From Fibrobacter sp. UWB5 (lineage in GTDB: Bacteria > Fibrobacterota > Fibrobacteria > Fibrobacterales > Fibrobacteraceae): a stretch of DNA of 64,000 nt. Positions 1 through 64,000 of this stretch are shown piece by piece. The translations under genes and the position numbers were made by a program. The stretch's first letter is position 1. Each line of letters opens with the position of its first letter. The stretch lies in the NCBI RefSeq assembly GCF_002210295.1, contig NZ_MWQH01000004.1, forward strand, positions 124,001-188,000. The letters are read 5' to 3'. The notes under the pieces were generated by a model. The model had not been told where the DNA came from. It ran no database searches and worked only from the letters and a program-made list of their open reading frames with translations.

Positions 1-417
1 AACGCCCAAGCGATAGAACCGATTGACTTGCGAGCCGTCGCGAGGTGGAAGCCGCCAGTTGAAATCCACCCCGAAAAACGGGAACGGGCGAGCCTTTACG
101 CCTAGGTAAGATTCATTCAGGCCGTTGACATGCAAGTCTAGCGCCTCGTGAACCTGATCATGGAATTGCGTTTCCCACTGGTAGCTGACCATGCGGTAAG
201 AAAAGTCGCCGTATACGCTAAAGCAATGGCAAGGAGCGAACTCCCCCACTACATTCAGGTCTGCGCTGTAAACATCGTCGCGGAGCTCGGCAAGGCCGCC
301 AAACAAGGCATAGCTTTCGGGGGCACGCACCGGCAAAATCGATTCGCGGGCATGGCCAAAAAGCGCCAAGACAAGAACACAAAAGGGAATTATTCTTAAA
401 GAAAGATATCGTTTCAC
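1..417 (-). CDS. Putative outer-membrane beta-barrel protein, N-terminal part (cut by left edge)
   Basis: An open frame of 139 codons begins with GTG at 417 and runs off the left edge without a stop. The first residues are basic (VKRYLSLR) and are followed by a hydrophobic stretch and an A-x-A-like cleavage region near residue 24, which looks like a signal peptide. The mature part alternates polar and aromatic or aliphatic residues (for example VYGDFSYRMVSYQW, YLGVKARPFPFFG), as in outer-membrane beta-strands. No ATG is available near the N-terminus, and no strong ribosome binding site is visible. It is divergent from the gene at 508. Exported barrel protein is an inference; no specific family is recognised. 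Confidence 0.6.
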   Translation of the reverse strand, partial: MKRYLSLRIIPFCVLVLALFGHARESILPVRAPESYALFGGLAELRDDVYSADLNVVGEFAPCHCFSVYGDFSYRMVSYQWETQFHDQVHEALDLHVNGLNESYLGVKARPFPFFGVDFNWRLPPRDGSQVNRFYRLGV

Positions 418-468
418 AGCTAGATGACTACAATTTAACAAAAAAGACAATCCTGCAGGCTTGGTTGG

Positions 469-497
469 TTGGAAATTCCATAACGATTATCTATATT
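469..497 (+). promoter_or_regulatory. Promoter of the tagD-like gene
   Basis: TTGGAA at 469-474 and TATATT at 492-497 are separated by 17 bases, and the box ends 10 bases before the ATG at 508. It lies in the divergent gap to the leftward gene starting at 417 and probably drives the plus-strand polysaccharide cluster. Confidence 0.5.
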
Positions 498-507
498 AGG
501 GCTCATC

Positions 508-906
508 ATGAAGAAGATAATCACATACGGTACTTTTGACCTTTTACATTACGGACATATTAACCTTCTGAAGCGCGCCAAGGCTTTAGGCGATTATCTT
601 ATTGTAGCCCTTTCCACTGACGAATTCAACTGGAACCAAAAGCAGAAAAAATGCTACTTCAGTTACGAGAAGCGTAAACAGCTCCTGGAAGCCGTGCGCT
701 ACGTGGACCTCGTGATTCCCGAAGAAAGTTGGGACCAGAAGAAAACGGACGTCAAGGAATACCACGTAGATACTTTTGTGATGGGCGACGACTGGAAAGG
801 AAAATTCGATTTCCTTAAAGATTCCTGCGAGGTGGTTTATTTGCCCCGCACGCCGGAAATCAGCACGACCCAAATCAAAAAAGATCTGGAAACTTTAAAG
901 AAATAG
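508..906 (+). CDS. tagD: Glycerol-3-phosphate cytidylyltransferase, TagD-like
   Basis: This protein is predicted to make CDP-glycerol from CTP and sn-glycerol 3-phosphate in the cytoplasm. The 132 residues match the usual length of TagD (about 129). It has the nucleotidyltransferase signature HYGH (14-17), GDDWKG (93-98) and RTPEISTT (114-121), equivalent to the RTxGISTT motif. The sequence follows Bacillus TagD closely along its length, starting with [10 protein letters not shown]. In a Gram-negative-type genome CDP-glycerol is not needed for wall teichoic acid, so the product is probably used to decorate the polysaccharide of this locus. The two LicD proteins at 15.5-17.2 kb are candidate users. 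A related substrate such as another polyol phosphate is not excluded. Confidence 0.9.
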
Positions 907-916
907 TAGACTTACA

Positions 917-2173
917 ATGAAGCGTCAGTCCAAGAAGCTTCTATTGTTTTTCGTTCTTCTTTTTTTAGCATTTATTGTCAATTCTTGCGGCACTTGGGGC
1001 GAAAATTCGTCGCAAGCTGCCGATTCGGCGTATTTACCGCTAGACGATTCCGAATACCCTTATGCCGGATTGCCGCGCCTGGTAATTGAAACCGAGAATT
1101 TCAGGCAAATTAACAACAAGGAGACGAAAGTCCCGGCTCGTCTGCAATTCTACGGCAAAAACAAGCCCTCTAGCGAAATTCTGGACCTCACGATCAAGGG
1201 ACGAGGCAATTCCAGCTTCGTGATGACCAAATACGGTTACAAGATCAAGCTAGCCGAAAAAGATTCACTGCTCGGAATGTCCAAGGACAAGGAATGGGAC
1301 TTGATTTCCAACTTTCGCGACAGGTCCCTATTGCGAAACTACATCACCTACCAGCTCGCGGGAATCCTCGGCGACGAATACTTTCCGAAATGCGAATTCA
1401 TAGAACTTTACCTGAACCGGCAATACTTGGGAATCTATCTCTTAGTCGAACACGTCAAGGTTTCCAAGAACCGCGTAGACATTCCCAAAAGCGATTCCAG
1501 TTTTCTTTTTGAAAAGACCTCTGCCACCACTACAGACGGGGCATTGTTCACGTCTAGTCTCGGCTATATTTTCAAGTTCCGCCAGCCCAAGGAACCGAGC
1601 GAAGAGTCCAAGGAACTCCTCGAAAATCACATCAACGATTTCGAGCATTTTCTGCAATCCAAAAGCATTTACAAACTGGACAGCATTGGCAAATGGATCA
1701 ACATCGATGATTTTGTAAGATACTACTGGATTCAAGAATTCTCCAAGAACATCGATGGCCACAGGCGAAGCATTTTTATCACTTGGGAAACGGACAGTGC
1801 CTTAAAAATGGGACCCGTATGGGATTTTGACTTGGGCTACGGAAGTTCGGCAGACGTGAAAAGCGGACCCGAGGAATGGCTGATTCGCAAATACGGGTGG
1901 GACCGCTATTTGTTCAAGAACAAGGATTACGAATCGCGGGTAAGGGAATACTGGAAAAAGAACCGTTCCGCATTTGTCGCGACCCTGGATTCCATTGATT
2001 CCATGTCCGAAAAACTGGAGAGAGCTTCGGCAAACGAATTCAAAAAATGGCCCATTCTGGAAAACGACTCCAGGTGGCCCTTCCATGAAAAATTCGACAG
2101 CTACCAGGACGCCGTAGACGCTCTAAAATCCTGGATAGAAGCGCGAATCCAGTGGGTTGACGAGAACATATAA
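917..2173 (+). CDS. CotH kinase family lipoprotein
   Basis: The 418-residue protein starts with a lipoprotein signal: basic N-terminus, hydrophobic core and lipobox VNSC with Cys24. The rest is a CotH domain: GRGNSS (95-100), the segment LLGMSKDKEWDLISNFRD (118-135), a region resembling the FVELYLNGxYxGxYLLxE block (161-178), and GPVWDFDLGYG (299-309) with the Asp residues expected to bind metal and nucleotide. CotH proteins are atypical kinases, first known from Bacillus spore coats and also frequent in cellulosomal proteins. Here it would sit on the periplasmic or outer face of the envelope. It lies 10 bases after the tagD-like gene and 20 before the flippase, so it is probably co-transcribed. 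Its substrate is unknown. Confidence 0.85.
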   Translation: MKRQSKKLLLFFVLLFLAFIVNSCGTWGENSSQAADSAYLPLDDSEYPYAGLPRLVIETENFRQINNKETKVPARLQFYGKNKPSSEILDLTIKGRGNSSFVMTKYGYKIKLAEKDSLLGMSKDKEWDLISNFRDRSLLRNYITYQLAGILGDEYFPKCEFIELYLNRQYLGIYLLVEHVKVSKNRVDIPKSDSSFLFEKTSATTTDGALFTSSLGYIFKFRQPKEPSEESKELLENHINDFEHFLQSKSIYKLDSIGKWINIDDFVRYYWIQEFSKNIDGHRRSIFITWETDSALKMGPVWDFDLGYGSSADVKSGPEEWLIRKYGWDRYLFKNKDYESRVREYWKKNRSAFVATLDSIDSMSEKLERASANEFKKWPILENDSRWPFHEKFDSYQDAVDALKSWIEARIQWVDENI

Positions 2174-2176
2174 TTC

Positions 2177-2182
2177 TATATT
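2177..2182 (+). promoter_or_regulatory. TATATT box upstream of flippase gene
   Basis: TATATT ends 11 bases before the ATG at 2194, in the 20-base gap after the CotH gene. It resembles the boxes before other genes here and may add internal transcription. No good -35 element is seen. Confidence 0.3.
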
Positions 2183-2193
2183 ATGCCCCGAAA

Positions 2194-3639
2194 ATGTCTT
2201 TGAAGCAAAAAACTTTCAAAGGCGTCATTTGGAGTGCTGTAGAAAGATTTTCTACCCAGGGCGTTCAGTTCCTGTTCGGTATTCTTTTAGCTAGACTTCT
2301 GACGCCTAACGATTACGGCATGATTGCCATGCTCACCATCTTTATGGCGGTGAGCCAAACTTTCATTGATAGCGGTTTTGGAAACGCACTCATTCGAAAG
2401 CCGGACCGCAACGAAGCCGACAAGGCCACCGTATTCTTCTTCAATATCTTTATGGCGGCGGCCTGCTATGGCATAATCTTCTTGGGAGCGCCCTTTGTAG
2501 CCCAGTTCTACAAGATGCCGCAACTTTCGGATATTCTCCGGATTCTCGCCATCAACCTGATTATTCAGGCCTTCGGATCAATTCAGCGATTGAATCTGAC
2601 CATTGACCTGAATTTTAAAACGCTGGCAAAGGTTTCCCTGATTGGAGCCATCGTGGGCGGCACGGCAGGCCTTATCAGCGCCTACAATGGACTTGGCGTA
2701 TGGTCGCTGGTTATCCAGCAAATGGTCACGACTTCTACGAGAGTGGTTCTGTTCTGGACTCTTGTTCACTGGCGTCCCAAGACATTTTTCAACAAGACGT
2801 CTTTCAAGAACATGTTCGGCTTCGGTTCCAAGCTTTTAGCCTCCGGCCTGTTGAACACCTTGTACGAAAACATCTATGACCTGATTATTGGCAAGTTTTT
2901 TTCTGCCTCCACCTTGGGTAACTACAGCAGGGCATCTCATTTTGCAAACTTTCCCTCGTCAAACATCACAGGGATTTTCCAGAGAGTCACCTTTCCTGTT
3001 CTGAGCAAAATTCAAGATGACCCTGTAAAGTTGAGAAAAGGATATTTAAAGTTTCTCAACATGTCCACCTTGGTCATATTCCCGCTCATGATTGGCCTAG
3101 CAGCTCTGGCAAAACCGTTTATCCTCCTGGTCCTTACTGAAAAATGGGCCAACGTCATCCTGATACTACAGATTATCTGCATCGCCCATATGTGGCACCC
3201 CGTACACGCAATCAACCTGAACGTACTGCAAGTCATGGGGCGATCCGACTTATTCCTAAAACTGGAAATCATCAAGAAAATTACAGGCATCATCATACTT
3301 TGCGTCACGCTTCCTTATGGCATCATCGCCATGTGCTTCGGCCAATGGGTCGACACCTGCTTTGGCCTTGTAGTAAACACGTACTATTCCGGGAAGTTGT
3401 TGAACGCAGGCCTTTTAAGCCAAATGAAAATGTATATTCCCACACTTTTGAACTCCCTAATCATGGGAGCCATAAGCGTAGGCGTAACCAAGATTCTTCC
3501 AGAAAAAGAGTATGCGCTTCAACTTGTTCTAGGCATTGCCGCAGGAGCCCTATATTATGTGGCGAGCAACTGGATATTTAACAGGGAAACGGTCAAGGAA
3601 CTGCTGGAGCTTTTGAACAAAAAGAAAAACAAAATGTAA
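2194..3639 (+). CDS. Polysaccharide flippase, Wzx/MOP family
   Basis: This 481-residue, very hydrophobic protein has about 12-14 membrane segments and no signal peptide. The N-terminal segment (GVIWSAVERFSTQGVQF, then GILLARLLTPNDYGMIAM) is typical of the lipopolysaccharide/teichuronic acid export branch of the MOP superfamily (Wzx, TuaB, WzxC). These proteins flip undecaprenyl-diphosphate-linked repeat units across the inner membrane. Its partner would be the Wzy-like protein at 13,088. The length is normal for the family. The family call is firm; the transported glycan is inferred from context. Confidence 0.88.
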   Translation: MSLKQKTFKGVIWSAVERFSTQGVQFLFGILLARLLTPNDYGMIAMLTIFMAVSQTFIDSGFGNALIRKPDRNEADKATVFFFNIFMAAACYGIIFLGAPFVAQFYKMPQLSDILRILAINLIIQAFGSIQRLNLTIDLNFKTLAKVSLIGAIVGGTAGLISAYNGLGVWSLVIQQMVTTSTRVVLFWTLVHWRPKTFFNKTSFKNMFGFGSKLLASGLLNTLYENIYDLIIGKFFSASTLGNYSRASHFANFPSSNITGIFQRVTFPVLSKIQDDPVKLRKGYLKFLNMSTLVIFPLMIGLAALAKPFILLVLTEKWANVILILQIICIAHMWHPVHAINLNVLQVMGRSDLFLKLEIIKKITGIIILCVTLPYGIIAMCFGQWVDTCFGLVVNTYYSGKLLNAGLLSQMKMYIPTLLNSLIMGAISVGVTKILPEKEYALQLVLGIAAGALYYVASNWIFNRETVKELLELLNKKKNKM

Positions 3640-3649
3640 ATTACCTATC

Positions 3650-4765
3650 ATGAGCGAAAATAAAACTATTACAGTTACCTCCCCACTCTTTCCGAAGCTA
3701 GAAGAATTCATTCCCATGCTTCAGGATATTTGGAACAGGAAATGGCTGACCAACAACGGCCACTACCACCAGGAATTGGAAAAAGCACTTGCCGAATATC
3801 TCGGTGTAAAGTACATCAGCCTTTTTACCAACGGAACCTTGCCGCTGATTACTGCACTGCAGGCAATGAGAATTACCGGGGAAGTAATTACCACACCCTA
3901 TAGTTTTGTGGCGACCACCCACTCCATCTGGTGGAACGGCCTTAAGCCTGTTTTTGTCGATGTTGACGAAAACACCGGCAATATCGACCCCGAAAAAATC
4001 GAGGCCGCCATTACGCCGCGCACAACAGCCATCATGCCCGTACACGTTTACGGAACACCTTGCAATACGAAGCGCATCCAAGAAATCGCCGACATCTACG
4101 GGCTCAAGGTCATCTATGACTCCGCGCATGCCTTTGGCGTGCAGGTGAACGGAGAATCCGTATTAAAAGCAGGCGACATGAGTACGCTCAGTTTTCATGC
4201 CACCAAAGTATACAATACGGTTGAAGGCGGAGCTCTTGTTTGCCATGACGAGGCAACAAAGAAACGTATCGATTATTTGAAGAACTTCGGCTTCGCAGAT
4301 GAAACGACAGTCGTCGCTCCCGGCATCAACAGCAAGATGGACGAAATTCGCTCGGCATACGGACTATTAAACTTGAGGCAAGTCGACAGCGCCATCGAAA
4401 AACGCAAGGCGGTTGCAGACAAGTACAGAGCCGCGCTAAAAGACATTGCCGGCATTCGTTTCCTCCCCGATATCGAAGGCGTCCGCCACAACTACGCTTA
4501 CTTCCCGATTTTCATTAGCGAAGAATACGGCGTTAGCCGCGATGAACTTTACGCATTGCTGCAAAAGCACAACATTTACGGACGTCGCTATTTCTACCCG
4601 CTTATCAGCACTTTCAGCGCCTACAAGGGGCTGGATTCTGCCAATCCAGCAAACCTGCCTATCGCCCACAAGCTTGCAGACCAGGTACTTTGCCTACCGA
4701 TGTTTGCCACCCTCGATGACGAAGGCGTTAATAGGGTGATTGAAGTCATTACTAACAAGAAATAA
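3650..4765 (+). CDS. DegT/DnrJ/EryC1/StrS-family PLP aminotransferase
   Basis: The 371-residue protein has all the landmarks of the sugar aminotransferase family: LFTNGTLPL (58-66) in the phosphate-binding region, Asp157 in the DSAH motif facing the PLP nitrogen, and Lys186 in FHATKVYN forming the Schiff base. Such enzymes convert a nucleotide-linked keto-sugar to an amino sugar. The segment THSIWWNGLKPVFVDVD resembles the VioA/WecE-type branch acting on dTDP-4-keto-6-deoxyhexoses. No dTDP-sugar synthesis genes are in the window, so the substrate is open. It is followed 6 bases later by a PLP decarboxylase, and the two may share a pathway. Confidence 0.87.
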   Translation: MSENKTITVTSPLFPKLEEFIPMLQDIWNRKWLTNNGHYHQELEKALAEYLGVKYISLFTNGTLPLITALQAMRITGEVITTPYSFVATTHSIWWNGLKPVFVDVDENTGNIDPEKIEAAITPRTTAIMPVHVYGTPCNTKRIQEIADIYGLKVIYDSAHAFGVQVNGESVLKAGDMSTLSFHATKVYNTVEGGALVCHDEATKKRIDYLKNFGFADETTVVAPGINSKMDEIRSAYGLLNLRQVDSAIEKRKAVADKYRAALKDIAGIRFLPDIEGVRHNYAYFPIFISEEYGVSRDELYALLQKHNIYGRRYFYPLISTFSAYKGLDSANPANLPIAHKLADQVLCLPMFATLDDEGVNRVIEVITNKK

Positions 4766-4771
4766 TCTGCA

Positions 4772-5998
4772 ATGCTTGAGCTCATTAAGAAAGTCGACAA
4801 CGAATGCGGCACGCCATTTTACTTTGTGTATCCGGAACGATTTGTCAACAATTTGCAATCGTTCCGCAAGGCGTTTACCGATATATACCCCAATTTTATC
4901 CTGTCCTATTCGTTCAAGACCAACTACACATCTGTCCTATTACAGAAAGCAAAGGAAATAAGCTGCTTTGCAGAGACTGTATCCTCGATGGAATACAATC
5001 TTGCTGTTCAAAAAGGCTTTGCAACGGACAAGATTATTTTTAACGGTCCCATCAAGAGCTTTGAAGACATCAAGACAGCATTGATAAACAAGTCCATCGT
5101 TCAATTGGACAGTGAATACGAAATTACACATGTCCTGAAACTGCAAAAAGAAAATCCGGGACAAGAAATTAAAATCGGGCTCCGCATAAATATGGAAGTC
5201 GGCTCCGGCAGCATAGCACTCCAAGGTGGCCTGCGTCAGAGCCGTTTTGGCTTCACTACGAGCATGCTGGAAAAAGTCATCCCGTTGCTAAAAGAAGCCA
5301 ACATCAAAATCATTTCGCTCCACGGGCATACATCCTCTTCGGACCGTATCGTAGACAACTACCGGCACATTGCAAATCGCCTAATGGAGATCCGTGCGAA
5401 ATTTGATTTAAATGACATCCGGTACATCAATGTTGGTGGCGGGTTCTTTGGCGCAGCCCCCGAAGGAATCGATGTTTCGAAAAAACCAAAATACACAGAC
5501 TATGCCAAGGGAATCTGTGAAACTCTCCTTGCCGACAAATGGTTCAGCGAGCGCAAACCTTACATCGTCATCGAACCCGGCGCCTCTGTAGTCTCTAACG
5601 TTTTTGAACTGGTAACAAAAATTCACCAGCACAAGAATATCCAGGGTCAAGATTTCGTCTTTGCCGATGCTAGCTATTTTCAGGTCCGCCCTTTCCTCAC
5701 CAAGATGAATCTTCCGTTCACAGAACACAGTGACAACCCAGAACAACCCGAAATCATAACGGATGTCGTAGGTGCCACTTGCATGGAAGTCGACAAGATT
5801 GCCGAGGGCGTTTCGCTAAAGCACTACTCCCACGGAGATTACCTGCTGTTCAGAGCAGTCGGTGCCTACAGGCAGAATCTGTCCCCTCTCTTTATCATCC
5901 CCTGGAGTCCGGTCGTCGAAGTGACTTCCTCAGGCCATATAAACATCCTCAAGAATCGACAGGATGCATCGGATTTATTAAACATGCTGGAAAAATAA
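4772..5998 (+). CDS. PLP-dependent decarboxylase, LysA/ornithine decarboxylase type III fold
   Basis: The 408-residue protein has the alanine-racemase-fold TIM barrel with Lys49 in SYSFKTNY as the PLP lysine, a HGHTSSSDR loop, the glycine-rich INVGGGFFG phosphate-binding loop and IEPGASVVSN. The C-terminal barrel carries GATCMEVDKIAEG and GAYRQNLSPL, the positions that complete the second active site in diaminopimelate decarboxylase dimers. The family decarboxylates D- or L-amino acids such as meso-DAP, ornithine, arginine or carboxynorspermidine. Its position between an aminotransferase and an ATP-grasp ligase argues against a housekeeping lysA and for a dedicated role in modifying the glycan. 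The exact substrate cannot be read from the sequence. Confidence 0.82.
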   Translation: MLELIKKVDNECGTPFYFVYPERFVNNLQSFRKAFTDIYPNFILSYSFKTNYTSVLLQKAKEISCFAETVSSMEYNLAVQKGFATDKIIFNGPIKSFEDIKTALINKSIVQLDSEYEITHVLKLQKENPGQEIKIGLRINMEVGSGSIALQGGLRQSRFGFTTSMLEKVIPLLKEANIKIISLHGHTSSSDRIVDNYRHIANRLMEIRAKFDLNDIRYINVGGGFFGAAPEGIDVSKKPKYTDYAKGICETLLADKWFSERKPYIVIEPGASVVSNVFELVTKIHQHKNIQGQDFVFADASYFQVRPFLTKMNLPFTEHSDNPEQPEIITDVVGATCMEVDKIAEGVSLKHYSHGDYLLFRAVGAYRQNLSPLFIIPWSPVVEVTSSGHINILKNRQDASDLLNMLEK

Positions 5999-6014
5999 GC
6001 AAGGCGAATAAAAC

Positions 6015-7040
6015 ATGAACATTCTCCTGACATCTGCAGGCCGCAGGACCTACATGGTCGAATATTTCAAGACGGCACTTAACGGCTCCGGCAAAGTGTT
6101 CGCCTCCAACAGCGTTCTCACGCACACGCTTCTGCAAGCAGACGAATACGTTTTGACGCCGAACATCTACGACGACCAATACATTTCCTTCTTGGTCGAA
6201 TACTGCAAGCAAAAGAGCATCAACGCCATCATTTCACTGTTTGATATTGATCTTCCCGTTCTGTCTAAAAACCGCTCGGTTTTTGAAAAAGAAAACATCA
6301 AACTTGTCGTTTCCAACTACGAGGCGACCCTGATTTGCAACGACAAATGGGAAACATACAATTTCCTGAAAGGCATAGGCATAAACCAGACGCCATCATT
6401 TATTACAATTGCCGAAGCTAAGGCTGCGCTTTCCAATGGGGAAATATCTTATCCAATTTATCTCAAGCCACGTTGGGGCATGGGCTCCATCGGCATTTAC
6501 AAAGCCGAGAACGATGCGGAGCTCGATGTGCTCTATAAAAAGCTCCATCGTGAAATCTTCGACACATACCTGAAATACGAATCTGCCGCAGACGCAGAAA
6601 AAAGCGTCATTATCCAGCAAGCCATAAAGGGACAAGAATACGGTATTGAGATTCTGAACGACCTAGACTGCAAATACGTTACCACTTTTGCCAAGAAAAA
6701 AATTGCCATGCGTTCAGGCGAAACAGACATTGCTGAAACTGTAGACATAAAAGAATTCGAAGATATCGCTAAGAACATTTCTGTTCATTTAAAACATATG
6801 GCACTCCTTGACGTAGACTGTTTCAAAAACAATGACGGGAAAATTTTCGTACTCGAAATGAATTGTCGCTTTGGCGGGCAGTATCCATTCACCCATGTTG
6901 CCGGCGTTGATGTCCCGCAGCAAATAATAAACTGGTTAAACGGAAAGGATACAAATTGGGATTTGCTTCACATCCAGACTGGTGTTTCCGCCTGTAAGGA
7001 AATTTTGCCCACGATCATCAACAAGAAACTCAATATTTAA
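6015..7040 (+). CDS. ATP-grasp ligase, carbamoyl-phosphate-synthase-like
   Basis: The 341-residue protein begins with the nucleotide-binding-like strand MNILLTSAGRR and contains an ATP-grasp core: YPIYLKPRWGMGSIGIY (ATP-clamping lysine and glycine loop) near residues 145-161, and FVLEMNCRFGGQYPF near 280-294, supplying the Glu and Asn that hold magnesium. It resembles the short CarB-like ATP-grasp proteins in surface-polysaccharide and peptide-conjugation clusters, which join a carboxylate to an amine using ATP. It is far too short for true CarB (about 1070 residues). Located 16 bases after the decarboxylase, it could attach the amine that enzyme makes to a sugar acid or amino acid. That coupling is inference. 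Confidence 0.8.
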   Translation: MNILLTSAGRRTYMVEYFKTALNGSGKVFASNSVLTHTLLQADEYVLTPNIYDDQYISFLVEYCKQKSINAIISLFDIDLPVLSKNRSVFEKENIKLVVSNYEATLICNDKWETYNFLKGIGINQTPSFITIAEAKAALSNGEISYPIYLKPRWGMGSIGIYKAENDAELDVLYKKLHREIFDTYLKYESAADAEKSVIIQQAIKGQEYGIEILNDLDCKYVTTFAKKKIAMRSGETDIAETVDIKEFEDIAKNISVHLKHMALLDVDCFKNNDGKIFVLEMNCRFGGQYPFTHVAGVDVPQQIINWLNGKDTNWDLLHIQTGVSACKEILPTIINKKLNI

Positions 7041-7044
7041 TATT

Positions 7045-8187
7045 ATGCGAATAGTCCATATTAGCCTTGACGAAAAATTCATAGACTGCGCCATAGAGCA
7101 ATTTTCCGATCTACATGGCGTGGAATCAGAATTCTGCGTATGCGCTCCAGGGGACAAGGCAAAACTGGTAAAATTGCCCAACATCAGAATTTTCCATACA
7201 TCGGAACAAATTGTAAACTATGCAAACGGGAACCATTTTGACTATGCGGTTCTCCATTCCCTTTGTCTTTCTCCTAGAATCCTGTCCAAGTTGCAAATGC
7301 CTATCTTATGGAGTTCTTGGGGATACGACATTTATTCCGACAAGAAGAATGCCAAGCGCAGACCCGTAGTTCTAGACTTGTTCAAGCCGCTAACAAGAAA
7401 AGCTCTCGGACCGCAACAAAGAACTTTTAAAGAAAAAATAAAATACGCTCTTCTAAAAGTCGGGTATAAATCTTCGTGGCAAAAACATCACGATGCCTTC
7501 CTGAAAAAAATCTCGTACTTATCCGTCGTGCTGCCCGAAGAATTTGAAATGGTAAAAAAGAATTTCAATCAACTGAAATTCTATCCATTCCGATACGTCG
7601 ATAAAGACAACGGCGCTCTCAATCACAACATTCTATCGCCCACAAAATCAATCCTTCTAGGGAACAGCCTTGACCCAGCAAACAACCATATTGACATTCT
7701 TCAATCACTAGAAAACCTAAAAGTCAATTGCAAGGTCTATATTCCGATCAGCTACCCGGACGTTCCCGGGCCCTATAAAAAAAGGCTAAAGGAATTCGCG
7801 AAGCGCCTCCAGCATGTCACGCCGATTTTCTTGGAAGAGTTCATTCCCAGAGAAAAATACTTTGCCATAATCAACGAATGTTCAATCGCATTCTTCGGCC
7901 ATATCAGGCAACAAGCCGTCGGAAACATCCTTCACATGCTTTGCGAAGGGCGCAAAATTTTCCTATACAAAGATTCCATTGCATATAAGCATTTCTGCAA
8001 TGCAGGCGCAAAAATCTTCTCTATCGAAAATGATTTAGAGCCAACTATTTTCGACAGCGTTCTTGACGAAGACATCCAGAATAAAAATAGATCTGTTGTT
8101 TACAACGAAGAATACTACGAGACCTACATCAAGCAACTTCAGGCTTTTTTTGACAATCTTGCGAATTCTGCAAATGAAGGTGGCTAG
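7045..8187 (+). CDS. GT56-like glycosyltransferase (WecF/4-alpha-L-fucosyltransferase family)
   Basis: The start at ATG 7045 (MRIVHISLDEKF), 4 bases after the previous stop, is preferred over a longer in-frame start inside the upstream gene. The 380-residue protein has the outline of GT56 enzymes: an early HISLDEKFIDCAIEQF segment, ILLGNSLDPANNHIDILQSL in the middle, and FFGHIRQQAVGNILHML near residue 290, which matches the conserved RQQxxGxL block of WecF. WecF adds Fuc4NAc to lipid II of enterobacterial common antigen. Here the donor may be the amino sugar produced by the DegT enzyme. Identity to true WecF appears low, so the donor and acceptor are unknown. Confidence 0.72.
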   Translation: MRIVHISLDEKFIDCAIEQFSDLHGVESEFCVCAPGDKAKLVKLPNIRIFHTSEQIVNYANGNHFDYAVLHSLCLSPRILSKLQMPILWSSWGYDIYSDKKNAKRRPVVLDLFKPLTRKALGPQQRTFKEKIKYALLKVGYKSSWQKHHDAFLKKISYLSVVLPEEFEMVKKNFNQLKFYPFRYVDKDNGALNHNILSPTKSILLGNSLDPANNHIDILQSLENLKVNCKVYIPISYPDVPGPYKKRLKEFAKRLQHVTPIFLEEFIPREKYFAIINECSIAFFGHIRQQAVGNILHMLCEGRKIFLYKDSIAYKHFCNAGAKIFSIENDLEPTIFDSVLDEDIQNKNRSVVYNEEYYETYIKQLQAFFDNLANSANEGG

Positions 8188-9141
8188 ATGTCATATTCCA
8201 TCATCATCCCCCACTACAATCTTCCGGCCTTATTGGAACGCTGCCTAAAAAGCATTCCTAGACGCGATGACATTCAGGTCGTAGTCGTCGATGATATGAG
8301 CAGCGAAGAAAACCGCCGAAAGCTCATGGAAATGCAGGGTACATTCCCGAACGTGCAATTTGTGTTTTGCGAAAAAAATGGCGGAGGGGGAGCAGCACGC
8401 AACCGAGGCCTCGACGAAGCCAAAGGTGACTATATCCTATTCTCCGATGCCGACGATTATTTTTGCAAAGGTTTCGAGTTTCTTCTGGACAAGTACAGTG
8501 CCCAAGAAAACGACATTGTCTATTTCAACGCAAACTTTGTCAACACCGACACCGGAGAACCTGCAAAGATTCCAAACCATGTAGCCGAAATCATCAACAT
8601 ATACAAAAAAGCTCCAGAAAAGGGCGAAAAACTTTTACGCTACTATTTTGGAGAGCCTTGGTGCAAGATGGTTCGACGCTCAATCATCCAAGAAAATAAA
8701 ATCCGCTTCGAAGAAACCAAGGTTCACAACGACACGCAATACTCCTACCTTGTCGGTTTCCATGCAAAAAAATTGGCCGTTTGCGACCACCCCATTTACA
8801 ATTACACCATCCGCGAAGGAAGCGTTTCAAGGATCGTTTCCGACGACAGGCTCCTGACACGCGTAAGCGTTTTTGCACGAAAGAACCGTTTTTTACAAGA
8901 CAACCATGTGGATTTCATCGACAAAATGATGCTTTGGCCGTTCAAATATTGCCAAAAAAATCACAAAAACGATGTTTACAAGCGCTGTGTCGCAGAAGCC
9001 CAAAAATATGGTTTTGACGAGAAGTTCATAAAAAAGCAACTGCAACGGCATAGAATCAAGAGTTTTTTATTTAGAGTTCAGAGAAAAATTTGCAAAATAC
9101 TGGGCGTTAAAATTCCACAAAAGAATCTTGCATATTCCTGA
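8188..9141 (+). CDS. Glycosyltransferase family 2
   Basis: The ATG follows the previous stop codon directly, which indicates tight coupling. The 317-residue protein opens with SIIIPHYN and has VVVVDDMSSEE, a glycine-rich GGGGAARNRGLDEAKGDY and the DxD-type FSDADDYF (about residues 89-96) that binds the metal-nucleotide-sugar, all within a GT-A fold. PWCKMVRRS near residue 155 fits the acceptor side. It would add one sugar to the lipid-linked repeat unit on the cytoplasmic face. The donor sugar is not predictable. Length is normal for a single-domain GT2. Confidence 0.9.
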   Translation: MSYSIIIPHYNLPALLERCLKSIPRRDDIQVVVVDDMSSEENRRKLMEMQGTFPNVQFVFCEKNGGGGAARNRGLDEAKGDYILFSDADDYFCKGFEFLLDKYSAQENDIVYFNANFVNTDTGEPAKIPNHVAEIINIYKKAPEKGEKLLRYYFGEPWCKMVRRSIIQENKIRFEETKVHNDTQYSYLVGFHAKKLAVCDHPIYNYTIREGSVSRIVSDDRLLTRVSVFARKNRFLQDNHVDFIDKMMLWPFKYCQKNHKNDVYKRCVAEAQKYGFDEKFIKKQLQRHRIKSFLFRVQRKICKILGVKIPQKNLAYS

Positions 9142-9184
9142 ACAGCCAAACCGGCCTAGCACATCAAACATTATTTTAAAAAAT

Positions 9185-9190
9185 TATATT
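9185..9190 (+). promoter_or_regulatory. TATATT(TG) box 6 bases before the glf start
   Basis: TATATTTG overlaps the short spacer before ATG 9197, leaving 6 bases after TATATT. It fits the TAnnTTTG -7 element known from Bacteroidota. A transcript starting from it would have almost no leader. The upstream 55-base gap is otherwise featureless. Confidence 0.45.
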
Positions 9191-9196
9191 TGTGCT

Positions 9197-10321
9197 ATGG
9201 AACATTTTGATTATCTCATCGTGGGGTCCGGACTTTTTGGGGCTACATTCGCCCATCAGGCAACAAAGGCCGGAAAACGCTGTCTCGTCATCGACAAGCG
9301 AGACCACCTTGGCGGTAACGTCTATTGCGAGAGCGTCGAGGGCATCAACGTCCACAAATACGGGGCACACATATTCCACACATCCAACAAGAAAGTCTGG
9401 GATTTTGTCAATTCAATCGTAGAATTCAACCGCTACACGAACAGTCCCGTCGCCAACTACAAAGGCAAGCTTTACAACCTGCCTTTCAACATGAACACGT
9501 TCTACCAGATGTGGGGCGTAACGACGTCGGCAGAGGCGCAGTCGAAAATCGAGGAGCAAAAGGCTGAAGCGACCGCCGCACTGAATGGCCGCGAGCCTGC
9601 GAATCTCGAGGAACAGGCGCTCACTCTCGTCGGGAAGGACATCTTCGAAAAGCTCATCAAGGAATACACCGAAAAGCAATGGGGACGCAGTTGCAAAGAC
9701 CTTCCAGCATTCATCATCAAGCGGCTGCCTGTACGCTTCGTTTTCGACAACAACTACTTCAACGACAAATACCAAGGCATTCCCGAAGGCGGCTACAACA
9801 AGCTCATCGAAGGATTGCTGGATGGTATCGAAACGCGCACAGGCGCGGACTTCTTCGCCGAATACAAAGACCGCTGGCACGAAATTGCCGAAAAGCTCGT
9901 GTACACGGGAGCCCTGGACGAATATTTCGGCTATAAACTCGGCAAACTCGACTGGCGCACCGTCAGCTTCAAGACGCGTATCGAAGACACGCCGAACTAT
10001 CAGGGAAACGCCGTCGTCAATTACACTTCGCACGACCAGCCTTATACACGCATTATCGAGCACAAGCATTTCGAGATGTTCGGCGCCGACGTCTACAACG
10101 TCCCCAAAACCGTCGTGTCGGAAGAATACTCCACCGAATACAAGGAAGGCATGGAGCCCTACTACCCGGTGAACGACGAACGCAACAACGCGCTTGCCGA
10201 AAAATACCGCAAACTCGCCGCACAGGAAAAAGATGTCATGTTCGGGGGCCGCCTCGCACAGTACAAGTATTACGACATGGCACCTGTAATCGAGCAGGTG
10301 TTGGACATCGATAATTTCTAG
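9197..10321 (+). CDS. glf: UDP-galactopyranose mutase
   Basis: The start is ATG 9197 (MEHFDYLIVGSG), because it places the FAD-binding strand at the N-terminus; an upstream in-frame ATG would add unrelated residues. The 374-residue protein has the Rossmann FAD motif GSGLFGATFA, then KRDHLGGNVY and KYGAHIFHTSNKKVW, followed by RLPVRFVFDNNYFNDKYQGIPEGGY, which contains residues contacting the UDP-sugar (quoted here only as a region, about 167-191), and GGRLAQYKYYDM near the C-terminus. All are classical Glf motifs. It converts UDP-Galp to UDP-Galf using reduced FAD. It indicates that the polymer built here contains galactofuranose. Confidence 0.96.
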   Translation: MEHFDYLIVGSGLFGATFAHQATKAGKRCLVIDKRDHLGGNVYCESVEGINVHKYGAHIFHTSNKKVWDFVNSIVEFNRYTNSPVANYKGKLYNLPFNMNTFYQMWGVTTSAEAQSKIEEQKAEATAALNGREPANLEEQALTLVGKDIFEKLIKEYTEKQWGRSCKDLPAFIIKRLPVRFVFDNNYFNDKYQGIPEGGYNKLIEGLLDGIETRTGADFFAEYKDRWHEIAEKLVYTGALDEYFGYKLGKLDWRTVSFKTRIEDTPNYQGNAVVNYTSHDQPYTRIIEHKHFEMFGADVYNVPKTVVSEEYSTEYKEGMEPYYPVNDERNNALAEKYRKLAAQEKDVMFGGRLAQYKYYDMAPVIEQVLDIDNF

Positions 10322-10331
10322 TTTTTTCCGT

Positions 10332-11240
10332 ATGCTCGACGAATCCAAAATAAAAATTCTCGTTTGCTGTCACAAGCCGTGTCCCGTCCCGAATCAAGAC
10401 TGGTTTTTGCCCATCCAGGTCGGAGCGGCGCTGTCCAAACAGGATCTCGGCTTTCAAAAGGACAATCTCGCCAACGGGGAGCCCTGCGAGAACATCAGCG
10501 ACAAGAACCCCAACTACTGCGAACTGACCGCCTTGTTCTGGGCATGGAAGAACATTCGTAAAATCTACCCGGAAATTCAGTATATAGGCCTAAACCATTA
10601 CCGTCGCTACTTTGCATTCGACGAACACCGCTCCACTGGCAGCGGCATCGCCAAGAACATCAGCGAACTCGACAAGTACAATCTCGACAAAGAAAAGATT
10701 GAACAATGGCTTTCCCAGGGGAAAATCATCATTCCCCCAAAGGCATACCTCAAGACTTCGGTGGCCTCTGCTTATGAACACGCCCACATCAGCGTGGATC
10801 TCCGGCACCTCCACGATGTAATAAAAGAACTGTCCCCGAAATTTCTGGACGATTTTAACAACTTTTTCATTTGCAACAATTTCTTTTACGATTGCAACAT
10901 GTTCATCATGCCTATCGACGAATTTGAGAAATATTGCGAATGGCTGTTCAAGATTCTCTTCGAAGTCGAAAAAAGAACGAACATTGAAAAATACGATTCC
11001 TACCAGAAGCGCATTTTCGGGTTCATGTCCGAACGTTTGTTCACGTTGTGGGTTCTGCACAACCACTACAAGACCGTAAGCCTAAATTACTTCGTCTATA
11101 CGGAGAATCCCGCCGCACAAAAAAAGGGCATCGCCGACCTGCTCCACTACTACAGAATCAAAATCAAACGCGAACTGGGATTCTTCATATCCAAGCCCCG
11201 CAACAAGCAGGCCCAGGAAAAATACTGGATTGTTCCCTAA
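10332..11240 (+). CDS. DUF4422 glycosyltransferase-like protein
   Basis: The 302-residue protein matches the DUF4422 family found in capsule and exopolysaccharide clusters. It shows an N-terminal KILVCCHKP strand, then DKNPNYCELTALFWAWKN near residues 57-74 and YIGLNHYRRYF near 87-97, the two hallmark blocks of the family. It lacks a signal peptide and transmembrane segments, as expected for a cytoplasmic transferase. It lies 10 bases after glf, so it could use UDP-Galf, but members of this family have several donors. Enzymatic function is inferred from family context only. Confidence 0.8.
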   Translation: MLDESKIKILVCCHKPCPVPNQDWFLPIQVGAALSKQDLGFQKDNLANGEPCENISDKNPNYCELTALFWAWKNIRKIYPEIQYIGLNHYRRYFAFDEHRSTGSGIAKNISELDKYNLDKEKIEQWLSQGKIIIPPKAYLKTSVASAYEHAHISVDLRHLHDVIKELSPKFLDDFNNFFICNNFFYDCNMFIMPIDEFEKYCEWLFKILFEVEKRTNIEKYDSYQKRIFGFMSERLFTLWVLHNHYKTVSLNYFVYTENPAAQKKGIADLLHYYRIKIKRELGFFISKPRNKQAQEKYWIVP

Positions 11241-11249
11241 AGGCAAATT

Positions 11250-12227
11250 ATGATAGAAATTGTACTCTGTACCGACGACAATTATGTCATGCCCACAGCG
11301 GTGCTGATGACATCTATTGCTGCATCCAACCCAGATGAGCAAGTTCACTACAATATCATTTCAGCGGGACTCAGCCAGAAATCAAAAGACGCCCTTTCAA
11401 GGCATCTCGTAAATCCTTCTTTCGGCATATCCTTCTACACCATCGATGAATCCTACCTGAAGGATTGCCCTATTCGCCGAGGCGAGCACGTTTCCATCGC
11501 CACATATTTCCGCTTGCTGCTCCCGACAATTCTGCCCAAGGAAATAGACAAAGTTCTCTACATGGACGGCGACATTATCTGCCTGGACTCCATCAAGGAA
11601 CTATGGGAAACGCCTCTGGAAAATTTCTCTGCGGCAGCAGCACCGGACATGCGCTGCAACGACATACGAGTTTTAAACAGGCTTTCTTTCAATCGCGCGG
11701 ACGATTATTTCAACGCCGGAGTCATGCTCATCAATCTTGACTGGTGGCGCAAAAACGACATACAGAACAAGTCCATCAAGTTCATTTCCGAAAATCGGGA
11801 TATATGCCAATTCCACGACCAGGACGCCCTAAACGTCGTTTTGCACGGAACCATTCAGACATTGTCCATCCGGTTCAATCTCCAGGAACATTTCTTCGAG
11901 CCCTTCGGAAACCAGTTCATAGACAAGGTCTACCTCAAGGACATGGAAGATGCCAAGGTAAACGCGGCCCTAATTCACTACACGGGATTCAAGAAACCCT
12001 GGCATAGAGAATGCGTCAACCCCTTAAAATCCATCTGGCGTCATTTCTACAACAAGACCGAATGGAAAAACAAAAAGCTGGCTTACCGCTACACCGGATT
12101 CCGCCATATCAAATACGAAGTTCGCACCCTTTTCGATAAATTGGGATTAATAAAATCAAGAAACCTTTATAAAGGGCTTGACATTTCCCATATCGAGCAG
12201 GAATTATTCAAGAAAATACATGGCTAA
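11250..12227 (+). CDS. Glycosyltransferase family 8 (LgtC/GspA-like)
   Basis: The 325-residue protein begins with the GT8 strand EIVLCTDDNYVMP and contains VLYMDGDIICLDS (about 102-114), where DxD binds manganese and the UDP-sugar, then FNAGVMLINLDWW, FHDQDALNVV and HYTGFKKPWH, all standard GT8 blocks. Family members are retaining UDP-galactosyl- or glucosyltransferases. The C-terminus is basic, which could help membrane association. Its last 8 bases overlap the start of the next gene, pointing to one transcript. Confidence 0.92.
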   Translation: MIEIVLCTDDNYVMPTAVLMTSIAASNPDEQVHYNIISAGLSQKSKDALSRHLVNPSFGISFYTIDESYLKDCPIRRGEHVSIATYFRLLLPTILPKEIDKVLYMDGDIICLDSIKELWETPLENFSAAAAPDMRCNDIRVLNRLSFNRADDYFNAGVMLINLDWWRKNDIQNKSIKFISENRDICQFHDQDALNVVLHGTIQTLSIRFNLQEHFFEPFGNQFIDKVYLKDMEDAKVNAALIHYTGFKKPWHRECVNPLKSIWRHFYNKTEWKNKKLAYRYTGFRHIKYEVRTLFDKLGLIKSRNLYKGLDISHIEQELFKKIHG

Positions 12228-13059
12228 GTTCCTTACAGTTCTTGCGGTCCTGCTAATTTGCCTTCAAGTTCCTTCCCTCGGAAGCGAACTCAGCTACGCC
12301 TCTTGGAACATTCGCTGGGAAAGTCAAGAAGACATAGACGGAGGCAACGGGTGGGACAAGCGAAGGGACCCCATCGCCAATATCATCAAGTTTCACGATT
12401 TTGACATCATCGGTTTTCAAGAGGGCAGCCCTCCTCGCCTTAGGGACTTGATGGAGCTCCTCCCGGATTATGAATTCATTGTTTCCGACACCATGGAATT
12501 CAACCCCATCGCCATACGGAAAGGAATGTTCACCGTCGCAGATCACGGAAGGTTCTACCTCTCCAAAACGCCCGAAAAGAAAAGCAAAAGCTGGGATTCC
12601 AAACACGCCCGCTACTGCACCTGGGCAAAGCTCAAGTTCGGCCAGGACTCGTTATACATATTCAATGTACATTTCGACTATCATGGTAAAGACGCCCAGG
12701 CAGAAAGCGCAAAGCTGATGAACCGTAAAATTTTCACCATGGCAAACAAATCCCCGTTCATCTTTGCCGGCGACCTGAATTTCATTCCAGGTTCCAAATC
12801 TTACCAGAATTTAGACACGCGCATTATGAACGACGCAAAAAAAATTGCCGAAGTTTCAATCGCCCCCAACGGTAGCTACAATTACTTTGACCCATCAAAA
12901 TTCAGCGAATGGCAATTCGATCATATCTTTGTCGCCCCCGGTACAAAAGTGAAACGTTTTGGCATTCTCAACGAGACCTATTACGACGGAGAAAAATTCC
13001 GCTACCCCTCCGATCACTCGCCCCTGATGATTCGCTTTTTCATTGGTGGCAACGATTAA
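12220..13059 (+). CDS. Exported endonuclease/exonuclease/phosphatase (EEP) fold protein
   Basis: The chosen start is ATG 12220, inside the end of the GT8 gene (ATGGCTAA overlap), because it gives a clean signal peptide (MAKFLTVLAVLLICLQVPSLGS). The 279-residue protein has the EEP motifs in order: ASWNIRWES, DFDIIGFQEG with the metal-binding Glu, FNVHFDYHG, FAGDLNFIPGS and the catalytic PSDHSPLM at the C-terminus. Such secreted proteins can be DNases, sphingomyelinase-like phosphodiesterases or phosphoinositide-type phosphatases. Inside a glycan cluster, a role in cleaving a phosphodiester in the polymer or a lipid carrier is possible but unproven. Confidence 0.82.
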   Translation: MAKFLTVLAVLLICLQVPSLGSELSYASWNIRWESQEDIDGGNGWDKRRDPIANIIKFHDFDIIGFQEGSPPRLRDLMELLPDYEFIVSDTMEFNPIAIRKGMFTVADHGRFYLSKTPEKKSKSWDSKHARYCTWAKLKFGQDSLYIFNVHFDYHGKDAQAESAKLMNRKIFTMANKSPFIFAGDLNFIPGSKSYQNLDTRIMNDAKKIAEVSIAPNGSYNYFDPSKFSEWQFDHIFVAPGTKVKRFGILNETYYDGEKFRYPSDHSPLMIRFFIGGND

Positions 13060-13075
13060 CGATTTCGACATTTAG

Positions 13076-13081
13076 TATATT
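13076..13081 (+). promoter_or_regulatory. TATATT(TG) box 6 bases before the wzy-like start
   Basis: TATATTTG precedes ATG 13088 with 6 bases after TATATT, in the 28-base gap after the EEP gene. It matches the TAnnTTTG pattern and suggests a near-leaderless promoter inside the cluster. Confidence 0.42.
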
Positions 13082-13087
13082 TGAGAA

Positions 13088-14470
13088 ATGAGCTATATTG
13101 TCATGCTATTCTTCTTCGGGCTTTTGGCCTACATGTTCCTGACGGACGCCCAAGGAAGATTTCTAGCATTGCTTATGGGAACTGTACTTTTCCCGACTAC
13201 AGCTCTCTTTATCAAGAACCCCTCTATTTCTCCGCAACATATTTTTCTATACGCGTTTTTTTTCATTGAATTTTTCAAGGATCGCGAAAATTTCAACAAA
13301 AGCCTTTTTGGGAACCTGCTGCTCATTCCAATCGGCATTAGCATTATCAGCTACGTGTTCACGGCCATCTACAACTCCGGTATCGCCTCCAAGGACATGT
13401 ATTACGGCATTCGCGATGTTATCGACGGTTTCGGCTATATTTACGCGGCAATCATTTGCGGACGTAAAACAGACGTTTTTCAACTCGCTCAAAAACTGAT
13501 TCCCTTCGTTATCGTCATCTGCATTTTTGGAATTGCAGAAATTCTTCTGGGCGACAACTACCCCTACAAATTAATCCATTCGGCATTTCCCTACTACGAA
13601 GGAGACTTTAATTTAAATTCCACCGTAAGTTTCATAGAGCATTGGCGATTCAGAACCTGCTTTACGACAAAGCACCCCACCGCTTTCGGAACTTTGCTCA
13701 TGACCTTGTTCCTGTTCTACGTTCCCTATTTCAAAAGGAAATGTTCAGAGCATAAGAAAATCGTGCTAGTACTAGCCCTACTCGCATTGAACTTATATCT
13801 TTGCGGTTCAAGAACAGCAATGATTTGCGTAGCCCTTGGTGTAGGCCTTTACATTTACTTCAAACTTAAGCCTTTCCTGAAAATTCTAGTTGCGGGTTTT
13901 GTCCTTTTTGCCTCCTCCGCCATTCTCGCCGTATTCCTGCAGAATTTCCAGACCAATATAGAACACGGTGGATCTTCGCTCGACTTCAGAGAAAGGCAGC
14001 TTCTTTTCTCTATCGCAGCCATCTACAACTCCCCAATTTTTGGCAACGGGAACAAGTACACATCCCATGTCATTTTTGCTGAAGACGCACGAGCATCCGA
14101 CAGTAGCGGCAGAGACTTGGGCGGGCTGGAATCTATCATTTTTTCGCTGCTCATCGATAGAGGTTTCTTCGGGTTGTTCACCCATTACTTGCTCCTATTA
14201 TGGATGTTCATCCTGCTGTTCCGCTACAGGAATCGGCTGAAGGGGATCAACGGCGGTTACGCCTTAATGGCAGGCGGAATTTTGTTCCTGACGCTTTCCG
14301 GCACCATCGGAAACAGTTCTTCATTCCTGTTCCTGTTTACAGGCCTTCAGCTAGGCTACATCGCCCAATACAAGCAGATTGCCTACGAAAACAATACTGA
14401 AGTCAGCGACGAAGATGAAGTCGATGAAGAAACCGAATCCGTCGGCGAAGAACTTAGCGACGAATCTTAG
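13088..14470 (+). CDS. O-antigen polymerase/ligase-like membrane protein (Wzy/WaaL type)
   Basis: The 460-residue protein has about 11-12 predicted membrane segments and one long hydrophilic loop around residues 295-350, which is the Wzy/WaaL layout. LCGSRTAMICVALGVGLYIYF near residues 238-258 resembles the conserved S/T-x-SR-x block of the O-antigen ligase family, and LDFRERQL starts the loop. The last ~26 residues are strikingly acidic (repeated Asp/Glu with Ser), an unusual cytoplasmic tail for the family. It would polymerise repeat units or ligate them in the periplasm, with the flippase at 2194. It overlaps the convergent GT2 gene by 17 bases. Confidence 0.8.
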   Translation: MSYIVMLFFFGLLAYMFLTDAQGRFLALLMGTVLFPTTALFIKNPSISPQHIFLYAFFFIEFFKDRENFNKSLFGNLLLIPIGISIISYVFTAIYNSGIASKDMYYGIRDVIDGFGYIYAAIICGRKTDVFQLAQKLIPFVIVICIFGIAEILLGDNYPYKLIHSAFPYYEGDFNLNSTVSFIEHWRFRTCFTTKHPTAFGTLLMTLFLFYVPYFKRKCSEHKKIVLVLALLALNLYLCGSRTAMICVALGVGLYIYFKLKPFLKILVAGFVLFASSAILAVFLQNFQTNIEHGGSSLDFRERQLLFSIAAIYNSPIFGNGNKYTSHVIFAEDARASDSSGRDLGGLESIIFSLLIDRGFFGLFTHYLLLLWMFILLFRYRNRLKGINGGYALMAGGILFLTLSGTIGNSSSFLFLFTGLQLGYIAQYKQIAYENNTEVSDEDEVDEETESVGEELSDES

Positions 14471-15506
14471 TTCGCAATTCGTACATTAAAGCGGTCGCAA
14501 AAAACAGACCGCGGCCAACCAACTTGCCATAGGTCCTTTCGTTGCCGCAGAGTTTCAACTTGGCGGCATTCTTTACCGCCGAGCAATACGGCTCCGTCGC
14601 AAAAATTTTCTTGAAAGCCTTGAATCTGCCAAAGAACGAACCTTGGGCATCCTTGCTGAAGAAACTGCGCAAAGCCATTTTTTTTGTCAAGAAAAGAACA
14701 CGGGCCATAAAAGCATCGCGCAAAGCCACATCGTTTCCATTAGCCTGGATAAAAGCTTCGATTTCGCGAACAATATTGGCGCAGTCTGTTACCAGCCGCT
14801 GTTCATTGATGTGGCAAAGCGAATTGTTCAAAACACGGTAATGATAAACGGGCTCCTGCTTGTAAGCAACCGTTTTGGCATGCTCAAAAACCTGCAGGGC
14901 CACCAAGCCGTCTTCGTACAGTTTCAACGCGCCCGAAAAGCGGATTCCGTTATCGACAAGCAGCGTGCGGCGAATCAGTTTGGACCACAACGCCGAAAAC
15001 ATGTAGCTACAACTTGGCGAAGGGAACGGCGAATAGCCCTTATACAAGACCATTCGCTGTATATCTCGAATTACATCCGCGGAATCCGTCGAAAATTCAT
15101 TTGCAAAAAAACGATGCACGCTTTCGCAACCGTTTTCTTTCCACAGCCAGTGATCAGCAATGGCCACATCTACAGCACCGTCCGAAGTCGCCTCAGACAG
15201 CGCGCGCAGCGCGTCCGCACTCAGCCAGTCGTCTGAATCTACGAACAGGACATATTCGCCGCGTGCAGCATCCAGCCCGTCGTTTCGGGCTGCAGACACG
15301 CCACCGTTTACCTTGTGAATTACCTTAAAGCGCTCATCGCGGGCGGCATACCCGTCAAGAATCGCCGGCGATTCGTCCGAGCTTCCGTCATCGACAGCGA
15401 CAACTTCCCAGTCCGAAAATGTTTGCGCGACAATGCTATCCAGGCATTCGCACAAATACTTCGCGGAATTATAAACCGGAATGACAATGCTGACTTTAGG
15501 CGTCAT
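14454..15506 (-). CDS. Glycosyltransferase family 2
   Basis: The 350-residue protein begins VSIVIPVYNSAKYL and has VVAVDDGSSDESP and LFVDSDDW (about 86-93), the GT2 nucleotide and metal-binding motifs, with KVNGGVSAARNDGLDAARGEY between them. The C-terminal third is basic (for example KKMALRSFFSKDAQ). It is the last gene of the minus-strand arm: its start overlaps the LicD gene upstream by 11 bases and its end overlaps the wzy-like gene on the other strand by 17 bases. The sugar transferred is unknown. Confidence 0.9.
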   Translation of the reverse strand: MTPKVSIVIPVYNSAKYLCECLDSIVAQTFSDWEVVAVDDGSSDESPAILDGYAARDERFKVIHKVNGGVSAARNDGLDAARGEYVLFVDSDDWLSADALRALSEATSDGAVDVAIADHWLWKENGCESVHRFFANEFSTDSADVIRDIQRMVLYKGYSPFPSPSCSYMFSALWSKLIRRTLLVDNGIRFSGALKLYEDGLVALQVFEHAKTVAYKQEPVYHYRVLNNSLCHINEQRLVTDCANIVREIEAFIQANGNDVALRDAFMARVLFLTKKMALRSFFSKDAQGSFFGRFKAFKKIFATEPYCSAVKNAAKLKLCGNERTYGKLVGRGLFFATALMYELRTKIRR

Positions 15507-16326
15507 CGTTCACCGTCTGCAAAGCGTGATGATTGCGGTCATCAGCCTTAGGCGGCGTCATGTAGTCGCCGTAAAGCTGCGTACAGACAAAGTCATAATC
15601 TACGGGGCCACAAATTTCGGTATCTTCAAACGGATACATCTTGCCCTTGCCATAATATTTTTTATGGAACATCTCGCGGAACTTGTAGGCGCCCATGGCA
15701 TTCACCAGATAGTCCGACTTTTCGTACGGAGTCGACGTCAGCGCGCGTTCCATGCGGGCAAGGCATTTCTTGGTATCAAATAGTTTCTGGATAGGCGTAT
15801 GGAGCCCAATCCACACCAAAACACGTTCGTGCAGCGGACGCCCTTTCTTGTTCACATCGACCAAGCGGTCAAAACAAGAAAAACGGTACATGGCGCGCAG
15901 CAACAAAACTTCATAGACTTTCAGCTTGCGAAGCAGGCCATTGTTCGGCATGGCATCCAGCGGGAACAAGTCAATCCAGGCAAAAGTCTCTTCGGCCTTC
16001 AACTTGTCATGGCGCACGACCTTGAAAGTCGTGTCTTCAATATGACCAAAGTAACGGATGCAATCTTCGGAATTTTTATACGAGCGGAACTTGATGTTGC
16101 TCGATTCCGGCAAGCCTTCCAAAATCTTGCAAAGGCGTTCGTAATCGGGACGCGGAATACCGACATCGATATCGTCGTCCCAAGGAATAAAGCCCTTGTG
16201 GCGGATTGCACCAAGCAATGTACCGCCCAAGGCAAAGTATTCAATATTGTTTTCTTTGCAAACCTTCTGAAAGAACTTCAAGAGTTCCAGTTCTTTCAGC
16301 TGCAACTGTCTAAGCGATTCGGCCAT
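15496..16326 (-). CDS. LicD-family phosphotransferase (second of a tandem pair)
   Basis: The 276-residue protein carries the LicD nucleotidyltransferase-like core: FALGGTLLGAIRHKGF followed by PWDDDIDVGIPRPDYERL (about 49-66), where the Asp cluster binds metal. LicD proteins transfer phosphocholine or a related phospho-alcohol from a CDP-activated donor to a sugar; fukutin relatives use CDP-ribitol. No licA, licB or licC homologues are in the window, but a CDP-glycerol synthase is present at 508, so glycerol phosphate is a reasonable donor. It overlaps its paralogue (16,310-17,182) by 17 bases and is similar in length and motifs, indicating tandem duplication. Confidence 0.85.
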   Translation of the reverse strand: MAESLRQLQLKELELLKFFQKVCKENNIEYFALGGTLLGAIRHKGFIPWDDDIDVGIPRPDYERLCKILEGLPESSNIKFRSYKNSEDCIRYFGHIEDTTFKVVRHDKLKAEETFAWIDLFPLDAMPNNGLLRKLKVYEVLLLRAMYRFSCFDRLVDVNKKGRPLHERVLVWIGLHTPIQKLFDTKKCLARMERALTSTPYEKSDYLVNAMGAYKFREMFHKKYYGKGKMYPFEDTEICGPVDYDFVCTQLYGDYMTPPKADDRNHHALQTVNDDA

Positions 16327-17182
16327 GAGCTAGCTCGATCTGAGGCTCTTCAAAATAGGCATTATGCACGTTCTTGTCGCAATCTTCAGGTTCCTTCATG
16401 TAGTCGCCATACATTTGCGTCAAGACCTTGTCATAATCTTCAGGGCCCATCAACTGCATGTTCTCAAAGGTGTAAAGCTTGCCGTTGCCGTAATAGGACT
16501 TCGGGAACATTTCCTTGAACTTGTACTGACCCATAAAGTTCACGATCCAGTTCGAATCCTTCACTTTATACTTGCGGAGCAACTTGTCGAGTTTAACCAG
16601 CCACTTCTTGTAGTCGCGGTGGCCGCCCAAGTGTACGTTCTTGACAATCGCAATGATAATGCGTTCAGACAGAGGTCTGTTCGGGCGTTTCAGGTTCACC
16701 TTGTCAAAACAGGCGACATGGTAGCAGAAGCGCACCCACAGGAGCCTAAGCATGTGAATATGGCGCAGGAGCCAGTTATTCGGCATGCCGTCCAGCGGGA
16801 AAATATCAACCCAGAGATTTTCCTTTCTCGACACCAGACTCCCTTCGCGGCTCAGCACATAGCGGGTATCCACGATTCGGGAGAAATAGTAATGGTGATC
16901 GGACTCGTCGCGGTAAGAACGCAACTCCAGGTGTTCCGGCAGATTTTTAGACACCGTTTCCAGGAACCGTTCGTAATCTTCGCGAACGATACCGATATCG
17001 ATATCGTCGTCCCAAGGAATAAAGCCCTTGTGGCGTACAGCGCCCAACAAGGAACCCCCTAAAAGATAATAGGGTGTAGAACTCTTTTCCAGGAACGGTT
17101 TAATTTCCTTGAAAATATTCAAAATAGACAGTTGTGCCATCGAAAGAGGCACAGGCTGTTTTGTTTTTGAATCAAGCCCCAT
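16310..17182 (-). CDS. LicD-family phosphotransferase (first of a tandem pair)
   Basis: The 290-residue protein shares with the next gene the blocks LGGSLLGAVRHKGF and PWDDDIDIGIVREDYERF (about 54-71), MPNNWLLR, and a C-terminal GPEDYDKVLTQMYGDYMKEP that parallels the paralogue's GPVDYDFVCTQLYGDYMTPP. These are LicD hallmarks, with the DDD cluster as metal ligands. It starts 2 bases after the UDP-glucose dehydrogenase stop codon. Two copies may modify two different sugars in the repeat unit. Substrate assignment rests on the TagD-like gene in the same locus and is inference. Confidence 0.85.
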   Translation of the reverse strand: MGLDSKTKQPVPLSMAQLSILNIFKEIKPFLEKSSTPYYLLGGSLLGAVRHKGFIPWDDDIDIGIVREDYERFLETVSKNLPEHLELRSYRDESDHHYYFSRIVDTRYVLSREGSLVSRKENLWVDIFPLDGMPNNWLLRHIHMLRLLWVRFCYHVACFDKVNLKRPNRPLSERIIIAIVKNVHLGGHRDYKKWLVKLDKLLRKYKVKDSNWIVNFMGQYKFKEMFPKSYYGNGKLYTFENMQLMGPEDYDKVLTQMYGDYMKEPEDCDKNVHNAYFEEPQIELAHGRIA

Positions 17183-17184
17183 GG

Positions 17185-18555
17185 CTACTCCGCTTTCCCC
17201 TTACCAATGCTAGACACTTCGAAACCGATCTTCTTGAGTGCTTCTGCATCCAGGATATTGCGACCGTCAAACACGAAGGCAGGTTTGGCCATGCCCTTGT
17301 AAATGCGGTTCCAATCGAGTTCAGCAAAGCACTTCCATTCCGTGCAGACCACCACAGCGTGAGCGCCTTCGGCAGCCTTGTACGGATCCTCCTCGAACTG
17401 AACCTGGTCAAGCACGTCCTTCAAATCGCGCTTGGCATCAGGAATAGCCTTCGGATCGGTAACGACCGGCAGTGCATGTTCGGCGAGCAAGTCGCGCACA
17501 ACAAGATTTGCAGGGCTTTCGCGAGTGTCACCGGTATTAGCCTTGAAGGCGAAACCGAACACGGCAATCTTCTTGCTTGCAATCGTGTTGAACATGGTCT
17601 CGAGCATGCGGTCCACCACGCGGTGGGTCTGCCATTCATTGATTTTCACCACCGATTCCCAGTAGGCGGCCACTTCGGGGAGTCCATAGTAGCCACACAG
17701 GTACACGAGGTTCAAAATATCTTTCTTGAAGCAAGAACCGCCAAAGCCGATAGAGGCCTTCAGGAACTTGGGACCGATACGGCGGTCCTTGCCCATCACG
17801 TAGGCAACTTCATCCACGTCGGCACCCGTCTTTTCGCAGAGGGCGCTAATCGAGTTAATAGAGCTAATACGCTGTGCCAAGAAGGCGTTAGCGGTCAGCT
17901 TCGTGAGTTCAGAGCTCCAAAGATTCGTCGTCAGAATGCGGTCGCGCGGCACCCAGTGGGCATAAACGTCCACCAGCTTCTGGCATGCGGCAAGGCCCGA
18001 TTCCGTCTGGTGGCTACCGATGAGCACGCGGTCCGGTTCAAAAAGGTCGTTGATGGCGGTACCTTCGGCCAAGAATTCCGGGTTCGAAAGCACTTCGAAG
18101 TGCAGGCCCTTGTCGTTAGAGTTCAAGATTCGTTCCATGGCAGCAGCGGTACGCACCGGAAGCGTGGACTTTTCCACGATAATCTTGCCTTCGTCGGCAA
18201 TTTCCAGGATGTTGCGAGCCGTTTTTTCCCAGTACTGCAGGTCAGAGGCCTTACCGGCACCGTGGCCAAACGTCTTGGTCGGGGTGTTCACGGAAACAAA
18301 GATAATGTCCGCTTCTTTAATGGCTGCCGGAATATCGGTGCTGAAGAAGAGGTTACGGCCACGGGCGCGTTTCACCACGTCGTCGAGGCCGGGTTCAAAA
18401 ATCGGGAGGTTGTCGCTGTTCCAAGCGTCAATACGGGCCTGGTTGATATCAACCACGGTCACTTTCACATCGGGGCACTTATCGGCAATAACGGTCATAG
18501 TGGGGCCACCGACATAGCCCGCGCCAATGCAAAGAATCTTGGTATTGTAACTCAT
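17185..18555 (-). CDS. ugd: UDP-glucose 6-dehydrogenase, animal-type
   Basis: The 456-residue enzyme oxidises UDP-glucose to UDP-glucuronate with two NAD+. It has the NAD motif GAGYVGG (11-17), [31 protein letters not shown] and the catalytic Cys275 in [10 protein letters not shown], followed by [15 protein letters not shown]. The sequence tracks the animal enzymes over most of its length, including [25 protein letters not shown] and [19 protein letters not shown], and the catalytic Cys has nearly the same number as in human UGDH (276). Bacterial Ugd of the E. coli and Bacillus types lacks most of these blocks. It is first in the minus-strand arm and supplies uronic acid donor. Confidence 0.95.
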
Positions 18556-18674
18556 AGTGTGCCCAAATTTAGAAAATTACGCGATTCCTGACCTTGATTA
18601 TAACTAAAGAAGGCGTCCTTGTGTACATTCGTAAGGTTTATATTAGAACTTTCCGTTCACGGGGTGTTCGCTAT

Positions 18675-18792
18675 ACAGACCGCAAAGCCTCAATGTAAAA
18701 TAAAATTGTGACTAGGCTTTGCTCTCGCAACCACACCTCGTTAATACGAGGTGCTTGTTGCTCACACAGACCGCAAAGCCTCAATGTAAAAT
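18675..18792. repeat. Structured intergenic element: 27-bp direct repeats around a nested hairpin
   Basis: Two identical 27-bp copies lie at 18,675-18,701 and 18,766-18,792, both starting ACAGACCGCAAAGCCTCAAT. Between and within them sits a nested inverted repeat: outer arms AGGCTTTGC (18,714-18,722) and GCAAAGCCT (18,773-18,781), middle arms GCAAC (18,727-18,731) and GTTGC (18,757-18,761), inner arms CACCTCG (18,734-18,740) and CGAGGTG (18,747-18,753) around a 6-base loop. The first repeat copy also contains GCAAAGCCT (18,682-18,690), which can pair with the same central arm, giving two competing folds. It lies between the CotH gene's 3' end and ugd. Confidence 0.75.
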
Positions 18793-18806
18793 TGAGTTAA
18801 AAAAGC

Positions 18807-21620
18807 TCACTTGAAAACGGCAGTCAGGGCATCTATTTCACCCGGATTGACCGAGCGAACCTGTTCCATCTCACCGTCGCTCCAACCCGCCCAAATGCCA
18901 CCATCGGTCGGCATGGCTTCGAGCGTCACGGGGAGCCCTTCAAAGAAATTCACCGTCAGCGGATACGAATCTATTTTCAGGCCGTGAACTTTGATGATAC
19001 CCGGTCCGCTTACCGAAAGTGACAACGCAATCGGGCGCCCCAGTTCAAAGTATTCGCGCAGTTCATCGTACACGACTTCCGGGCGGTCCTTCGCGAAGCT
19101 CTTGATGTCTTCAAGCTGGCGGTCCATTCTCGAAGCGCTCAAATTCCAGCGTTCCTGATCGCGCGGGATTTCCGATTCGATCTCAGACATCATGCTTTCG
19201 ATGCGGGCCAGCACGCGCGCACTCGAGAAATTCATGTTCAACAGCACCGCCATGCGGTTCACAAATGCCGTACGGAATCCGGGATTTTCAAGCAGACTCC
19301 GGAACAGGAGCGTATATTCGGGGCCGTTCGGCCAGGACTCCCCATCTTCTGCCGCAGCAAATTCGAAAATATTGTTCGTGTATTCGCTATAGCCGTTACC
19401 CATTCCGAAATCCATGTCGTACAAGAACCACTTCCACGGCGTTTTCGGATTGTTGTTGCGCCATTTCTTCAAGTTGTTGCCAGGCCAGTCGCGGTTATTC
19501 GCATACATTTCGGTCTGCATGTAATTGATAAAATTGTCAACGTCTATTTGCGACGACACGTAGGCGTAATTCGTTTCGTTTTCAAGGCTATTCAATTCAA
19601 GCCAATCCATCAGCGCCACGTAATCGACAGCAGAACCCGCCGACACCGAATTGTCCGCCTTGAGCAAGTCGATATTGTCAGGGTTCAAGCCGTAATGTGT
19701 TTCAAAGTAGTATTCGGTCGAACGTTCACGAATGCTATGGATACCATAGTATTCGCCGTTATAGTACACCACCGCGAATCGCCCACGCTGGTAATCCACG
19801 CCCAGGCCTTCGCTAATCGAACTGGCCAGGCGGTCGCGAATGTAGTCGTTGCCGAAATTGCTTCCGTTGTTGCGCAAAATGAAAACCTTGAACTTGTTCA
19901 GTTCCGGAAACTCCGGGAACAGGCTGTAATGCAAGCGCTTGTCGCCATACTTTTCGCGGAAGGTAATCGCGACCGATTTCTTGTCGTTCTGGCGGCTGTA
20001 ATTTCCGAAAATCTTGAGGCCCGCGCGCTTCACGAAAGCAGGCGCATTCACGCCCGGCTCCATGAATTCCACCGTCACGGGAACCTCTTTGTCGAGCCAG
20101 TAATTCGCGCCATAATGCGGTTGCTTGCTCTGCGCGAAATTTCCTTCCATGTAGATGCCCGAATCAGGATCAAAAAGGGAATTCGGATCGGTCGTCAAGA
20201 ACACCACCGGCAAGGAATGCTTTTCGCCCAAGACATAGGTGCGCACCATTTCTTCGCCAGGCAACTTTCCCGCCTCAAAGGCGGCGCAACGAATCGTCGT
20301 TGTTGATTCAACCGTCAACAAGGTCGCGACGGCAGACTCCGCCGTAGGCGCCAAGCCTCCTTTTTCGCAACGCACATTCGCGCCTTCGGGCAAGGCAATC
20401 ACAAAAGGCTCCGCATAAAAACCCGACGGCGGGATTTCGGCTAGCGTATCCACCGCCGGCGAGCGCGACTGCACCACCGGCTGTGTCACAAGGCCATAGG
20501 GCGAAGCTTCGCCAAAGCCAAAGCCCGTCGTGCCATCGGCAAGCGTGCCGAAATTCCAAGTTTTCCCGACAATCATTTCGGGGTAAGCGACAGAATCTAC
20601 AATTGCCGTATCGGCATTCACCAGATACAGGCGACCGCCCGACTGCGGGATCTTGAAACCCGCATGCGGTTCATGCCCGCGATTGCGAGCAATATAGCTG
20701 AAAACCTTGACAGTCACTTCTTGCGATTCGTTCGCCTCGGGGCTCATGCGCGTGCCGTAAATATTCTTGAGGTCCGGGAACGTTGTCCCTGTCGGGAGTG
20801 GCATACGGTAAACCGTCGAAGAATCACCGGTTCCCGTAAGCACCATTTCATAGCCCTTCCAGTCATCGATATCGGGCTGCGTGAGTCTAAAGGACACCTT
20901 GCGGTCCTTGGTAATGTAAGCCTGCATCAGGATTTCATTCGCCGCCGAAATGTCGAGCACATCGTCCTTGTCGGAACTTCCGGTGCCCACGAACACTGCA
21001 ATCGAAGACCAGCCAAGTTCCTCGTTCTCGCCCAATCGCATCACGGCTCCAAAACGACTTTCACCATTTTCCTTAAAGCAGTTCTTTTTTTGACCAGGCA
21101 AGGGATCCGCATAGCTATAACCCGGCGGGTCGCTTTGGGAATCAGTCCATGTCCAGCAACCAGGTCCAATCATGTCAAGCGAATCATGCGGCAATACGTA
21201 ATCAGGGTAATTCTTGCCCGACATGAACACCAGCAGAAACGCATTTGGTGCCATTTTCACATTCCCGAATTTCCACTTGAACGGTTCCGTTTTCGAATCG
21301 GTCAAATACAGGCCCGACAAATCTACCGTATCGGCCGAGGTATTGAAAAGTTCCACCCAGCCGGCATCGCCACCCTCGTGGTCTTCATAAACGATATTGA
21401 TCGGGTCAATCTCGGTAAACATGACCGGGCCACCCACAAACGGGAGCGTTACACTATCGGCAGCCGTAGAATCATTTGCAGGAACATCCTGTTCAGACTT
21501 GGAAGAACTCGACGAATCATCGGAACATGCCGAGAACACCAAAAACGACAGCAACAATATGCAAGAGAACGACCCTCCGGCCTTACGAACTAAAGACGAG
21601 AAAAAACGCCAACACACCAT
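18807..21620 (-). CDS. Large lipoprotein with lamin-tail, chitobiase-like and CotH kinase domains
   Basis: The 937-residue protein has a lipobox ending FSAC (Cys32), followed by a Ser/Asp-rich tether. A lamin-tail (LTD) domain follows at about 65-165 (VMFTEIDPINIVYE, WVELFNTSADTVDLSGLYLT), and a second LTD-like remnant near 330-380. A chitobiase C-terminal-like segment covers about 395-465 (PLPEG-type repeats and IRCAAFEAGKLPG). The CotH domain spans about 470-850, with IRDRLASSISEGLGVDYQRG, YYGIHSIRER and KWFLYDMDFGMG carrying the catalytic Asp residues. The C-terminal 70 residues resemble an InlB-type repeat (WAGWSDGEMEQ). The start is supported by a TATATT box 6 bases upstream. It is probably a surface-exposed kinase-like protein; its substrate is unknown. 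Confidence 0.85.
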   Translation of the reverse strand: MVCWRFFSSLVRKAGGSFSCILLLSFLVFSACSDDSSSSSKSEQDVPANDSTAADSVTLPFVGGPVMFTEIDPINIVYEDHEGGDAGWVELFNTSADTVDLSGLYLTDSKTEPFKWKFGNVKMAPNAFLLVFMSGKNYPDYVLPHDSLDMIGPGCWTWTDSQSDPPGYSYADPLPGQKKNCFKENGESRFGAVMRLGENEELGWSSIAVFVGTGSSDKDDVLDISAANEILMQAYITKDRKVSFRLTQPDIDDWKGYEMVLTGTGDSSTVYRMPLPTGTTFPDLKNIYGTRMSPEANESQEVTVKVFSYIARNRGHEPHAGFKIPQSGGRLYLVNADTAIVDSVAYPEMIVGKTWNFGTLADGTTGFGFGEASPYGLVTQPVVQSRSPAVDTLAEIPPSGFYAEPFVIALPEGANVRCEKGGLAPTAESAVATLLTVESTTTIRCAAFEAGKLPGEEMVRTYVLGEKHSLPVVFLTTDPNSLFDPDSGIYMEGNFAQSKQPHYGANYWLDKEVPVTVEFMEPGVNAPAFVKRAGLKIFGNYSRQNDKKSVAITFREKYGDKRLHYSLFPEFPELNKFKVFILRNNGSNFGNDYIRDRLASSISEGLGVDYQRGRFAVVYYNGEYYGIHSIRERSTEYYFETHYGLNPDNIDLLKADNSVSAGSAVDYVALMDWLELNSLENETNYAYVSSQIDVDNFINYMQTEMYANNRDWPGNNLKKWRNNNPKTPWKWFLYDMDFGMGNGYSEYTNNIFEFAAAEDGESWPNGPEYTLLFRSLLENPGFRTAFVNRMAVLLNMNFSSARVLARIESMMSEIESEIPRDQERWNLSASRMDRQLEDIKSFAKDRPEVVYDELREYFELGRPIALSLSVSGPGIIKVHGLKIDSYPLTVNFFEGLPVTLEAMPTDGGIWAGWSDGEMEQVRSVNPGEIDALTAVFK

Positions 21621-21626
21621 GTATTG

Positions 21627-21632
21627 AATATA
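21627..21632 (-). promoter_or_regulatory. TATATT box 6 bases before the large CotH start
   Basis: On the minus strand TATATT is followed by six bases (CAATAC) and the ATG at 21,620. The spacing equals that before several other genes here and implies a very short 5' leader. No Shine-Dalgarno sequence is present. Confidence 0.45.
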
Positions 21633-21670
21633 TATTAAATCGCCTACAATCGGCGAATTGTAAGATATTC

Positions 21671-22516
21671 TTAAAGCTGTTGTTTATTCTTTCTTCTGGG
21701 GCGGCGCACAATAAAGAGGCAGGCGCCAATCAGCACGAGGCTCACCGAAATCACCTTGCCCACCGGGAACGACTCCGAAAACACGAGCACGCCGGCCAAA
21801 GTCGGCACCGCAGCGCCCACCGCCGCACTGAACGGAATAATGAACAGGGCGCGACCGCGGGAGAACGACACCTGCGAATACAGGAAAGCGATACTGTAAG
21901 TCGCAATATAGCCCAGCGTCCTAAAATCCAAAAGCAGGTTCGCTACGGACGAGATCTCGATGTGGTCCAAATCGAAATCCATGGCGAGGCTCTTGTAGAA
22001 TGCGGCGGAAAGCCCAAAGCCCACGCCCATAATCAAGGAGTCCACCATTTCGCGGTCCTTGACCCACAAGTGCGCTACCAGCGTCACGGCAGAGAGGCCG
22101 CCGGCATACGCCCACAGCATTCCGACATTCTGGACCGCCGTCGATTCGCCCAGATTTTCGACAGAGTACAACAGGCCCGCCACCACAAAGCAAATCGCAA
22201 TCACAATGCGCTTGGTCAAGGCCTCTTTCAAAATGCAAAAACCCATGAGGGCGGTAAGCACCGGATTCAAGACCATCATCGGCTGCACCTGACTCAAGTC
22301 ATAGCGGGCCATGGCAATGTAGTAACCAAGCGTGGCAAGCCCCGAGCAGCAAATGCCAAGCCACCAGAACTTATTGGTGATAACGCCCTTAAAAAATTCC
22401 CAAGGTTTCGAAGTACCGCCCGTGCGCTTGCCCACCGTAGACACGCCCGATTTCTCGAGAATGTTTCCGCAGGCAAAAAGAAACGCCGGCCCGATTGTCA
22501 GCAACAAGAAAAGCAT
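21671..22516 (-). CDS. EamA-family (DMT superfamily) transporter
   Basis: The 281-residue protein has about ten hydrophobic segments arranged as two EamA repeats, with the typical ends of each half: QPMMVLNPVLTALMGFCILKEAL near residues 78-100 and VGAAVPTLAGVLVFSESF near 238-255. Members export amino acids, metabolites or nucleotide sugars across the inner membrane. It begins 3 bases after the lytic transglycosylase stop codon, so it is probably the last gene of that operon. The substrate is unknown. Confidence 0.85.
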   Translation of the reverse strand: MLFLLLTIGPAFLFACGNILEKSGVSTVGKRTGGTSKPWEFFKGVITNKFWWLGICCSGLATLGYYIAMARYDLSQVQPMMVLNPVLTALMGFCILKEALTKRIVIAICFVVAGLLYSVENLGESTAVQNVGMLWAYAGGLSAVTLVAHLWVKDREMVDSLIMGVGFGLSAAFYKSLAMDFDLDHIEISSVANLLLDFRTLGYIATYSIAFLYSQVSFSRGRALFIIPFSAAVGAAVPTLAGVLVFSESFPVGKVISVSLVLIGACLFIVRRPRRKNKQQL

Positions 22517-22519
22517 CGG

Positions 22520-24847
22520 CTAGATTCCGTCGTAGATTTCCTGGTAAATCCAGTAGTTGCCCATGACTCGCTTCACGTAGTCGCGGGTTTCCCAATAGCT
22601 AATGTCTTCGGCACGCACGTCCCAAGACTTGCCCTCGCCTGCCGCCTGCCAACGCTTGGTGGGCTTGGGGCCTGCATTGTAGTTACCCAGCACATACATG
22701 TAGTCGTCATTGTATTCAGCCTTCAAGTCAACCAAGTAGCGAATACCCAGGCGAATGTTCATGTAGGCATTAAACAGCTGTCGCGGTTCAAACGTCGGCA
22801 AGTTTTCCTTTTCGGCAAGCATCTTGCCCGTTGCAGGCATAATCTGCAAAAGTCCGCAAGCCCCTGCCGGCGACATGATTTCAAAGTTGAAAATCGATTC
22901 CTGGCGCATCACGCTGTACACAAAGAACGGATCGATACGGTCGCCCGAATGGAACTTGACCTGGTCCATGTAGGGAACGGGGAACAAGTAATGCAGCACA
23001 TCGATAGGCGGCGCCATTAGGCGGCGGCGATCGATATTGTTCTGGAACTGGCGGGCAAGGCGATACCCGGCAGCGGTTTCGCCCATTTCATAGAAGAGCT
23101 TGCCGTATTCATACAAGAAGTCCAGACGCTTCGCATTCTTCTTGCGAGCTTCGTCGTAAAGAGCAAAGGCCTGTTCGCTAAAGCCGTACTGGAACAGCGT
23201 GCGAATGCGATTGTAACGTTCCTGGTTATAAGTCGTATCAGGCTTGCCCACCTTCTGCGAGGCGCGCACCCAGGCAAGCGTCTGTTCCGGAGCCATGCGC
23301 ACGCCGTGTGCATACGGTACATCCTTTTCAGCCATCAGCTTGTATTCCACCAACTTCATGCGGCTGCGGTGAGCATAGTAGGCCAGCGGGAAATCGCGAA
23401 TGCAATCGAGGTAAGCTTCACGGGCCAGGGAATCCTTTCCGACCTTCATGTAGGCATCGCCCAAGAACATGCGGGCGCCACTTCCACTCCACAGGAACGG
23501 TTCCTTGGTCGCCTCAATCAGCGCCGGAATCGCTTCGTTCCACTTTTCTTGCTTAAAGTACACGAAGCCTATGCGGAACTTTGCCCACTGGCGCTTGATA
23601 TTATTCTTGAAACGCTTGTGCGAAAGAGTCTTGTAGCAGACAATGGCACTATCGTACTGTTCCTTCTGTTCGTATTCGAATCCCTTCACCCACAAGTTGT
23701 TGGCGTTTTCCTTGCTGAACTGGTTGGCATCTTGCAGGGTGGCATCCATTTTGCGGATTTCTTTTTCGTAGCGGCCAGCGTTGTTGCGATACAAGCGCAA
23801 GATCGACTGCATCCACAAGGGGCGAGCTTCCACAGAATCAAGCAAGAACTTGAACTGCTTAATAGATTCGTCATCGCGCTTGAGCGTACGCAACGTCACG
23901 GCGCGCTTTTCCCACAAGGCAATACGGGTTCCCATATCTAAGGAGCTCGGCGCAAGCTTTTTCTGCAGCGAATCTTCCGGCGGCGGGAGCGCCGCCTCCG
24001 GCGAAAGCGAAACAAGCACGGAATCCAGAATGCGAATGGAATCCAGGAGTGTCAGGCACTCGTTTGCGTTATCCTTGGCGCAGGCCATCTTGGCATAGGC
24101 CACCTTCTCTTCCAGAGTCTCGGGAGCGCCTCGCACCTTGCGGAGTCTACGAATGGCAGCGAAAGCGGAATCCTTGTAATTGGAGGCACTCGTCAAAAGT
24201 CTCAGGTAAATGCGCTTCGCCTCTTTCATCTGCTTGAACTGTTCCAAGTACTGGGCATAACGGTAACGCAAAGCCGCCGCATCGTCGGACTTCGGGTACT
24301 TTTCCACAAAGACCTTCAACGAATCCGCATGGGCTCGGTCGCTTAGCGTCGTATCCGCCATGGCGGCTTCAATTCTAAGTCTTGAGGCCACCCTGTCAAA
24401 AGAGGCGTCCTGGTCCAAATTCTTGTACAGTCCCAGAACCACGCGCATATTCTTGTAGTCGCGAAGCTTGAACAGGCATTTTGCCATTCTCAAAATCACG
24501 GAGCCGTCTAACAGGGCATCGCGACCACGCAGGGAATCATAAGCAAAATAGGCGCTATCCCACTGTTCCTTGTAAAAGAACTGGGCCGCACGCGCAAAGT
24601 CGCGGACGTTTTTGGATTGTGCCTTGTCTTCGCTCAAAGCCTTCAGGCGGTCATAGCGCACCACCACATCCTGGAACTGCGAAGGCGGAATCTGTTCCAA
24701 AGACTCGTACGGATTCGGAGGCGTAAACGGCATCGACGCAATCAAGCTATCAGTCGCTTGCGACGGAAGCGGACTCGGCGCCACAGACGTAGAGCCAGCG
24801 AATGCGCACACGCCTAAAAACACAACCAACAAAACAATCCTACACAT
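22520..24847 (-). CDS. slt: Soluble lytic murein transglycosylase, Slt70-like
   Basis: The 775-residue periplasmic enzyme has a signal peptide (MCRIVLLVVFLGVCAFAGS), a long alpha-superhelical region built of TPR-like helices (about 60-600), and a C-terminal lysozyme-like SLT domain. The catalytic Glu650 lies in RQES, followed by SPAGACGLLQIMPATG and GNYNAGP, which are the three conserved SLT blocks. Length and layout fit Slt70 with an extended superhelix. It cleaves peptidoglycan to 1,6-anhydro-muropeptides during turnover. It is downstream of ptsI by 88 bases and immediately upstream of the EamA transporter. Confidence 0.93.
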   Translation of the reverse strand: MCRIVLLVVFLGVCAFAGSTSVAPSPLPSQATDSLIASMPFTPPNPYESLEQIPPSQFQDVVVRYDRLKALSEDKAQSKNVRDFARAAQFFYKEQWDSAYFAYDSLRGRDALLDGSVILRMAKCLFKLRDYKNMRVVLGLYKNLDQDASFDRVASRLRIEAAMADTTLSDRAHADSLKVFVEKYPKSDDAAALRYRYAQYLEQFKQMKEAKRIYLRLLTSASNYKDSAFAAIRRLRKVRGAPETLEEKVAYAKMACAKDNANECLTLLDSIRILDSVLVSLSPEAALPPPEDSLQKKLAPSSLDMGTRIALWEKRAVTLRTLKRDDESIKQFKFLLDSVEARPLWMQSILRLYRNNAGRYEKEIRKMDATLQDANQFSKENANNLWVKGFEYEQKEQYDSAIVCYKTLSHKRFKNNIKRQWAKFRIGFVYFKQEKWNEAIPALIEATKEPFLWSGSGARMFLGDAYMKVGKDSLAREAYLDCIRDFPLAYYAHRSRMKLVEYKLMAEKDVPYAHGVRMAPEQTLAWVRASQKVGKPDTTYNQERYNRIRTLFQYGFSEQAFALYDEARKKNAKRLDFLYEYGKLFYEMGETAAGYRLARQFQNNIDRRRLMAPPIDVLHYLFPVPYMDQVKFHSGDRIDPFFVYSVMRQESIFNFEIMSPAGACGLLQIMPATGKMLAEKENLPTFEPRQLFNAYMNIRLGIRYLVDLKAEYNDDYMYVLGNYNAGPKPTKRWQAAGEGKSWDVRAEDISYWETRDYVKRVMGNYWIYQEIYDGI

Positions 24848-24935
24848 ATTTTCTCCTAAAGCCTGCCGTCAAGAACCTTCGGTTCCTTTAGCAGGGAGCG
24901 TCACCGCAAAACAATTCTGCGATCGCCCATTCCTT

Positions 24936-26756
24936 CTATTTCTTACTGCTGTCCACCTGACCCACAAAGCTAGAGATGCCCAAGTCGCGAATCGTCTGGG
25001 CATACTTGCCACGCATAAAGGAGTTCACGCTTTCAGCATCATCCATCTGCAACACCGTCAGCGCAGAATCGCGCACGTCTTCGAAGTTGATCGAGCGGAT
25101 GATTTTCTTCGTGGACATCACGCTCCACGGGGTCATCGAGAGTTCGTCAACACCAAGGCCAACCAGCAACAGCACGCTCAACGGGTCCGCACTCATTTCA
25201 CCGCAAACCGCCACAGGGATTCCTTCACGGTGAGCCGCCTGAACCGTCTGGTAAATCATGCTGAGCACAGCCGGATGGTGAGGCTGGAACATGTCCGTAA
25301 TCAATTCGTTCGTGCGGTCCACGGCAAGCGTAAATTGCACCAGGTCGTTCGTACCGATGCTAAAGAAATCCACCTCTTTAGCGAGCTTGTCGACGATCAT
25401 CACGGCGGCAGGCACTTCGATCATGACGCCGATCTTTACCTTCGCGACTTTCTTACCGGCCGCTTCCAGTTCCTTACGGCACTTGACAATGCAAGCCTTG
25501 GCACGGCGGAATTCCCCCATACCAGAAATCATGGGCAACAGCAGGCGCAAGTTTTCCTTGGTGTTGGCAAGGAGCAAAGCCTTGAGCTGTGTACAGAAAA
25601 TATCTTCGCGGTCCAGGCACACGCGAATGGAACGCCAACCCATAAACGGGTTCGATTCGTTCACGGCCGTAATGCCGCTTACCAGTTTGTCGCCGCCGGC
25701 ATCCAGGGTACGGATTGTCACCGGGCAGGGGTACATGGTTTCAAGAATGTAGCGGTACGCGTCGCGCTGTTCATCCTGAGTGGGAGCGTCGTTTCGCAAG
25801 AACAAAAATTCAGAACGGTACAGGCCGATTCCCGTCGCACCGAAGTCGGTCACCTTTTCCGATTCCGACGGAAGTTCAATGTTGGCGTGCAGGGTAATGT
25901 ACTTGCCGTCGCGGGTCATCGGCTCCAGCTGGCGCATCGTGAACAATTCACGGCGCTGCCTTTCAAAGACTTCTTGCCTTTCGTGGAAATCCTTGACGTC
26001 ATCCTGGTTCGGATTGATAATGACCTGACCGCTCGAGCCGTCGACAATCACCGTGTCGCCGGTCTTGACCTGGGCCGCAAAATTTCTAAGGCCAGACACC
26101 AACGGTATCTGGAGTGAGCGAGCCAAAATGGCCACGTGGCTCGTGCGGCCACCGGTATCCATCGCAAGCCCCGCCACCTGGCCGGGCTTGATCGACATCA
26201 AAAGGCTCGGTAAAAGTTCGTGCCCGACAAGCACCACTCCGTCTTCGGTAGCCACATCCTCGAGCACCGGTCCGGAATCTTCCATGGCCGCCATCAAGCG
26301 GTTGTACACGTCCCTCAGGTCGGCCGCCTTGTCGCGCATAGCCGGCGAGTCAATCTGTTCGAACTTGTCAATGTAGGCCCCCAAGACCACATGCACCGAC
26401 CAGCGGGCATTCTTGTGTTCCTTGCGGACCTTGTCGATTACCCCATTAATCAAAGTGGGGTCCTGCAAAATCATCAGGTGAGTCGCAAAGATGAGGCTGT
26501 CCTTCATCCCGGTGCGACTTTCAGAAAGTTCCTTGATCTGCGAAACTTCCTTGACCGTCTTGTGGACCGCTTTCAAGAAAAGCTGTTCTTCATCCGCAAG
26601 TCGGCTCTCGGGGAGAGTCTCCTCCACCACCGAAATCTTCCGGTTCGTGACCGGAAAAACACACCCCATGGCAAAGCCCGGGGATGCAGGAACGCCCGTC
26701 AAGACAGTACGGACGTGTTCCGGCTTCTTAACAGGGTTCTTCGTTGAAGTGGTCAT
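24936..26756 (-). CDS. ptsI: Phosphoenolpyruvate-protein phosphotransferase (PTS enzyme I)
   Basis: Enzyme I transfers phosphate from PEP to HPr. The start is ATG 26,756, since GGAAAG lies 8 bases upstream, while the longer in-frame start would run deep into ptsH. The 606-residue protein has the N-terminal domain with phospho-accepting His207 in TGGRTSHVAI, the swivel region, and the PEP-binding TIM barrel: LYRSEFLFL, TLDAGGDK, MIEVPAAVMI, GTNDLVQFTLAVDR and VAVCGEMSADP with the catalytic Cys. All key residues are present. Its first 29 bases overlap ptsH. No enzyme II genes are seen in the window. Confidence 0.95.
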   Translation of the reverse strand: MTTSTKNPVKKPEHVRTVLTGVPASPGFAMGCVFPVTNRKISVVEETLPESRLADEEQLFLKAVHKTVKEVSQIKELSESRTGMKDSLIFATHLMILQDPTLINGVIDKVRKEHKNARWSVHVVLGAYIDKFEQIDSPAMRDKAADLRDVYNRLMAAMEDSGPVLEDVATEDGVVLVGHELLPSLLMSIKPGQVAGLAMDTGGRTSHVAILARSLQIPLVSGLRNFAAQVKTGDTVIVDGSSGQVIINPNQDDVKDFHERQEVFERQRRELFTMRQLEPMTRDGKYITLHANIELPSESEKVTDFGATGIGLYRSEFLFLRNDAPTQDEQRDAYRYILETMYPCPVTIRTLDAGGDKLVSGITAVNESNPFMGWRSIRVCLDREDIFCTQLKALLLANTKENLRLLLPMISGMGEFRRAKACIVKCRKELEAAGKKVAKVKIGVMIEVPAAVMIVDKLAKEVDFFSIGTNDLVQFTLAVDRTNELITDMFQPHHPAVLSMIYQTVQAAHREGIPVAVCGEMSADPLSVLLLVGLGVDELSMTPWSVMSTKKIIRSINFEDVRDSALTVLQMDDAESVNSFMRGKYAQTIRDLGISSFVGQVDSSKK

Positions 26757-27000
26757 TAAACAGACTTTCCAACTGCGACGCGACCTGTTCTTCGTCTTCG
26801 CCATCAATTTCGAATTTTACTTCGGAACCTGCGGGAATAGCAAGCATCATCACGTTCAAGATGCTCTTGGCATTAGCCTTCGAGCCTTCGAACACGATGG
26901 ATATATCGCTCTTGGCTTGGCCGGTGATATCCACTATCATTCCGGCGGGCCTTGCGTGTATTCCCAACTTGTTTGTTACCACCAATGCTTTTTCGATCAT
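26728..27000 (-). CDS. ptsH: Phosphocarrier protein HPr
   Basis: This 90-residue protein carries the catalytic His15 in GIHARPAG and Ser46 in ANAKSILNVMML, the site used by HPr kinase in Gram-positive bacteria and some others. The helix after it (LAIPAGSEV) and the GEDEEQ turn complete the HPr fold. A good ribosome binding site (GAGGAAAACA before ATG) supports the start. It lies 8 bases after the MlaD-like gene and overlaps ptsI, so the three are likely co-transcribed. Keeping both residues suggests regulatory as well as transport phosphorylation; the regulatory part is inference. Confidence 0.95.
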   Translation of the reverse strand: MIEKALVVTNKLGIHARPAGMIVDITGQAKSDISIVFEGSKANAKSILNVMMLAIPAGSEVKFEIDGEDEEQVASQLESLFNDHFNEEPC

Positions 27001-27008
27001 TGTTTTCC

Positions 27009-27929
27009 TCAGAAAAAATCCACGTTGATGTCTAGACCATCTTGCAAAATAATGCGAACCAGGCTATCCGCCGAATGAACCGTCTTGACCAAGTCGTCAT
27101 GCAGGGTGCGGTCGTTCAGCAAGATACCCACCGTGTTGTCCTTGGATTCGATTTTCTTCTGGACCTTCACGACGAGTTCATCCAAATGGCTAGTCACTTC
27201 TTCCAATTCACCCAGCAACTTGTCGGCATTGCCCATCACCTTTTCGGTGTTCGCGAACATGTTGTCAATCGGCGGTTTCACGCCATCAATCAAGTTGTTC
27301 ACCTTGACCGTCACCTGGTTCAAGCCTTCAAGGCTCTTCCTAAGCTGCGGGTCAGCCGTATTCAGCATCACGAGCACGCGGTCTTCCAGCTTTTCGGCCT
27401 TCACGAGCAGCGTCCTGAAGCGTTCCTGGAATTCCGGGTTCACGATTGTCTGGTTCAAGGCCTGCTTCACCGATTCCAGAAGAACCTTCGTCGAGTCGCA
27501 GACCTCGCCCACAAGACCAAGAGCTTCGGCGATACCGGCATCGAACTGGCCCGTAATGGTATCGCCCGGGGCAAAGTAGCTTGTCGAATCGCCCAAGATC
27601 ATACCGATCTGGCGTTCGCCCATGATACCGATATTCTGCACGCGGATTTCGGAATCCTTGGGGATTTTCACGTCGGTGCGGAGTCTAATGGTCACCACCA
27701 CGCGGTGGCCGGCCAAATCGATAGACTCGACCTTACCAAGCTTCACACCGTTCACCTTGACGGGGTCATCAAGCACCAGGGTACTCACCTGGGTAAACCG
27801 CAGATAATAGGTGTTAAAGGTTTCGCGAGGGTCCTTCTCGTTTAAGAAGAATATTCCAAAAACAAGAATAATCAGGGCAAGGATGACCACCAAGCCTACT
27901 GAAAAATAAAGAGCCGAATACTTTTTCAT
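27009..27929 (-). CDS. MlaD/MCE-family lipid-transport protein
   Basis: The 306-residue protein has one N-terminal membrane anchor (about 6-29), then an MCE domain (about 40-118) with YYLRFTQVSTLVLDDPVKVNG and GKVESIDL, IRVQNIGIMGERQIGM, followed by a long helical region. MCE proteins form periplasmic hexameric rings that carry phospholipids between the membranes together with an MlaE/MlaF ABC transporter. Neither mlaE nor mlaF is adjacent in this window. The start is preceded by TAGATT 9 bases upstream. Gene order mlaD-ptsH-ptsI-slt on one strand suggests an envelope-linked operon. Confidence 0.87.
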   Translation of the reverse strand: MKKYSALYFSVGLVVILALIILVFGIFFLNEKDPRETFNTYYLRFTQVSTLVLDDPVKVNGVKLGKVESIDLAGHRVVVTIRLRTDVKIPKDSEIRVQNIGIMGERQIGMILGDSTSYFAPGDTITGQFDAGIAEALGLVGEVCDSTKVLLESVKQALNQTIVNPEFQERFRTLLVKAEKLEDRVLVMLNTADPQLRKSLEGLNQVTVKVNNLIDGVKPPIDNMFANTEKVMGNADKLLGELEEVTSHLDELVVKVQKKIESKDNTVGILLNDRTLHDDLVKTVHSADSLVRIILQDGLDINVDFF

Positions 27930-27967
27930 TTGGGTTTTAATCTAGCATATTTTTGTATACAATACAG

Positions 27968-27994
27968 AAAAAGCCCTCTTAAAGAGAGCTTTTT
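27968..27994 (-). terminator. Terminator-like hairpin after trmH
   Basis: AAAAAGC and GCTTTTT enclose an inner CTCTT/AAGAG pairing, giving a hairpin flanked by A and T tracts just after the trmH stop (minus strand), in the 83-base gap before the MlaD-like gene. Confidence 0.6.
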
Positions 27995-28012
27995 AAGGCC
28001 ATATTATAGGGG

Positions 28013-28666
28013 TTATTCGTCGATTCGAACAATCGGGCTGTTGTTCTCGATGCCGTTCACATGGCGGTCCAGCCAGTCCAAAAGCAGGGCGTCGCGCTCT
28101 TCCTTCGGGAGCAGGAACTTTTCGCGGCCTTCCTTTTGCATGAACACGTCCAGATAGGTCATCAAGACACCGCCGGCCACCGACACGTTCATGGATTCGG
28201 TAATGCCGTACTGGGGCAGTTTGAACTCGTAATCGGCATGGGCGAGCGTGTCGGGGTGATTCCCGTGGAATTCGCTACCCAGGTAAAAAGCGGTAGGCTG
28301 GCTCAGGTCCAAATCCAGAACAGAATTGGTGGTATTCGTGCTGGCCACGGCAATCTTGTAGCCCTTGGCGCGCAGCTTTTCCATGCACAGCATACGCTTC
28401 TTGTAAAGGTACAGGCTCATCCACTTGTAGCTACCTTTCAGAATAGACTTGTTCACGCTGTAGGCATTGTCTTCTTCGATAATGTGAACATCCTGCAAGC
28501 CAAACACTTCGGCCGTACGGATCACGGCAGAAATATTGTGCGGGTCGAACAAATCTTCGAGCACCATGCAAAAATGTCTCGTACGGCGATCCACCACAGA
28601 CGTCAAAAGTTCACGACGGCGTTCCGTCACACGTTCCAAAAGGGATTCCAAAGTTTCGTTCGTCAT
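28013..28666 (-). CDS. trmH: SpoU/TrmH-family tRNA (guanosine-2'-O)-methyltransferase
   Basis: The 217-residue SPOUT methyltransferase has motif 1 (LEDLFDPHNISAVIRTAEVFG) represented at residues 32-52 with the catalytic Arg, motif 2 FYLGSEFHG and motif 3 ITESMNVSVAGGVLM, which form the knotted SAM pocket. Length and motif order match TrmH, which methylates G18 of tRNA. The start overlaps the stop of the upstream gene by 4 bases (ATGA), indicating translational coupling in the M16-unknown-trmH operon. Another SpoU-type target such as rRNA cannot be ruled out. Confidence 0.88.
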   Translation of the reverse strand: MTNETLESLLERVTERRRELLTSVVDRRTRHFCMVLEDLFDPHNISAVIRTAEVFGLQDVHIIEEDNAYSVNKSILKGSYKWMSLYLYKKRMLCMEKLRAKGYKIAVASTNTTNSVLDLDLSQPTAFYLGSEFHGNHPDTLAHADYEFKLPQYGITESMNVSVAGGVLMTYLDVFMQKEGREKFLLPKEERDALLLDWLDRHVNGIENNSPIVRIDE

Positions 28667-29730
28667 TTCTTTTCCTTAATAACCTGAAGGTCCTTTACCA
28701 TGATAGGCACCGCCTGCATATCCTGTTCACGCTTTTGCTTACGTGCCTTCTGCAAGCGTTCAAAATCGCCAAGTTCCCAATGAGCGCCGTTTACGACTTC
28801 TTCGAAATCCAAAACGTACTGCACGTTTTCTGCGGACTTGAGCGTTGCGCTCTTGAGCATGGGTTCCTTATTGCCGCTAAAGTACATACCCGACGCTTTC
28901 TTGATATCGTTCACAATCTGCTCGATTTTCGTGTTCACCACACTCCTGAACACCTTCATCTGCATAATGGAATTGAGCACCGAGTTGCCCGGGAACACGA
29001 TAGCGGTTAATTTGTACTTAATTATCTTGCCCGGCATCGGGTCCATGTCCAGGTAGGCAATCGCCGTTCCATGGAGGGCCCACTTCAAAATTTTCGCATG
29101 GCCATACCCAAAGAACAAGTCTCTCATGCCAAGCTTCTGGCCGGCGCTGTCCTGCAAGGCCCAGTAGAATTCGCCCGAAAGGCTACGGCCGTTACTGCCG
29201 TTAAAGAATCTTCTATTCGGGTGCGTGTATTCAAGCACGTAGTTTTCGTCGAGATAGGCGTTAATCAACTGCGCCGTAAACGGCATGTTGTCAAACAAGT
29301 ACTTGATTACGTTTTCATCCAGCGGAAGCGTTCCTTCGTAGCTGTATTCCACACGGTACTGGCGTCCCAGTCTCGCATAAATTTCGGGAACCATCGGAGC
29401 CTTGGGGTCAGCCTTGTAGCCGCGATTTGCCAGCTCCTTGTAGGGCTTGCAGAATTCGTCGTCGTACTTGACCTTGGGCCAAGGCTTCATATCGTCTTCG
29501 AAACAGCCTTCGAACACCTGGTTCATGCATATCTTGAGCCCCGAGCATAGCGAGCGCAAATCATCATTGCCGCCCAGTTTCTTGCGCAAGTTGTCATGCA
29601 TATGCACCTTAACCATGGGGTCTACCGACACGCCATAATTCGATGCTGCATTGTCACCAGCAAAAGACGCCGAAATGCTCAAGAGCATTCCCGCAAGCAC
29701 ACCCCCTGCAATACGGCTTAGCCACGACAT
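28663..29730 (-). CDS. Exported protein of unknown function
   Basis: The 355-residue protein starts with a signal peptide (MSWLSRIAGGVLAGMLLSIS, cleavage near ASFAG, residues 21-25). The N-terminal part contains four cysteines (62, 68, 76, 94) that could form two disulfides in the periplasm. The middle has an aromatic-rich region (residues 105-235), and the C-terminus is a charged helix rich in Lys/Gln. No known domain is recognised. The start codon shares one base with the stop of the M16-like gene (TAATG), and the end overlaps trmH by 4 bases, so it is the middle gene of a coupled trio. Confidence 0.75.
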   Translation of the reverse strand: MSWLSRIAGGVLAGMLLSISASFAGDNAASNYGVSVDPMVKVHMHDNLRKKLGGNDDLRSLCSGLKICMNQVFEGCFEDDMKPWPKVKYDDEFCKPYKELANRGYKADPKAPMVPEIYARLGRQYRVEYSYEGTLPLDENVIKYLFDNMPFTAQLINAYLDENYVLEYTHPNRRFFNGSNGRSLSGEFYWALQDSAGQKLGMRDLFFGYGHAKILKWALHGTAIAYLDMDPMPGKIIKYKLTAIVFPGNSVLNSIMQMKVFRSVVNTKIEQIVNDIKKASGMYFSGNKEPMLKSATLKSAENVQYVLDFEEVVNGAHWELGDFERLQKARKQKREQDMQAVPIMVKDLQVIKEKK

Positions 29731-31280
29731 TATCTAAACTCCAGACTGTCCTGAGGAATAACGGTAAAGGGTTTAATGGATTCCAATTTTGAAACGGGAG
29801 CAACAATCGAGGTGGTCATTTTATCCATGTCAAAATACTTCTTGACCATCGCCTTCACCTGGTCGGCAGTCACCGCATTGATTTCTTTCACGTATTCCAG
29901 GTAGTGGTCGTAAGACTTGCCCAACAGTTCACCCTTGGCAAAAATCACGGCAATCGCTTCGGGGCTATCGAACAGGCTCGGCAGGCTTTCGATCAAGGAT
30001 TTCTTCGCCTGGGCAAGTTCCTCTTCAGTGGGGCCCTGTTCCGCAAATTCATTCACCACTTCGCGGATCAGCTTCAAGGCGAATTCGACCGATTCCACCT
30101 TGGTCTGCAAAGCAATAGTCACCATGGCCGTGTCGCGGTAGTCGTTACCCACCGAGCTATACACGCTGTAGGCAAGGCCTTCGTCACTACGCACGCGGTT
30201 CATCAGGCGGCTCGTAAAGCTGCCGCCACCCAGAATAAAGTTCGCCACCGCCGCCGGATAGTAATCCGCATGGGGCCTGCGCACAAAGGGCTGGTTCATC
30301 GAAATGTTGGCCTGCGTAATGTCCTTGTCGACCACGTAAATTCCCGGCTTTCTCACAAAGGTAAGCGGAGTCGGTTCCTGCACCACAGGCTTTGCGTTCT
30401 TCTTCACGTTCTTGGCAACCGCGGCATTCCAGCTTTCAAAGAATTCCTTGAGCATGGTCACCGCAGAATCCTTGTCGATATCGCCCGAAAGGGCGAACAT
30501 GATTCGGGAATCCGCATACACGCCCTGGGCAAAACGCTTCAGGTCGGCAATCGTCACCTTCTTGTAGTCGGCCGCATTGGCATCCCAAAGTCTCGGGTTC
30601 GGAGCGTAGTTCACCTTGGAACGGAGCGCCGAAAGCACCTTTGCCGGAGTGTCATAGCGGCGGTCATAGGCCGTCAAGTAATTCGCACGCAGAATTTCGA
30701 ACTGTTCCTTATCGAAGGCCGGCGCCGTCAGCACTTGCTTCGAAAGCGAAAGCATGTTCGCAAAATCCTTGGACAGGCAATCGATATCGAATGTCGAGGT
30801 AAACGTTCCGACCGACGACGTAATTCCTGCACTGATGAATTCCAGAGAATCGTCCAGAGCCTTGGCCGAAATGCCGCCACCGCCACCACGGCGAAGCATG
30901 CTGCCCACCATCGACGAGGCGGCCTCGTCTTTAAGTGCAAGCGGCACACGAGGCTGTTCAAAATAAACCGTGAAGTTCACCAGCGGCAAGCTCCTGTCGC
31001 TCACGATATAGCCCGAAATGCCCGGAGCGATTTCTACGCGGTAATCCTTCGGATACGGGGCCACATACTTGTACTCCGGAAACTGGATATCCTTGTAGCT
31101 TGCAGGAACAGCAGGTTCAGCCTTTTCTTCAACGGCGGGAGCCGCCACCGAATCAGCCTGCGCAACAGCCGGAGCCGGCTCCGTCTGCGGTTCCGGAGAA
31201 CCCGAACAAGCATTCAAGGCAAACACTGTCGCTACCGACGTCGCCGTCAAAAAGAGAACTTTCAAATCAAACTTCATCAT
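29730..31280 (-). CDS. M16-family lipoprotein lacking the zinc-binding motif
   Basis: The 516-residue protein has a lipoprotein signal ending in LNAC, an Ala/Pro/Glu-rich tether and two M16 halves. The first half lacks the HxxEH zinc motif: its place is taken by LKDEAASSMVGSML, and the LRRGGGGGISAKALDDSLEF block follows. The second half keeps the R/Y-type segment GGGSFTSRLMNRVRSDEGLAYSV (residue block near 345-370) seen in the non-catalytic partner subunits of two-subunit M16B peptidases. It may therefore act as a partner or binding protein on the periplasmic side. No catalytic M16 partner is adjacent. Two consecutive ATGs occur at the start; the first is used. Confidence 0.85.
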   Translation of the reverse strand: MMKFDLKVLFLTATSVATVFALNACSGSPEPQTEPAPAVAQADSVAAPAVEEKAEPAVPASYKDIQFPEYKYVAPYPKDYRVEIAPGISGYIVSDRSLPLVNFTVYFEQPRVPLALKDEAASSMVGSMLRRGGGGGISAKALDDSLEFISAGITSSVGTFTSTFDIDCLSKDFANMLSLSKQVLTAPAFDKEQFEILRANYLTAYDRRYDTPAKVLSALRSKVNYAPNPRLWDANAADYKKVTIADLKRFAQGVYADSRIMFALSGDIDKDSAVTMLKEFFESWNAAVAKNVKKNAKPVVQEPTPLTFVRKPGIYVVDKDITQANISMNQPFVRRPHADYYPAAVANFILGGGSFTSRLMNRVRSDEGLAYSVYSSVGNDYRDTAMVTIALQTKVESVEFALKLIREVVNEFAEQGPTEEELAQAKKSLIESLPSLFDSPEAIAVIFAKGELLGKSYDHYLEYVKEINAVTADQVKAMVKKYFDMDKMTTSIVAPVSKLESIKPFTVIPQDSLEFR

Positions 31281-31328
31281 AAAAAAAGATAGTAAATCAG
31301 AATATAATTCTTTTCTAAATTTCCACGT

Positions 31329-32225
31329 ATGCCAGGAATCATCCGATTTGCGCCGAGCCCCACGGGCTTTTTACACGAAGGGCACCTTCTTTCCGCCCTT
31401 TACGTGTGCGCCGCCGCAAAAAAATGGGACCTCAAAATTCACCTGCGCATCGAAGACCACGACCAAGGCCGTGCCCGCAAAGAATATATTGACGGCATCC
31501 GCGAAGATCTCGCCTGGTTCGGTTTCAAGTACGACAGCGAAAGCATCCAGAGTTCGCACTTTGACTTTTTCCAGAAGGTTCTCGACAAGCTCACCGCCAA
31601 GGGCCTCGTATACCCTTGCACTTGCAGCCGTAAACAGTTGCAATCCGAAAACCCCGTAAGCGAAACCGGCGAAGTCATTTACCAAGGCAAGTGCCGCACG
31701 CAAGCGGCACCTTGTAGCGGCCCCCATAGCCTGCGCGTCGTTATTCCAGACAAAGTAATCAACTGGCACGACGAGCGTCTCGGCGATTTCGCCGAGAATC
31801 CGAAAAATCAGTGCGGCGACTTCCCTATCCGCGACCGCGATGGATTTTGGACCTACCAATTCGCCGTCTGCATTGACGACCTCGCCGAAGGCATCACCCA
31901 CATTGTCCGCGGCGAAGACATCCGCAATTCCACCGCCCGCCAAATTGCGCTTTCCCAGTTAATCGCCGACACCTGCCAAGGCGACCCGGACGTTCCCCTT
32001 CCCCCGTACACGCGACCGCTGTATTTGCACCACCCCCTCATTGTGGATTCCAGCGGGAAAAAGCTTTCCAAGCGCGAGCACGCCTACAGCCTCCGTCAGG
32101 ACAAGGACCGGGGTAAATCGCCCCAGGAACTCTTGGGCCAAATCCTCTACAAAGCGGGATTTTTGTCCGACAATACCCCGACAACGTTAGAACAGGCGAT
32201 CGCAACCATCGCAGGGCGCCTATAA
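31329..32225 (+). CDS. gluQ: Glutamyl-Q tRNA(Asp) synthetase
   Basis: The 298-residue protein is a truncated paralogue of glutamyl-tRNA synthetase with the catalytic domain only. It has RFAPSPTGFLHEGHL (HIGH-like HEGH, about 16-19), the LRIEDHDQGRA segment that binds glutamate, a CxC zinc site in YPCTCSRKQL, and KLSKREHAYSL as the KMSKS-like loop. The anticodon-binding domain is absent, as in YadB/GluQ. It attaches glutamate to queuosine at position 34 of tRNA(Asp). A TATAAT at 31,303-31,308 lies 20 bases before the ATG. It is divergent from the M16-like gene. Confidence 0.93.
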   Translation: MPGIIRFAPSPTGFLHEGHLLSALYVCAAAKKWDLKIHLRIEDHDQGRARKEYIDGIREDLAWFGFKYDSESIQSSHFDFFQKVLDKLTAKGLVYPCTCSRKQLQSENPVSETGEVIYQGKCRTQAAPCSGPHSLRVVIPDKVINWHDERLGDFAENPKNQCGDFPIRDRDGFWTYQFAVCIDDLAEGITHIVRGEDIRNSTARQIALSQLIADTCQGDPDVPLPPYTRPLYLHHPLIVDSSGKKLSKREHAYSLRQDKDRGKSPQELLGQILYKAGFLSDNTPTTLEQAIATIAGRL

Positions 32226-32282
32226 ACACGCCATTTACACTCCTTTTTAATAACCTAATTCCGCAACCAGCAATAAATTAGG

Positions 32283-32288
32283 TATATT
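32283..32288 (+). promoter_or_regulatory. TATATT box 6 bases before the DUF4011/helicase-like start
   Basis: TATATT is followed by six bases and ATG 32,295, in the 69-base gap after gluQ. No Shine-Dalgarno sequence is visible, so the box supports this start and a very short leader. Confidence 0.45.
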
Positions 32289-32294
32289 CAAGGT

Positions 32295-35200
32295 ATGTCT
32301 TCACCTTCTGCTATTGTCGCCAAAATTCGGCAAGAAGCCGCCCTCTTTGATTCCAAAGACCGTTTACTCAGTTTTTCGACCAAGAACGACTTTCAGTCTC
32401 CCCTGATTACCGAAGCCGGAGACCTCTTCTACGAAAAATGGGTACAGGCTCAAGGGCCGCTTCCCCTGGAATCCTTTTTCCAGGTTTCCCAGAATTTTAC
32501 GGCGCAGCAAAAGATTACCGCCCTCGATTCCATTTCGGCGGTACTCCGTCAAAAGCTCGACGATCTCGGTGAGACCGACCTTTACCTGCTCCTCGGCTTT
32601 TTAAAGTGGGACGGCAACGCCCTGGCCCCGAGCCTTTTGGTTCCGCTCGACTACGACGCCACCAAGGGCACGGTTTCCATTTCCAAGCGTACCCCCATCG
32701 AAAACATCATTTTGCGCGAACGCCTCAAAGACACCGTCGCGCTCCCCACCGCCGAAGATGCCATCATCAACGGCAAGTTCAGCCTGCTCCTGTATTTTTC
32801 ACAATTTGAAAAGGCCATAGCCGGCGAACGCAACTGGCGATTCACCCGCCACGGGCTCTGCCTCGGATTTTTCAATACCAACCTGCTCGCCCTCAAGAAG
32901 CGGTTCAGCAAGGGTTTCTCCGACAAATCCATCGACGGGAACCCCATCCTGGCATCCCTCCTTTGCAAGGAAGGCTTCCAGACCCAGGAATCCCTTTTCG
33001 AAGAGAAGGATTTCGACAACGTCTTTTCTCCCGCCGACCACCACTTCCTTTACACCACCGATTCGCATACGAATAAAGTGACGGTGGATGCCGAAAACGA
33101 GAACGCCTGTGCCTACGCAATCCAGACGCTCCCCGGCACCGAAAAAATGAAGGTGGCCGCAAACATTGTCGCCGACGAAATCGCCCAAGGCAAAAAAGTT
33201 CTGGTCGTCCACAAGCGTGCCGTTACCAAGCGCGCCTTCCAGAACGCCTGGCGCCCCGCCTTCCGCAGTTTCCCGGACTGCGACCGCAATGCCCTTGAAC
33301 AGAAAGTCCGCGCCATGCGCAACGGATTCCTGGAATACTACAACGCGGTCAACAAGCCCATTCCGCCCACCAACGTGGTGCTTTCGGACTTGCTGCGCGA
33401 ATTCAAGGACGTAAGGCCGCCCAAGAAGAAGTTCCCCGACCGCATTTTCCGCGGCATCGGCCAGCTGGATTTTGACGGCTACCAGGAGCTCAAGAAAGAT
33501 ATCCAGGTTCTGTCGGAACTCTATTTCGACAAGAAGGGTGTCGAAGCCCGCAAGGCTTTCCGTGGCGTAAAGATTTCAAGCCTTTCTACCGAACAGCAGC
33601 AAGTCCTTTCCGAAGAACTCCGCTGCGCTGCAGAAAGCGCACAGAAGCTCACACCGATTATCCAGAAAATGGAATCGACCGGGCTCTTCCCCACAGGCAT
33701 ATTCCTGTCGAGCATGATCGACATTCTCGAACTGTTGCGCGATAACTTTGACGAAAACACGCCGACGTTCGAAGACTGGCAGCTGCGCAGCCACAACTGG
33801 CACGCCTACAAGGACACCCTCATGTACCTGCCCGAAGCGGGCGACAAGTGGGTACGCTACCGCAGGCAGACCTCCGACATTTACACCGACAACGCCGTCG
33901 ACGAAAACATCCAGAATGCACGCGACGACTTTGCCGAATGCCAGCATATTTCGCTCAAGGGCCTTTCGGAACGTTACCGCTCTTCGCGCAAGCGCCTGAT
34001 GCAGGTCATCCGCAAGCCCAAGACCGTCGACTCCGACGCCAAGCTTCTGGACTTGATCGACACGCTCCTCGAGCTGCAAGCCAACAAGAAGACTTACAAG
34101 GAAAGTGCTGTCCTCGGCAATCACTTGCTCGGACGCGACTGGCACTTCGAAGGTTCCAACTGGGTCGAACTGAATCAGAAAATTCAATTCCTTTACGCCT
34201 TCCGCGAAAAGCATCAAGACGATCCTAGACTCGATCTGCTGCTGCAGCTGCTGGAACAGTGGCACAACTTCAAGGACCTGCAGCCGGAACTTTCAAACCT
34301 CTGGAATTCCGTCATCGAACTCCAGACATCGATCAAGCAAATCAACAAAGACTTGGATCTCGAGACCCCGCTCGAAAGCCTGAGCATCGAAAAATGGCTC
34401 GGCCAAATCCAGGTATGGAATGACAACTGGAGCCACCTCGACGTCCACCTGCAGCTGACGGCGCACCTCAAGAAGATGGAAGGCTACTGCAACACGGCCC
34501 TCATCGAATACCTCAAGGATCCCGAAAACGCAGACGCCGACTTCAGCAGCGCACTCGCCCATTACTGGACCGGCGCCCAGATTCAGGCGGCCACCAAGGA
34601 ATGCCCCGTGCTCTTCTCGGAATCCCCGAAGACCAAGGCGCAAAAGAGCAAGGAATACCGCACGCTCCTGGACCAATTCTGCAACGCAAACTTCAAGGAA
34701 CTGCACAACGCCGTCGATGCCGACCCAAGCGTTCTCGTCGTCGATGAACTTTCCGACGCGCTCAACATTCCCGAAAAGCAGACCTTCGACATTTCGATTA
34801 TTCTCGACGCCGACGCCATCTCAATGGTCGAAGCATTGCCGGTCCTGCTTGCAGCCCCCAAGACCATTCTCATTGGCGACCCGCACAACCCGAGTCACGA
34901 CTACCTGCCGATCGACGCCTTCCACGAAGAAGCCATCACACGAAGCGCCTTCTTCCAAGAAAGCATTCTGACGGCGGCACTGCGCCAAGGTGCTCCGACC
35001 AGGGAACTCTGGTTCACCTCGCAGTACAGCGACCCGGCAATCGTCACGTTCGCCAACGAACGCATTTACAATCACGGGATCAAGCAGTTACCGCCCCCGA
35101 ACAATGAAATCTTCAAGGGCATTTCGATCAAGGAAGTCTCCGACAAGATCGAAACGATTGCGCTTACGGCAATCCGCCACGCAGAGCGCCATCCCGAAAA

Positions 35201-36392
35201 GACTCTCGGCATCATCGCTTTCCACCAGTCTACCTGTCAAGAAATCGAAGACGCTATTCGGGCAAGACTTTCTGCAGGCACACCTGCAGCCGCCTTCTTT
35301 GCAAGGCCGAATGCTGATATCCGCTATTACGTCAAGACGCCCGAACGCGCCGTAGACCAGTTCCGCGACACCATTCTCTTGTGCATGGAAGCCGAAGGCG
35401 CAGGCGGTCTCGACCACAAGATTGCAGTCTGCTCGACACTTGCCAAGCGCGAACTCCGCGCCTTCATTACCGAAGCCGACCTTGCTAAAATCGCGTCGCA
35501 AAAGAATTCGCTCTTCCGCGAATGGCTCAACTTCTTGCAGTCCAGACAATATGACCCCGTGGTCGACATCGAACCTGCAGATTCTCCGCTCCGCAGCGAA
35601 GTCATCGACGCCTTGAAGAACGAAAACATCCTGGTGCAGGAATACTCCTCGAAGGGAGGCATTCCCGTGGGCCCGGTCGTTATCGACGCAAACAATCCCA
35701 CGCATTTCCTGGCGCTTGTCGAAGACGACTGCACCACGGAACGTTTCCGCGATTCTATCGAAGACCGCGACTACGTGCGTCCGCAGATTCTGAAGCAGCT
35801 CGGCTGGAAGGTCATGAACCTTTGGTTGCCGTTCTGGTACATGTCCAACAAGGACGAAGTCGGGCACCTTCTCGCAACGCTCGCCATCGAGCAGAGTGTG
35901 GCTCCCCCGCCCACCGTCGACGCCGAAGAGGACGACGGTTCCGAAGTGTTTGACGCCGCCTCGAAGCCCATGACAGAACCTTACGTGGTCCAGCATCCGA
36001 AAATCGAAGGCACGGCCCACGACAAGCCCATTGCGGAACTCCCGACTGCAGCACTCATTACGCAGCTCAAGTTCTACGTAGACTCGGAAGCCCCGATTCA
36101 CGAAGAAATCCTGAAGCAGCGCGTTCTGGAACTGCACCATGTCGACAGAGCGGGCCCTGTGCTCCAGAAGGCACTTACCGAAGCGATCCTCCAAGGCTTG
36201 CAGAAGAAGCGCTTTATCAAGACCGGACCGTTCTACTACTCGCTCAAGGCCAAGGAACCGGTGGCACGCAACCGCGCAAACCGTCCGGACTTTGAACGCA
36301 AGCTCGCTTACGTGGCGCCCGAAGAACGCTCCCTCATGCCGCAGAGTATGGATGAACACGCCATCAAGCAGGCAATGGGACTGTTAGAATAA
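32295..36392 (+). CDS. DUF4011/SF1-helicase/nuclease-like protein with degenerate motifs
   Basis: This 1365-residue protein follows the order DUF4011 (about 10-145, ALFDSKDRLLSFSTK, LLLGFLKWDGNALAPSLLVP), split SF1 helicase domain, MTES_1575/Vsr-like nuclease domain (about 1100-1175) and DUF3320 (about 1240-1315, IHEEILKQRVLEL). Catalytic signatures are eroded. Walker A reads LPGTEKMKV (279-287) instead of GxxGTGK[S/T]. Walker B reads ILDADAISM near 836, where DEAS is usual, and GDP follows near 862. The arginine-bearing YRS-type motif reads FTSQYSD. The nuclease segment lacks the usual acidic residue in IDLAV (here PVGPVVID). The architecture is known from defence-associated helicase-Vsr proteins. 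This member may be a structural or regulatory derivative. Confidence 0.75.
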   Translation: MSSPSAIVAKIRQEAALFDSKDRLLSFSTKNDFQSPLITEAGDLFYEKWVQAQGPLPLESFFQVSQNFTAQQKITALDSISAVLRQKLDDLGETDLYLLLGFLKWDGNALAPSLLVPLDYDATKGTVSISKRTPIENIILRERLKDTVALPTAEDAIINGKFSLLLYFSQFEKAIAGERNWRFTRHGLCLGFFNTNLLALKKRFSKGFSDKSIDGNPILASLLCKEGFQTQESLFEEKDFDNVFSPADHHFLYTTDSHTNKVTVDAENENACAYAIQTLPGTEKMKVAANIVADEIAQGKKVLVVHKRAVTKRAFQNAWRPAFRSFPDCDRNALEQKVRAMRNGFLEYYNAVNKPIPPTNVVLSDLLREFKDVRPPKKKFPDRIFRGIGQLDFDGYQELKKDIQVLSELYFDKKGVEARKAFRGVKISSLSTEQQQVLSEELRCAAESAQKLTPIIQKMESTGLFPTGIFLSSMIDILELLRDNFDENTPTFEDWQLRSHNWHAYKDTLMYLPEAGDKWVRYRRQTSDIYTDNAVDENIQNARDDFAECQHISLKGLSERYRSSRKRLMQVIRKPKTVDSDAKLLDLIDTLLELQANKKTYKESAVLGNHLLGRDWHFEGSNWVELNQKIQFLYAFREKHQDDPRLDLLLQLLEQWHNFKDLQPELSNLWNSVIELQTSIKQINKDLDLETPLESLSIEKWLGQIQVWNDNWSHLDVHLQLTAHLKKMEGYCNTALIEYLKDPENADADFSSALAHYWTGAQIQAATKECPVLFSESPKTKAQKSKEYRTLLDQFCNANFKELHNAVDADPSVLVVDELSDALNIPEKQTFDISIILDADAISMVEALPVLLAAPKTILIGDPHNPSHDYLPIDAFHEEAITRSAFFQESILTAALRQGAPTRELWFTSQYSDPAIVTFANERIYNHGIKQLPPPNNEIFKGISIKEVSDKIETIALTAIRHAERHPEKTLGIIAFHQSTCQEIEDAIRARLSAGTPAAAFFARPNADIRYYVKTPERAVDQFRDTILLCMEAEGAGGLDHKIAVCSTLAKRELRAFITEADLAKIASQKNSLFREWLNFLQSRQYDPVVDIEPADSPLRSEVIDALKNENILVQEYSSKGGIPVGPVVIDANNPTHFLALVEDDCTTERFRDSIEDRDYVRPQILKQLGWKVMNLWLPFWYMSNKDEVGHLLATLAIEQSVAPPPTVDAEEDDGSEVFDAASKPMTEPYVVQHPKIEGTAHDKPIAELPTAALITQLKFYVDSEAPIHEEILKQRVLELHHVDRAGPVLQKALTEAILQGLQKKRFIKTGPFYYSLKAKEPVARNRANRPDFERKLAYVAPEERSLMPQSMDEHAIKQAMGLLE

Positions 36393-36476
36393 TGTGAAAT
36401 GTGCGTGCGGCTTCGCCGCAATGTGTAATGTGAAGTGTGAAATGTGAAATTACACATCTCACATCCCACATTGTAA
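36393..36476. terminator. Bidirectional stem-loop region built of ATGTG repeats
   Basis: The gap between two convergent genes contains a GCGGC-TTC-GCCGC hairpin (36,407-36,419) and a longer imperfect stem pairing 36,420-36,438 with 36,452-36,472 (ATGTG-type units against CACAT units). TGTGAAATGTG occurs twice (36,393-36,403 and 36,436-36,446). It probably ends transcription from both sides, though no long T tract is present. Confidence 0.5.
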
Positions 36477-36881
36477 TTACTTCACCTTCACGACGAAAGC
36501 GGTAATGTTGTAGGCGGACAGTTCGCGAGCCTTGTCTTCGGCGGCTTTCTTGTTACCCCAGCCACCGCCACGGAGCTTGTAGAACGGGGCGTCGAACACC
36601 ACCTGGACCGCATAGCCAGTGCTTGCAGAAAGCTGGGCGCGGCGACGCTGGGCGGCATCGAAATCAGCCACCGATTCAAACTGGAGCATGTAGTAGCCGT
36701 CAGACTTGGAAGCCTTGGCAGCGGCCTTCGGCATAGCATCATTCTTGGTGCTAGCGCTATCGCGCAGGGAGGCGTTCAAAACAGGTTTGTATTCCTTGCC
36801 GCGGAAAAGGGTATCCAAATCGGTCGGTTCGGCGGCAAAGGCCAAAGCGCAAAAACAAATAACAGCTAAAATCTTTCGCAT
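36477..36881 (-). CDS. Small exported SPOR-domain-like protein
   Basis: The 134-residue protein has a signal peptide (MRKILAVICFCALAFA), a short linker rich in Ala/Lys/Ser, and a C-terminal segment (about 62-134) that fits a SPOR fold: GYYMLQFESVADFDAAQRRR, then YAVQVVFDAPFYKLRGG and KKAAEDKARELSAY. SPOR domains bind peptidoglycan stripped of stem peptides, often at the division site. The start is supported by a TATATT box (36,888-36,893) 6 bases upstream. It lies downstream of a fibro-slime gene but is separated from it by a terminator. Confidence 0.75.
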   Translation of the reverse strand: MRKILAVICFCALAFAAEPTDLDTLFRGKEYKPVLNASLRDSASTKNDAMPKAAAKASKSDGYYMLQFESVADFDAAQRRRAQLSASTGYAVQVVFDAPFYKLRGGGWGNKKAAEDKARELSAYNITAFVVKVK

Positions 36882-36887
36882 GTCCTA

Positions 36888-36893
36888 AATATA
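36888..36893 (-). promoter_or_regulatory. TATATT box 6 bases before the SPOR-like start
   Basis: On the minus strand TATATT is followed by TAGGAC and the ATG at 36,881. The box abuts the T tract of the terminator of the preceding gene. Confidence 0.42.
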
Positions 36894-36926
36894 AAAAAAG
36901 GAACGGATTTTATCCGTTCCTTTTTT
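36894..36926 (-). terminator. Rho-independent terminator of the first fibro-slime gene
   Basis: A 14-bp stem (AAAAAAGGAACGGA against TCCGTTCCTTTTTT) with a 5-base loop lies 20 bases after the fibro-slime stop codon and provides a T tract on the minus strand. Confidence 0.88.
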
Positions 36927-36946
36927 CAAATCTGTTCGTCAGATTC

Positions 36947-39900
36947 CTAGTTGCTAGAAGCCTTCAGGTAATCCGTCACAGGCTTCGGCGAGCGCTTGAT
37001 GCCCCAGACAGATGTGCTTTCCTGCTTAGCTTCCTTACCGGCAGAACCGAGCTTCACGTAAGAATTGAGCTTGACGATGTAAGCACCGGTACCCACCATG
37101 CGGCCCTTGTCGGAACGCATGTTCCAGCCGATGAAGAAGTTACGGTCGTTGCCAGCATCGGTGCAAAGTCCACCGTTGAAGTACTTTTCAGAGTTCTTGC
37201 TGTCGTCGCAGTAGATCTTCTGGCTCTGGCCAGCCACGAAGCCACCGAGGTTCGTGTAGTACTGGACTTCGTAGTAGAAGAAGATGTCACCAGGTTCAAT
37301 TTTCTTGCGTTCTTCTTCGTCGAGACCGTTGAACAGAGCGTACATGTCAGCCTTGACAAAGTGACCAGGCTTGCCACCTTCAGCAGCCATGACTTCGTTC
37401 TTGGTCATAGTCGTACGGTAGGCGTTCACAGTCACAGCCGGCACCTTGTCGCCAGACGGGCCGTTAGCCGTAGAAGCGAACTTGTTTTCAATCACGGCGA
37501 TTTCAGCGTCACCCGTGACCGGCACCCACATAGACGGGAGTCTCTTCGTTTCGTTGTAACTCGTCGGAGAGTTCCAGTAGTAAGCCGCATCGGAAACAGC
37601 ACGGAGCGTGTCACCACCCAAGTTCGTCAGGTCAGTCGTATCGGACCAGAAGATGTTGGACAGGTCGCCACCCAAGCGGACATAGTCACCCACGTGCGGA
37701 GAAATGTCGCCGCGCAAGTACATGTACTTGATACGGCCTTCGCCCTTGGCAGAGCCCAAAGCAGGTTCGTTCTGAGCAGTCACCTTGGCAGAGGTATTGC
37801 CCAAAGCAGACACGAAGCGGTTGGATTCCGGCAGGTCGATTGCAGAATTCAAGTAGAAGTCCAGAGCGTCCTTCCTGTTAGAGGTCGTAACGAGCTTGAC
37901 CGGTTCAGACATAATGATCACGAGGCTGTCGTAGTCTGTCAGGTCGTCACCATTCTTAATGGTTCGCACTTCAGCACGCAGCGGCACCGGAGCAATACGG
38001 TCGGTCAAAGCACCGGCAAAGCCCTGCTTCATGTTCTTACCCTTATCTTCGAAGACAGCGTAAGAATGAACCTTACCCACACCAGCCGTCTTGACGGCTT
38101 CGGAGAGCGTGAGGCCACCAATCGTAATCAAGTTGGTGCAGTAGCCGCCCTTACCGTTGTATTCAACCGGGTTAGAGCAATCGATATTGTCCGTAGACAC
38201 TTCCATCAACTGGTTACAGGTAATGGCGGTATCCTTCGTAATGGTAGAATAGCCTTCCTTATACGGGTTATGGTTTTCAGCCGAAGCAGAATCCCACATC
38301 ACGCAAAGCTTGGTCGGCAAGGAGTCCTTGTGGATCGGACGGTCATAGTAAATCGCAATGGAGTCGCCGATACCATCGAGGTATTCCTGAGACATGCTGA
38401 AGTACGGGTCCGGAATCTTGAGTTCCAGAGAGGGAGTCTTTCCCTTCACGTCGAACACGTCAGCCAAGACCGGATACGGAACCGGAGGATCGCGGAAGTA
38501 GATCGGGTTGTAAACGGCCTGCACAAAGTCGTTGTATTCGGCAACGATCGTTGCGGGGCTGTTGATAGAAGGATCCGTATCCCAACGATACTTGGTCAGC
38601 GCACGCACAGAAATCGTGGCATAGCCACCTTCAAAGGTGTAAACACTGTCGATGAACTGAATCTTCGGAGAGGTCTGAGACCCCATGTGGATCGCGAGGC
38701 CATCGCATTCAGTCAAGCAAGCGCTATAGCTACCGTCTTCATTGGGCTTCAACACGGCGAGGTACAAGTCATACACAGAGCCGACCCAAAGTTCATCGTA
38801 AGCGCCGTCCGAATTCGGAGTCTGGCCCTTGACGGACTTGGCGTTAGCACCTTCTTCCGGAATCTGTTCAATGAACGTGATCTGCGGCAGATAGAAGCTA
38901 ATCGACACGGTATTTTCACGGCCAGTCACACCCACCTTGAAGGTCTGGATCGAATTGGTCATGTTGTCCATGTCAATCGTCGCATAGAGAGTATCGACAC
39001 CGGATTCACCGATAACACGCTTCTGACCAGAGGTGAGTCTTACGCGAGCCGTAGAGCCATCGGCCAAGGTAGAATCGTAGTAGAGTTCCAGCACCTTGTC
39101 GTAGGAGAGCGTGTATTCAACACCGGCAGCATCCTGCGGGAAGATTTCGACACCCTTCGTATTGCCTTCGCCAGGAGCCACAGAAGACACATAGACCGGA
39201 ATATATTCGCCAGCCATAGCGGTGGTCTGCAGGTTGTACTTACCGCCCGGAATATCGACACCGTTCGTATCCTTGGCGACACCGTTTGCGTAAATCACGT
39301 CGACTTCGCCACTCATACGGAAGGTTGCCACCTTCTTGGACTTACCATCGATGTTTACGAACAAAGTGTAACGGCCGCCACCCAAGCACATCTTATCCTT
39401 GTCCACCTTCGGGGCAGTGATAGAGGTCAGGTCGACACCGCACTTGTACACTCCCGGAGTAGAGACATTTTCAAAGCCCGGCACCGGTTCAGAAGAAGGA
39501 AGGTTTCCGTTCACAAGGGTATAGGAAATGCTCAGGTTTCCTTCAGAAATCATCTTGTCGCCGCAATAGGTTTCTTCCTTGTCGTCACCCGTCATGGCAG
39601 CAGCGCAAGAGCCGTCACCCGACTTGGTGTAGCAGATATTGTAAGACGTTTCGGCCGGATTCTGCTTGTTCTTGGTACCCTTCACGTCGATAGCGGTCTT
39701 CTGCATAATGTACATGTTCGTCTTGATACGCACGTTACTCATGGTGGTACGGCGGTCGCAGAAGAAGATATCGAGGTCATACTGGTTACCGGCAACAAGT
39801 TCGCCGCTCTTGCCCTTGAACTTATCCAGGTTCACATACCCCGGAGCGGCCAAGTGAGTACCACCCAGGTCCACAGCCAACTGGTTATCAATGAACACCC

Positions 39901-41635
39901 AAATGTCATCGTCGCCGCGGAAATTGAACTTCAGACCCGGCTTATGAGTGAACTTAGCGTGAGATTCAAAGCAGAACTGCTGGTTACGGCCACCTTTACC
40001 ATTCGCAGTTTCCTTAGACGTCCAACGCGGAGAGCCTTGTTGATTTGCAGGAGGGGCACTTTCTGTTCCATCACTAAAGAATGCCCAGCCCTTCGGGGCG
40101 TCGTTCGGGCAGCTCCATCCGAAAACACAATCGTTCGGGGCCGCCATACTAAAGTGTTCCCTAACAACAGTTTCAGTTCCTTCACCATCAGCAAAGAGGC
40201 CATCACACTTGATACCGCCATCCCAACCCGGACCACTGCAAAGAACATCAATTGCAGGAATACCTTCGTCAGGATCATCGGCACGGAGAACCGGACCATA
40301 GAACACCGGACCTTCAGCCGTACGCTTGGTACGTGCCTTGGCAACCGGAGTCTGAGTCGGGTCCGCAGCGAGAATAGAAGCATCATCCGTAGCTTCGACC
40401 GGGTAGAAACCACCCTGAACCGAAAGTCCCGGACTGGTGTAGTAGTCAGAGTCGAATTCCCACTTACCATCAGAAGAACGATGGAACGGCATATCGAAGC
40501 AGCTCTTTTCGTTCACGCCCTGAGTGTAGTTGAACAACTGGTTAAAGTACTTGTCATCCATAAAGCACTTCTTACCTGCCGTAGTCAATTTCGGCTTTCT
40601 CATAGACTGCGGAACCGTTTCATCAAGAGTTGATTCCACAATACCCGGAGTTACACCAATACAAGCGTTAATAGCCGCAATAGCGGTCGTCTTGTCAACG
40701 CCCTGAGCAGCAGTACCACTCATAGCCTGGCAGCCTTCGCCACCCTGAGACCAACAAGAGAATGCCGGATGCAAATCCGCATCGGTATCGTAAATAATAG
40801 CAGCCATGGTGTAAGAGCAGTTGCCTTCAATGCCATCCACTTCGGCGGCGCTATAGTAGTAACCGTCGTCATTGGTCTTCTGTTCTTCGTCCGGGACAAA
40901 GAACAAGGAGTCCACCATGTTAAAAATCATGTTCAAGGCAATCGGCTGGGCCGTGGCAGCGGTTTCCCAGTTGCCGTTCACGCCAATCATGTCTTCGCGA
41001 TCAGTATCATCATCACGGAAGAGCACCACGTTGTCCGTGATTTCTTCGTTGAAGAACACGTAGGAATACCATCCGCACATGCCATCCACGGCCTTCATCG
41101 GCTTACCGGTCTGGCCGCCATCCGTACTGAGCATCGGCACGGCAGACATCCACTCTTCGTAGTCAGGCGGAATCATTATAAAGAAATATTTTGCGTCAGG
41201 CGGGTTTTCGCTAATCACGGGCTTTTCCGGATCCGTCGGATTCGGGAAGATGTAAAGGTCGCCCGTCTTGCTACAAGGAATACCGGCATTCTGAGTACAG
41301 CTAGCCTTGTCGTATTCAATGCCCGTAATGCCTGGCTTCTGGCAGTAGTCGTTGTTTGCCGAGGCAATAAAGAATGTGGTGTCTTGTCCCTGAGCAATAA
41401 GGGAGGACGAAACCGTCCACCAGCCATCGGCTTGTTTTTTAAAGGGAACAAACTTGCCACCACCGGCGGCATAAGCTTCTGTCCAAGATGCAGGGGCTTG
41501 CAAATAAACGGTACCTTCGGCACAAACCTGACCGTTCAACGCAAATGCGCTCTGCACTCCAGCGAAAAGCAGACAAACACCCAACGCCCACTTGACCAGG
41601 AGGTTCATTTTGTTCATTTTCATTTTAGTTTCCAT
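36947..41635 (-). CDS. Giant fibro-slime domain surface protein (paralogue 1)
   Basis: The start is taken at ATG 41,635 (METKMKMNKMNLLVK), which gives a normal signal peptide and an AAGGA site 9-10 bases upstream; an in-frame start 61 codons earlier gives no sensible N-terminus. The 1562-residue protein has an N-terminal module ending in MCGWYSYVFF, then a fibro-slime domain of PA14/GLEYA-like lectin fold (about 470-650) with FNFRGDDDIWVFIDN and VDLGGTHLAAPGYV, the likely metal and ligand sites, then several beta-sandwich-like repeats. Fibro-slime proteins are Fibrobacter surface proteins linked to adhesion to plant fibre. The last 60 residues (GTGAYIVKLNSYVKLGSAG) resemble a FlgD-type Ig-like end. 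It is 60-70% alike its neighbour by eye in the fibro-slime region. Confidence 0.9.
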   Translation of the reverse strand: METKMKMNKMNLLVKWALGVCLLFAGVQSAFALNGQVCAEGTVYLQAPASWTEAYAAGGGKFVPFKKQADGWWTVSSSLIAQGQDTTFFIASANNDYCQKPGITGIEYDKASCTQNAGIPCSKTGDLYIFPNPTDPEKPVISENPPDAKYFFIMIPPDYEEWMSAVPMLSTDGGQTGKPMKAVDGMCGWYSYVFFNEEITDNVVLFRDDDTDREDMIGVNGNWETAATAQPIALNMIFNMVDSLFFVPDEEQKTNDDGYYYSAAEVDGIEGNCSYTMAAIIYDTDADLHPAFSCWSQGGEGCQAMSGTAAQGVDKTTAIAAINACIGVTPGIVESTLDETVPQSMRKPKLTTAGKKCFMDDKYFNQLFNYTQGVNEKSCFDMPFHRSSDGKWEFDSDYYTSPGLSVQGGFYPVEATDDASILAADPTQTPVAKARTKRTAEGPVFYGPVLRADDPDEGIPAIDVLCSGPGWDGGIKCDGLFADGEGTETVVREHFSMAAPNDCVFGWSCPNDAPKGWAFFSDGTESAPPANQQGSPRWTSKETANGKGGRNQQFCFESHAKFTHKPGLKFNFRGDDDIWVFIDNQLAVDLGGTHLAAPGYVNLDKFKGKSGELVAGNQYDLDIFFCDRRTTMSNVRIKTNMYIMQKTAIDVKGTKNKQNPAETSYNICYTKSGDGSCAAAMTGDDKEETYCGDKMISEGNLSISYTLVNGNLPSSEPVPGFENVSTPGVYKCGVDLTSITAPKVDKDKMCLGGGRYTLFVNIDGKSKKVATFRMSGEVDVIYANGVAKDTNGVDIPGGKYNLQTTAMAGEYIPVYVSSVAPGEGNTKGVEIFPQDAAGVEYTLSYDKVLELYYDSTLADGSTARVRLTSGQKRVIGESGVDTLYATIDMDNMTNSIQTFKVGVTGRENTVSISFYLPQITFIEQIPEEGANAKSVKGQTPNSDGAYDELWVGSVYDLYLAVLKPNEDGSYSACLTECDGLAIHMGSQTSPKIQFIDSVYTFEGGYATISVRALTKYRWDTDPSINSPATIVAEYNDFVQAVYNPIYFRDPPVPYPVLADVFDVKGKTPSLELKIPDPYFSMSQEYLDGIGDSIAIYYDRPIHKDSLPTKLCVMWDSASAENHNPYKEGYSTITKDTAITCNQLMEVSTDNIDCSNPVEYNGKGGYCTNLITIGGLTLSEAVKTAGVGKVHSYAVFEDKGKNMKQGFAGALTDRIAPVPLRAEVRTIKNGDDLTDYDSLVIIMSEPVKLVTTSNRKDALDFYLNSAIDLPESNRFVSALGNTSAKVTAQNEPALGSAKGEGRIKYMYLRGDISPHVGDYVRLGGDLSNIFWSDTTDLTNLGGDTLRAVSDAAYYWNSPTSYNETKRLPSMWVPVTGDAEIAVIENKFASTANGPSGDKVPAVTVNAYRTTMTKNEVMAAEGGKPGHFVKADMYALFNGLDEEERKKIEPGDIFFYYEVQYYTNLGGFVAGQSQKIYCDDSKNSEKYFNGGLCTDAGNDRNFFIGWNMRSDKGRMVGTGAYIVKLNSYVKLGSAGKEAKQESTSVWGIKRSPKPVTDYLKASSN

Positions 41636-41659
41636 CGATGGTTTTCCTTCCAACATAGA

Positions 41660-41693
41660 ATGGCAAAAAGGCAATCCTTTTTTGAAATGCCAT
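41660..41693 (-). promoter_or_regulatory. Conserved 5'-leader hairpin before fibro-slime paralogue 1
   Basis: CAAAAAGG (41,664-41,671) pairs with CCTTTTTTG (41,676-41,684), and outer arms ATGGC and GCCAT extend the stem. It begins 28 bases upstream of the ATG. A similar hairpin sits at the matching place before the other giant paralogue. It could be an attenuator or an operator. Confidence 0.45.
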
Positions 41694-41880
41694 AGACCGC
41701 CCTCAAATTTACTCTTTTTTGCGGAAAAAGCCAATTTATTTTTTCTGATTTTTTGTGAATTTTTAGTTCCTTTTGTGTACAAAAACTTATAAAAACGAAA
41801 CAGCGTGAGTTTTGTCACAAGAAAAACAGCTAGTGTAAAATTATGTTTTCAACACACGGGTTTCAAGCCTGATCCATATA
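41694..41880 (-). promoter_or_regulatory. Upstream region of fibro-slime paralogue 1
   Basis: This AT-rich stretch between the leader hairpin and the terminator of the next fibro-slime gene has long T/A runs but no open frame that looks coding. It presumably holds the promoter; I cannot assign a convincing -35/-10 pair. Confidence 0.3.
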
Positions 41881-41910
41881 AAAAAGGAATGGATTCGTTC
41901 CATTCCTTTT
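41881..41910 (-). terminator. Rho-independent terminator of the second fibro-slime gene
   Basis: AAAAGGAATGGA pairs with TCCATTCCTTTT around a TTCGT loop, 21 bases past the stop codon at 41,932, with a T run on the minus strand. Confidence 0.85.
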
Positions 41911-41931
41911 ATTAGCCATAAATCGATTAAT

Positions 41932-44900
41932 TTATTCGGCAACAGCCTTCATGTATCCCGTATCGGGTTTCGGCGAACGTCTGACGCCCCACACGGATGT
42001 ACTTTCTTGCTTAGCACGCTTACCGGCAGAACCGAGTCTCACGTAAGACTTGAGTTTCACGATGTAAGCACCCGTACCCACCTGGCGACCATTGTCAGAA
42101 CGCATGTTCCAACCAATGTAGAAGTTACGGTCGTTACCGGCATCGGTACAAAGTCCGCCACCGAAGTACTGGATACGTTCACCCGTTTCCGGATTGATTT
42201 CGGTATTCTTATTGTCATCGCAGTAAATCTTCGCGGTCTTGCTCGCTACAAAGTTACCCAGGTTGGTATAGTACTGGACTTCAAAGTAGAAGAACACATC
42301 CTGCGGCAAGATCGAGGCACGTTCTTCCGGAGTAAGGCCATTGTACAAGGCATACATATCTGCCTTGACCAAGTGACCGGGCCTACCACCTTCTTCAGCC
42401 CAAATTTCAGCCTTGGTCTTGGTCGTGCGGTAAACGTTCACAGACACGGCCGGAGTCTTTTCGCTGCTCGGGACGTTTGCTGTAGAAGCATACTTGATTT
42501 CGTCCACGGCGATTTCGGCATCGCCAACCACCGGAACCCACATCGAGGGCACGCGCTTGGTTTCGTTGTATGCCGTCGGAGAATTCCAATGGTATCCAGC
42601 GTCATCGGCAGAGCGCATCGAAGCGGCATCGGCGGCAAGCGCGTTGATGTCAGTCGTATCAGACCAGAAGACATTCGACATATCACCAGCCAGGCGCACA
42701 TAGTCACCCACATGCGGAGAAACGCTGCCACGCAGGTACATATACTTGATACGGCCTTCACCCGTCTTGGCATCAGTGCCCAAAGCCGGATCACTCTGGG
42801 CAGTCACCACAGAAGAGCCGTCGCCCAAGGCAGATACATAGCGGTTCGATTCGGCCAGTTCAATGGCAGAATTCAAGTAGAAGTCCAAAGCCTGCTTCTT
42901 GTTGGAAGACGTTACCAACTTAACCGGTTCAGACATCACCACCACAAGGCTATCGTAGTCGGTCAAGTCGTCACCGTTCTTAAGGGTACGTACTTCGGCA
43001 CGCAGCGGCACAGGCGCCATACGGTCCGTAAGTTTACCGCTAAAGCCCTGCTTCACCGCCTTACCCTTGTCTTCGAATGCCGCGAAAGAATGGACCATGC
43101 CAATACCGGACGTCTTCACCTTTTCGGACAGGGTCAAGCCGCCCACCATAATAATATTGGTGCAGTAACCGCTATCAGACGGTGCAGAACAGTCAATGTT
43201 GCTTGCATCAAGCGACACGAGTGCGTTACAGGTAATAGCGGAATCCTTCGGCATCGTCGAAATCTTTTCTTGGTACGGGTTATGGAATTCAGCCGTAGTG
43301 GAATCCCACATCACGCAAATCTTGGACGGCAAGGAGTCCTTGTGAATACGGCGGTCGTAGTAAATGGCCACGGAGTCGCCGATACCATCCAGGTATTCCT
43401 GCTGCATGCTAAAGTACGGAGACGGAATAGCATGTTCCAAGGTCGGCAATGAACCGCGGGCATCGAACACGTCTGCCAAGACCGGGAACGGTACCGGCGG
43501 ATCGCGGAAGTACATCGGGCTATACACGGCCTTCACGAAGTCATTGTATTCAGCCACGATCGATGCCGGGCTGTGGATTGACGGATCCGTATCCCAGCGG
43601 TACTTGGTCACCGAGCGAATCGATATCTTGGTATAACCATTTACAAAGTATGCTTCTGTCTGTCCTTCATCCCACATAAAGTCAATCTTCGGGGAGGTCT
43701 CAGAGCCCTTATGGATGGCGACACCATTGCACTTTTCAGTACAAATGCTGTAGGTTCCATCCAAATCCGGGACCAGGATTGCCAAGTACATATCGTAAAT
43801 GGTACCGACCCAGTTTTCATCGTAAGAACCGTCAGCCTTCGGAGTCTGGCCCTTGACAGGGACTGCGACTTCGTCTTCGGTTTCCGGAATACTCTCGATG
43901 AACGTAATCTGCGGCAGGTAGAAGTAGAGTGTCAGCGGAGTCGGTCTGCCAGAAACGCTGATTTCGAACGGCGTAATCGGTTGCTGCAGGTTTTCCATAT
44001 CAACCGTCGCATAAAGCGTATCGATACCGGCAGGGCCAATCGTCTGCTTTTCGCCGGAATGGAGCTTCTGGTATGCTTCTGCACCCGTAGTCGGATCGAC
44101 AACCTTTCTGTACACGGTCATCATATTGTTATAGGCAAGCGTATATTCCATGCCGGCAGCGTCATCCGGGAAGATTTCGAGGTCATCGGAATCGGTACCA
44201 GGAGCGACGTTCGACACATAGATCGGAATCATTTCGCCACCCATGGCAATGGTTTCCACATTGTACTTACCCTTCTGAACGACGTCGCCGGTTTCTTCAT
44301 CCACAGAAATGGCGTTACCATTCTTGTAGAGCACATCCACTTCACCGGTGGTCTTGAAACTCATGACCTTCTGGGACTTGCCATCGATGGTCACGAACAA
44401 GGTGTAATAGCCGCCCGGCAAGCAGGTGCTGGACTTGTCAACCTTCGGTTCTACAAGGTTCGTCAAGTCGATACCGCACTTGTACACGCCCTGGACATTG
44501 ACATTTTCAAAGCCGGGGACAACGTTTTCGGTAATCTTCTTACCGTTCACGAGCGTGTAAGAGGGAATTCTACCCGATTCAAGAATTTCGATACCGCAAT
44601 AGGTGGCACCGTCTTCGGTACCCGTCATGGCAGCGGCGCAAGAACCGTCGCTTGTCACCGTAAAGCAAAGGTGGTCGTAAATCGTTTCGGCGGGATTCGT
44701 CGGATTCTTTTTACCCTTCACTTCGATAGCGGTCTTCTGCATGATGTACATGTTCGTCTTGATACGCACGTTACTCATGGTCGTACGACGGTCGCAGAAG
44801 AAGATATCCAAGTCATACGTGTTGCCAACCACCAAATTCTGGCCATTATAGCCCTTGAAGCTGTCTAGGTCCACATAACCCGGAGCAGCCAAATGCGTAC

Positions 44901-46707
44901 CGCCCAAGTCCACAGCCAAGGTATTGTCGATAAACACCCAAATGTCATCGTCACCGCGGAAGTTGAACTTCAAGCCCGGCTTAAATGTAAACTTGGCATG
45001 CGATTCAAAGCAGAACTGCTGGTTACGGCCTCCCTTGCCGTTCGCCGTTTCTACAGATTTCCAACGAGGTTCATTGGCATCACTTCTTGCAGCCGGAGTT
45101 TCTGTTCCACTCACAAAGAAGGCCCAGTCTTCAGGAGCATCTGCCTTGCAGCTCCAACCAAAAATGCATTGGCCAAACTTAGGCGAAAGTTCCGCATCCG
45201 TTCCGGTACCATCCGCAAAGAGGGTTTCGCAATCCCTGCCCTTGTTCCAACCCGGGCCATTGCAAAGAATATCGATTTCCGGCATATCTTCCGCCGCATT
45301 AATTTTACGAAGGGGCGAAGAATAGAACACCGGGCCTTCGGCCGTACGCTTGGTACGGGCAGCAGCCACGGGCACCTGATTCGGGTCAGCCAAAAGAATG
45401 GACGCATCCGTCGTATTTTCTACCGGGTAGAAACCTCCCGGCACGGTAAGTCCCGGGCTGGTATAATAGTCAGAGTCGAATTCCCACTTGCCATCCTTTG
45501 CTCGCTTGAACGGCATGTCAAAGCAGCTCTTTTCGTTCACTCCCGGAGTATAGTTGAACAGCATGCCAAAGTAAGAGTCATCGATAAAGCAGTTCTTACC
45601 CTTCGTACTCAATTTGGGCTTTCTCTGGGACTGCGGAACCGACGGATCAAGTTTGCTTTCGACAAGCCCCGAAGTCACGCCAATACAGGCGTTTACAAGT
45701 TGCTGAGCCGTCGTCGCAGCAATGCCCAAGGCGCCATTCTGGCAACCTTCGCCACCACCATCCTTGTAGCAAGAGAAGGCCGGGTGCAAGCTGGCATCGG
45801 AGTCGTAAATAATAGCAGCCATGGTATAGGAGCAAGTTCCTTCGATACCGCCGACTTCAGCCTTACTATAGAAATAGCCATCCGGGCTATCGCCTTTCTG
45901 TTCTTCGTCCGGAACAAAGAACAAGGAGTCAACCATGTTCAAAAGGAATCCCAAAGGTATCGGCTGGGCCTGATCCTCTTCTTCCCAGTTGCCGTTCACA
46001 CCAATCATATCTGCACGTTCAAGGTCATCATCGCGATAAAGCACCACATTGTCAGAAATATCCTGACCCACAAACACATAGGAATACCAACCGCACATAT
46101 CGTTCACAGCCGTCATGGGAGAGCCGGTCAAGCCCCCATCAAAACTGATCATCGGAACGGCAGACATCCAGTCTTCCATTTCAGGCGGAATCATCACGAA
46201 GAAATACTTTGCACCAGGAGGATACTTTCCGGTAAAGGTTTTGCCCGGGCTATTGGGATTTTCGGTCACATATACATGTTCGCCTTCACCGGGGCAACGG
46301 AGAGAGGCGTTATTGATAAACCAACTGTTATCGTTTGTATTCAGCGGCGTAACAGCAAACGCAGTACTGGTAACACCTTGAAAAGTTGCATTCACCGAAG
46401 CCTGATTTCCTATAGCGAAAAAGGGGCTTTGGTTATCCGTGATACCCAGTCCTTCCAGGTCATATTCATAGAAACCATCGGCATTCAATGTCATTTTTCG
46501 AGTAAACTGGACATTTTTACCGCCAATATAAGCTGTAGTCCAGTCATCCGGAGCCTTAAAGTACACCGTACCTTTACAGGTGATCGGGTTCTGGCTCTGT
46601 TGCCCTTGAGCCCAAACCCCTTGCACCCCCGCAAAGAGCAGGCAACAGCCCAGGGCATATTTCCACAACGACATTTTCCACAAAGAAAATTGTGTATCTC
46701 TCTTCAT
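41932..46707 (-). CDS. Giant fibro-slime domain surface protein (paralogue 2)
   Basis: The 1591-residue protein starts with a signal peptide (residues 1-33, ending VWAQG). Its N-terminal module (MIPPEMEDWMSAVPM, MCGWYSYVFV) and the fibro-slime domain (about 480-670, FNFRGDDDIWVFIDN, VDLGGTHLAAPGYV, FCDRRTTMSNVRI) match paralogue 1 almost block for block, and the long C-terminal part (DDLTDYDSLVVVMSEPVKLV, YIGWNMRSDNGRQVG) does too. The pair is therefore a tandem duplication of full-length genes. The PA14-like domain with its DDD and DLGGTH residues suggests calcium-dependent carbohydrate binding. It faces the FHA-GGDEF gene across a 314-base promoter region. Confidence 0.9.
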   Translation of the reverse strand: MKRDTQFSLWKMSLWKYALGCCLLFAGVQGVWAQGQQSQNPITCKGTVYFKAPDDWTTAYIGGKNVQFTRKMTLNADGFYEYDLEGLGITDNQSPFFAIGNQASVNATFQGVTSTAFAVTPLNTNDNSWFINNASLRCPGEGEHVYVTENPNSPGKTFTGKYPPGAKYFFVMIPPEMEDWMSAVPMISFDGGLTGSPMTAVNDMCGWYSYVFVGQDISDNVVLYRDDDLERADMIGVNGNWEEEDQAQPIPLGFLLNMVDSLFFVPDEEQKGDSPDGYFYSKAEVGGIEGTCSYTMAAIIYDSDASLHPAFSCYKDGGGEGCQNGALGIAATTAQQLVNACIGVTSGLVESKLDPSVPQSQRKPKLSTKGKNCFIDDSYFGMLFNYTPGVNEKSCFDMPFKRAKDGKWEFDSDYYTSPGLTVPGGFYPVENTTDASILLADPNQVPVAAARTKRTAEGPVFYSSPLRKINAAEDMPEIDILCNGPGWNKGRDCETLFADGTGTDAELSPKFGQCIFGWSCKADAPEDWAFFVSGTETPAARSDANEPRWKSVETANGKGGRNQQFCFESHAKFTFKPGLKFNFRGDDDIWVFIDNTLAVDLGGTHLAAPGYVDLDSFKGYNGQNLVVGNTYDLDIFFCDRRTTMSNVRIKTNMYIMQKTAIEVKGKKNPTNPAETIYDHLCFTVTSDGSCAAAMTGTEDGATYCGIEILESGRIPSYTLVNGKKITENVVPGFENVNVQGVYKCGIDLTNLVEPKVDKSSTCLPGGYYTLFVTIDGKSQKVMSFKTTGEVDVLYKNGNAISVDEETGDVVQKGKYNVETIAMGGEMIPIYVSNVAPGTDSDDLEIFPDDAAGMEYTLAYNNMMTVYRKVVDPTTGAEAYQKLHSGEKQTIGPAGIDTLYATVDMENLQQPITPFEISVSGRPTPLTLYFYLPQITFIESIPETEDEVAVPVKGQTPKADGSYDENWVGTIYDMYLAILVPDLDGTYSICTEKCNGVAIHKGSETSPKIDFMWDEGQTEAYFVNGYTKISIRSVTKYRWDTDPSIHSPASIVAEYNDFVKAVYSPMYFRDPPVPFPVLADVFDARGSLPTLEHAIPSPYFSMQQEYLDGIGDSVAIYYDRRIHKDSLPSKICVMWDSTTAEFHNPYQEKISTMPKDSAITCNALVSLDASNIDCSAPSDSGYCTNIIMVGGLTLSEKVKTSGIGMVHSFAAFEDKGKAVKQGFSGKLTDRMAPVPLRAEVRTLKNGDDLTDYDSLVVVMSEPVKLVTSSNKKQALDFYLNSAIELAESNRYVSALGDGSSVVTAQSDPALGTDAKTGEGRIKYMYLRGSVSPHVGDYVRLAGDMSNVFWSDTTDINALAADAASMRSADDAGYHWNSPTAYNETKRVPSMWVPVVGDAEIAVDEIKYASTANVPSSEKTPAVSVNVYRTTKTKAEIWAEEGGRPGHLVKADMYALYNGLTPEERASILPQDVFFYFEVQYYTNLGNFVASKTAKIYCDDNKNTEINPETGERIQYFGGGLCTDAGNDRNFYIGWNMRSDNGRQVGTGAYIVKLKSYVRLGSAGKRAKQESTSVWGVRRSPKPDTGYMKAVAE

Positions 46708-47021
46708 ATGACTTCCTTAAAGCTGGGTACACCAAAAAGACCGGCCTTTTTGGGACACCACAACCTACGTAAAAATATCCTTTTCTTTACAAAAAAGCAC
46801 ATTTTTTACTTTTTTTTTCATTTCACGGCCCGTAATGTTGCAGACAAGCGAAAAACCTCCTTAAAATTGCCGAATTTCGCCATTTCGGGTACTTTTGTTA
46901 ACAGACGTTTACCAAAAAGGCCCTTCAAAAACAGGCAAAAAACCGATATGCAAATCACGCAAAAATGCATGGACAAGGCGGGCTTGTTTTTTATTACATT
47001 TTAGGGCAACACGGAGTGCTT
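46708..47021. promoter_or_regulatory. Divergent promoter region (fibro-slime 2 / FHA-GGDEF)
   Basis: This 314-base AT-rich stretch has no convincing gene. It contains the leader hairpin at 46,732-46,753, several A5-6/T6-9 tracts and a CCAAAAAGG copy near 46,912. On the plus side GGAG lies about 6 bases before ATG 47,022. No clear -35/-10 pair could be fixed for either gene. Confidence 0.45.
46732..46753 (-). promoter_or_regulatory. Conserved 5'-leader hairpin before fibro-slime paralogue 2
   Basis: CCAAAAAG and CTTTTTGG form the outer stem around CC/GG, 24 bases upstream of the ATG at 46,707. It matches the hairpin before paralogue 1 in arm sequence and position, while the surrounding bases differ. 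Confidence 0.5.
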
Positions 47022-47900
47022 ATGCAGGACATGGACCGAACAATTGCCAGCGGAAACACCATCAAGTTGCCCATCGCCCAGATGAGGCCCCACCTGATCG
47101 TGCTGTACCCGCAACACCTATTCAAGCAGATTCCCCTGGAAAAAGGGACTGTGGTGCTGGGCCGTGGGCAAGATGCGGACATCCGCCTGGATGACGAACT
47201 GGTAAGCCGCAGGCACTGCGCCTTGACTTTTGACGGCGTCGATGTCACCGTCAAGGACCTGGGTAGCACCAACGGCACCTTTGTCGACGGCTCCCCCGTA
47301 AGCGACAGCAAGCTCGAGGACCACAACCGCCTGCAAATTGGCAAGATGGTCCTGAAAATCGACTTCAAGGATGCAAGCGAAGAAGCTTTTGACCGCGAGC
47401 TGTACGAAGCCGCGACCATGGATCCGCTCACCAAGATCAGCAACCGCCGTACATTTATAGACCGAAGCCTCGGCGAACTGGCCCTGGCCCGCCGCAACAA
47501 CTATTACGTTCACGCCATCATGGTCGACGCCGACCACTTCAAGCGCGTGAACGACACCTGGGGTCACCAGTGCGGCGACATGGTGCTTAAAGAAATCGCC
47601 CGCATTCTCAAAGAAGAAAAGCGTGAATCCGACCTGCTCGCCCGTTACGGCGGCGAAGAATTCGTGCTGCTTTTGGGCGGAATCGGGCCCGAAGACGCCA
47701 AAAAGAGCGCCGAACGCCTGCGTTCGGCAGTGGAAAGCCACCGTTTTTCATGGAAAGACACGATTATCCCGGTAACGATTTCCTTGGGGCTTGCTAGCCG
47801 TCAGGGCGAAAATATCGGCAAAATCGAGGATTTGATTGCCGAATGCGACCGCCTGCTCTACGTCGCCAAAGAAGGCGGCCGCAATCAGGTAGCCTTTTAA
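47022..47900 (+). CDS. FHA-GGDEF diguanylate cyclase
   Basis: The start ATG 47,022 is chosen because GGAG lies about 6 bases upstream. The 292-residue protein has an FHA domain (about 25-110) with GRGQDADIRLDDELVSRRHC, the Arg/Ser/His pocket for phosphothreonine, and GSTNGTFV. A GGDEF domain follows (about 125-290) with active site RYGGEEF (208-214) and an inhibitory I-site RESD (201-204) exactly five residues before GGEEF. It should make c-di-GMP from GTP with product feedback, controlled by binding a phosphorylated partner. Its position divergent from an adhesin-like fibro-slime gene hints at control of surface attachment; this link is inferred. Confidence 0.93.
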   Translation: MQDMDRTIASGNTIKLPIAQMRPHLIVLYPQHLFKQIPLEKGTVVLGRGQDADIRLDDELVSRRHCALTFDGVDVTVKDLGSTNGTFVDGSPVSDSKLEDHNRLQIGKMVLKIDFKDASEEAFDRELYEAATMDPLTKISNRRTFIDRSLGELALARRNNYYVHAIMVDADHFKRVNDTWGHQCGDMVLKEIARILKEEKRESDLLARYGGEEFVLLLGGIGPEDAKKSAERLRSAVESHRFSWKDTIIPVTISLGLASRQGENIGKIEDLIAECDRLLYVAKEGGRNQVAF

Positions 47901-47933
47901 ATTGTAAAGAAAATTTCTAAATTGGGCGCCGAA

Positions 47934-49319
47934 ATGTCAAGTTTGAATTCCGAGCGCCTTAATTCCTTTGGTTCTGCAAGTATCCCGAAACTGGTCTTGC
48001 AGTTCTCGGTCCCCGCGATTATCAGCATGCTGGTAAACGCCCTCTACAACGTAGTGGACCGTTTCTTTGTGGGCCAGGGTGTGGGCAGTCTCGGCATTGC
48101 AGGCATTACGCTCTGTTTTCCGATTTTCCTGTTCATGATGGCCATGTCCATGATGGTGGGCGTGGGCGGCAACACGCTTTTCGCCATCCGCCTCGGGCAA
48201 AAGAAGTACATCCAGGCAAGCATCATTCTGAACAACTCCTTTTCGCTGTTAATCCTGATGGCGATTGGAGCATTCACGCTGGGCGAAATCTTCATGGAGC
48301 CCCTGCTAAAGTTGTTCGGTGCAAGCGAGCAAACCTTGCCTGTGGCCAGCAGCTACATGCGCATCATTTTGTGCGGGGCAATCTTCCAGACAATCGCCCC
48401 GGGCATGAACCACTTTATCCGTTCGATGGGGCACCCGAAAACGGCCATGTTCCGCGAAATCGCGGGTGCTGTCACGAACATCATCCTCGACTACCTCTTT
48501 ATCATGAAATTCCACTGGGGTATCGAGGGTGCCGCCTGGGCAACCATCGCATCGCAGCTGGTAGCATCGGCTCTCATTACGCAGTTCTTTGTCAAGAAAT
48601 CATCGCCGATCAAGATTCGCTGGCGCCATATGAAGTTGCACGCCGCCTACGTGCGTAAGATTTATATTCTCGGTTTACCGCCTTCCATGATGCAGATTTG
48701 CAACAGCCTGATGAACGCGATACTCGCCTGGAGCCTGACCACCTACGGAAACATCAGCGTCAAGACGACGGGTGCGCTTTCCGGAGGCGACATGGCAATT
48801 TCCGCTTTCGGAATCACCAACAGCATTATTTCGATTATCATTTTGCCGCTTCTCGGATTCGTTCACGGCACGCAGCCAATTATCGGCTACAACTACGGCG
48901 CACGCCTGAACAACCGCGTCAAGGCAACGCTCAAGTTCGCCTTCATTTACGCGGGCGGATTCATGTTCGTGACTTGGGGCATTCTCATGTGGCAGGCAGA
49001 AACCTTCGTTGCACCGTTCGCACCGAACGATCCTGAACTCATCAAGCTGTCGGCCTGGGCCATGCGCATTTTTGCGGCAGCCTTCTTTATGATTCCCTTC
49101 GGCATGGTGTCGGGGAACTTTTTCCAAGGTACAGGAAAAGCGTTCAGAGCTATGTTCCTGAACGCTTGTCGTCAAGTGATTTTACTTATTCCGTTCTTGC
49201 TGATACTGCCCCACTTCTTTGAACTCAAGGGCGTATTCATGGCGCAGCCCATTGCCGACACAGGTGCGGCTTTCATTGGGTTGGCCATGCTTTGGCATGA
49301 ACTAAAGAAACTGCATTAA
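47934..49319 (+). CDS. MATE-family efflux transporter
   Basis: The start is ATG 47,934, in preference to an in-frame TTG 12 bases earlier. The 461-residue protein has about 12 membrane segments in two six-helix halves, with the MATE entry sequence SIPKLVLQFSVPAIISMLVN and VVDRFFVGQGVG, and the second half beginning near KIYILGLPPSMMQ. QPIIGYNYGAR near residue 320 is a family hallmark. MATE pumps export cationic compounds using sodium or protons. It is 33 bases after the cyclase gene and its last 4 bases overlap the convergent fibro-slime gene. Confidence 0.9.
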   Translation: MSSLNSERLNSFGSASIPKLVLQFSVPAIISMLVNALYNVVDRFFVGQGVGSLGIAGITLCFPIFLFMMAMSMMVGVGGNTLFAIRLGQKKYIQASIILNNSFSLLILMAIGAFTLGEIFMEPLLKLFGASEQTLPVASSYMRIILCGAIFQTIAPGMNHFIRSMGHPKTAMFREIAGAVTNIILDYLFIMKFHWGIEGAAWATIASQLVASALITQFFVKKSSPIKIRWRHMKLHAAYVRKIYILGLPPSMMQICNSLMNAILAWSLTTYGNISVKTTGALSGGDMAISAFGITNSIISIIILPLLGFVHGTQPIIGYNYGARLNNRVKATLKFAFIYAGGFMFVTWGILMWQAETFVAPFAPNDPELIKLSAWAMRIFAAAFFMIPFGMVSGNFFQGTGKAFRAMFLNACRQVILLIPFLLILPHFFELKGVFMAQPIADTGAAFIGLAMLWHELKKLH

Positions 49320-51496
49320 CGGACATTTACGCGGCGGGTTTCGCGGGCGACCTTCACGATGTATGAACCAGGTTTGAGGTTCGGCACCACCGTTTCAGCA
49401 CCAGCGAGCGCGCCCTGGCGCACCACACGTCCCTGCAAATCCATAACCGCAAACTTGGCCGGAGCCGACTGGGTCACGGTAATCGTAAGGGCCTGCGGCA
49501 GACTGTTCTTCACGGTAAAGCTTGCGCCAGCAATACGGGCAACAGGCTTGATGGCGCTGTCATCTTCGGTTCCCACACGGAAAGTCATAATCTTTGCCGA
49601 TTTGCCTTCAATATTGACAAACAAGGTGTAGCGACCTGCAGGCAGATTAATCTTGGACTTGTCAACTACAGGCGACGTAAGATTCGTAAGGTCAATACCT
49701 CCGTGATAGACGCCTGGAGTAGAGAGATCCTTAAAGCCATCAACAATCGAATCCGTCAGAGAAACTCCATTGACAAGCGTGTAGGAAACCTGAGTGAACT
49801 TATGAACCGTGGAAGTGTCAATGCAAATTGTCTCCGGTTCTCCACTGATGCCGCACGGTCCAGTCATCTTTGTATAGCAGATGGCATATTCCGATTCCGC
49901 CGGCTTTTCCGCGTTCTTGGCAGACTTGATTTGAATAGCAACATCGTTCAAGGATTGCATGAACATATTCGTTCTAATCTGGAGGTTGCTCATGGTAGTA
50001 CGACGGTCGCAAGCGAAAATATCTACGTCATACATATTACCATCCACAAGCGTTCCGCTCGCGCCCTTGAACGCATCAAGGCTCACGTAACCCGGAGCAT
50101 CCAGGTGGACACCGCCCAAATCAATTGCAAGCTTATTGTCGATGAACGCCCAAATGTCATCGCTACCGCGAAGAGCTAAGCGAAGTCCCGGCTTGTAGGT
50201 AAACTTGGCATGTGTTTCATAGCAGAAATGATGGTTGCGTCCACCAGTTCCATCGGTTTTAACCATGGATACCCAGCGGTATTCTGATTGTATCGCCCCT
50301 TTCTGCACCTGTTTATCTGTTCCATATTCAAAGAATGGCCAACCTTCAGGAGCTGCGTCGGGGCAGCTCCAACCAAGTACGCAATTGTCCGGATACGTTT
50401 TCGGCAAATTAAAGGCCGTTTGGACAAATGCTTCGGTGGTTCCACCATCGGCAAACATGCCTTCACAGTCAAGTCCCTTGTTCCAACCTGGGCCATTGCA
50501 CAACAAATCCATTACAGGAACGCCTTCCAGAGAGTCGAGTTTTCTGAGCGAAGGACCGTAGAACACCGGACCCTCGGCATCACGCTTGGTACGGGCTGCC
50601 GCAACAGGAGTTTGGTCCGGGCCGGCAAGTTTCACAGTCTCATCCGTCGTTGTTTCTACCGGGAAGAATCCACCGAGAGCCTGTGTTCCGGGAGCTATAT
50701 AGTAATCGGAGCTGAATTCCCACCAACCGCCACGTTCCATGTGCAAAATAGGCATGTCGTAGCAGCTCATTTCGTTCACATTTTCAGTATAATTGAACAG
50801 CTGGTTAAAATACTTTTCGTCAATAAAGCATTTCTTGCCTTCTGCAGTCAATTTCGGTTTCTTAGTCGTCGCATCAAGCGTCGATTCCACGATTCCCGGA
50901 GTCACTCCAATACAATCGTTCACAGCCTTAACAGCTGCCGTCGTATCGACATCCTGTGCACCAAACTGGCAACCTTCACCACCGGCCGAATAGCAAGAGA
51001 ATGCCGGGTGCAACTTGGCATCGGAATCGTATACAATCCAAGACAATTCATACGAACAGATACCCTCTATCGAAGTCACTTCGCTTACGTTATAATAGAA
51101 ACCGTCTGCATTGGTCTTTTGTGATTCATCCGGCACAAAAAACAGAGAATCAACCATACTAAAGATCGTTTTCAAAGAAATCGGGGTTGCCGCCGAACCA
51201 GTTTCCCAGTTGCCGTTCACACCGAGCATATCTTCGCGCGTTGCATCATCATCGCGGAAAATCACCACGTTATCAGTAGCTTCATTGTCGGCAAACGTGT
51301 ACTCGTACCAGCCGCACAGATATCCGTAAGCCGTCATCGGCTTACCGGTTACACCACCATCGGTACTGATCATGGGAGCCGATGCCACCCATTCTTCCAT
51401 ATCGGGTGGAACCAACATAAAGAAATGCTTTTGACCAGCCCATGCCGCAGAACACGCCAAAGCGGCACAAGCCATAACAGACAAACATCTTTTCAT
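49316..51496 (-). CDS. Fibro-slime domain protein with C-terminal sorting-type domain (paralogue 3)
   Basis: The 726-residue protein has a signal peptide (1-20, ending AAWAG), the N-terminal module MLVPPDMEEWVASAPM and LCGWYEYTF, and a fibro-slime domain (about 370-540) where GSDDIWAFIDN and IDLGGVHLDAPGYV replace the GDDDIW and DLGGTH of its larger paralogues. It lacks their long repeat region and ends instead with an Ig-like tail (KFAVMDLQGRVVRQG, LKPGSYIVKV) of the type IX secretion type-A sorting style, also seen on the cellulase at 54,131. AGGAGG sits 6-7 bases upstream of the ATG. It is probably secreted and anchored at the surface. Confidence 0.9.
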   Translation of the reverse strand: MKRCLSVMACAALACSAAWAGQKHFFMLVPPDMEEWVASAPMISTDGGVTGKPMTAYGYLCGWYEYTFADNEATDNVVIFRDDDATREDMLGVNGNWETGSAATPISLKTIFSMVDSLFFVPDESQKTNADGFYYNVSEVTSIEGICSYELSWIVYDSDAKLHPAFSCYSAGGEGCQFGAQDVDTTAAVKAVNDCIGVTPGIVESTLDATTKKPKLTAEGKKCFIDEKYFNQLFNYTENVNEMSCYDMPILHMERGGWWEFSSDYYIAPGTQALGGFFPVETTTDETVKLAGPDQTPVAAARTKRDAEGPVFYGPSLRKLDSLEGVPVMDLLCNGPGWNKGLDCEGMFADGGTTEAFVQTAFNLPKTYPDNCVLGWSCPDAAPEGWPFFEYGTDKQVQKGAIQSEYRWVSMVKTDGTGGRNHHFCYETHAKFTYKPGLRLALRGSDDIWAFIDNKLAIDLGGVHLDAPGYVSLDAFKGASGTLVDGNMYDVDIFACDRRTTMSNLQIRTNMFMQSLNDVAIQIKSAKNAEKPAESEYAICYTKMTGPCGISGEPETICIDTSTVHKFTQVSYTLVNGVSLTDSIVDGFKDLSTPGVYHGGIDLTNLTSPVVDKSKINLPAGRYTLFVNIEGKSAKIMTFRVGTEDDSAIKPVARIAGASFTVKNSLPQALTITVTQSAPAKFAVMDLQGRVVRQGALAGAETVVPNLKPGSYIVKVARETRRVNVR

Positions 51497-51590
51497 ACGG
51501 ACCTCCTAATTATCCAATAATGAACACGCTAAATATATATGAAAAACTTACATAACGCAAGTTATTATTTACAAAATAATCCAAAATGCA

Positions 51591-51618
51591 AAAAGATGTA
51601 ACATCTGTTACATCTTTT
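51591..51618 (-). terminator. Rho-independent terminator after the lipoprotein gene
   Basis: A perfect 13-bp inverted repeat (AAAAGATGTAACA / TGTTACATCTTTT) with a minimal loop lies 21 bases past the stop codon at 51,640, between it and the fibro-slime start region. Confidence 0.8.
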
Positions 51619-51639
51619 CCCGTTTTATAAAAGTCCCTA

Positions 51640-52125
51640 TTAGTACAACTTCTTCATGTCAGTCAGTTCACCGCCCTTTTCATGGAAAAGCACCAGCGAG
51701 CCACCTTCCATTTTCTTGAATATGGCCGTAAGCTTTGCAACGGCATCGGCTTCTTCGAAACCGATTTCGTTGTAGGCGGTTTCGCCAATGACAAGCCCGA
51801 TATTCACCATGTCGGGAGATTTGCGGCGCAGGTAATTCAACAGGTCTTCGTCGCTATTGATGATGTCGGTCGCGGTCGGCTTTTCAAGTTCCGACGGATC
51901 GCGCGTGCTTACCAGCAACGGGTACATATTGTCGGCAACAGCCTGTTTGGAGTTCAAGTAGAAGACATTGCCCACGAACAAACTAATGGAGTCGTTCAGC
52001 ACCTGGCGCACTTCGAACATAATGTCGCTTTGAGACGAAGCTTCCTGGATTTCGAGCTTGGAAGGGCCGCAGGCCATAAAGGCAAGCGAAAACGAGACAA
52101 GGGCCATAAGGGCAAGTTTCTTCAT
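51640..52125 (-). CDS. Small lipoprotein of unknown function
   Basis: The start ATG 52,125 is supported by AGGAG 6 bases upstream. The 161-residue protein has a lipoprotein signal with lipobox FMAC (Cys19). The mature part is acidic and helical, with the segments ASSQSDIMFEVRQVLNDSISLFVGN and DEDLLNYLRRKSPDMVNIGLVIGETAY described here by their start only. It resembles no family I can name. A TATATT lies about 50 bases upstream of the ATG, so this gene has a leader and a normal ribosome binding site, unlike several neighbours. Confidence 0.72.
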   Translation of the reverse strand: MKKLALMALVSFSLAFMACGPSKLEIQEASSQSDIMFEVRQVLNDSISLFVGNVFYLNSKQAVADNMYPLLVSTRDPSELEKPTATDIINSDEDLLNYLRRKSPDMVNIGLVIGETAYNEIGFEEADAVAKLTAIFKKMEGGSLVLFHEKGGELTDMKKLY

Positions 52126-52184
52126 GTTTTCTCCTTTCGGCATTGCAAGGGGCAACGCCAGTATTCCGCCCTTTAATATATAAT

Positions 52185-52991
52185 TTATTTATGTAAAATG
52201 CGCATTGCACGCTCAATGAGCTCGGGTTTTAGGTCAAAAACGCGGCTCAGGGTCTCGACACGTGCCGATTCCTCGATTTTTTCGATACGGGAACCGTTCG
52301 CATCGCGGGTAACGAGATTCCCCTTCTGGTAATAATACTGCACGCCACGCTCGCGGTCCAGGCGGTTTAGCACAGGGTACGTCATCATTTCGCGGTAAAA
52401 ACTTTCGTTCCAGTGCAGTTTGAATTCTTCGACCGACACGCCCTCGACAGGATATTCGAAGCGGAGCTTCATGGGAGCTCCCGCACCGCCCGTCCACAAG
52501 GCCATGCTGTCCATTGTCGGGCGGTCCAGCCTTACCGTATTCGGGACCAGCGGGAAAAAGGCTGTTCCCGTGCCTTGCGGAGGCGGCAAGGGAATCGGGA
52601 GCGGATCAAAAATCAGGTAACCGGGGTCGAAAAGATATTCTGTCGCCGAGAGGACGCTCGTAAACTCGCTACAGACGAGAGACGAGTGAGAATCCGGATC
52701 GGGGAGAATTAGGGCGCAGTGAATGTTCTTTTCCTTGCGCTTGTGGCCCATGACGAGACGCGGATTTAGCCCCATGTCCCTGAACACCTGATACAAGTGC
52801 CATGTCATGCTAAAGCAGGTGCCGCCGCCCATCCAGGCATCTACATCATTCTGAAAACTGTCGTCCAGCTTTTGCGCGGCAGAGGAACTCCCCGTAGCTT
52901 CCAGACGGATAATCTTCGTCAGGTTCTCGTAGGTGACCTTGGACAACTTATCGCAGACGTCCTGGATTTTTTTCCACAATTCGGGCTGCAT
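52185..52991 (-). CDS. Arylamine N-acetyltransferase-like (NAT fold) protein
   Basis: The 268-residue protein has the order of NAT catalytic elements: YENLTKIIR near the N-terminus (21-29), GGGTCFSMTWHLYQVFRDMG with the candidate nucleophile Cys59, HCALIL with His91, and YLFDPGY with Asp122. These match the Cys-His-Asp triad of arylamine N-acetyltransferases, including the strand following the Cys and the typical LFDPG turn. The C-terminal half is less conserved. Such enzymes transfer an acyl group from CoA, and relatives act in amide closure of natural products. It is about 60 bases upstream of the lipoprotein gene. The substrate is unknown. Confidence 0.75.
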   Translation of the reverse strand: MQPELWKKIQDVCDKLSKVTYENLTKIIRLEATGSSSAAQKLDDSFQNDVDAWMGGGTCFSMTWHLYQVFRDMGLNPRLVMGHKRKEKNIHCALILPDPDSHSSLVCSEFTSVLSATEYLFDPGYLIFDPLPIPLPPPQGTGTAFFPLVPNTVRLDRPTMDSMALWTGGAGAPMKLRFEYPVEGVSVEEFKLHWNESFYREMMTYPVLNRLDRERGVQYYYQKGNLVTRDANGSRIEKIEESARVETLSRVFDLKPELIERAMRILHK

Positions 52992-53007
52992 AGCGCAAAT
53001 GTAGAAA

Positions 53008-53325
53008 TTACACCAACAGCATAATGCCGTCGACGCCGAGGACAGTCACGCAGGCAACCACGGCAACGCCCACCAGCCCAAGGCCAAGGAGCGAAGCGAC
53101 GACTGCCGCCACCAGGGCGCACGCACCCGAAAGCTTGCTGTCGGTCGAATAGAGAATCGCAGGCACGGTCATCGCGGCAAGCACCGTGTACGGCACATAC
53201 GCCAAGAAGGATCGCCAGAAACGGCTCTTGATTTTACCCTTCAAGAGTACGAACGGCACCGCACGCAGCAAGTAGGTTACGCCTGCCATCACGAGCAGGA
53301 ACAAGAAGTAATCTCTTAAGTGCAT
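53008..53325 (-). CDS. azlD: AzlD-family branched-chain amino acid transport subunit
   Basis: The 105-residue membrane protein has four predicted helices and the AzlD features: TYLLRAVPFVLL near residues 17-28, then FLAYVPYTVLAAMTVPAIL, ending with a hydrophobic segment. AzlC and AzlD together export branched-chain amino acids and analogues in Bacillus. Its start overlaps the end of azlC by 10 bases, which fits a translationally coupled pair. Confidence 0.9.
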   Translation of the reverse strand: MHLRDYFLFLLVMAGVTYLLRAVPFVLLKGKIKSRFWRSFLAYVPYTVLAAMTVPAILYSTDSKLSGACALVAAVVASLLGLGLVGVAVVACVTVLGVDGIMLLV

Positions 53326-54020
53326 GATTCCTCCTCGTCTTTAACCGGGAAGAATGCCGCACCCAAAAGCGAAGCTACGAGTGCACAAATAATAATCGCA
53401 AAGCCGACCGTCACACCGCTCAGCGCAGGAACGTACTTGAACGCAAGGCTGCAAGCAATTGCAATCAACACGGCGACCAAAGTCGGGCGGTGCGCCTTCA
53501 TTTGCGGCACCACGATAGCCACAAACATTCCGTACAAGGCAACGCCTAAAGCATTCGTCACAACGCCAGGCAAAATTTCGCCACAAATGGCACCGCACAA
53601 AGTACCCGAAGACCAGCCAATATACGGGAGAACCATGAGGCCAGCAAAATAACGCGCCGTCACAGGTTCACTCTGGCTTACAGCAAGCGCATAGATTTCG
53701 TCGGTGATTCCCGTTGCCAGCATCAGGCGCTTGAAGGTGCCGAAAGACGGCGCCACCTTTTGCGACAAAGAAATCGCCATCAGACTATAACGCAAATTGA
53801 TAAAAAACGTGGCAATCGCCATCTCGATAAAAGTACCCGCGGCTTCGGACATGATCTGCAATCCTGCAAACTGCCCCGCCGAGGTCAAGTTCGTCATCGA
53901 AATAAAGGTGACCAGCGGCCAAGAAAGCAACTTGGAGCCGGCAATTCCGAACGAGAAGGACACGGCAAAGTAGCCGAGCCCAATCGGAAGTCCGTCTTTT
54001 ACACCATTTGAAAATTTCAT
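53316..54020 (-). CDS. azlC: AzlC-family branched-chain amino acid exporter
   Basis: The 234-residue membrane protein has about seven predicted helices and the AzlC motif block GLPIGLGYFAVSFSFGI (11-27), then SAGQFAGLQIM and FINLRYSLMA, a strongly conserved element of the family. It probably exports branched-chain amino acids with the AzlD subunit downstream. The start at 54,020 is supported by a TATATTTG box whose TATATT ends 7 bases before the ATG. Length is typical. Confidence 0.92.
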   Translation of the reverse strand: MKFSNGVKDGLPIGLGYFAVSFSFGIAGSKLLSWPLVTFISMTNLTSAGQFAGLQIMSEAAGTFIEMAIATFFINLRYSLMAISLSQKVAPSFGTFKRLMLATGITDEIYALAVSQSEPVTARYFAGLMVLPYIGWSSGTLCGAICGEILPGVVTNALGVALYGMFVAIVVPQMKAHRPTLVAVLIAIACSLAFKYVPALSGVTVGFAIIICALVASLLGAAFFPVKDEEESCT

Positions 54021-54027
54021 GGGCGCA

Positions 54028-54033
54028 AATATA
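54028..54033 (-). promoter_or_regulatory. TATATT(TG) box 7 bases before azlC
   Basis: Minus-strand TATATTTG is followed by CGCCC and the ATG at 54,020. It matches TAnnTTTG and implies a leader of only a few bases. Confidence 0.48.
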
Positions 54034-54080
54034 GAAAAACTTTAAGGCAAAATTATGCAGATATATAAATTTATGCATAC

Positions 54081-54108
54081 AAAACAGAAACCCCGCCATA
54101 AGGCGGGG
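54081..54108 (-). terminator. Rho-independent terminator of the cellulase gene
   Basis: CCCCGCC (54,091-54,097) pairs with GGCGGGG (54,102-54,108) around a 4-base loop. On the minus strand it is followed by TTTCTGTTTT. It lies 22 bases past the cellulase stop codon. Confidence 0.88.
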
Positions 54109-54130
54109 CTTCAACACTACAGGAGTCTAA

Positions 54131-56380
54131 TTACTTGATCGAAATCTGGCGGGTCAAGCTATTGGAGCCCGAACGCACACGCACGATGTAGTTGCCCTGA
54201 CGAAGCATGTCGAGTGCGACAGAGCCGCTCACCTGCTTAAAGCCAACAACCGGTCGGCCCTGCATATCGAACACATTGACATCGGCCAGAGTTGCACCGC
54301 CCACATGGAGCACGCGACCTTCGACAGAAAGCAAGATCGAATTCGACACAGGCGCCATCACGGTTGTGGTATTTTCAACCGTGAGCTTGATTTCATACTT
54401 TTCGCCATTGAGTTCAATAGTTTCGCTGTAGGAACCGGGCTGAATGTAACTCGGTACAGAACCCGAAATCGTCACCTGGTTGCCCGACTGTTCCATCTTC
54501 AAGAAGTGGAGATTCCAACTCTTGCGGACGTAAGAGACGACATCATTGAAGGTAACCATTTCAAAGTCACCGCCCTGGACAACCTGCTGAATCAATTCAC
54601 CCACCACAATGACTGCGGGTACTGCAGACGAACTGCTCGGCACCTCTTCGGAACTTGAAGAAACAAGCACCTCAGAGCTAGAGGATTCTACACTAGACGA
54701 ACTTTCTACAACCGCTTCGCTGCTGCTAGATTCTACGGAGCTGCTGCTTACGACAGACGATGCGCTAGAGCTAGACTCCATCGGTTCTTCGGAACTGGAG
54801 CTGGATTCAGCGCTAGAGCTAGATTCGACACTGCTGTTCGACGATTCCGGTTCAGAGCTAGAAGATTCTACGCTGGAAGAACTTTCCAACACCTCTTCGC
54901 TACTGCTGGATTCTTCGGAGCTGCTGGAATCTTCAACACTAGAGCTAGAGATTTCTTCACTAGAAGAAGATGCTTCGCTAGAACTAGATTCGACAGAGCT
55001 TGAAGAAACGTCTTCGGAGCTGGAGGATTCGACACTGGAAGAACTTTCCACCACCACTTCACTGCTGCTAGATTCTTCGCTAGAACTAGATTCAACAGAA
55101 CTGGAAGACGGCGTTTCAGAACTAGAGGACACAACCTCAGAGCTGGAAGACAGAATAGAACTTGAGGACGCGACAGAGCTAGAAGATACGATGCTGGAAG
55201 AAGAAGCAACGCTTGAAGACGAAGCGACAGAGCTCGAAGAAACTACAGAGCTGCTAGACGCCTCACTCGACGAGGACTGAATGGAACTAGACGACGCAGG
55301 CGTTGCAGCGCAGGCCTTGTAGGAGCTCGGATTCGAAGCAAGATAGCCCTTCACCATTCTACCCGAGTCCGTATAGCCAAGGTTTCCAGCGGAGCTTCCA
55401 CCACTGAATGCAGCAGAGCCTTCGCTAATTCTTGATGCAGACCAGTTTGCCCACGAAAGCTTATTATTGTTCATCCATTGTTGCCAAGGGCTATTCGAGC
55501 CCTCATTAGGAGTGCCTTTTCCATCAGCAGTTCCAGTGCCCCATTCGGTAACGAAAACAGAGAGGCCCTTTTGCATAGCCTTATCCGCATTACCACCTTC
55601 TGTATACACAGAATGGCTCCCCGCATAATAATGGAAGGTATAAGCAACGTTAGAGTCATCAATGGGAGTCACCACATTCGGATATTGATCGTAATAGGGG
55701 GTACCCACAACAATCAGGTTATCGGAATACTTACGGATAGCCTTAACAACATTTTCCGCATAGTTTTTGATCGACGGCCAATATGAAGACGCGGAGCCTT
55801 CACCCCAACTGCCAATCGGTTCGTTGTAAATCTCAAAAATCACATTGTCGTAGCCGCCATAAGTTTGCGCAGCCCAACCAAAAAAGTCAACGGCTTTACT
55901 CTTTTGATTCTCATTTTCAGCCTGATGAGAATGCCAGTCGATAATCACATAGATATCATTCTTGACAGCCGCCTCTACCACGGCTTTCAACATTTTCTTT
56001 TGATTTTCAGCTGCACCTGTCAGATAGCCCCTACCATAATCCCACGATTCGCTAATACCCATAGCAAAGCGGACGATTTCAATTTTCATCTCCTTCACCA
56101 TCGTATTGATTGCTGTCTCCGTATAAAAATCCGTAGCGGAGGCATCTGCAGAACTCCAATAAAGGCTCATGCCCTTGACCTGGACTTCGTTTCCAGATGT
56201 ACTATAAGTCGGACAAGAGCCATAAATACGGCCATGACCATTCGAGTTCTTGCCGGTCTGCAACTGACCGTACTGGCTCACCGGACCCACACGAGTCGGA
56301 GCCACTGCGAATGAGGTAGAAATAAGACCTGCAGCGAGCACACTCAAGCCAAGCATTTTTGCACTAAATCTGATTGCCAT
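54131..56380 (-). CDS. Secreted GH5 endoglucanase with Ser-rich linker and sorting-type C-terminus
   Basis: The 749-residue protein has a signal peptide (1-25, ending SFA), a GH5_2-type catalytic domain (about 60-355) with His150 in DWHSH, the acid/base Glu187 in IYNEP and the nucleophile Glu279 in VTEWGTG. A linker of about 220 residues (361-585) consists almost only of Ser with Glu, Val and Ala. A beta-rich domain (about 590-675) and an Ig-like tail (VNVFDMQGRPV, GNYIVRV, ending RQISIK) complete it. It should cut internal beta-1,4-glucan bonds. The tail resembles type IX secretion sorting domains. The AGAGGA site precedes the ATG, with TAAATTTG some 35 bases upstream. Confidence 0.93.
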   Translation of the reverse strand: MAIRFSAKMLGLSVLAAGLISTSFAVAPTRVGPVSQYGQLQTGKNSNGHGRIYGSCPTYSTSGNEVQVKGMSLYWSSADASATDFYTETAINTMVKEMKIEIVRFAMGISESWDYGRGYLTGAAENQKKMLKAVVEAAVKNDIYVIIDWHSHQAENENQKSKAVDFFGWAAQTYGGYDNVIFEIYNEPIGSWGEGSASSYWPSIKNYAENVVKAIRKYSDNLIVVGTPYYDQYPNVVTPIDDSNVAYTFHYYAGSHSVYTEGGNADKAMQKGLSVFVTEWGTGTADGKGTPNEGSNSPWQQWMNNNKLSWANWSASRISEGSAAFSGGSSAGNLGYTDSGRMVKGYLASNPSSYKACAATPASSSSIQSSSSEASSSSVVSSSSVASSSSVASSSSIVSSSSVASSSSILSSSSEVVSSSSETPSSSSVESSSSEESSSSEVVVESSSSVESSSSEDVSSSSVESSSSEASSSSEEISSSSVEDSSSSEESSSSEEVLESSSSVESSSSEPESSNSSVESSSSAESSSSSEEPMESSSSASSVVSSSSVESSSSEAVVESSSSVESSSSEVLVSSSSEEVPSSSSAVPAVIVVGELIQQVVQGGDFEMVTFNDVVSYVRKSWNLHFLKMEQSGNQVTISGSVPSYIQPGSYSETIELNGEKYEIKLTVENTTTVMAPVSNSILLSVEGRVLHVGGATLADVNVFDMQGRPVVGFKQVSGSVALDMLRQGNYIVRVRSGSNSLTRQISIK

Positions 56381-56520
56381 ATATCCTCTGATACACCAAT
56401 TTTCGCAACCAAATTTAGATTATTAGGCCTTATTTTACACGTGATTTCTCGCACATAACAAATTGATAATGTTTACGCATGTAGACTAATCACCGCAAAT
56501 GCGGCACAACAAGTTCCGCA

Positions 56521-56550
56521 AAAAAAAGAAGCCCGGCTTTTAGGCCAGGC
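56521..56550 (-). terminator. Terminator after the 56,580 gene
   Basis: GCCCGGC and GCCAGGC form a stem with one mismatch around a TTTTAG loop, next to an A8-like tract that reads as T on the minus strand. It ends the transcript of the exported protein gene just upstream of the cellulase promoter region. Confidence 0.65.
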
Positions 56551-56579
56551 AACTAGAAAGCGAGATGTCGCGAAACGAA

Positions 56580-57017
56580 TTAGTTTTCGTTGTTGTGCAT
56601 TTCCATCTGTTCGCGGTCCATCGTGTGCTGCAAGTATTCCTTGAAGTCACGGTCGATGTTCACGCCATCGAGGTCGAGGTCATCGTTTTCCAACACGAAC
56701 ACGGCGCTCGGGTTATCGAGCCAGCCGACCACGTCCACCTGATCGAGTTTCATGGACTTGTCGCCTGCAGCCTGTGCAACGTATTCAATCTTAGACTTCT
56801 GTACCCAACCCTGTCCGCAAGGACCCTTCACGAGCACTTCAGTTTCGCCATCCTTAAGGATCGTAAGTTCATCATTGAAACCAGCCGTGCAAACAACGGA
56901 ACCGCCATCTTTTTCCTTGGTCAGGTCCACGTCACCGATCTTGGATTTCACCTTCTTGCCAGCAGCGAAAGAAACGCTAACCATGAGAGCAAGAGCAATT
57001 AAGAGCACCTTTTTCAT
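56580..57017 (-). CDS. Exported protein of unknown function, SH3-like
   Basis: The start ATG 57,017 is supported by GAGGAAA just upstream and gives a signal peptide (MKKVLLIALALMVSVSFAAG). The 145-residue protein then shows short beta-strand-like segments (DELTILKDG, TEVLVKGPCGQGWVQKSKIEYV) reminiscent of a bacterial SH3-type module, and a charged C-terminus rich in Asp, Glu and Met. The two cysteines (in VVCTAG and GPCGQG) could pair. No family is firmly recognised. It is divergent from mltG. Confidence 0.65.
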   Translation of the reverse strand: MKKVLLIALALMVSVSFAAGKKVKSKIGDVDLTKEKDGGSVVCTAGFNDELTILKDGETEVLVKGPCGQGWVQKSKIEYVAQAAGDKSMKLDQVDVVGWLDNPSAVFVLENDDLDLDGVNIDRDFKEYLQHTMDREQMEMHNNEN

Positions 57018-57077
57018 ATCTTTCCTCAGAAACAGGTTAAAAACTTGACAATGCAAGTACGAATATACCTTTTATTT

Positions 57078-57106
57078 TTGACTTTCGTCACAATTTCTTT
57101 TAAATT
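57078..57106 (+). promoter_or_regulatory. Promoter of mltG
   Basis: TTGACT (57,078-57,083) and TAAATT (57,101-57,106) are separated by the ideal 17 bases. The -10 box ends 8 bases before the ATG at 57,115, so the transcript would start almost at the start codon. Confidence 0.65.
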
Positions 57107-57114
57107 TTTGCGAT

Positions 57115-58122
57115 ATGAAGAAGATTTTACTTATTTTGGCCATCATTTTGGCACTTTTGGGCACTTTTTTGACCGCAAACCTCAAGTCCAGGATGGGTGC
57201 AACGGCTGAAAACGCCCAAACAGCCCTCATCGAGGTCCCCAAAGGGAGCTCCCCCTCTAAAGTTTTCCAGATCCTAAAACAGAATGGAATTTGGAGCGAC
57301 GACCTCGCCTTCCGGTTGACCATGAAAAGGTTGAACCCGAGCCTCAAGGCCGGTTGGTTCGAAATTCCCGCAGGCCTCACGCTGCCACAGGTACTCGCCA
57401 TTATCGAAAGCGGCAAGGTCGCCGTACGCCGCGTGACCATTCCCGAGGGTCGCGCCTCGTGGGAAATCCCGGCCTATATAAAGAAGGCCTACCCCGACTT
57501 TGACGAGAACCGCTGGAACAAGCTCGTCCAAGACCCGAAGTTCGCCCGCTCGCTCGGAGTCGAGGCCAACTCCCTGGAAGGCTACCTGCTCCCCGACACC
57601 TACCCCTTCCCGATTGACGCCGACGAAGAGACCATCCTGAAGCACATGGTGGCCGCGAACCTCAAGGTCCGCGACGAAATGGAAAAGCGCCCGGGCTCCA
57701 TGTGGAAGACCCTCGGCAGCTGGCACAAGGTGCTCACGCTTGCAAGCGTGGTCGAAGAAGAAACCGGCATTCCCGAAGAACGCCCGCTGATTGCAGGGGT
57801 GTTCCACAACCGCCTGCGCATTGGCATGCCGCTCGGGGCAGACCCCACGGTGCGGTTCATTTTCAGGAACCTGACCGGCCCAATTTACAAGAGCCAGCTG
57901 AACAGCAACAGCCCCTACAACACCCGCAAATTCAAGGGACTCATGCCGGGTCCGATTTCGAACCCGGGCCGCAAGGCAATTGAAGCTGCGCTGTTCCCGG
58001 CCACGACCGACGCCCTTTACTTTGTTGCAAAAGACGACGGTTCCATGACGCATTTCTTTAGCTCCAACTTGGCCGACCACAACAAGTATAAGGACGTTGC
58101 CGCCAAGAACCGTGGGGAGTAA
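57115..58122 (+). CDS. mltG: Endolytic murein transglycosylase
   Basis: The 335-residue protein has an N-terminal membrane anchor (about 3-20), a LysM-like subdomain with VPKGSSPSKVFQIL and VRRVTIPEGRASWEI, and the YceG catalytic domain: ASVVEEETGIPEERPLIAGV near 213-232 with the catalytic Glu, FHNRLRIGMPLGADPTV, and SPYNTRKFKGLMPGPISNPG. These are the family's conserved blocks. MltG cuts nascent peptidoglycan and is thought to end glycan strand elongation. The length is normal (E. coli 340). The gene has its own promoter 8 bases upstream and a terminator after it. Confidence 0.95.
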   Translation: MKKILLILAIILALLGTFLTANLKSRMGATAENAQTALIEVPKGSSPSKVFQILKQNGIWSDDLAFRLTMKRLNPSLKAGWFEIPAGLTLPQVLAIIESGKVAVRRVTIPEGRASWEIPAYIKKAYPDFDENRWNKLVQDPKFARSLGVEANSLEGYLLPDTYPFPIDADEETILKHMVAANLKVRDEMEKRPGSMWKTLGSWHKVLTLASVVEEETGIPEERPLIAGVFHNRLRIGMPLGADPTVRFIFRNLTGPIYKSQLNSNSPYNTRKFKGLMPGPISNPGRKAIEAALFPATTDALYFVAKDDGSMTHFFSSNLADHNKYKDVAAKNRGE

Positions 58123-58188
58123 AATCCGGCAAAGTCACCCTAAAAAGTGATTCATCCGATACAGTTGTATACAGAAATAATTTCAAAA

Positions 58189-58216
58189 CCCTAGCCTTTA
58201 GGTTGGGGCTTTTCTA
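58189..58216 (+). terminator. Terminator after mltG
   Basis: CCCTAGCC and GGTTGGGG pair (8 bp, two G-T pairs) around TTTA, followed by CTTTTCT. It lies about 65 bases past the mltG stop and 14 bases before the next ATG. Confidence 0.65.
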
Positions 58217-58229
58217 ACATTGGCGCCGT

Positions 58230-59561
58230 ATGCAGGTGCAAGTCAAGGACCGTTCCCTATTAAGCCTTTCGTGGCCGCTGTTCATTACCTTCGGCATCGC
58301 CACGTGCCAGCCCATGATGGACAGCTGGTTCCTGTCGCGTACGTCGGAATCGGCAGCGGCGGGCGTGGGGGCATTAATGCCCGTGCTGGGCGCGCTCTTT
58401 ATGGCCATCAACGCATTCGCCCAGGCAGGGGCGAGCATCGCCTCGCAATTCATTGGGGCAGAACGCCCCAGGCAAGCAGGCACCACCCAGACTATGGTGT
58501 TGTTGGGTAGCTTCTTGTTAGGCATTGCAATCACGCTGGTTATAATCCCCCTAAACAACCAGATTGTAAGCTGGATGGGGCTTACCGGCGATGCCGCCCA
58601 CCACGCCCGCGACTTCTTGCATATCGTCTCTATCGGTTTTGCGTTCCGTGCCCTGCAATCCACCCTCACGTCCTTGATCGCGACCCACGGTCTTACCGTA
58701 TGGAACCTGTTCGGAAACATCATCACGATTATTTCGAACGCCATCATGAACGTGATCTTCTTGAACGGATACCTCGGGTTCCCGCAGATGGGCGTGAAGG
58801 GCGTAGCGCTTGCCACCATGCTTTCGTGGCTGATTGCCGCAAGCATCCTGTTCGTCATCTTGCGCGTCAAAGTCCACCATAAGATTCGCCGTACCGACTT
58901 CAAGCGTTCCCGCGTGATTCTGCCGGACTGGATCCGCATCGGATTCCCCGCCGCCGTCGAGCCCGTGAGCTTCCAGATTTTCCAGGTGGTGCTGACAGCC
59001 ATCGTGGTGCACTTGGGCATTATCGCCATGACCGCCCGCATCTTCAGTGCGAATTTCGCCATGCTCGCCGTCATCTTGAGCGTGGGCCTGAGCAGCGGAA
59101 ACCAGATTCTCGTGGCCCACCTCGTAGGCGCCCACGACTTCGACAAGGCGAACCGCCGGCTCCACCAGAGCCTGATCGCCGGAAGCGCAAGCGGACTCGT
59201 TGTGGCGATTATTGTGGCCTTCTTTGGCACCCAGTTGCTTTCGTTCTACACCAGCGACCCCGAAGTCATTCGCCTCGGCAGGCTCTGCCTGTGGTGCGAC
59301 GTGATTCTGCAACCGTTCAAGGCCGCGAACATGGTCATCACCTCGGCCCTCCGCGCCTCAGGTGATTCCAAGTTCCCCGCCATCGTAGGCTCGGCCATGA
59401 TGTGGACCTGCGGCCTGGGCACCGCCCTCCTGCTCGCCTTCGGCCTCAACCTCGGCCTCGTGGGCATCTGGCTCGGCATGGCCTCCGACGAATTCTACCG
59501 CTCCATTGTCAACTACATCCGTTGGCGCGGCGGTAAGTGGAAACAATACGGCGTGGTTTGA
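58230..59561 (+). CDS. MATE-family efflux transporter
   Basis: The 443-residue protein has about 12 membrane segments. The first half includes SLLSLSWPLFITFGIA, then MMDSWFLSRTS and QAGASIASQFIGAERP, and the second half includes GFPAAVEPVSFQIFQVV and SSGNQILVAHLVGAHDFDKA, the matching element of the repeated fold. This is a typical MATE layout for export of cationic substrates. It is the second MATE gene here; it differs from the one at 47,934 in sequence, so it is not a recent duplicate. The substrate is unknown. Confidence 0.88.
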   Translation: MQVQVKDRSLLSLSWPLFITFGIATCQPMMDSWFLSRTSESAAAGVGALMPVLGALFMAINAFAQAGASIASQFIGAERPRQAGTTQTMVLLGSFLLGIAITLVIIPLNNQIVSWMGLTGDAAHHARDFLHIVSIGFAFRALQSTLTSLIATHGLTVWNLFGNIITIISNAIMNVIFLNGYLGFPQMGVKGVALATMLSWLIAASILFVILRVKVHHKIRRTDFKRSRVILPDWIRIGFPAAVEPVSFQIFQVVLTAIVVHLGIIAMTARIFSANFAMLAVILSVGLSSGNQILVAHLVGAHDFDKANRRLHQSLIAGSASGLVVAIIVAFFGTQLLSFYTSDPEVIRLGRLCLWCDVILQPFKAANMVITSALRASGDSKFPAIVGSAMMWTCGLGTALLLAFGLNLGLVGIWLGMASDEFYRSIVNYIRWRGGKWKQYGVV

Positions 59562-59615
59562 TCCCAAATGCCGCAAATTCAAGTTTTAAGCCACTTTTTA
59601 TCACGCTTTTTTGCT

Positions 59616-59640
59616 CGCCCCTTTTATTTGGGGCGTTTTC
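59616..59640 (+). terminator. Rho-independent terminator after the second MATE gene
   Basis: CGCCCC and GGGGCG form a 6-bp GC stem (59,616-59,635) with an 8-base T-rich loop, followed by TTTTC. It lies about 55 bases beyond the MATE stop codon. Confidence 0.85.
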
Positions 59641-59644
59641 ATTG

Positions 59645-59650
59645 TATATT
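59645..59650 (+). promoter_or_regulatory. TATATT box 6 bases before the 59,657 start
   Basis: TATATT is followed by GTAGCT and ATG 59,657, right after the preceding terminator. It fixes the start and suggests almost no leader. Confidence 0.45.
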
Positions 59651-59656
59651 GTAGCT

Positions 59657-60082
59657 ATGATTTTTTCGTTCAAGCATAAGGTGATGTTCTTGTTGTGCGC
59701 AGCAGCTTTCTGCTGGTCGCAGGATTTGGACAAACCCGTGAACGATGTTGAAGTGTTCCGCCCCGAAAAGCGCGACACCAAAGTGCAGTTGGTCGATTCG
59801 ACCAAGAGCAATTCCGTCACCTTGAACGTGGACATCTTTGCCGACGGAATTGTCGGGTCGTACTACATTCTGTGGGACGACGTCGACCTTTCCGAAGACA
59901 TCAAGAAACAGATGACCACCCGCGACTTCGCCCGCGACGAATTCTTTATGCAGAACATCGACCGCGAACAGTTCGAACAGGAACGTTTGCTGCAACTCTT
60001 CGAAGACAAGAAGAAGCAATACTTCGCCATCTTCCCCGAAGAAGCCTTGAAGATGATCGAAGACGCGCAAAAAGACCAATAA
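59657..60082 (+). CDS. Small exported protein of unknown function
   Basis: The start ATG 59,657 is preferred over longer frames because of the TATATT box and a good signal peptide (MIFSFKHKVMFLLCAAAFCWS). The 141-residue protein then has a beta-type region (VQLVDSTKSNSVTLNVDIFAD) and a charged helical C-terminus (REQFEQERLLQLFEDKKKQY). It looks like a periplasmic protein, but no family is recognised. The next gene (birA) begins directly after its stop codon. Confidence 0.72.
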   Translation: MIFSFKHKVMFLLCAAAFCWSQDLDKPVNDVEVFRPEKRDTKVQLVDSTKSNSVTLNVDIFADGIVGSYYILWDDVDLSEDIKKQMTTRDFARDEFFMQNIDREQFEQERLLQLFEDKKKQYFAIFPEEALKMIEDAQKDQ

Positions 60083-60955
60083 ATGTTCTCCAAAGAAAGA
60101 ACCTTTAACGACTGGAAGCTAAGCGGATTCGGAAACGCACCCGCCATTCTTTTTGACAGCATTGAAAGCACTCACAGTTTAATGAAGGCGCGCGCCTCAG
60201 CCGGCGAAATCGAGCCTGGCACCTTGTTTGTCGCCGACACGCAAACAGCAGGGCGTGGCCGTCATGAACGCACCTGGGCATCCCCCTCTGGGTTAAACCT
60301 TTACTTTAACATCCTGATTCCGCTAGACGGAATCCCGCTTGCATCGGCTCCGCAAGTCACGCAGGTCGCGGCCCTCACCTTTGCCGAAGTTTTCAAGAGC
60401 CTGCAAGACGAATCCAACGCACAAGGACTCGGAAACCAACGCGTCGGAAAAATCACAGTCAAGTGGCCCAACGACATTCTTTGCGGCAAAAGCAAGTTCT
60501 GCGGAATTTTGGCGGAGATTGTATACGCACCGTCTGCATCAGGGGCGCCGAAACCAGCGGTCAGCATGGGTGTGGGAATCAACGTCAACAGCAGTCCGCT
60601 CGATTACGCGTACTTGGGCCGCCCCGTCACGACGCTCAAAGACATTTGCGGTCAAAAGATCAATCGCGAAAAGCTCTTGCAAATGCTTATCGCAAACCTC
60701 GAGCGTGCCATCGGACAATTCCGCGCTTTCGGCATTCGCCCGTGGGTTGCCGCCTGGAAACGCATGGACCAGTTCATCGGCGCACGCGGCACCATCGTAG
60801 TCAACAACCACTGCACCGACCAAAACCGCGACAGCGGCGCAGGCGCTATCAAAAAAACAGGCACCATCCTCGACATGCAAGAAGACGGAAGCCTGTTATT
60901 CAAATGCGACGACGGCACCACCGAAACCGTATTCAGCGCCGACCTAGAGATTTAG
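60083..60955 (+). CDS. birA: Biotin-[acetyl-CoA-carboxylase] ligase
   Basis: The 290-residue protein is the catalytic and C-terminal part of BirA without the N-terminal DNA-binding domain, so it is a type I ligase. It has DSIESTHSLM near the start, TQTAGRGRHERTW with the biotinyl-AMP loop (about 53-65), VKWPNDIL with the catalytic Lys (about 131-138) and GILAEIVY. It joins biotin to the carboxyl carrier protein. The middle region has an insertion (residues about 95-125). It abuts the stop of the previous gene, indicating joint transcription. Confidence 0.93.
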   Translation: MFSKERTFNDWKLSGFGNAPAILFDSIESTHSLMKARASAGEIEPGTLFVADTQTAGRGRHERTWASPSGLNLYFNILIPLDGIPLASAPQVTQVAALTFAEVFKSLQDESNAQGLGNQRVGKITVKWPNDILCGKSKFCGILAEIVYAPSASGAPKPAVSMGVGINVNSSPLDYAYLGRPVTTLKDICGQKINREKLLQMLIANLERAIGQFRAFGIRPWVAAWKRMDQFIGARGTIVVNNHCTDQNRDSGAGAIKKTGTILDMQEDGSLLFKCDDGTTETVFSADLEI

Positions 60956-60962
60956 AGAAAGA

Positions 60963-61196
60963 CTATTTTCTTTTCGTCTTGTAGAACAAGCTGCCCACAA
61001 GCGAAACGGCAAGCACCACGATCATCGCCGTAAGGCCCATGTCGGCGAGGTTCTTGTACTCGCCCACATGCCCCGACTCAATGAGCATAATAATGATCAG
61101 CGCAATGACGGCTGCGGTAGCGCCCATGCGGTCAAACATCTTGATTTTATCTTCGATGGTGAAGGGCTTCTTGAACGGACCGTTAGTAAAGGGCAT
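60963..61196 (-). CDS. Small membrane protein of unknown function
   Basis: The start ATG 61,196 is chosen because GGAGG lies 8 bases upstream; an ATG 6 bases earlier is too close to that site. The 77-residue protein has a basic N-terminal segment and two membrane helices (about 24-40 and 52-69). No family is recognised. It overlaps the end of the upstream ubiA-like gene by 14 bases, so it is probably the last gene of the menaquinone-type operon. Confidence 0.7.
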   Translation of the reverse strand: MPFTNGPFKKPFTIEDKIKMFDRMGATAAVIALIIIMLIESGHVGEYKNLADMGLTAMIVVLAVSLVGSLFYKTKRK

Positions 61197-62076
61197 TGAC
61201 ATCGCCTCCCAAGCAAATCCACACGATGAGCCCCGCCATCACGAGTACGCTAATGGCGACGTTCGCCAAAAAGAAATCGCGGTTCATGGCATCGAGGTCA
61301 TCGGATTTGCGAAATAAATGGATGTAGAGGATTGCGGCAGTCATTAGGCCCGTTACCACCCACCAAGGGATTCCCATGCCCCAGAACACGCCGAAAACCA
61401 CACACAAGGCAAGCATGGCGACATGGCTCCAGAAAGCGATTTGCAAGGCGCGTTTGCGGCCAAAACGGGCAGGCACCGAATGCAGTCCCATCTGGCGGTC
61501 TATTTCTTCGTCCTGGGTCGCATAAATAATATCGAAGCCGCCCATCCAGAGCATCAGAATCACGAGTAAGAAAATCGGGAACACGGCAAACTCGCCGCGA
61601 ATGGCAATCCAGGCGCCCAGCGGGCTCATGCCGATCGCAAAGCCCAGGAACCAATGGCAAAGCCAGCTAAAGCGTTTCCAGTAAGAATACGAAAGCAACA
61701 GGAGCCACACGGGTAATGCAAGCAAGCCGGCGAGCGGTTGTAACAGCGCCGCGAACAGCACGAACAGCACACCGTTCACGGCAAGGAAGGCGATCACCGA
61801 CGCCTTGCTCAGGCGCCCTGCAGGCAGATGACGCTTTGCAGTACGCGGGTTCTTGGCGTCGATATCGGCATCGGCAATGCGATTGAAACTCATGGCGCTG
61901 TTACGGGCGGTCACCATACAGCCCACAATAAGCGCAATCATCTTGACCGCCTCCGCGGCAGCCATGCCGCGGAAACCGCCCGCCGCGACCCACATGGAGC
62001 CAATCGCAAAAGGCATCGCGAAAAGCGAATGACTAAAGCGCACCATGTGCCCGAATTCAAGAACCTTTTTAAGCAT
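61183..62076 (-). CDS. UbiA-family prenyltransferase (menaquinone pathway type)
   Basis: The 297-residue membrane protein has about nine helices and both Asp-rich motifs: FNRIADADIDAKN (NRxxDxxxD, about 65-73) and YATQDEEIDRQMG (DxxxD, about 185-189), which bind the prenyl diphosphate through magnesium. UbiA proteins attach an isoprenoid chain to an aromatic acid. Beside a UbiX and a UbiE-type gene, it fits the late steps of menaquinone synthesis, possibly the futalosine route (MqnP type). The gene follows ubiX by 2 bases. No UbiD-type decarboxylase is in the window. Confidence 0.87.
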   Translation of the reverse strand: MLKKVLEFGHMVRFSHSLFAMPFAIGSMWVAAGGFRGMAAAEAVKMIALIVGCMVTARNSAMSFNRIADADIDAKNPRTAKRHLPAGRLSKASVIAFLAVNGVLFVLFAALLQPLAGLLALPVWLLLLSYSYWKRFSWLCHWFLGFAIGMSPLGAWIAIRGEFAVFPIFLLVILMLWMGGFDIIYATQDEEIDRQMGLHSVPARFGRKRALQIAFWSHVAMLALCVVFGVFWGMGIPWWVVTGLMTAAILYIHLFRKSDDLDAMNRDFFLANVAISVLVMAGLIVWICLGGDVNALY

Positions 62077-62078
62077 AC

Positions 62079-62708
62079 CTATTTCTTTTTCGCTCTCACC
62101 TTGGCCAAGTGCTTCACAGAAGGAGTCTTCTGTTTTGTCGCCTTAGGAATCGAAATTCCCTTCCATGGCTTCACGATGTCGGCGGCATCCCTCATCGCAC
62201 CCAAATGCATCAGGATTTTTGCGACCACCGTATCGACCAATTCTTCAATGGACTTCGGGTGATCATAAAAATGCGGCGATGCCGGAATCACGATCCCGCC
62301 CTGGCGAGTCAAACGGGTCATGTTGTCCAAGTGGATCAAGTTGTAAGGAGTCTCGCGCGGCACCACAATCAAGGGGCGGCGTTCCTTGAGGCAGACATCG
62401 GCAGCGCGAATCAACAGGTTGTCCGACGTTCCGCCGGCAATGCGGCCAATTGTTCCCATGGAACAAGGCACCACAACCATGCCGGCATAGTCGGCAGAGC
62501 CGCTGGCGCATTCGGCAAAGAAGTTTTTCACGTCGGGAGCTTCGTCCACGTAATCGAACAATTCGTCCTGGCCTTCGTAGGCCACCACGCCCCTGCCCGG
62601 CGGCGTCACCAAAGCTGTCACATGGTGCCCCAAGCGTTTCAAATGCATCGCGGTCCTTGTCGCATAAATGGCGCCGCTCGCACCGGTTACCCCCAAAATG
62701 AACCTCAT
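62079..62708 (-). CDS. ubiX: Flavin prenyltransferase, UbiX-type
   Basis: The start ATG 62,708 is chosen because GAGGAG lies 6 bases upstream and the frame opens with the FMN-binding strand FILGVTGASGAIYA. The 209-residue protein has the conserved VVVPCSMGTIGRIAGGTSDNLLIRAADV region (residue block near 80-107) and LIVVPRETPYNLIHLDNM, plus GIVIPASPHFY. UbiX makes prenylated FMN, the cofactor for UbiD-type decarboxylases. The ATGA overlap with the previous gene indicates translational coupling. Confidence 0.93.
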   Translation of the reverse strand: MRFILGVTGASGAIYATRTAMHLKRLGHHVTALVTPPGRGVVAYEGQDELFDYVDEAPDVKNFFAECASGSADYAGMVVVPCSMGTIGRIAGGTSDNLLIRAADVCLKERRPLIVVPRETPYNLIHLDNMTRLTRQGGIVIPASPHFYDHPKSIEELVDTVVAKILMHLGAMRDAADIVKPWKGISIPKATKQKTPSVKHLAKVRAKKK

Positions 62709-63385
62709 GTCCGTCTCCTCAGTAATACGCGGTACGCTACGCCGAAAAAGCAAGGCTTCACGTGCACCAATTCAAAGCCGTTTGACTCCGCCAACTTGAC
62801 AAAGTCCGCCACCGGCAAAAAACGGAGCACCGAATTCACCAAGTATTCGTAAGCTTCCCGCTTGCTAAAAAAGGCCCCCAGCACCGGAATAAAAAGCGGT
62901 GCAAGTCTCTTATAGAAAAACTTGTTGAATGCGTTTCTCGGCGAAAAGAATTCCAACACCTGCAGGTATCCCCCATTCGAGAGCACGCGGGCTGATTCCT
63001 TCAAGCCGCCTTCGGCATCGGGCAAGTTACGCATTCCAAATCCGTTCAGAACCACATCGAACGAGGCGTCGCCAAAAGGCATTTTCATGGCATCGAGCTG
63101 CACGGGGATAGCCGTCATCGTCTTCCCTGCAGCGCCCTTCAGCATTCCATAAGAAAAATCGCCCAAAACGGCGATATCGGGCTTGCCATTGAATTTTTCG
63201 TAAGTAACCGCAAAATCGCCCGTGCCTCCGCACAAATCCAAGAGACGTTTGCCGGGCTTTACCTTTTTCAGTTCGCGACAGCAACTGCGGCGCCACAAAA
63301 TGTCCTGAAAGCAACTGAGCGTATGATTTAAAAAATCATAGCGACTGGCAATCTCGTCGAACATCTTGCGCACAGGGCTTATCAT
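62705..63385 (-). CDS. ubiE: Demethylmenaquinone/ubiquinone methyltransferase, UbiE/MenG family
   Basis: The 226-residue SAM-dependent enzyme has LLDLCGGTGDFAVTY (motif I, about 48-62), the conserved early part IASRYDFLNHTLS, VVLNGFGMRNLPD (motif II region) and ESARVLSNGGYLQVLEF. All are UbiE/MenG hallmarks. It carries out the last C-methylation of the quinone. It is first of three coupled genes (methyltransferase, UbiX, UbiA-like). A TATATTTG box whose TATATT ends 7 bases before the ATG serves as its probable promoter. Confidence 0.93.
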   Translation of the reverse strand: MISPVRKMFDEIASRYDFLNHTLSCFQDILWRRSCCRELKKVKPGKRLLDLCGGTGDFAVTYEKFNGKPDIAVLGDFSYGMLKGAAGKTMTAIPVQLDAMKMPFGDASFDVVLNGFGMRNLPDAEGGLKESARVLSNGGYLQVLEFFSPRNAFNKFFYKRLAPLFIPVLGAFFSKREAYEYLVNSVLRFLPVADFVKLAESNGFELVHVKPCFFGVAYRVLLRRRT

Positions 63386-63392
63386 GGCGCCA

Positions 63393-63398
63393 AATATA
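63393..63398 (-). promoter_or_regulatory. TATATT(TG) box 7 bases before ubiE
   Basis: Minus-strand TATATTTG is followed by GCGCC and the ATG at 63,385. It has the same form and spacing as the box before azlC. Confidence 0.48.
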
Positions 63399-63401
63399 GA
63401 A

Positions 63402-63435
63402 AAAGGAGCCTAGGCTTCAAGCCACAGGCTCCTTT
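63402..63435 (-). terminator. Rho-independent terminator of the CotH-like gene at the right edge
   Basis: AAAGGAGCCT pairs with AGGCTCCTTT (10 bp) around a loop that itself holds a GGC/GCC pairing. It lies 21 bases past the stop at 63,457. Confidence 0.82.
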
Positions 63436-63456
63436 CCAAATGCTTACAAATTGCAA

Positions 63457-64000
63457 CTACTTGAAGGATGCCGTAATAGACAGGCCTTCTGCAACCGTCG
63501 CAACACACGTTTCCGGCGTGCCAGCCACAGGTTCGCAACCCGTCCATCCACCGAATACGGAACCGGCTTCGGGAACGGCCGTCAGCACCATTGCGTTTCC
63601 AGCAAAGAACTTGGCCTTATAATTTGCACTCGGCAGCGTCATGCCATCCATAACGATGGAGCCCTTGCCGTTGGCGGTAATCGAGACCGAAGTCATGCTT
63701 CCGACACCAAATTCTTCCTGAATTTCAGACAGGAACTTGCCATCGCGTTCTTCTGCCCAGGGGCCAAGCCTTTCGCCATATGCATCGAAGCTATGTGCAT
63801 ACTGGCCTCTTCTTTCCTTATAGGCTTCCACGTCCATATCCCTAGCAACGTCTTCGGAATTCAGCATGCCGGCAAGGAACTTAGCCTTTGCCTTGACGTT
63901 TTCTGCGTTCAAGTAAGACTGCAGCATCACGGCGGCATGGTTGAGGAAGAGTCGCTTGAAATTGGGGTTTTCGACCAACTTCGTGTAAAGCACATGGAAG
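63457..64000 (-). CDS. CotH-kinase-like protein, C-terminal part (cut by right edge)
   Basis: The frame stays open to the window edge, so the gene begins beyond it. The visible 181 codons start with NPNFKRLFLNHAAVMLQSYLN (resembling the segment after the catalytic core of CotH proteins, where a stretch NPEFRxRF is usual), then a helical region, and end with a domain of about 75 residues (SVFGGWTGCEPVAG, TCVATVAEG, ITASFK) of InlB-repeat type with two Cys. The tail matches in style the C-terminal end of the large CotH protein at 18,807. The kinase core itself is outside the window, so the assignment is moderate. Confidence 0.6.
   Translation of the reverse strand, partial: FHVLYTKLVENPNFKRLFLNHAAVMLQSYLNAENVKAKAKFLAGMLNSEDVARDMDVEAYKERRGQYAHSFDAYGERLGPWAEERDGKFLSEIQEEFGVGSMTSVSITANGKGSIVMDGMTLPSANYKAKFFAGNAMVLTAVPEAGSVFGGWTGCEPVAGTPETCVATVAEGLSITASFK

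Follow-up and report, generated by a model that had tools for sequence, protein, structure and literature searches.

A predicted catalytically dead DUF4011 helicase-nuclease protein carried beside gluQ in Fibrobacter and six related genera

The helicase-nuclease family that is parent to the protein dealt with here is already known. ProA (NCBIfam NF058533) and Hhe (NF042953), both anti-phage, share with it DUF4011, an SF1 helicase, a Vsr/MTES_1575 nuclease and a C-terminal DUF3320 region, and PDC-S37 of the PADLOC library (PDLC05009), a candidate anti-phage protein, shares its domain order and length class. In MTES_1575-type proteins, as in the present one, the REase fold is followed by a DUF3320/wHTH C-terminus, DUF3320 being described as overlapping a winged helix (wHTH assignment, PMC3710099). 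A likeness of another sort is to the large DUF4011 gene flanking cDHS1 that Pseudomonas aeruginosa is reported to have as a core gene in all isolates (PMC10250203), where the comparison is by core status only, the neighbourhood being unrelated.

The gene at issue lies in a stretch of 64,000 nucleotides from Fibrobacter sp. UWB5 (the window; coordinates are counted from its first letter), and its product, here termed the pseudo-helicase, is predicted to have lost catalysis. The host lineage is a branch of fibre-degrading gut bacteria.

Architecture and the gluQ locus

The reading frame opens with ATG and is uninterrupted, and the gene is single-copy in the genome from which the window comes. 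The features of the locus and the domains of the protein are as follows.

31329 to 32225, plus strand: gluQ, glutamyl-Q tRNA(Asp) synthetase (Pfam tRNA-synt_1c), the conserved upstream neighbour
32283 to 32288, plus strand: TATATT box, promoter-like, just upstream of the ATG
32295 to 36392, plus strand: open reading frame of 1365 amino acids, predicted catalytically dead DUF4011–SF1 helicase–REase (MTES_1575)–DUF3320 protein
32295 to 33059, plus strand: DUF4011-like N-terminal domain (PF13195), residues 1-255
33795 to 34274, plus strand: middle part of the helical insert, residues 501-660, the best-conserved part of the insert in the pseudo-helicase family
35565 to 35909, plus strand: REase domain of MTES_1575 fold, residues 1091-1205 (PF18741 match and column counts)
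35982 to 36389, plus strand: DUF3320/C-terminal region, residues 1230-1365, the most conserved region of the pseudo-helicase family

An earlier note on this DNA had proposed a DUF4011, SF1 helicase, Vsr-type nuclease and DUF3320 architecture, and full-length homology bears this out. When 36 orthologues were compared by hhalign with five motif-intact homologues (intact as judged by sequence alone), the probability was 100% and E was 1.8e-71 with 1299 columns aligned, so that the architecture is real, its family form being DUF4011, RecA1 with a large helical insert, RecA2, MTES_1575 REase and DUF3320. The best match in the PADLOC library is PDC-S37, at 370 bits over several stretches for the window protein and 539 for an orthologue from genus g23 (L092); by homology, on the alignment and this score, the protein belongs to the PDC-S37/DUF4011 helicase-nuclease family. 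Single-domain Pfam scores are as follows: for PF18741 MTES_1575 35.2 bits in the window protein, and 37.6, 57.2 and 25.7 bits in orthologues from genera g22, g23 and g24 (gathering cut-off 38.2); for PF13195 DUF4011 18.8 bits, with 41.7 in g23 and 26.7 in g22 (cut-off 22.2); and for PF11784 DUF3320 22.7 bits with the whole protein and 26.6, above the cut-off of 25, with the C-terminal fragment alone. Sequence and profile searches of the PDB gave no credible match, and AlphaFold models of residues 1–1200 and 802–1365, made from a six-sequence alignment (the window protein and five orthologues), reached a pLDDT of only 36 and 35. The PHROGs search yielded a single family, of unknown function, no relative was found in a scan of viral contigs, and tblastn against plasmids and phages returned nothing closer than homologues of 22–25% identity, whose coverage of the protein reached 56% at most.

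The placing of the gene beside gluQ and outside a defence island, and its having a box of its own, were also claimed earlier and hold up. In 51 of 52 loci gluQ is directly upstream on the same strand, the spacing usually being 48–118 bp; the exception (G160) retains the pseudo-helicase and has no gluQ-grade match, only matches inside longer frames of GluRS/GlnRS size. In 41 loci a downstream SPOR gene is in opposed orientation. Ten neighbours were compared with PADLOC and gave no match and, as set out below, the distribution is not patchy. Separated from the ATG by a few bases, the TATATT box does not vary among 12 orthologues that were aligned, suggesting an mRNA with no leader or a very short one. 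Within the window, TATATT stands 4-8 nt before an ATG nine times (1.2 expected by chance), which suggests that mRNAs of this kind are common here. In the whole genome, TATATTTGN4ATG is found 15 times as against twice for a reversed-pattern control. Sites of the box include 9185+, 13076+, 21632-, 32283+, 36893-, 54033-, 59645+ and 63398-, several of them at real gene starts. An Rfam scan of the window gave no RNA family.

Some other genes of the window deserve mention in their own right. On the minus strand at 29730-31280 is an M16-peptidase-like protein whose Pfam match is only to the inactive C-domain and whose N half has no HxxEH zinc motif; non-catalytic paralogues of this sort are usual among M16B partner subunits. 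Close together on the same strand (36947-41818, 41932-46707 and 49316-51496) are genes for three large secreted-type proteins that are related to one another, one with a PA14 match; they look like paralogues because their matches in other genomes fall at the same places. An FHA and GGDEF (diguanylate cyclase) protein at 46965-47900 on the plus strand keeps its synteny in many of the compared loci.

Distribution and the catalytic residues

The gene is present in 78 of 80 Fibrobacter genomes, including all 40 of high quality, with one copy in each. It is missing from two genomes, of 65% and 71% completeness, and these likewise have no gluQ-grade match, just lower-scoring matches in longer frames of GluRS/GlnRS size. 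Beyond Fibrobacter (g1), it occurs in g18, g19, g20, g22, g23 and g24, whereas sister genera g15, g16, g17 and g21 lack it, as does the rest of the phylum sample. Inheritance has been vertical and the locus fixed: in a PtsI tree exactly the seven gene-bearing genera form one supported clade with the four sister genera outside, and a quick tree of the gene has the same groupings, separate from the motif-intact homologues. A homologous fragment in g17 has intact motifs and is closer to the motif-intact set than to the pseudo-helicase family. In one g24 genome (G165, 94% complete) gluQ is present and no pseudo-helicase was found either adjoining it or elsewhere, so the gene is not strictly required throughout the clade; with the locus that retains the pseudo-helicase and has no gluQ-grade match, this means that either gene can be lost without the other.

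For comparison of motifs, 52 orthologues were aligned with ten motif-intact homologues (three from Fibrobacter, six from plasmids and one from a metagenome scaffold labelled as phage), the C-terminal columns being read in 51 of the orthologues. The altered helicase motifs of the window protein are these.

33126 to 33155, plus strand: degenerate Walker A, residues 278-287, TLPGTEKMKV for GPPGTGKSQT
34803 to 34817, plus strand: degenerate Walker B, residues 837-841, LDADA for DEASQ
35013 to 35027, plus strand: lost arginine motif, residues 907-911, FTSQY for WHYRS
35439 to 35441, plus strand: Leu1049 in place of the motif VI Arg

Across the orthologues Walker A has gone from GPPGTGKS to xLPGTxKx. 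The Gly before the Lys (283) is in none of the 52, Ser285 is Ser in two and mostly M, A, D or E, and Lys284 persists in 39, being W, G, A, R or L elsewhere. The Walker B acids are gone, with Leu for Asp at 837 in 51 of 52 and Asp for Glu at 838 in all, DEASQ having become LD[AS][DE]x with a single exception. Gln864 of motif III is found in 6/52, the HYR arginine of motif IV (R910) in about one, and at motif VI there is Leu or His throughout (Arg in 0/51). In motif V the Gln of QG (Q1020) is likewise missing from all 51, whereas R1024-D1025 is retained in every one; this RD and the Walker A Lys are all that is kept of the key residues of motifs I to VI. The earlier note had left room for an intact Walker A elsewhere in the protein; no family-aligned one was found among the 52 members, and the chance GK[ST] matches that eight of them have occur at positions that do not align, the window protein having no such match.

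Of the D, (E)xD, Y[HK] set of MTES_1575 nucleases, the first Asp (position 1126), present in 10/10 motif-intact homologues, is in none of 51 orthologues (G, Q, S, C or L, with Gly in the window protein), and the YH/YK pair at 1149-1150 is lost, as is the Gly after E-x-D. E-x-D itself is there in all (E1143 and D1145, both 51/51), together with D1157 (49/51) and D1131 (50/51). The last of these, the Asp of PVGPVVID, was considered as a retained catalytic residue and rejected: in the alignment with motif-intact homologues it sits five residues downstream of the catalytic place, and because 5/10 of those homologues have it beside an intact first Asp, it looks like a turn residue rather than a relocated one. 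The claim that all sites had been lost is thus a little too strong, holding for the helicase motifs and for the first Asp and His of the nuclease but not for E-x-D, D1157 and, in 39 of 52, the Walker A Lys; with E-x-D and one downstream Asp kept, the nuclease domain is partly, not wholly, stripped. Catalysis by the pseudo-helicase is very unlikely on these alignments, and the persistence of E-x-D in all 51 and of the Lys in 39 makes residual ligand or metal binding possible.

Selection and the role that may remain

The gene is under purifying selection. Nei–Gojobori dN/dS for whole-gene pairs of near relatives is 0.033 to 0.132, the frame is open and undivided in almost all 78 Fibrobacter copies, and 79 residues are invariant across the seven genera, down to about 30% identity. 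Disrupted copies are confined to single assemblies, i.e. an internal TAG stop in a MAG (G027) and a split into two frames in another (G116). Relaxed selection or frameshifts across the orthologues, to which the earlier note had looked as counter-evidence, did not emerge as a pattern, and its proposal of selection on a non-catalytic role draws support from the low dN/dS, the single copy and the gluQ synteny across genera. Since every aligned member is already inactive, inactivation predates the ancestor of the clade; taken together, the clade distribution, gene tree, gluQ synteny and low dN/dS place it there, with the dead protein under selection since.

What is conserved has shifted. For the RecA parts conservation is lower than in the motif-intact homologues (0.76, 0.65 and 0.63 falling to 0.56, 0.49 and 0.50), and it is higher for insert residues 501–660 (0.39 in the motif-intact set, which is the more divergent of the two, partly accounting for its low value here, and 0.62 in the pseudo-helicase family, with 18/160 residues invariant) and for the C-terminal region 1230-1365 (0.43 and 0.66, with 21/136 invariant). 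Among columns that the motif-intact set conserves, those of the motifs were not lost significantly more often than the rest (p=0.19), the core having drifted as a whole.

The reading that we somewhat favour, at a little better than an even chance, is that a PDC-S37/ProA-like gene settled by gluQ, lost catalysis and was kept as a core, non-catalytic scaffold. As phylogeny, synteny, motif loss and purifying selection indicate, an anti-phage helicase-nuclease gene came to lie beside gluQ in the ancestor of Fibrobacter and the six other genera of its Fibrobacteraceae clade, both ATPase and nuclease catalysis were lost before the clade diversified, and the inactivated protein was retained as a core gene. 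Its RecA and REase folds would persist as structural platforms, and the helical insert (501-660) and the C-terminal REase-fold/DUF3320 (winged-helix) module would serve as constitutive binders of nucleic acid or of a protein partner. This scaffold step is suggested by where the conserved residues now lie, and a non-catalytic binding scaffold acting through insert and C-terminal module is the most likely form for the protein's function. More tentative, with chances that fall short of even, is the fuller proposal that before the clade radiated a defence helicase-nuclease became a constitutive housekeeping protein of the core genome, working through insert and winged-helix tail with no catalysis; given the strict gluQ adjacency, an example would be a chromosome-linked or a tRNA/translation-linked role.

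The main rival to the scaffold reading is a non-catalytic role still within immunity, as a dead sensor, decoy or dominant-negative regulator that e.g. binds phage DNA or partners active DUF4011 nucleases. The nearest known relatives are indeed defence proteins, by the PADLOC and NCBIfam matches, and non-catalytic sensors occur generally in immunity. Against this, the gene is universal, single-copy and vertically inherited by the housekeeping gene gluQ outside a defence island, and no more than about four of 80 Fibrobacter genomes (G005, G032, G132 and G150) have a detectable homologue that is motif-intact (or related and full-length), so the pseudo-helicase is not their general or obligate partner; an immune role is therefore rated unlikely. 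Outright decay, as of a defence-gene remnant whose loss is pending, might be read from the missing motifs, the apparent loss in one species and the stop and split in two copies, and was rejected on dN/dS and intact frames, with the 79 invariant residues also opposing it, so that it is the least credible of the readings considered.

Two further alternatives would retain one activity. That the ATPase is dead and the nuclease still cuts, through a site rearranged around E1143, D1145, D1157 and D1131, could appeal to the near-complete retention of those four residues and to the migration of catalytic residues in some PD-(D/E)XK enzymes; replacement of the first Asp in all 51, loss of the YH/YK pair and of the Gly after E-x-D, and the occurrence of D1131 alongside an intact Asp make it quite improbable. 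ATP hydrolysis through non-canonical motifs, for which the Lys in 39 of 52 and an invariant or nearly invariant LD[AS][DE] at the Walker B place might be adduced, is fainter still, the Ser/Thr, Walker B Asp, both Arg positions and motif III Gln being lost and the Lys being replaced by W, G, A, R or L in the remainder.

Comparison with known systems

In the literature searched, no clade-wide inactivated core version of a DUF4011 protein was found, nor a paper on the pseudo-helicase gene. Giant DUF4011 helicase-nucleases have been studied as anti-phage effectors, and the present case indicates that a protein of this type can be inactivated and become a settled part of a core genome. A motif-dead version shared by a whole clade sets catalysis apart from binding or scaffolding, and offers over 90 natural sequences in which to locate the non-catalytic function. 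It would also caution against annotating DUF4011 genes as defence systems on HMM score alone.

The differences from the systems mentioned at the outset are of several kinds. Motif-intact Fibrobacter members of PDC-S37 score 1215-1408 bits and are sporadic, whereas the pseudo-helicase is inactive by its motifs, core and syntenic. ProA and Hhe, at 1800-1900 aa as against about 1365, have the catalytic set that is absent here, and the window protein falls far below their cut-offs (235.3 bits against 1500 for ProA and 76.9 against 2000 for Hhe). MTES_1575-type proteins carry HEPN and other domains that the pseudo-helicase lacks (PMC3710099), as it does the first catalytic Asp, while having in common with them the order in which REase fold and C-terminus follow one another.
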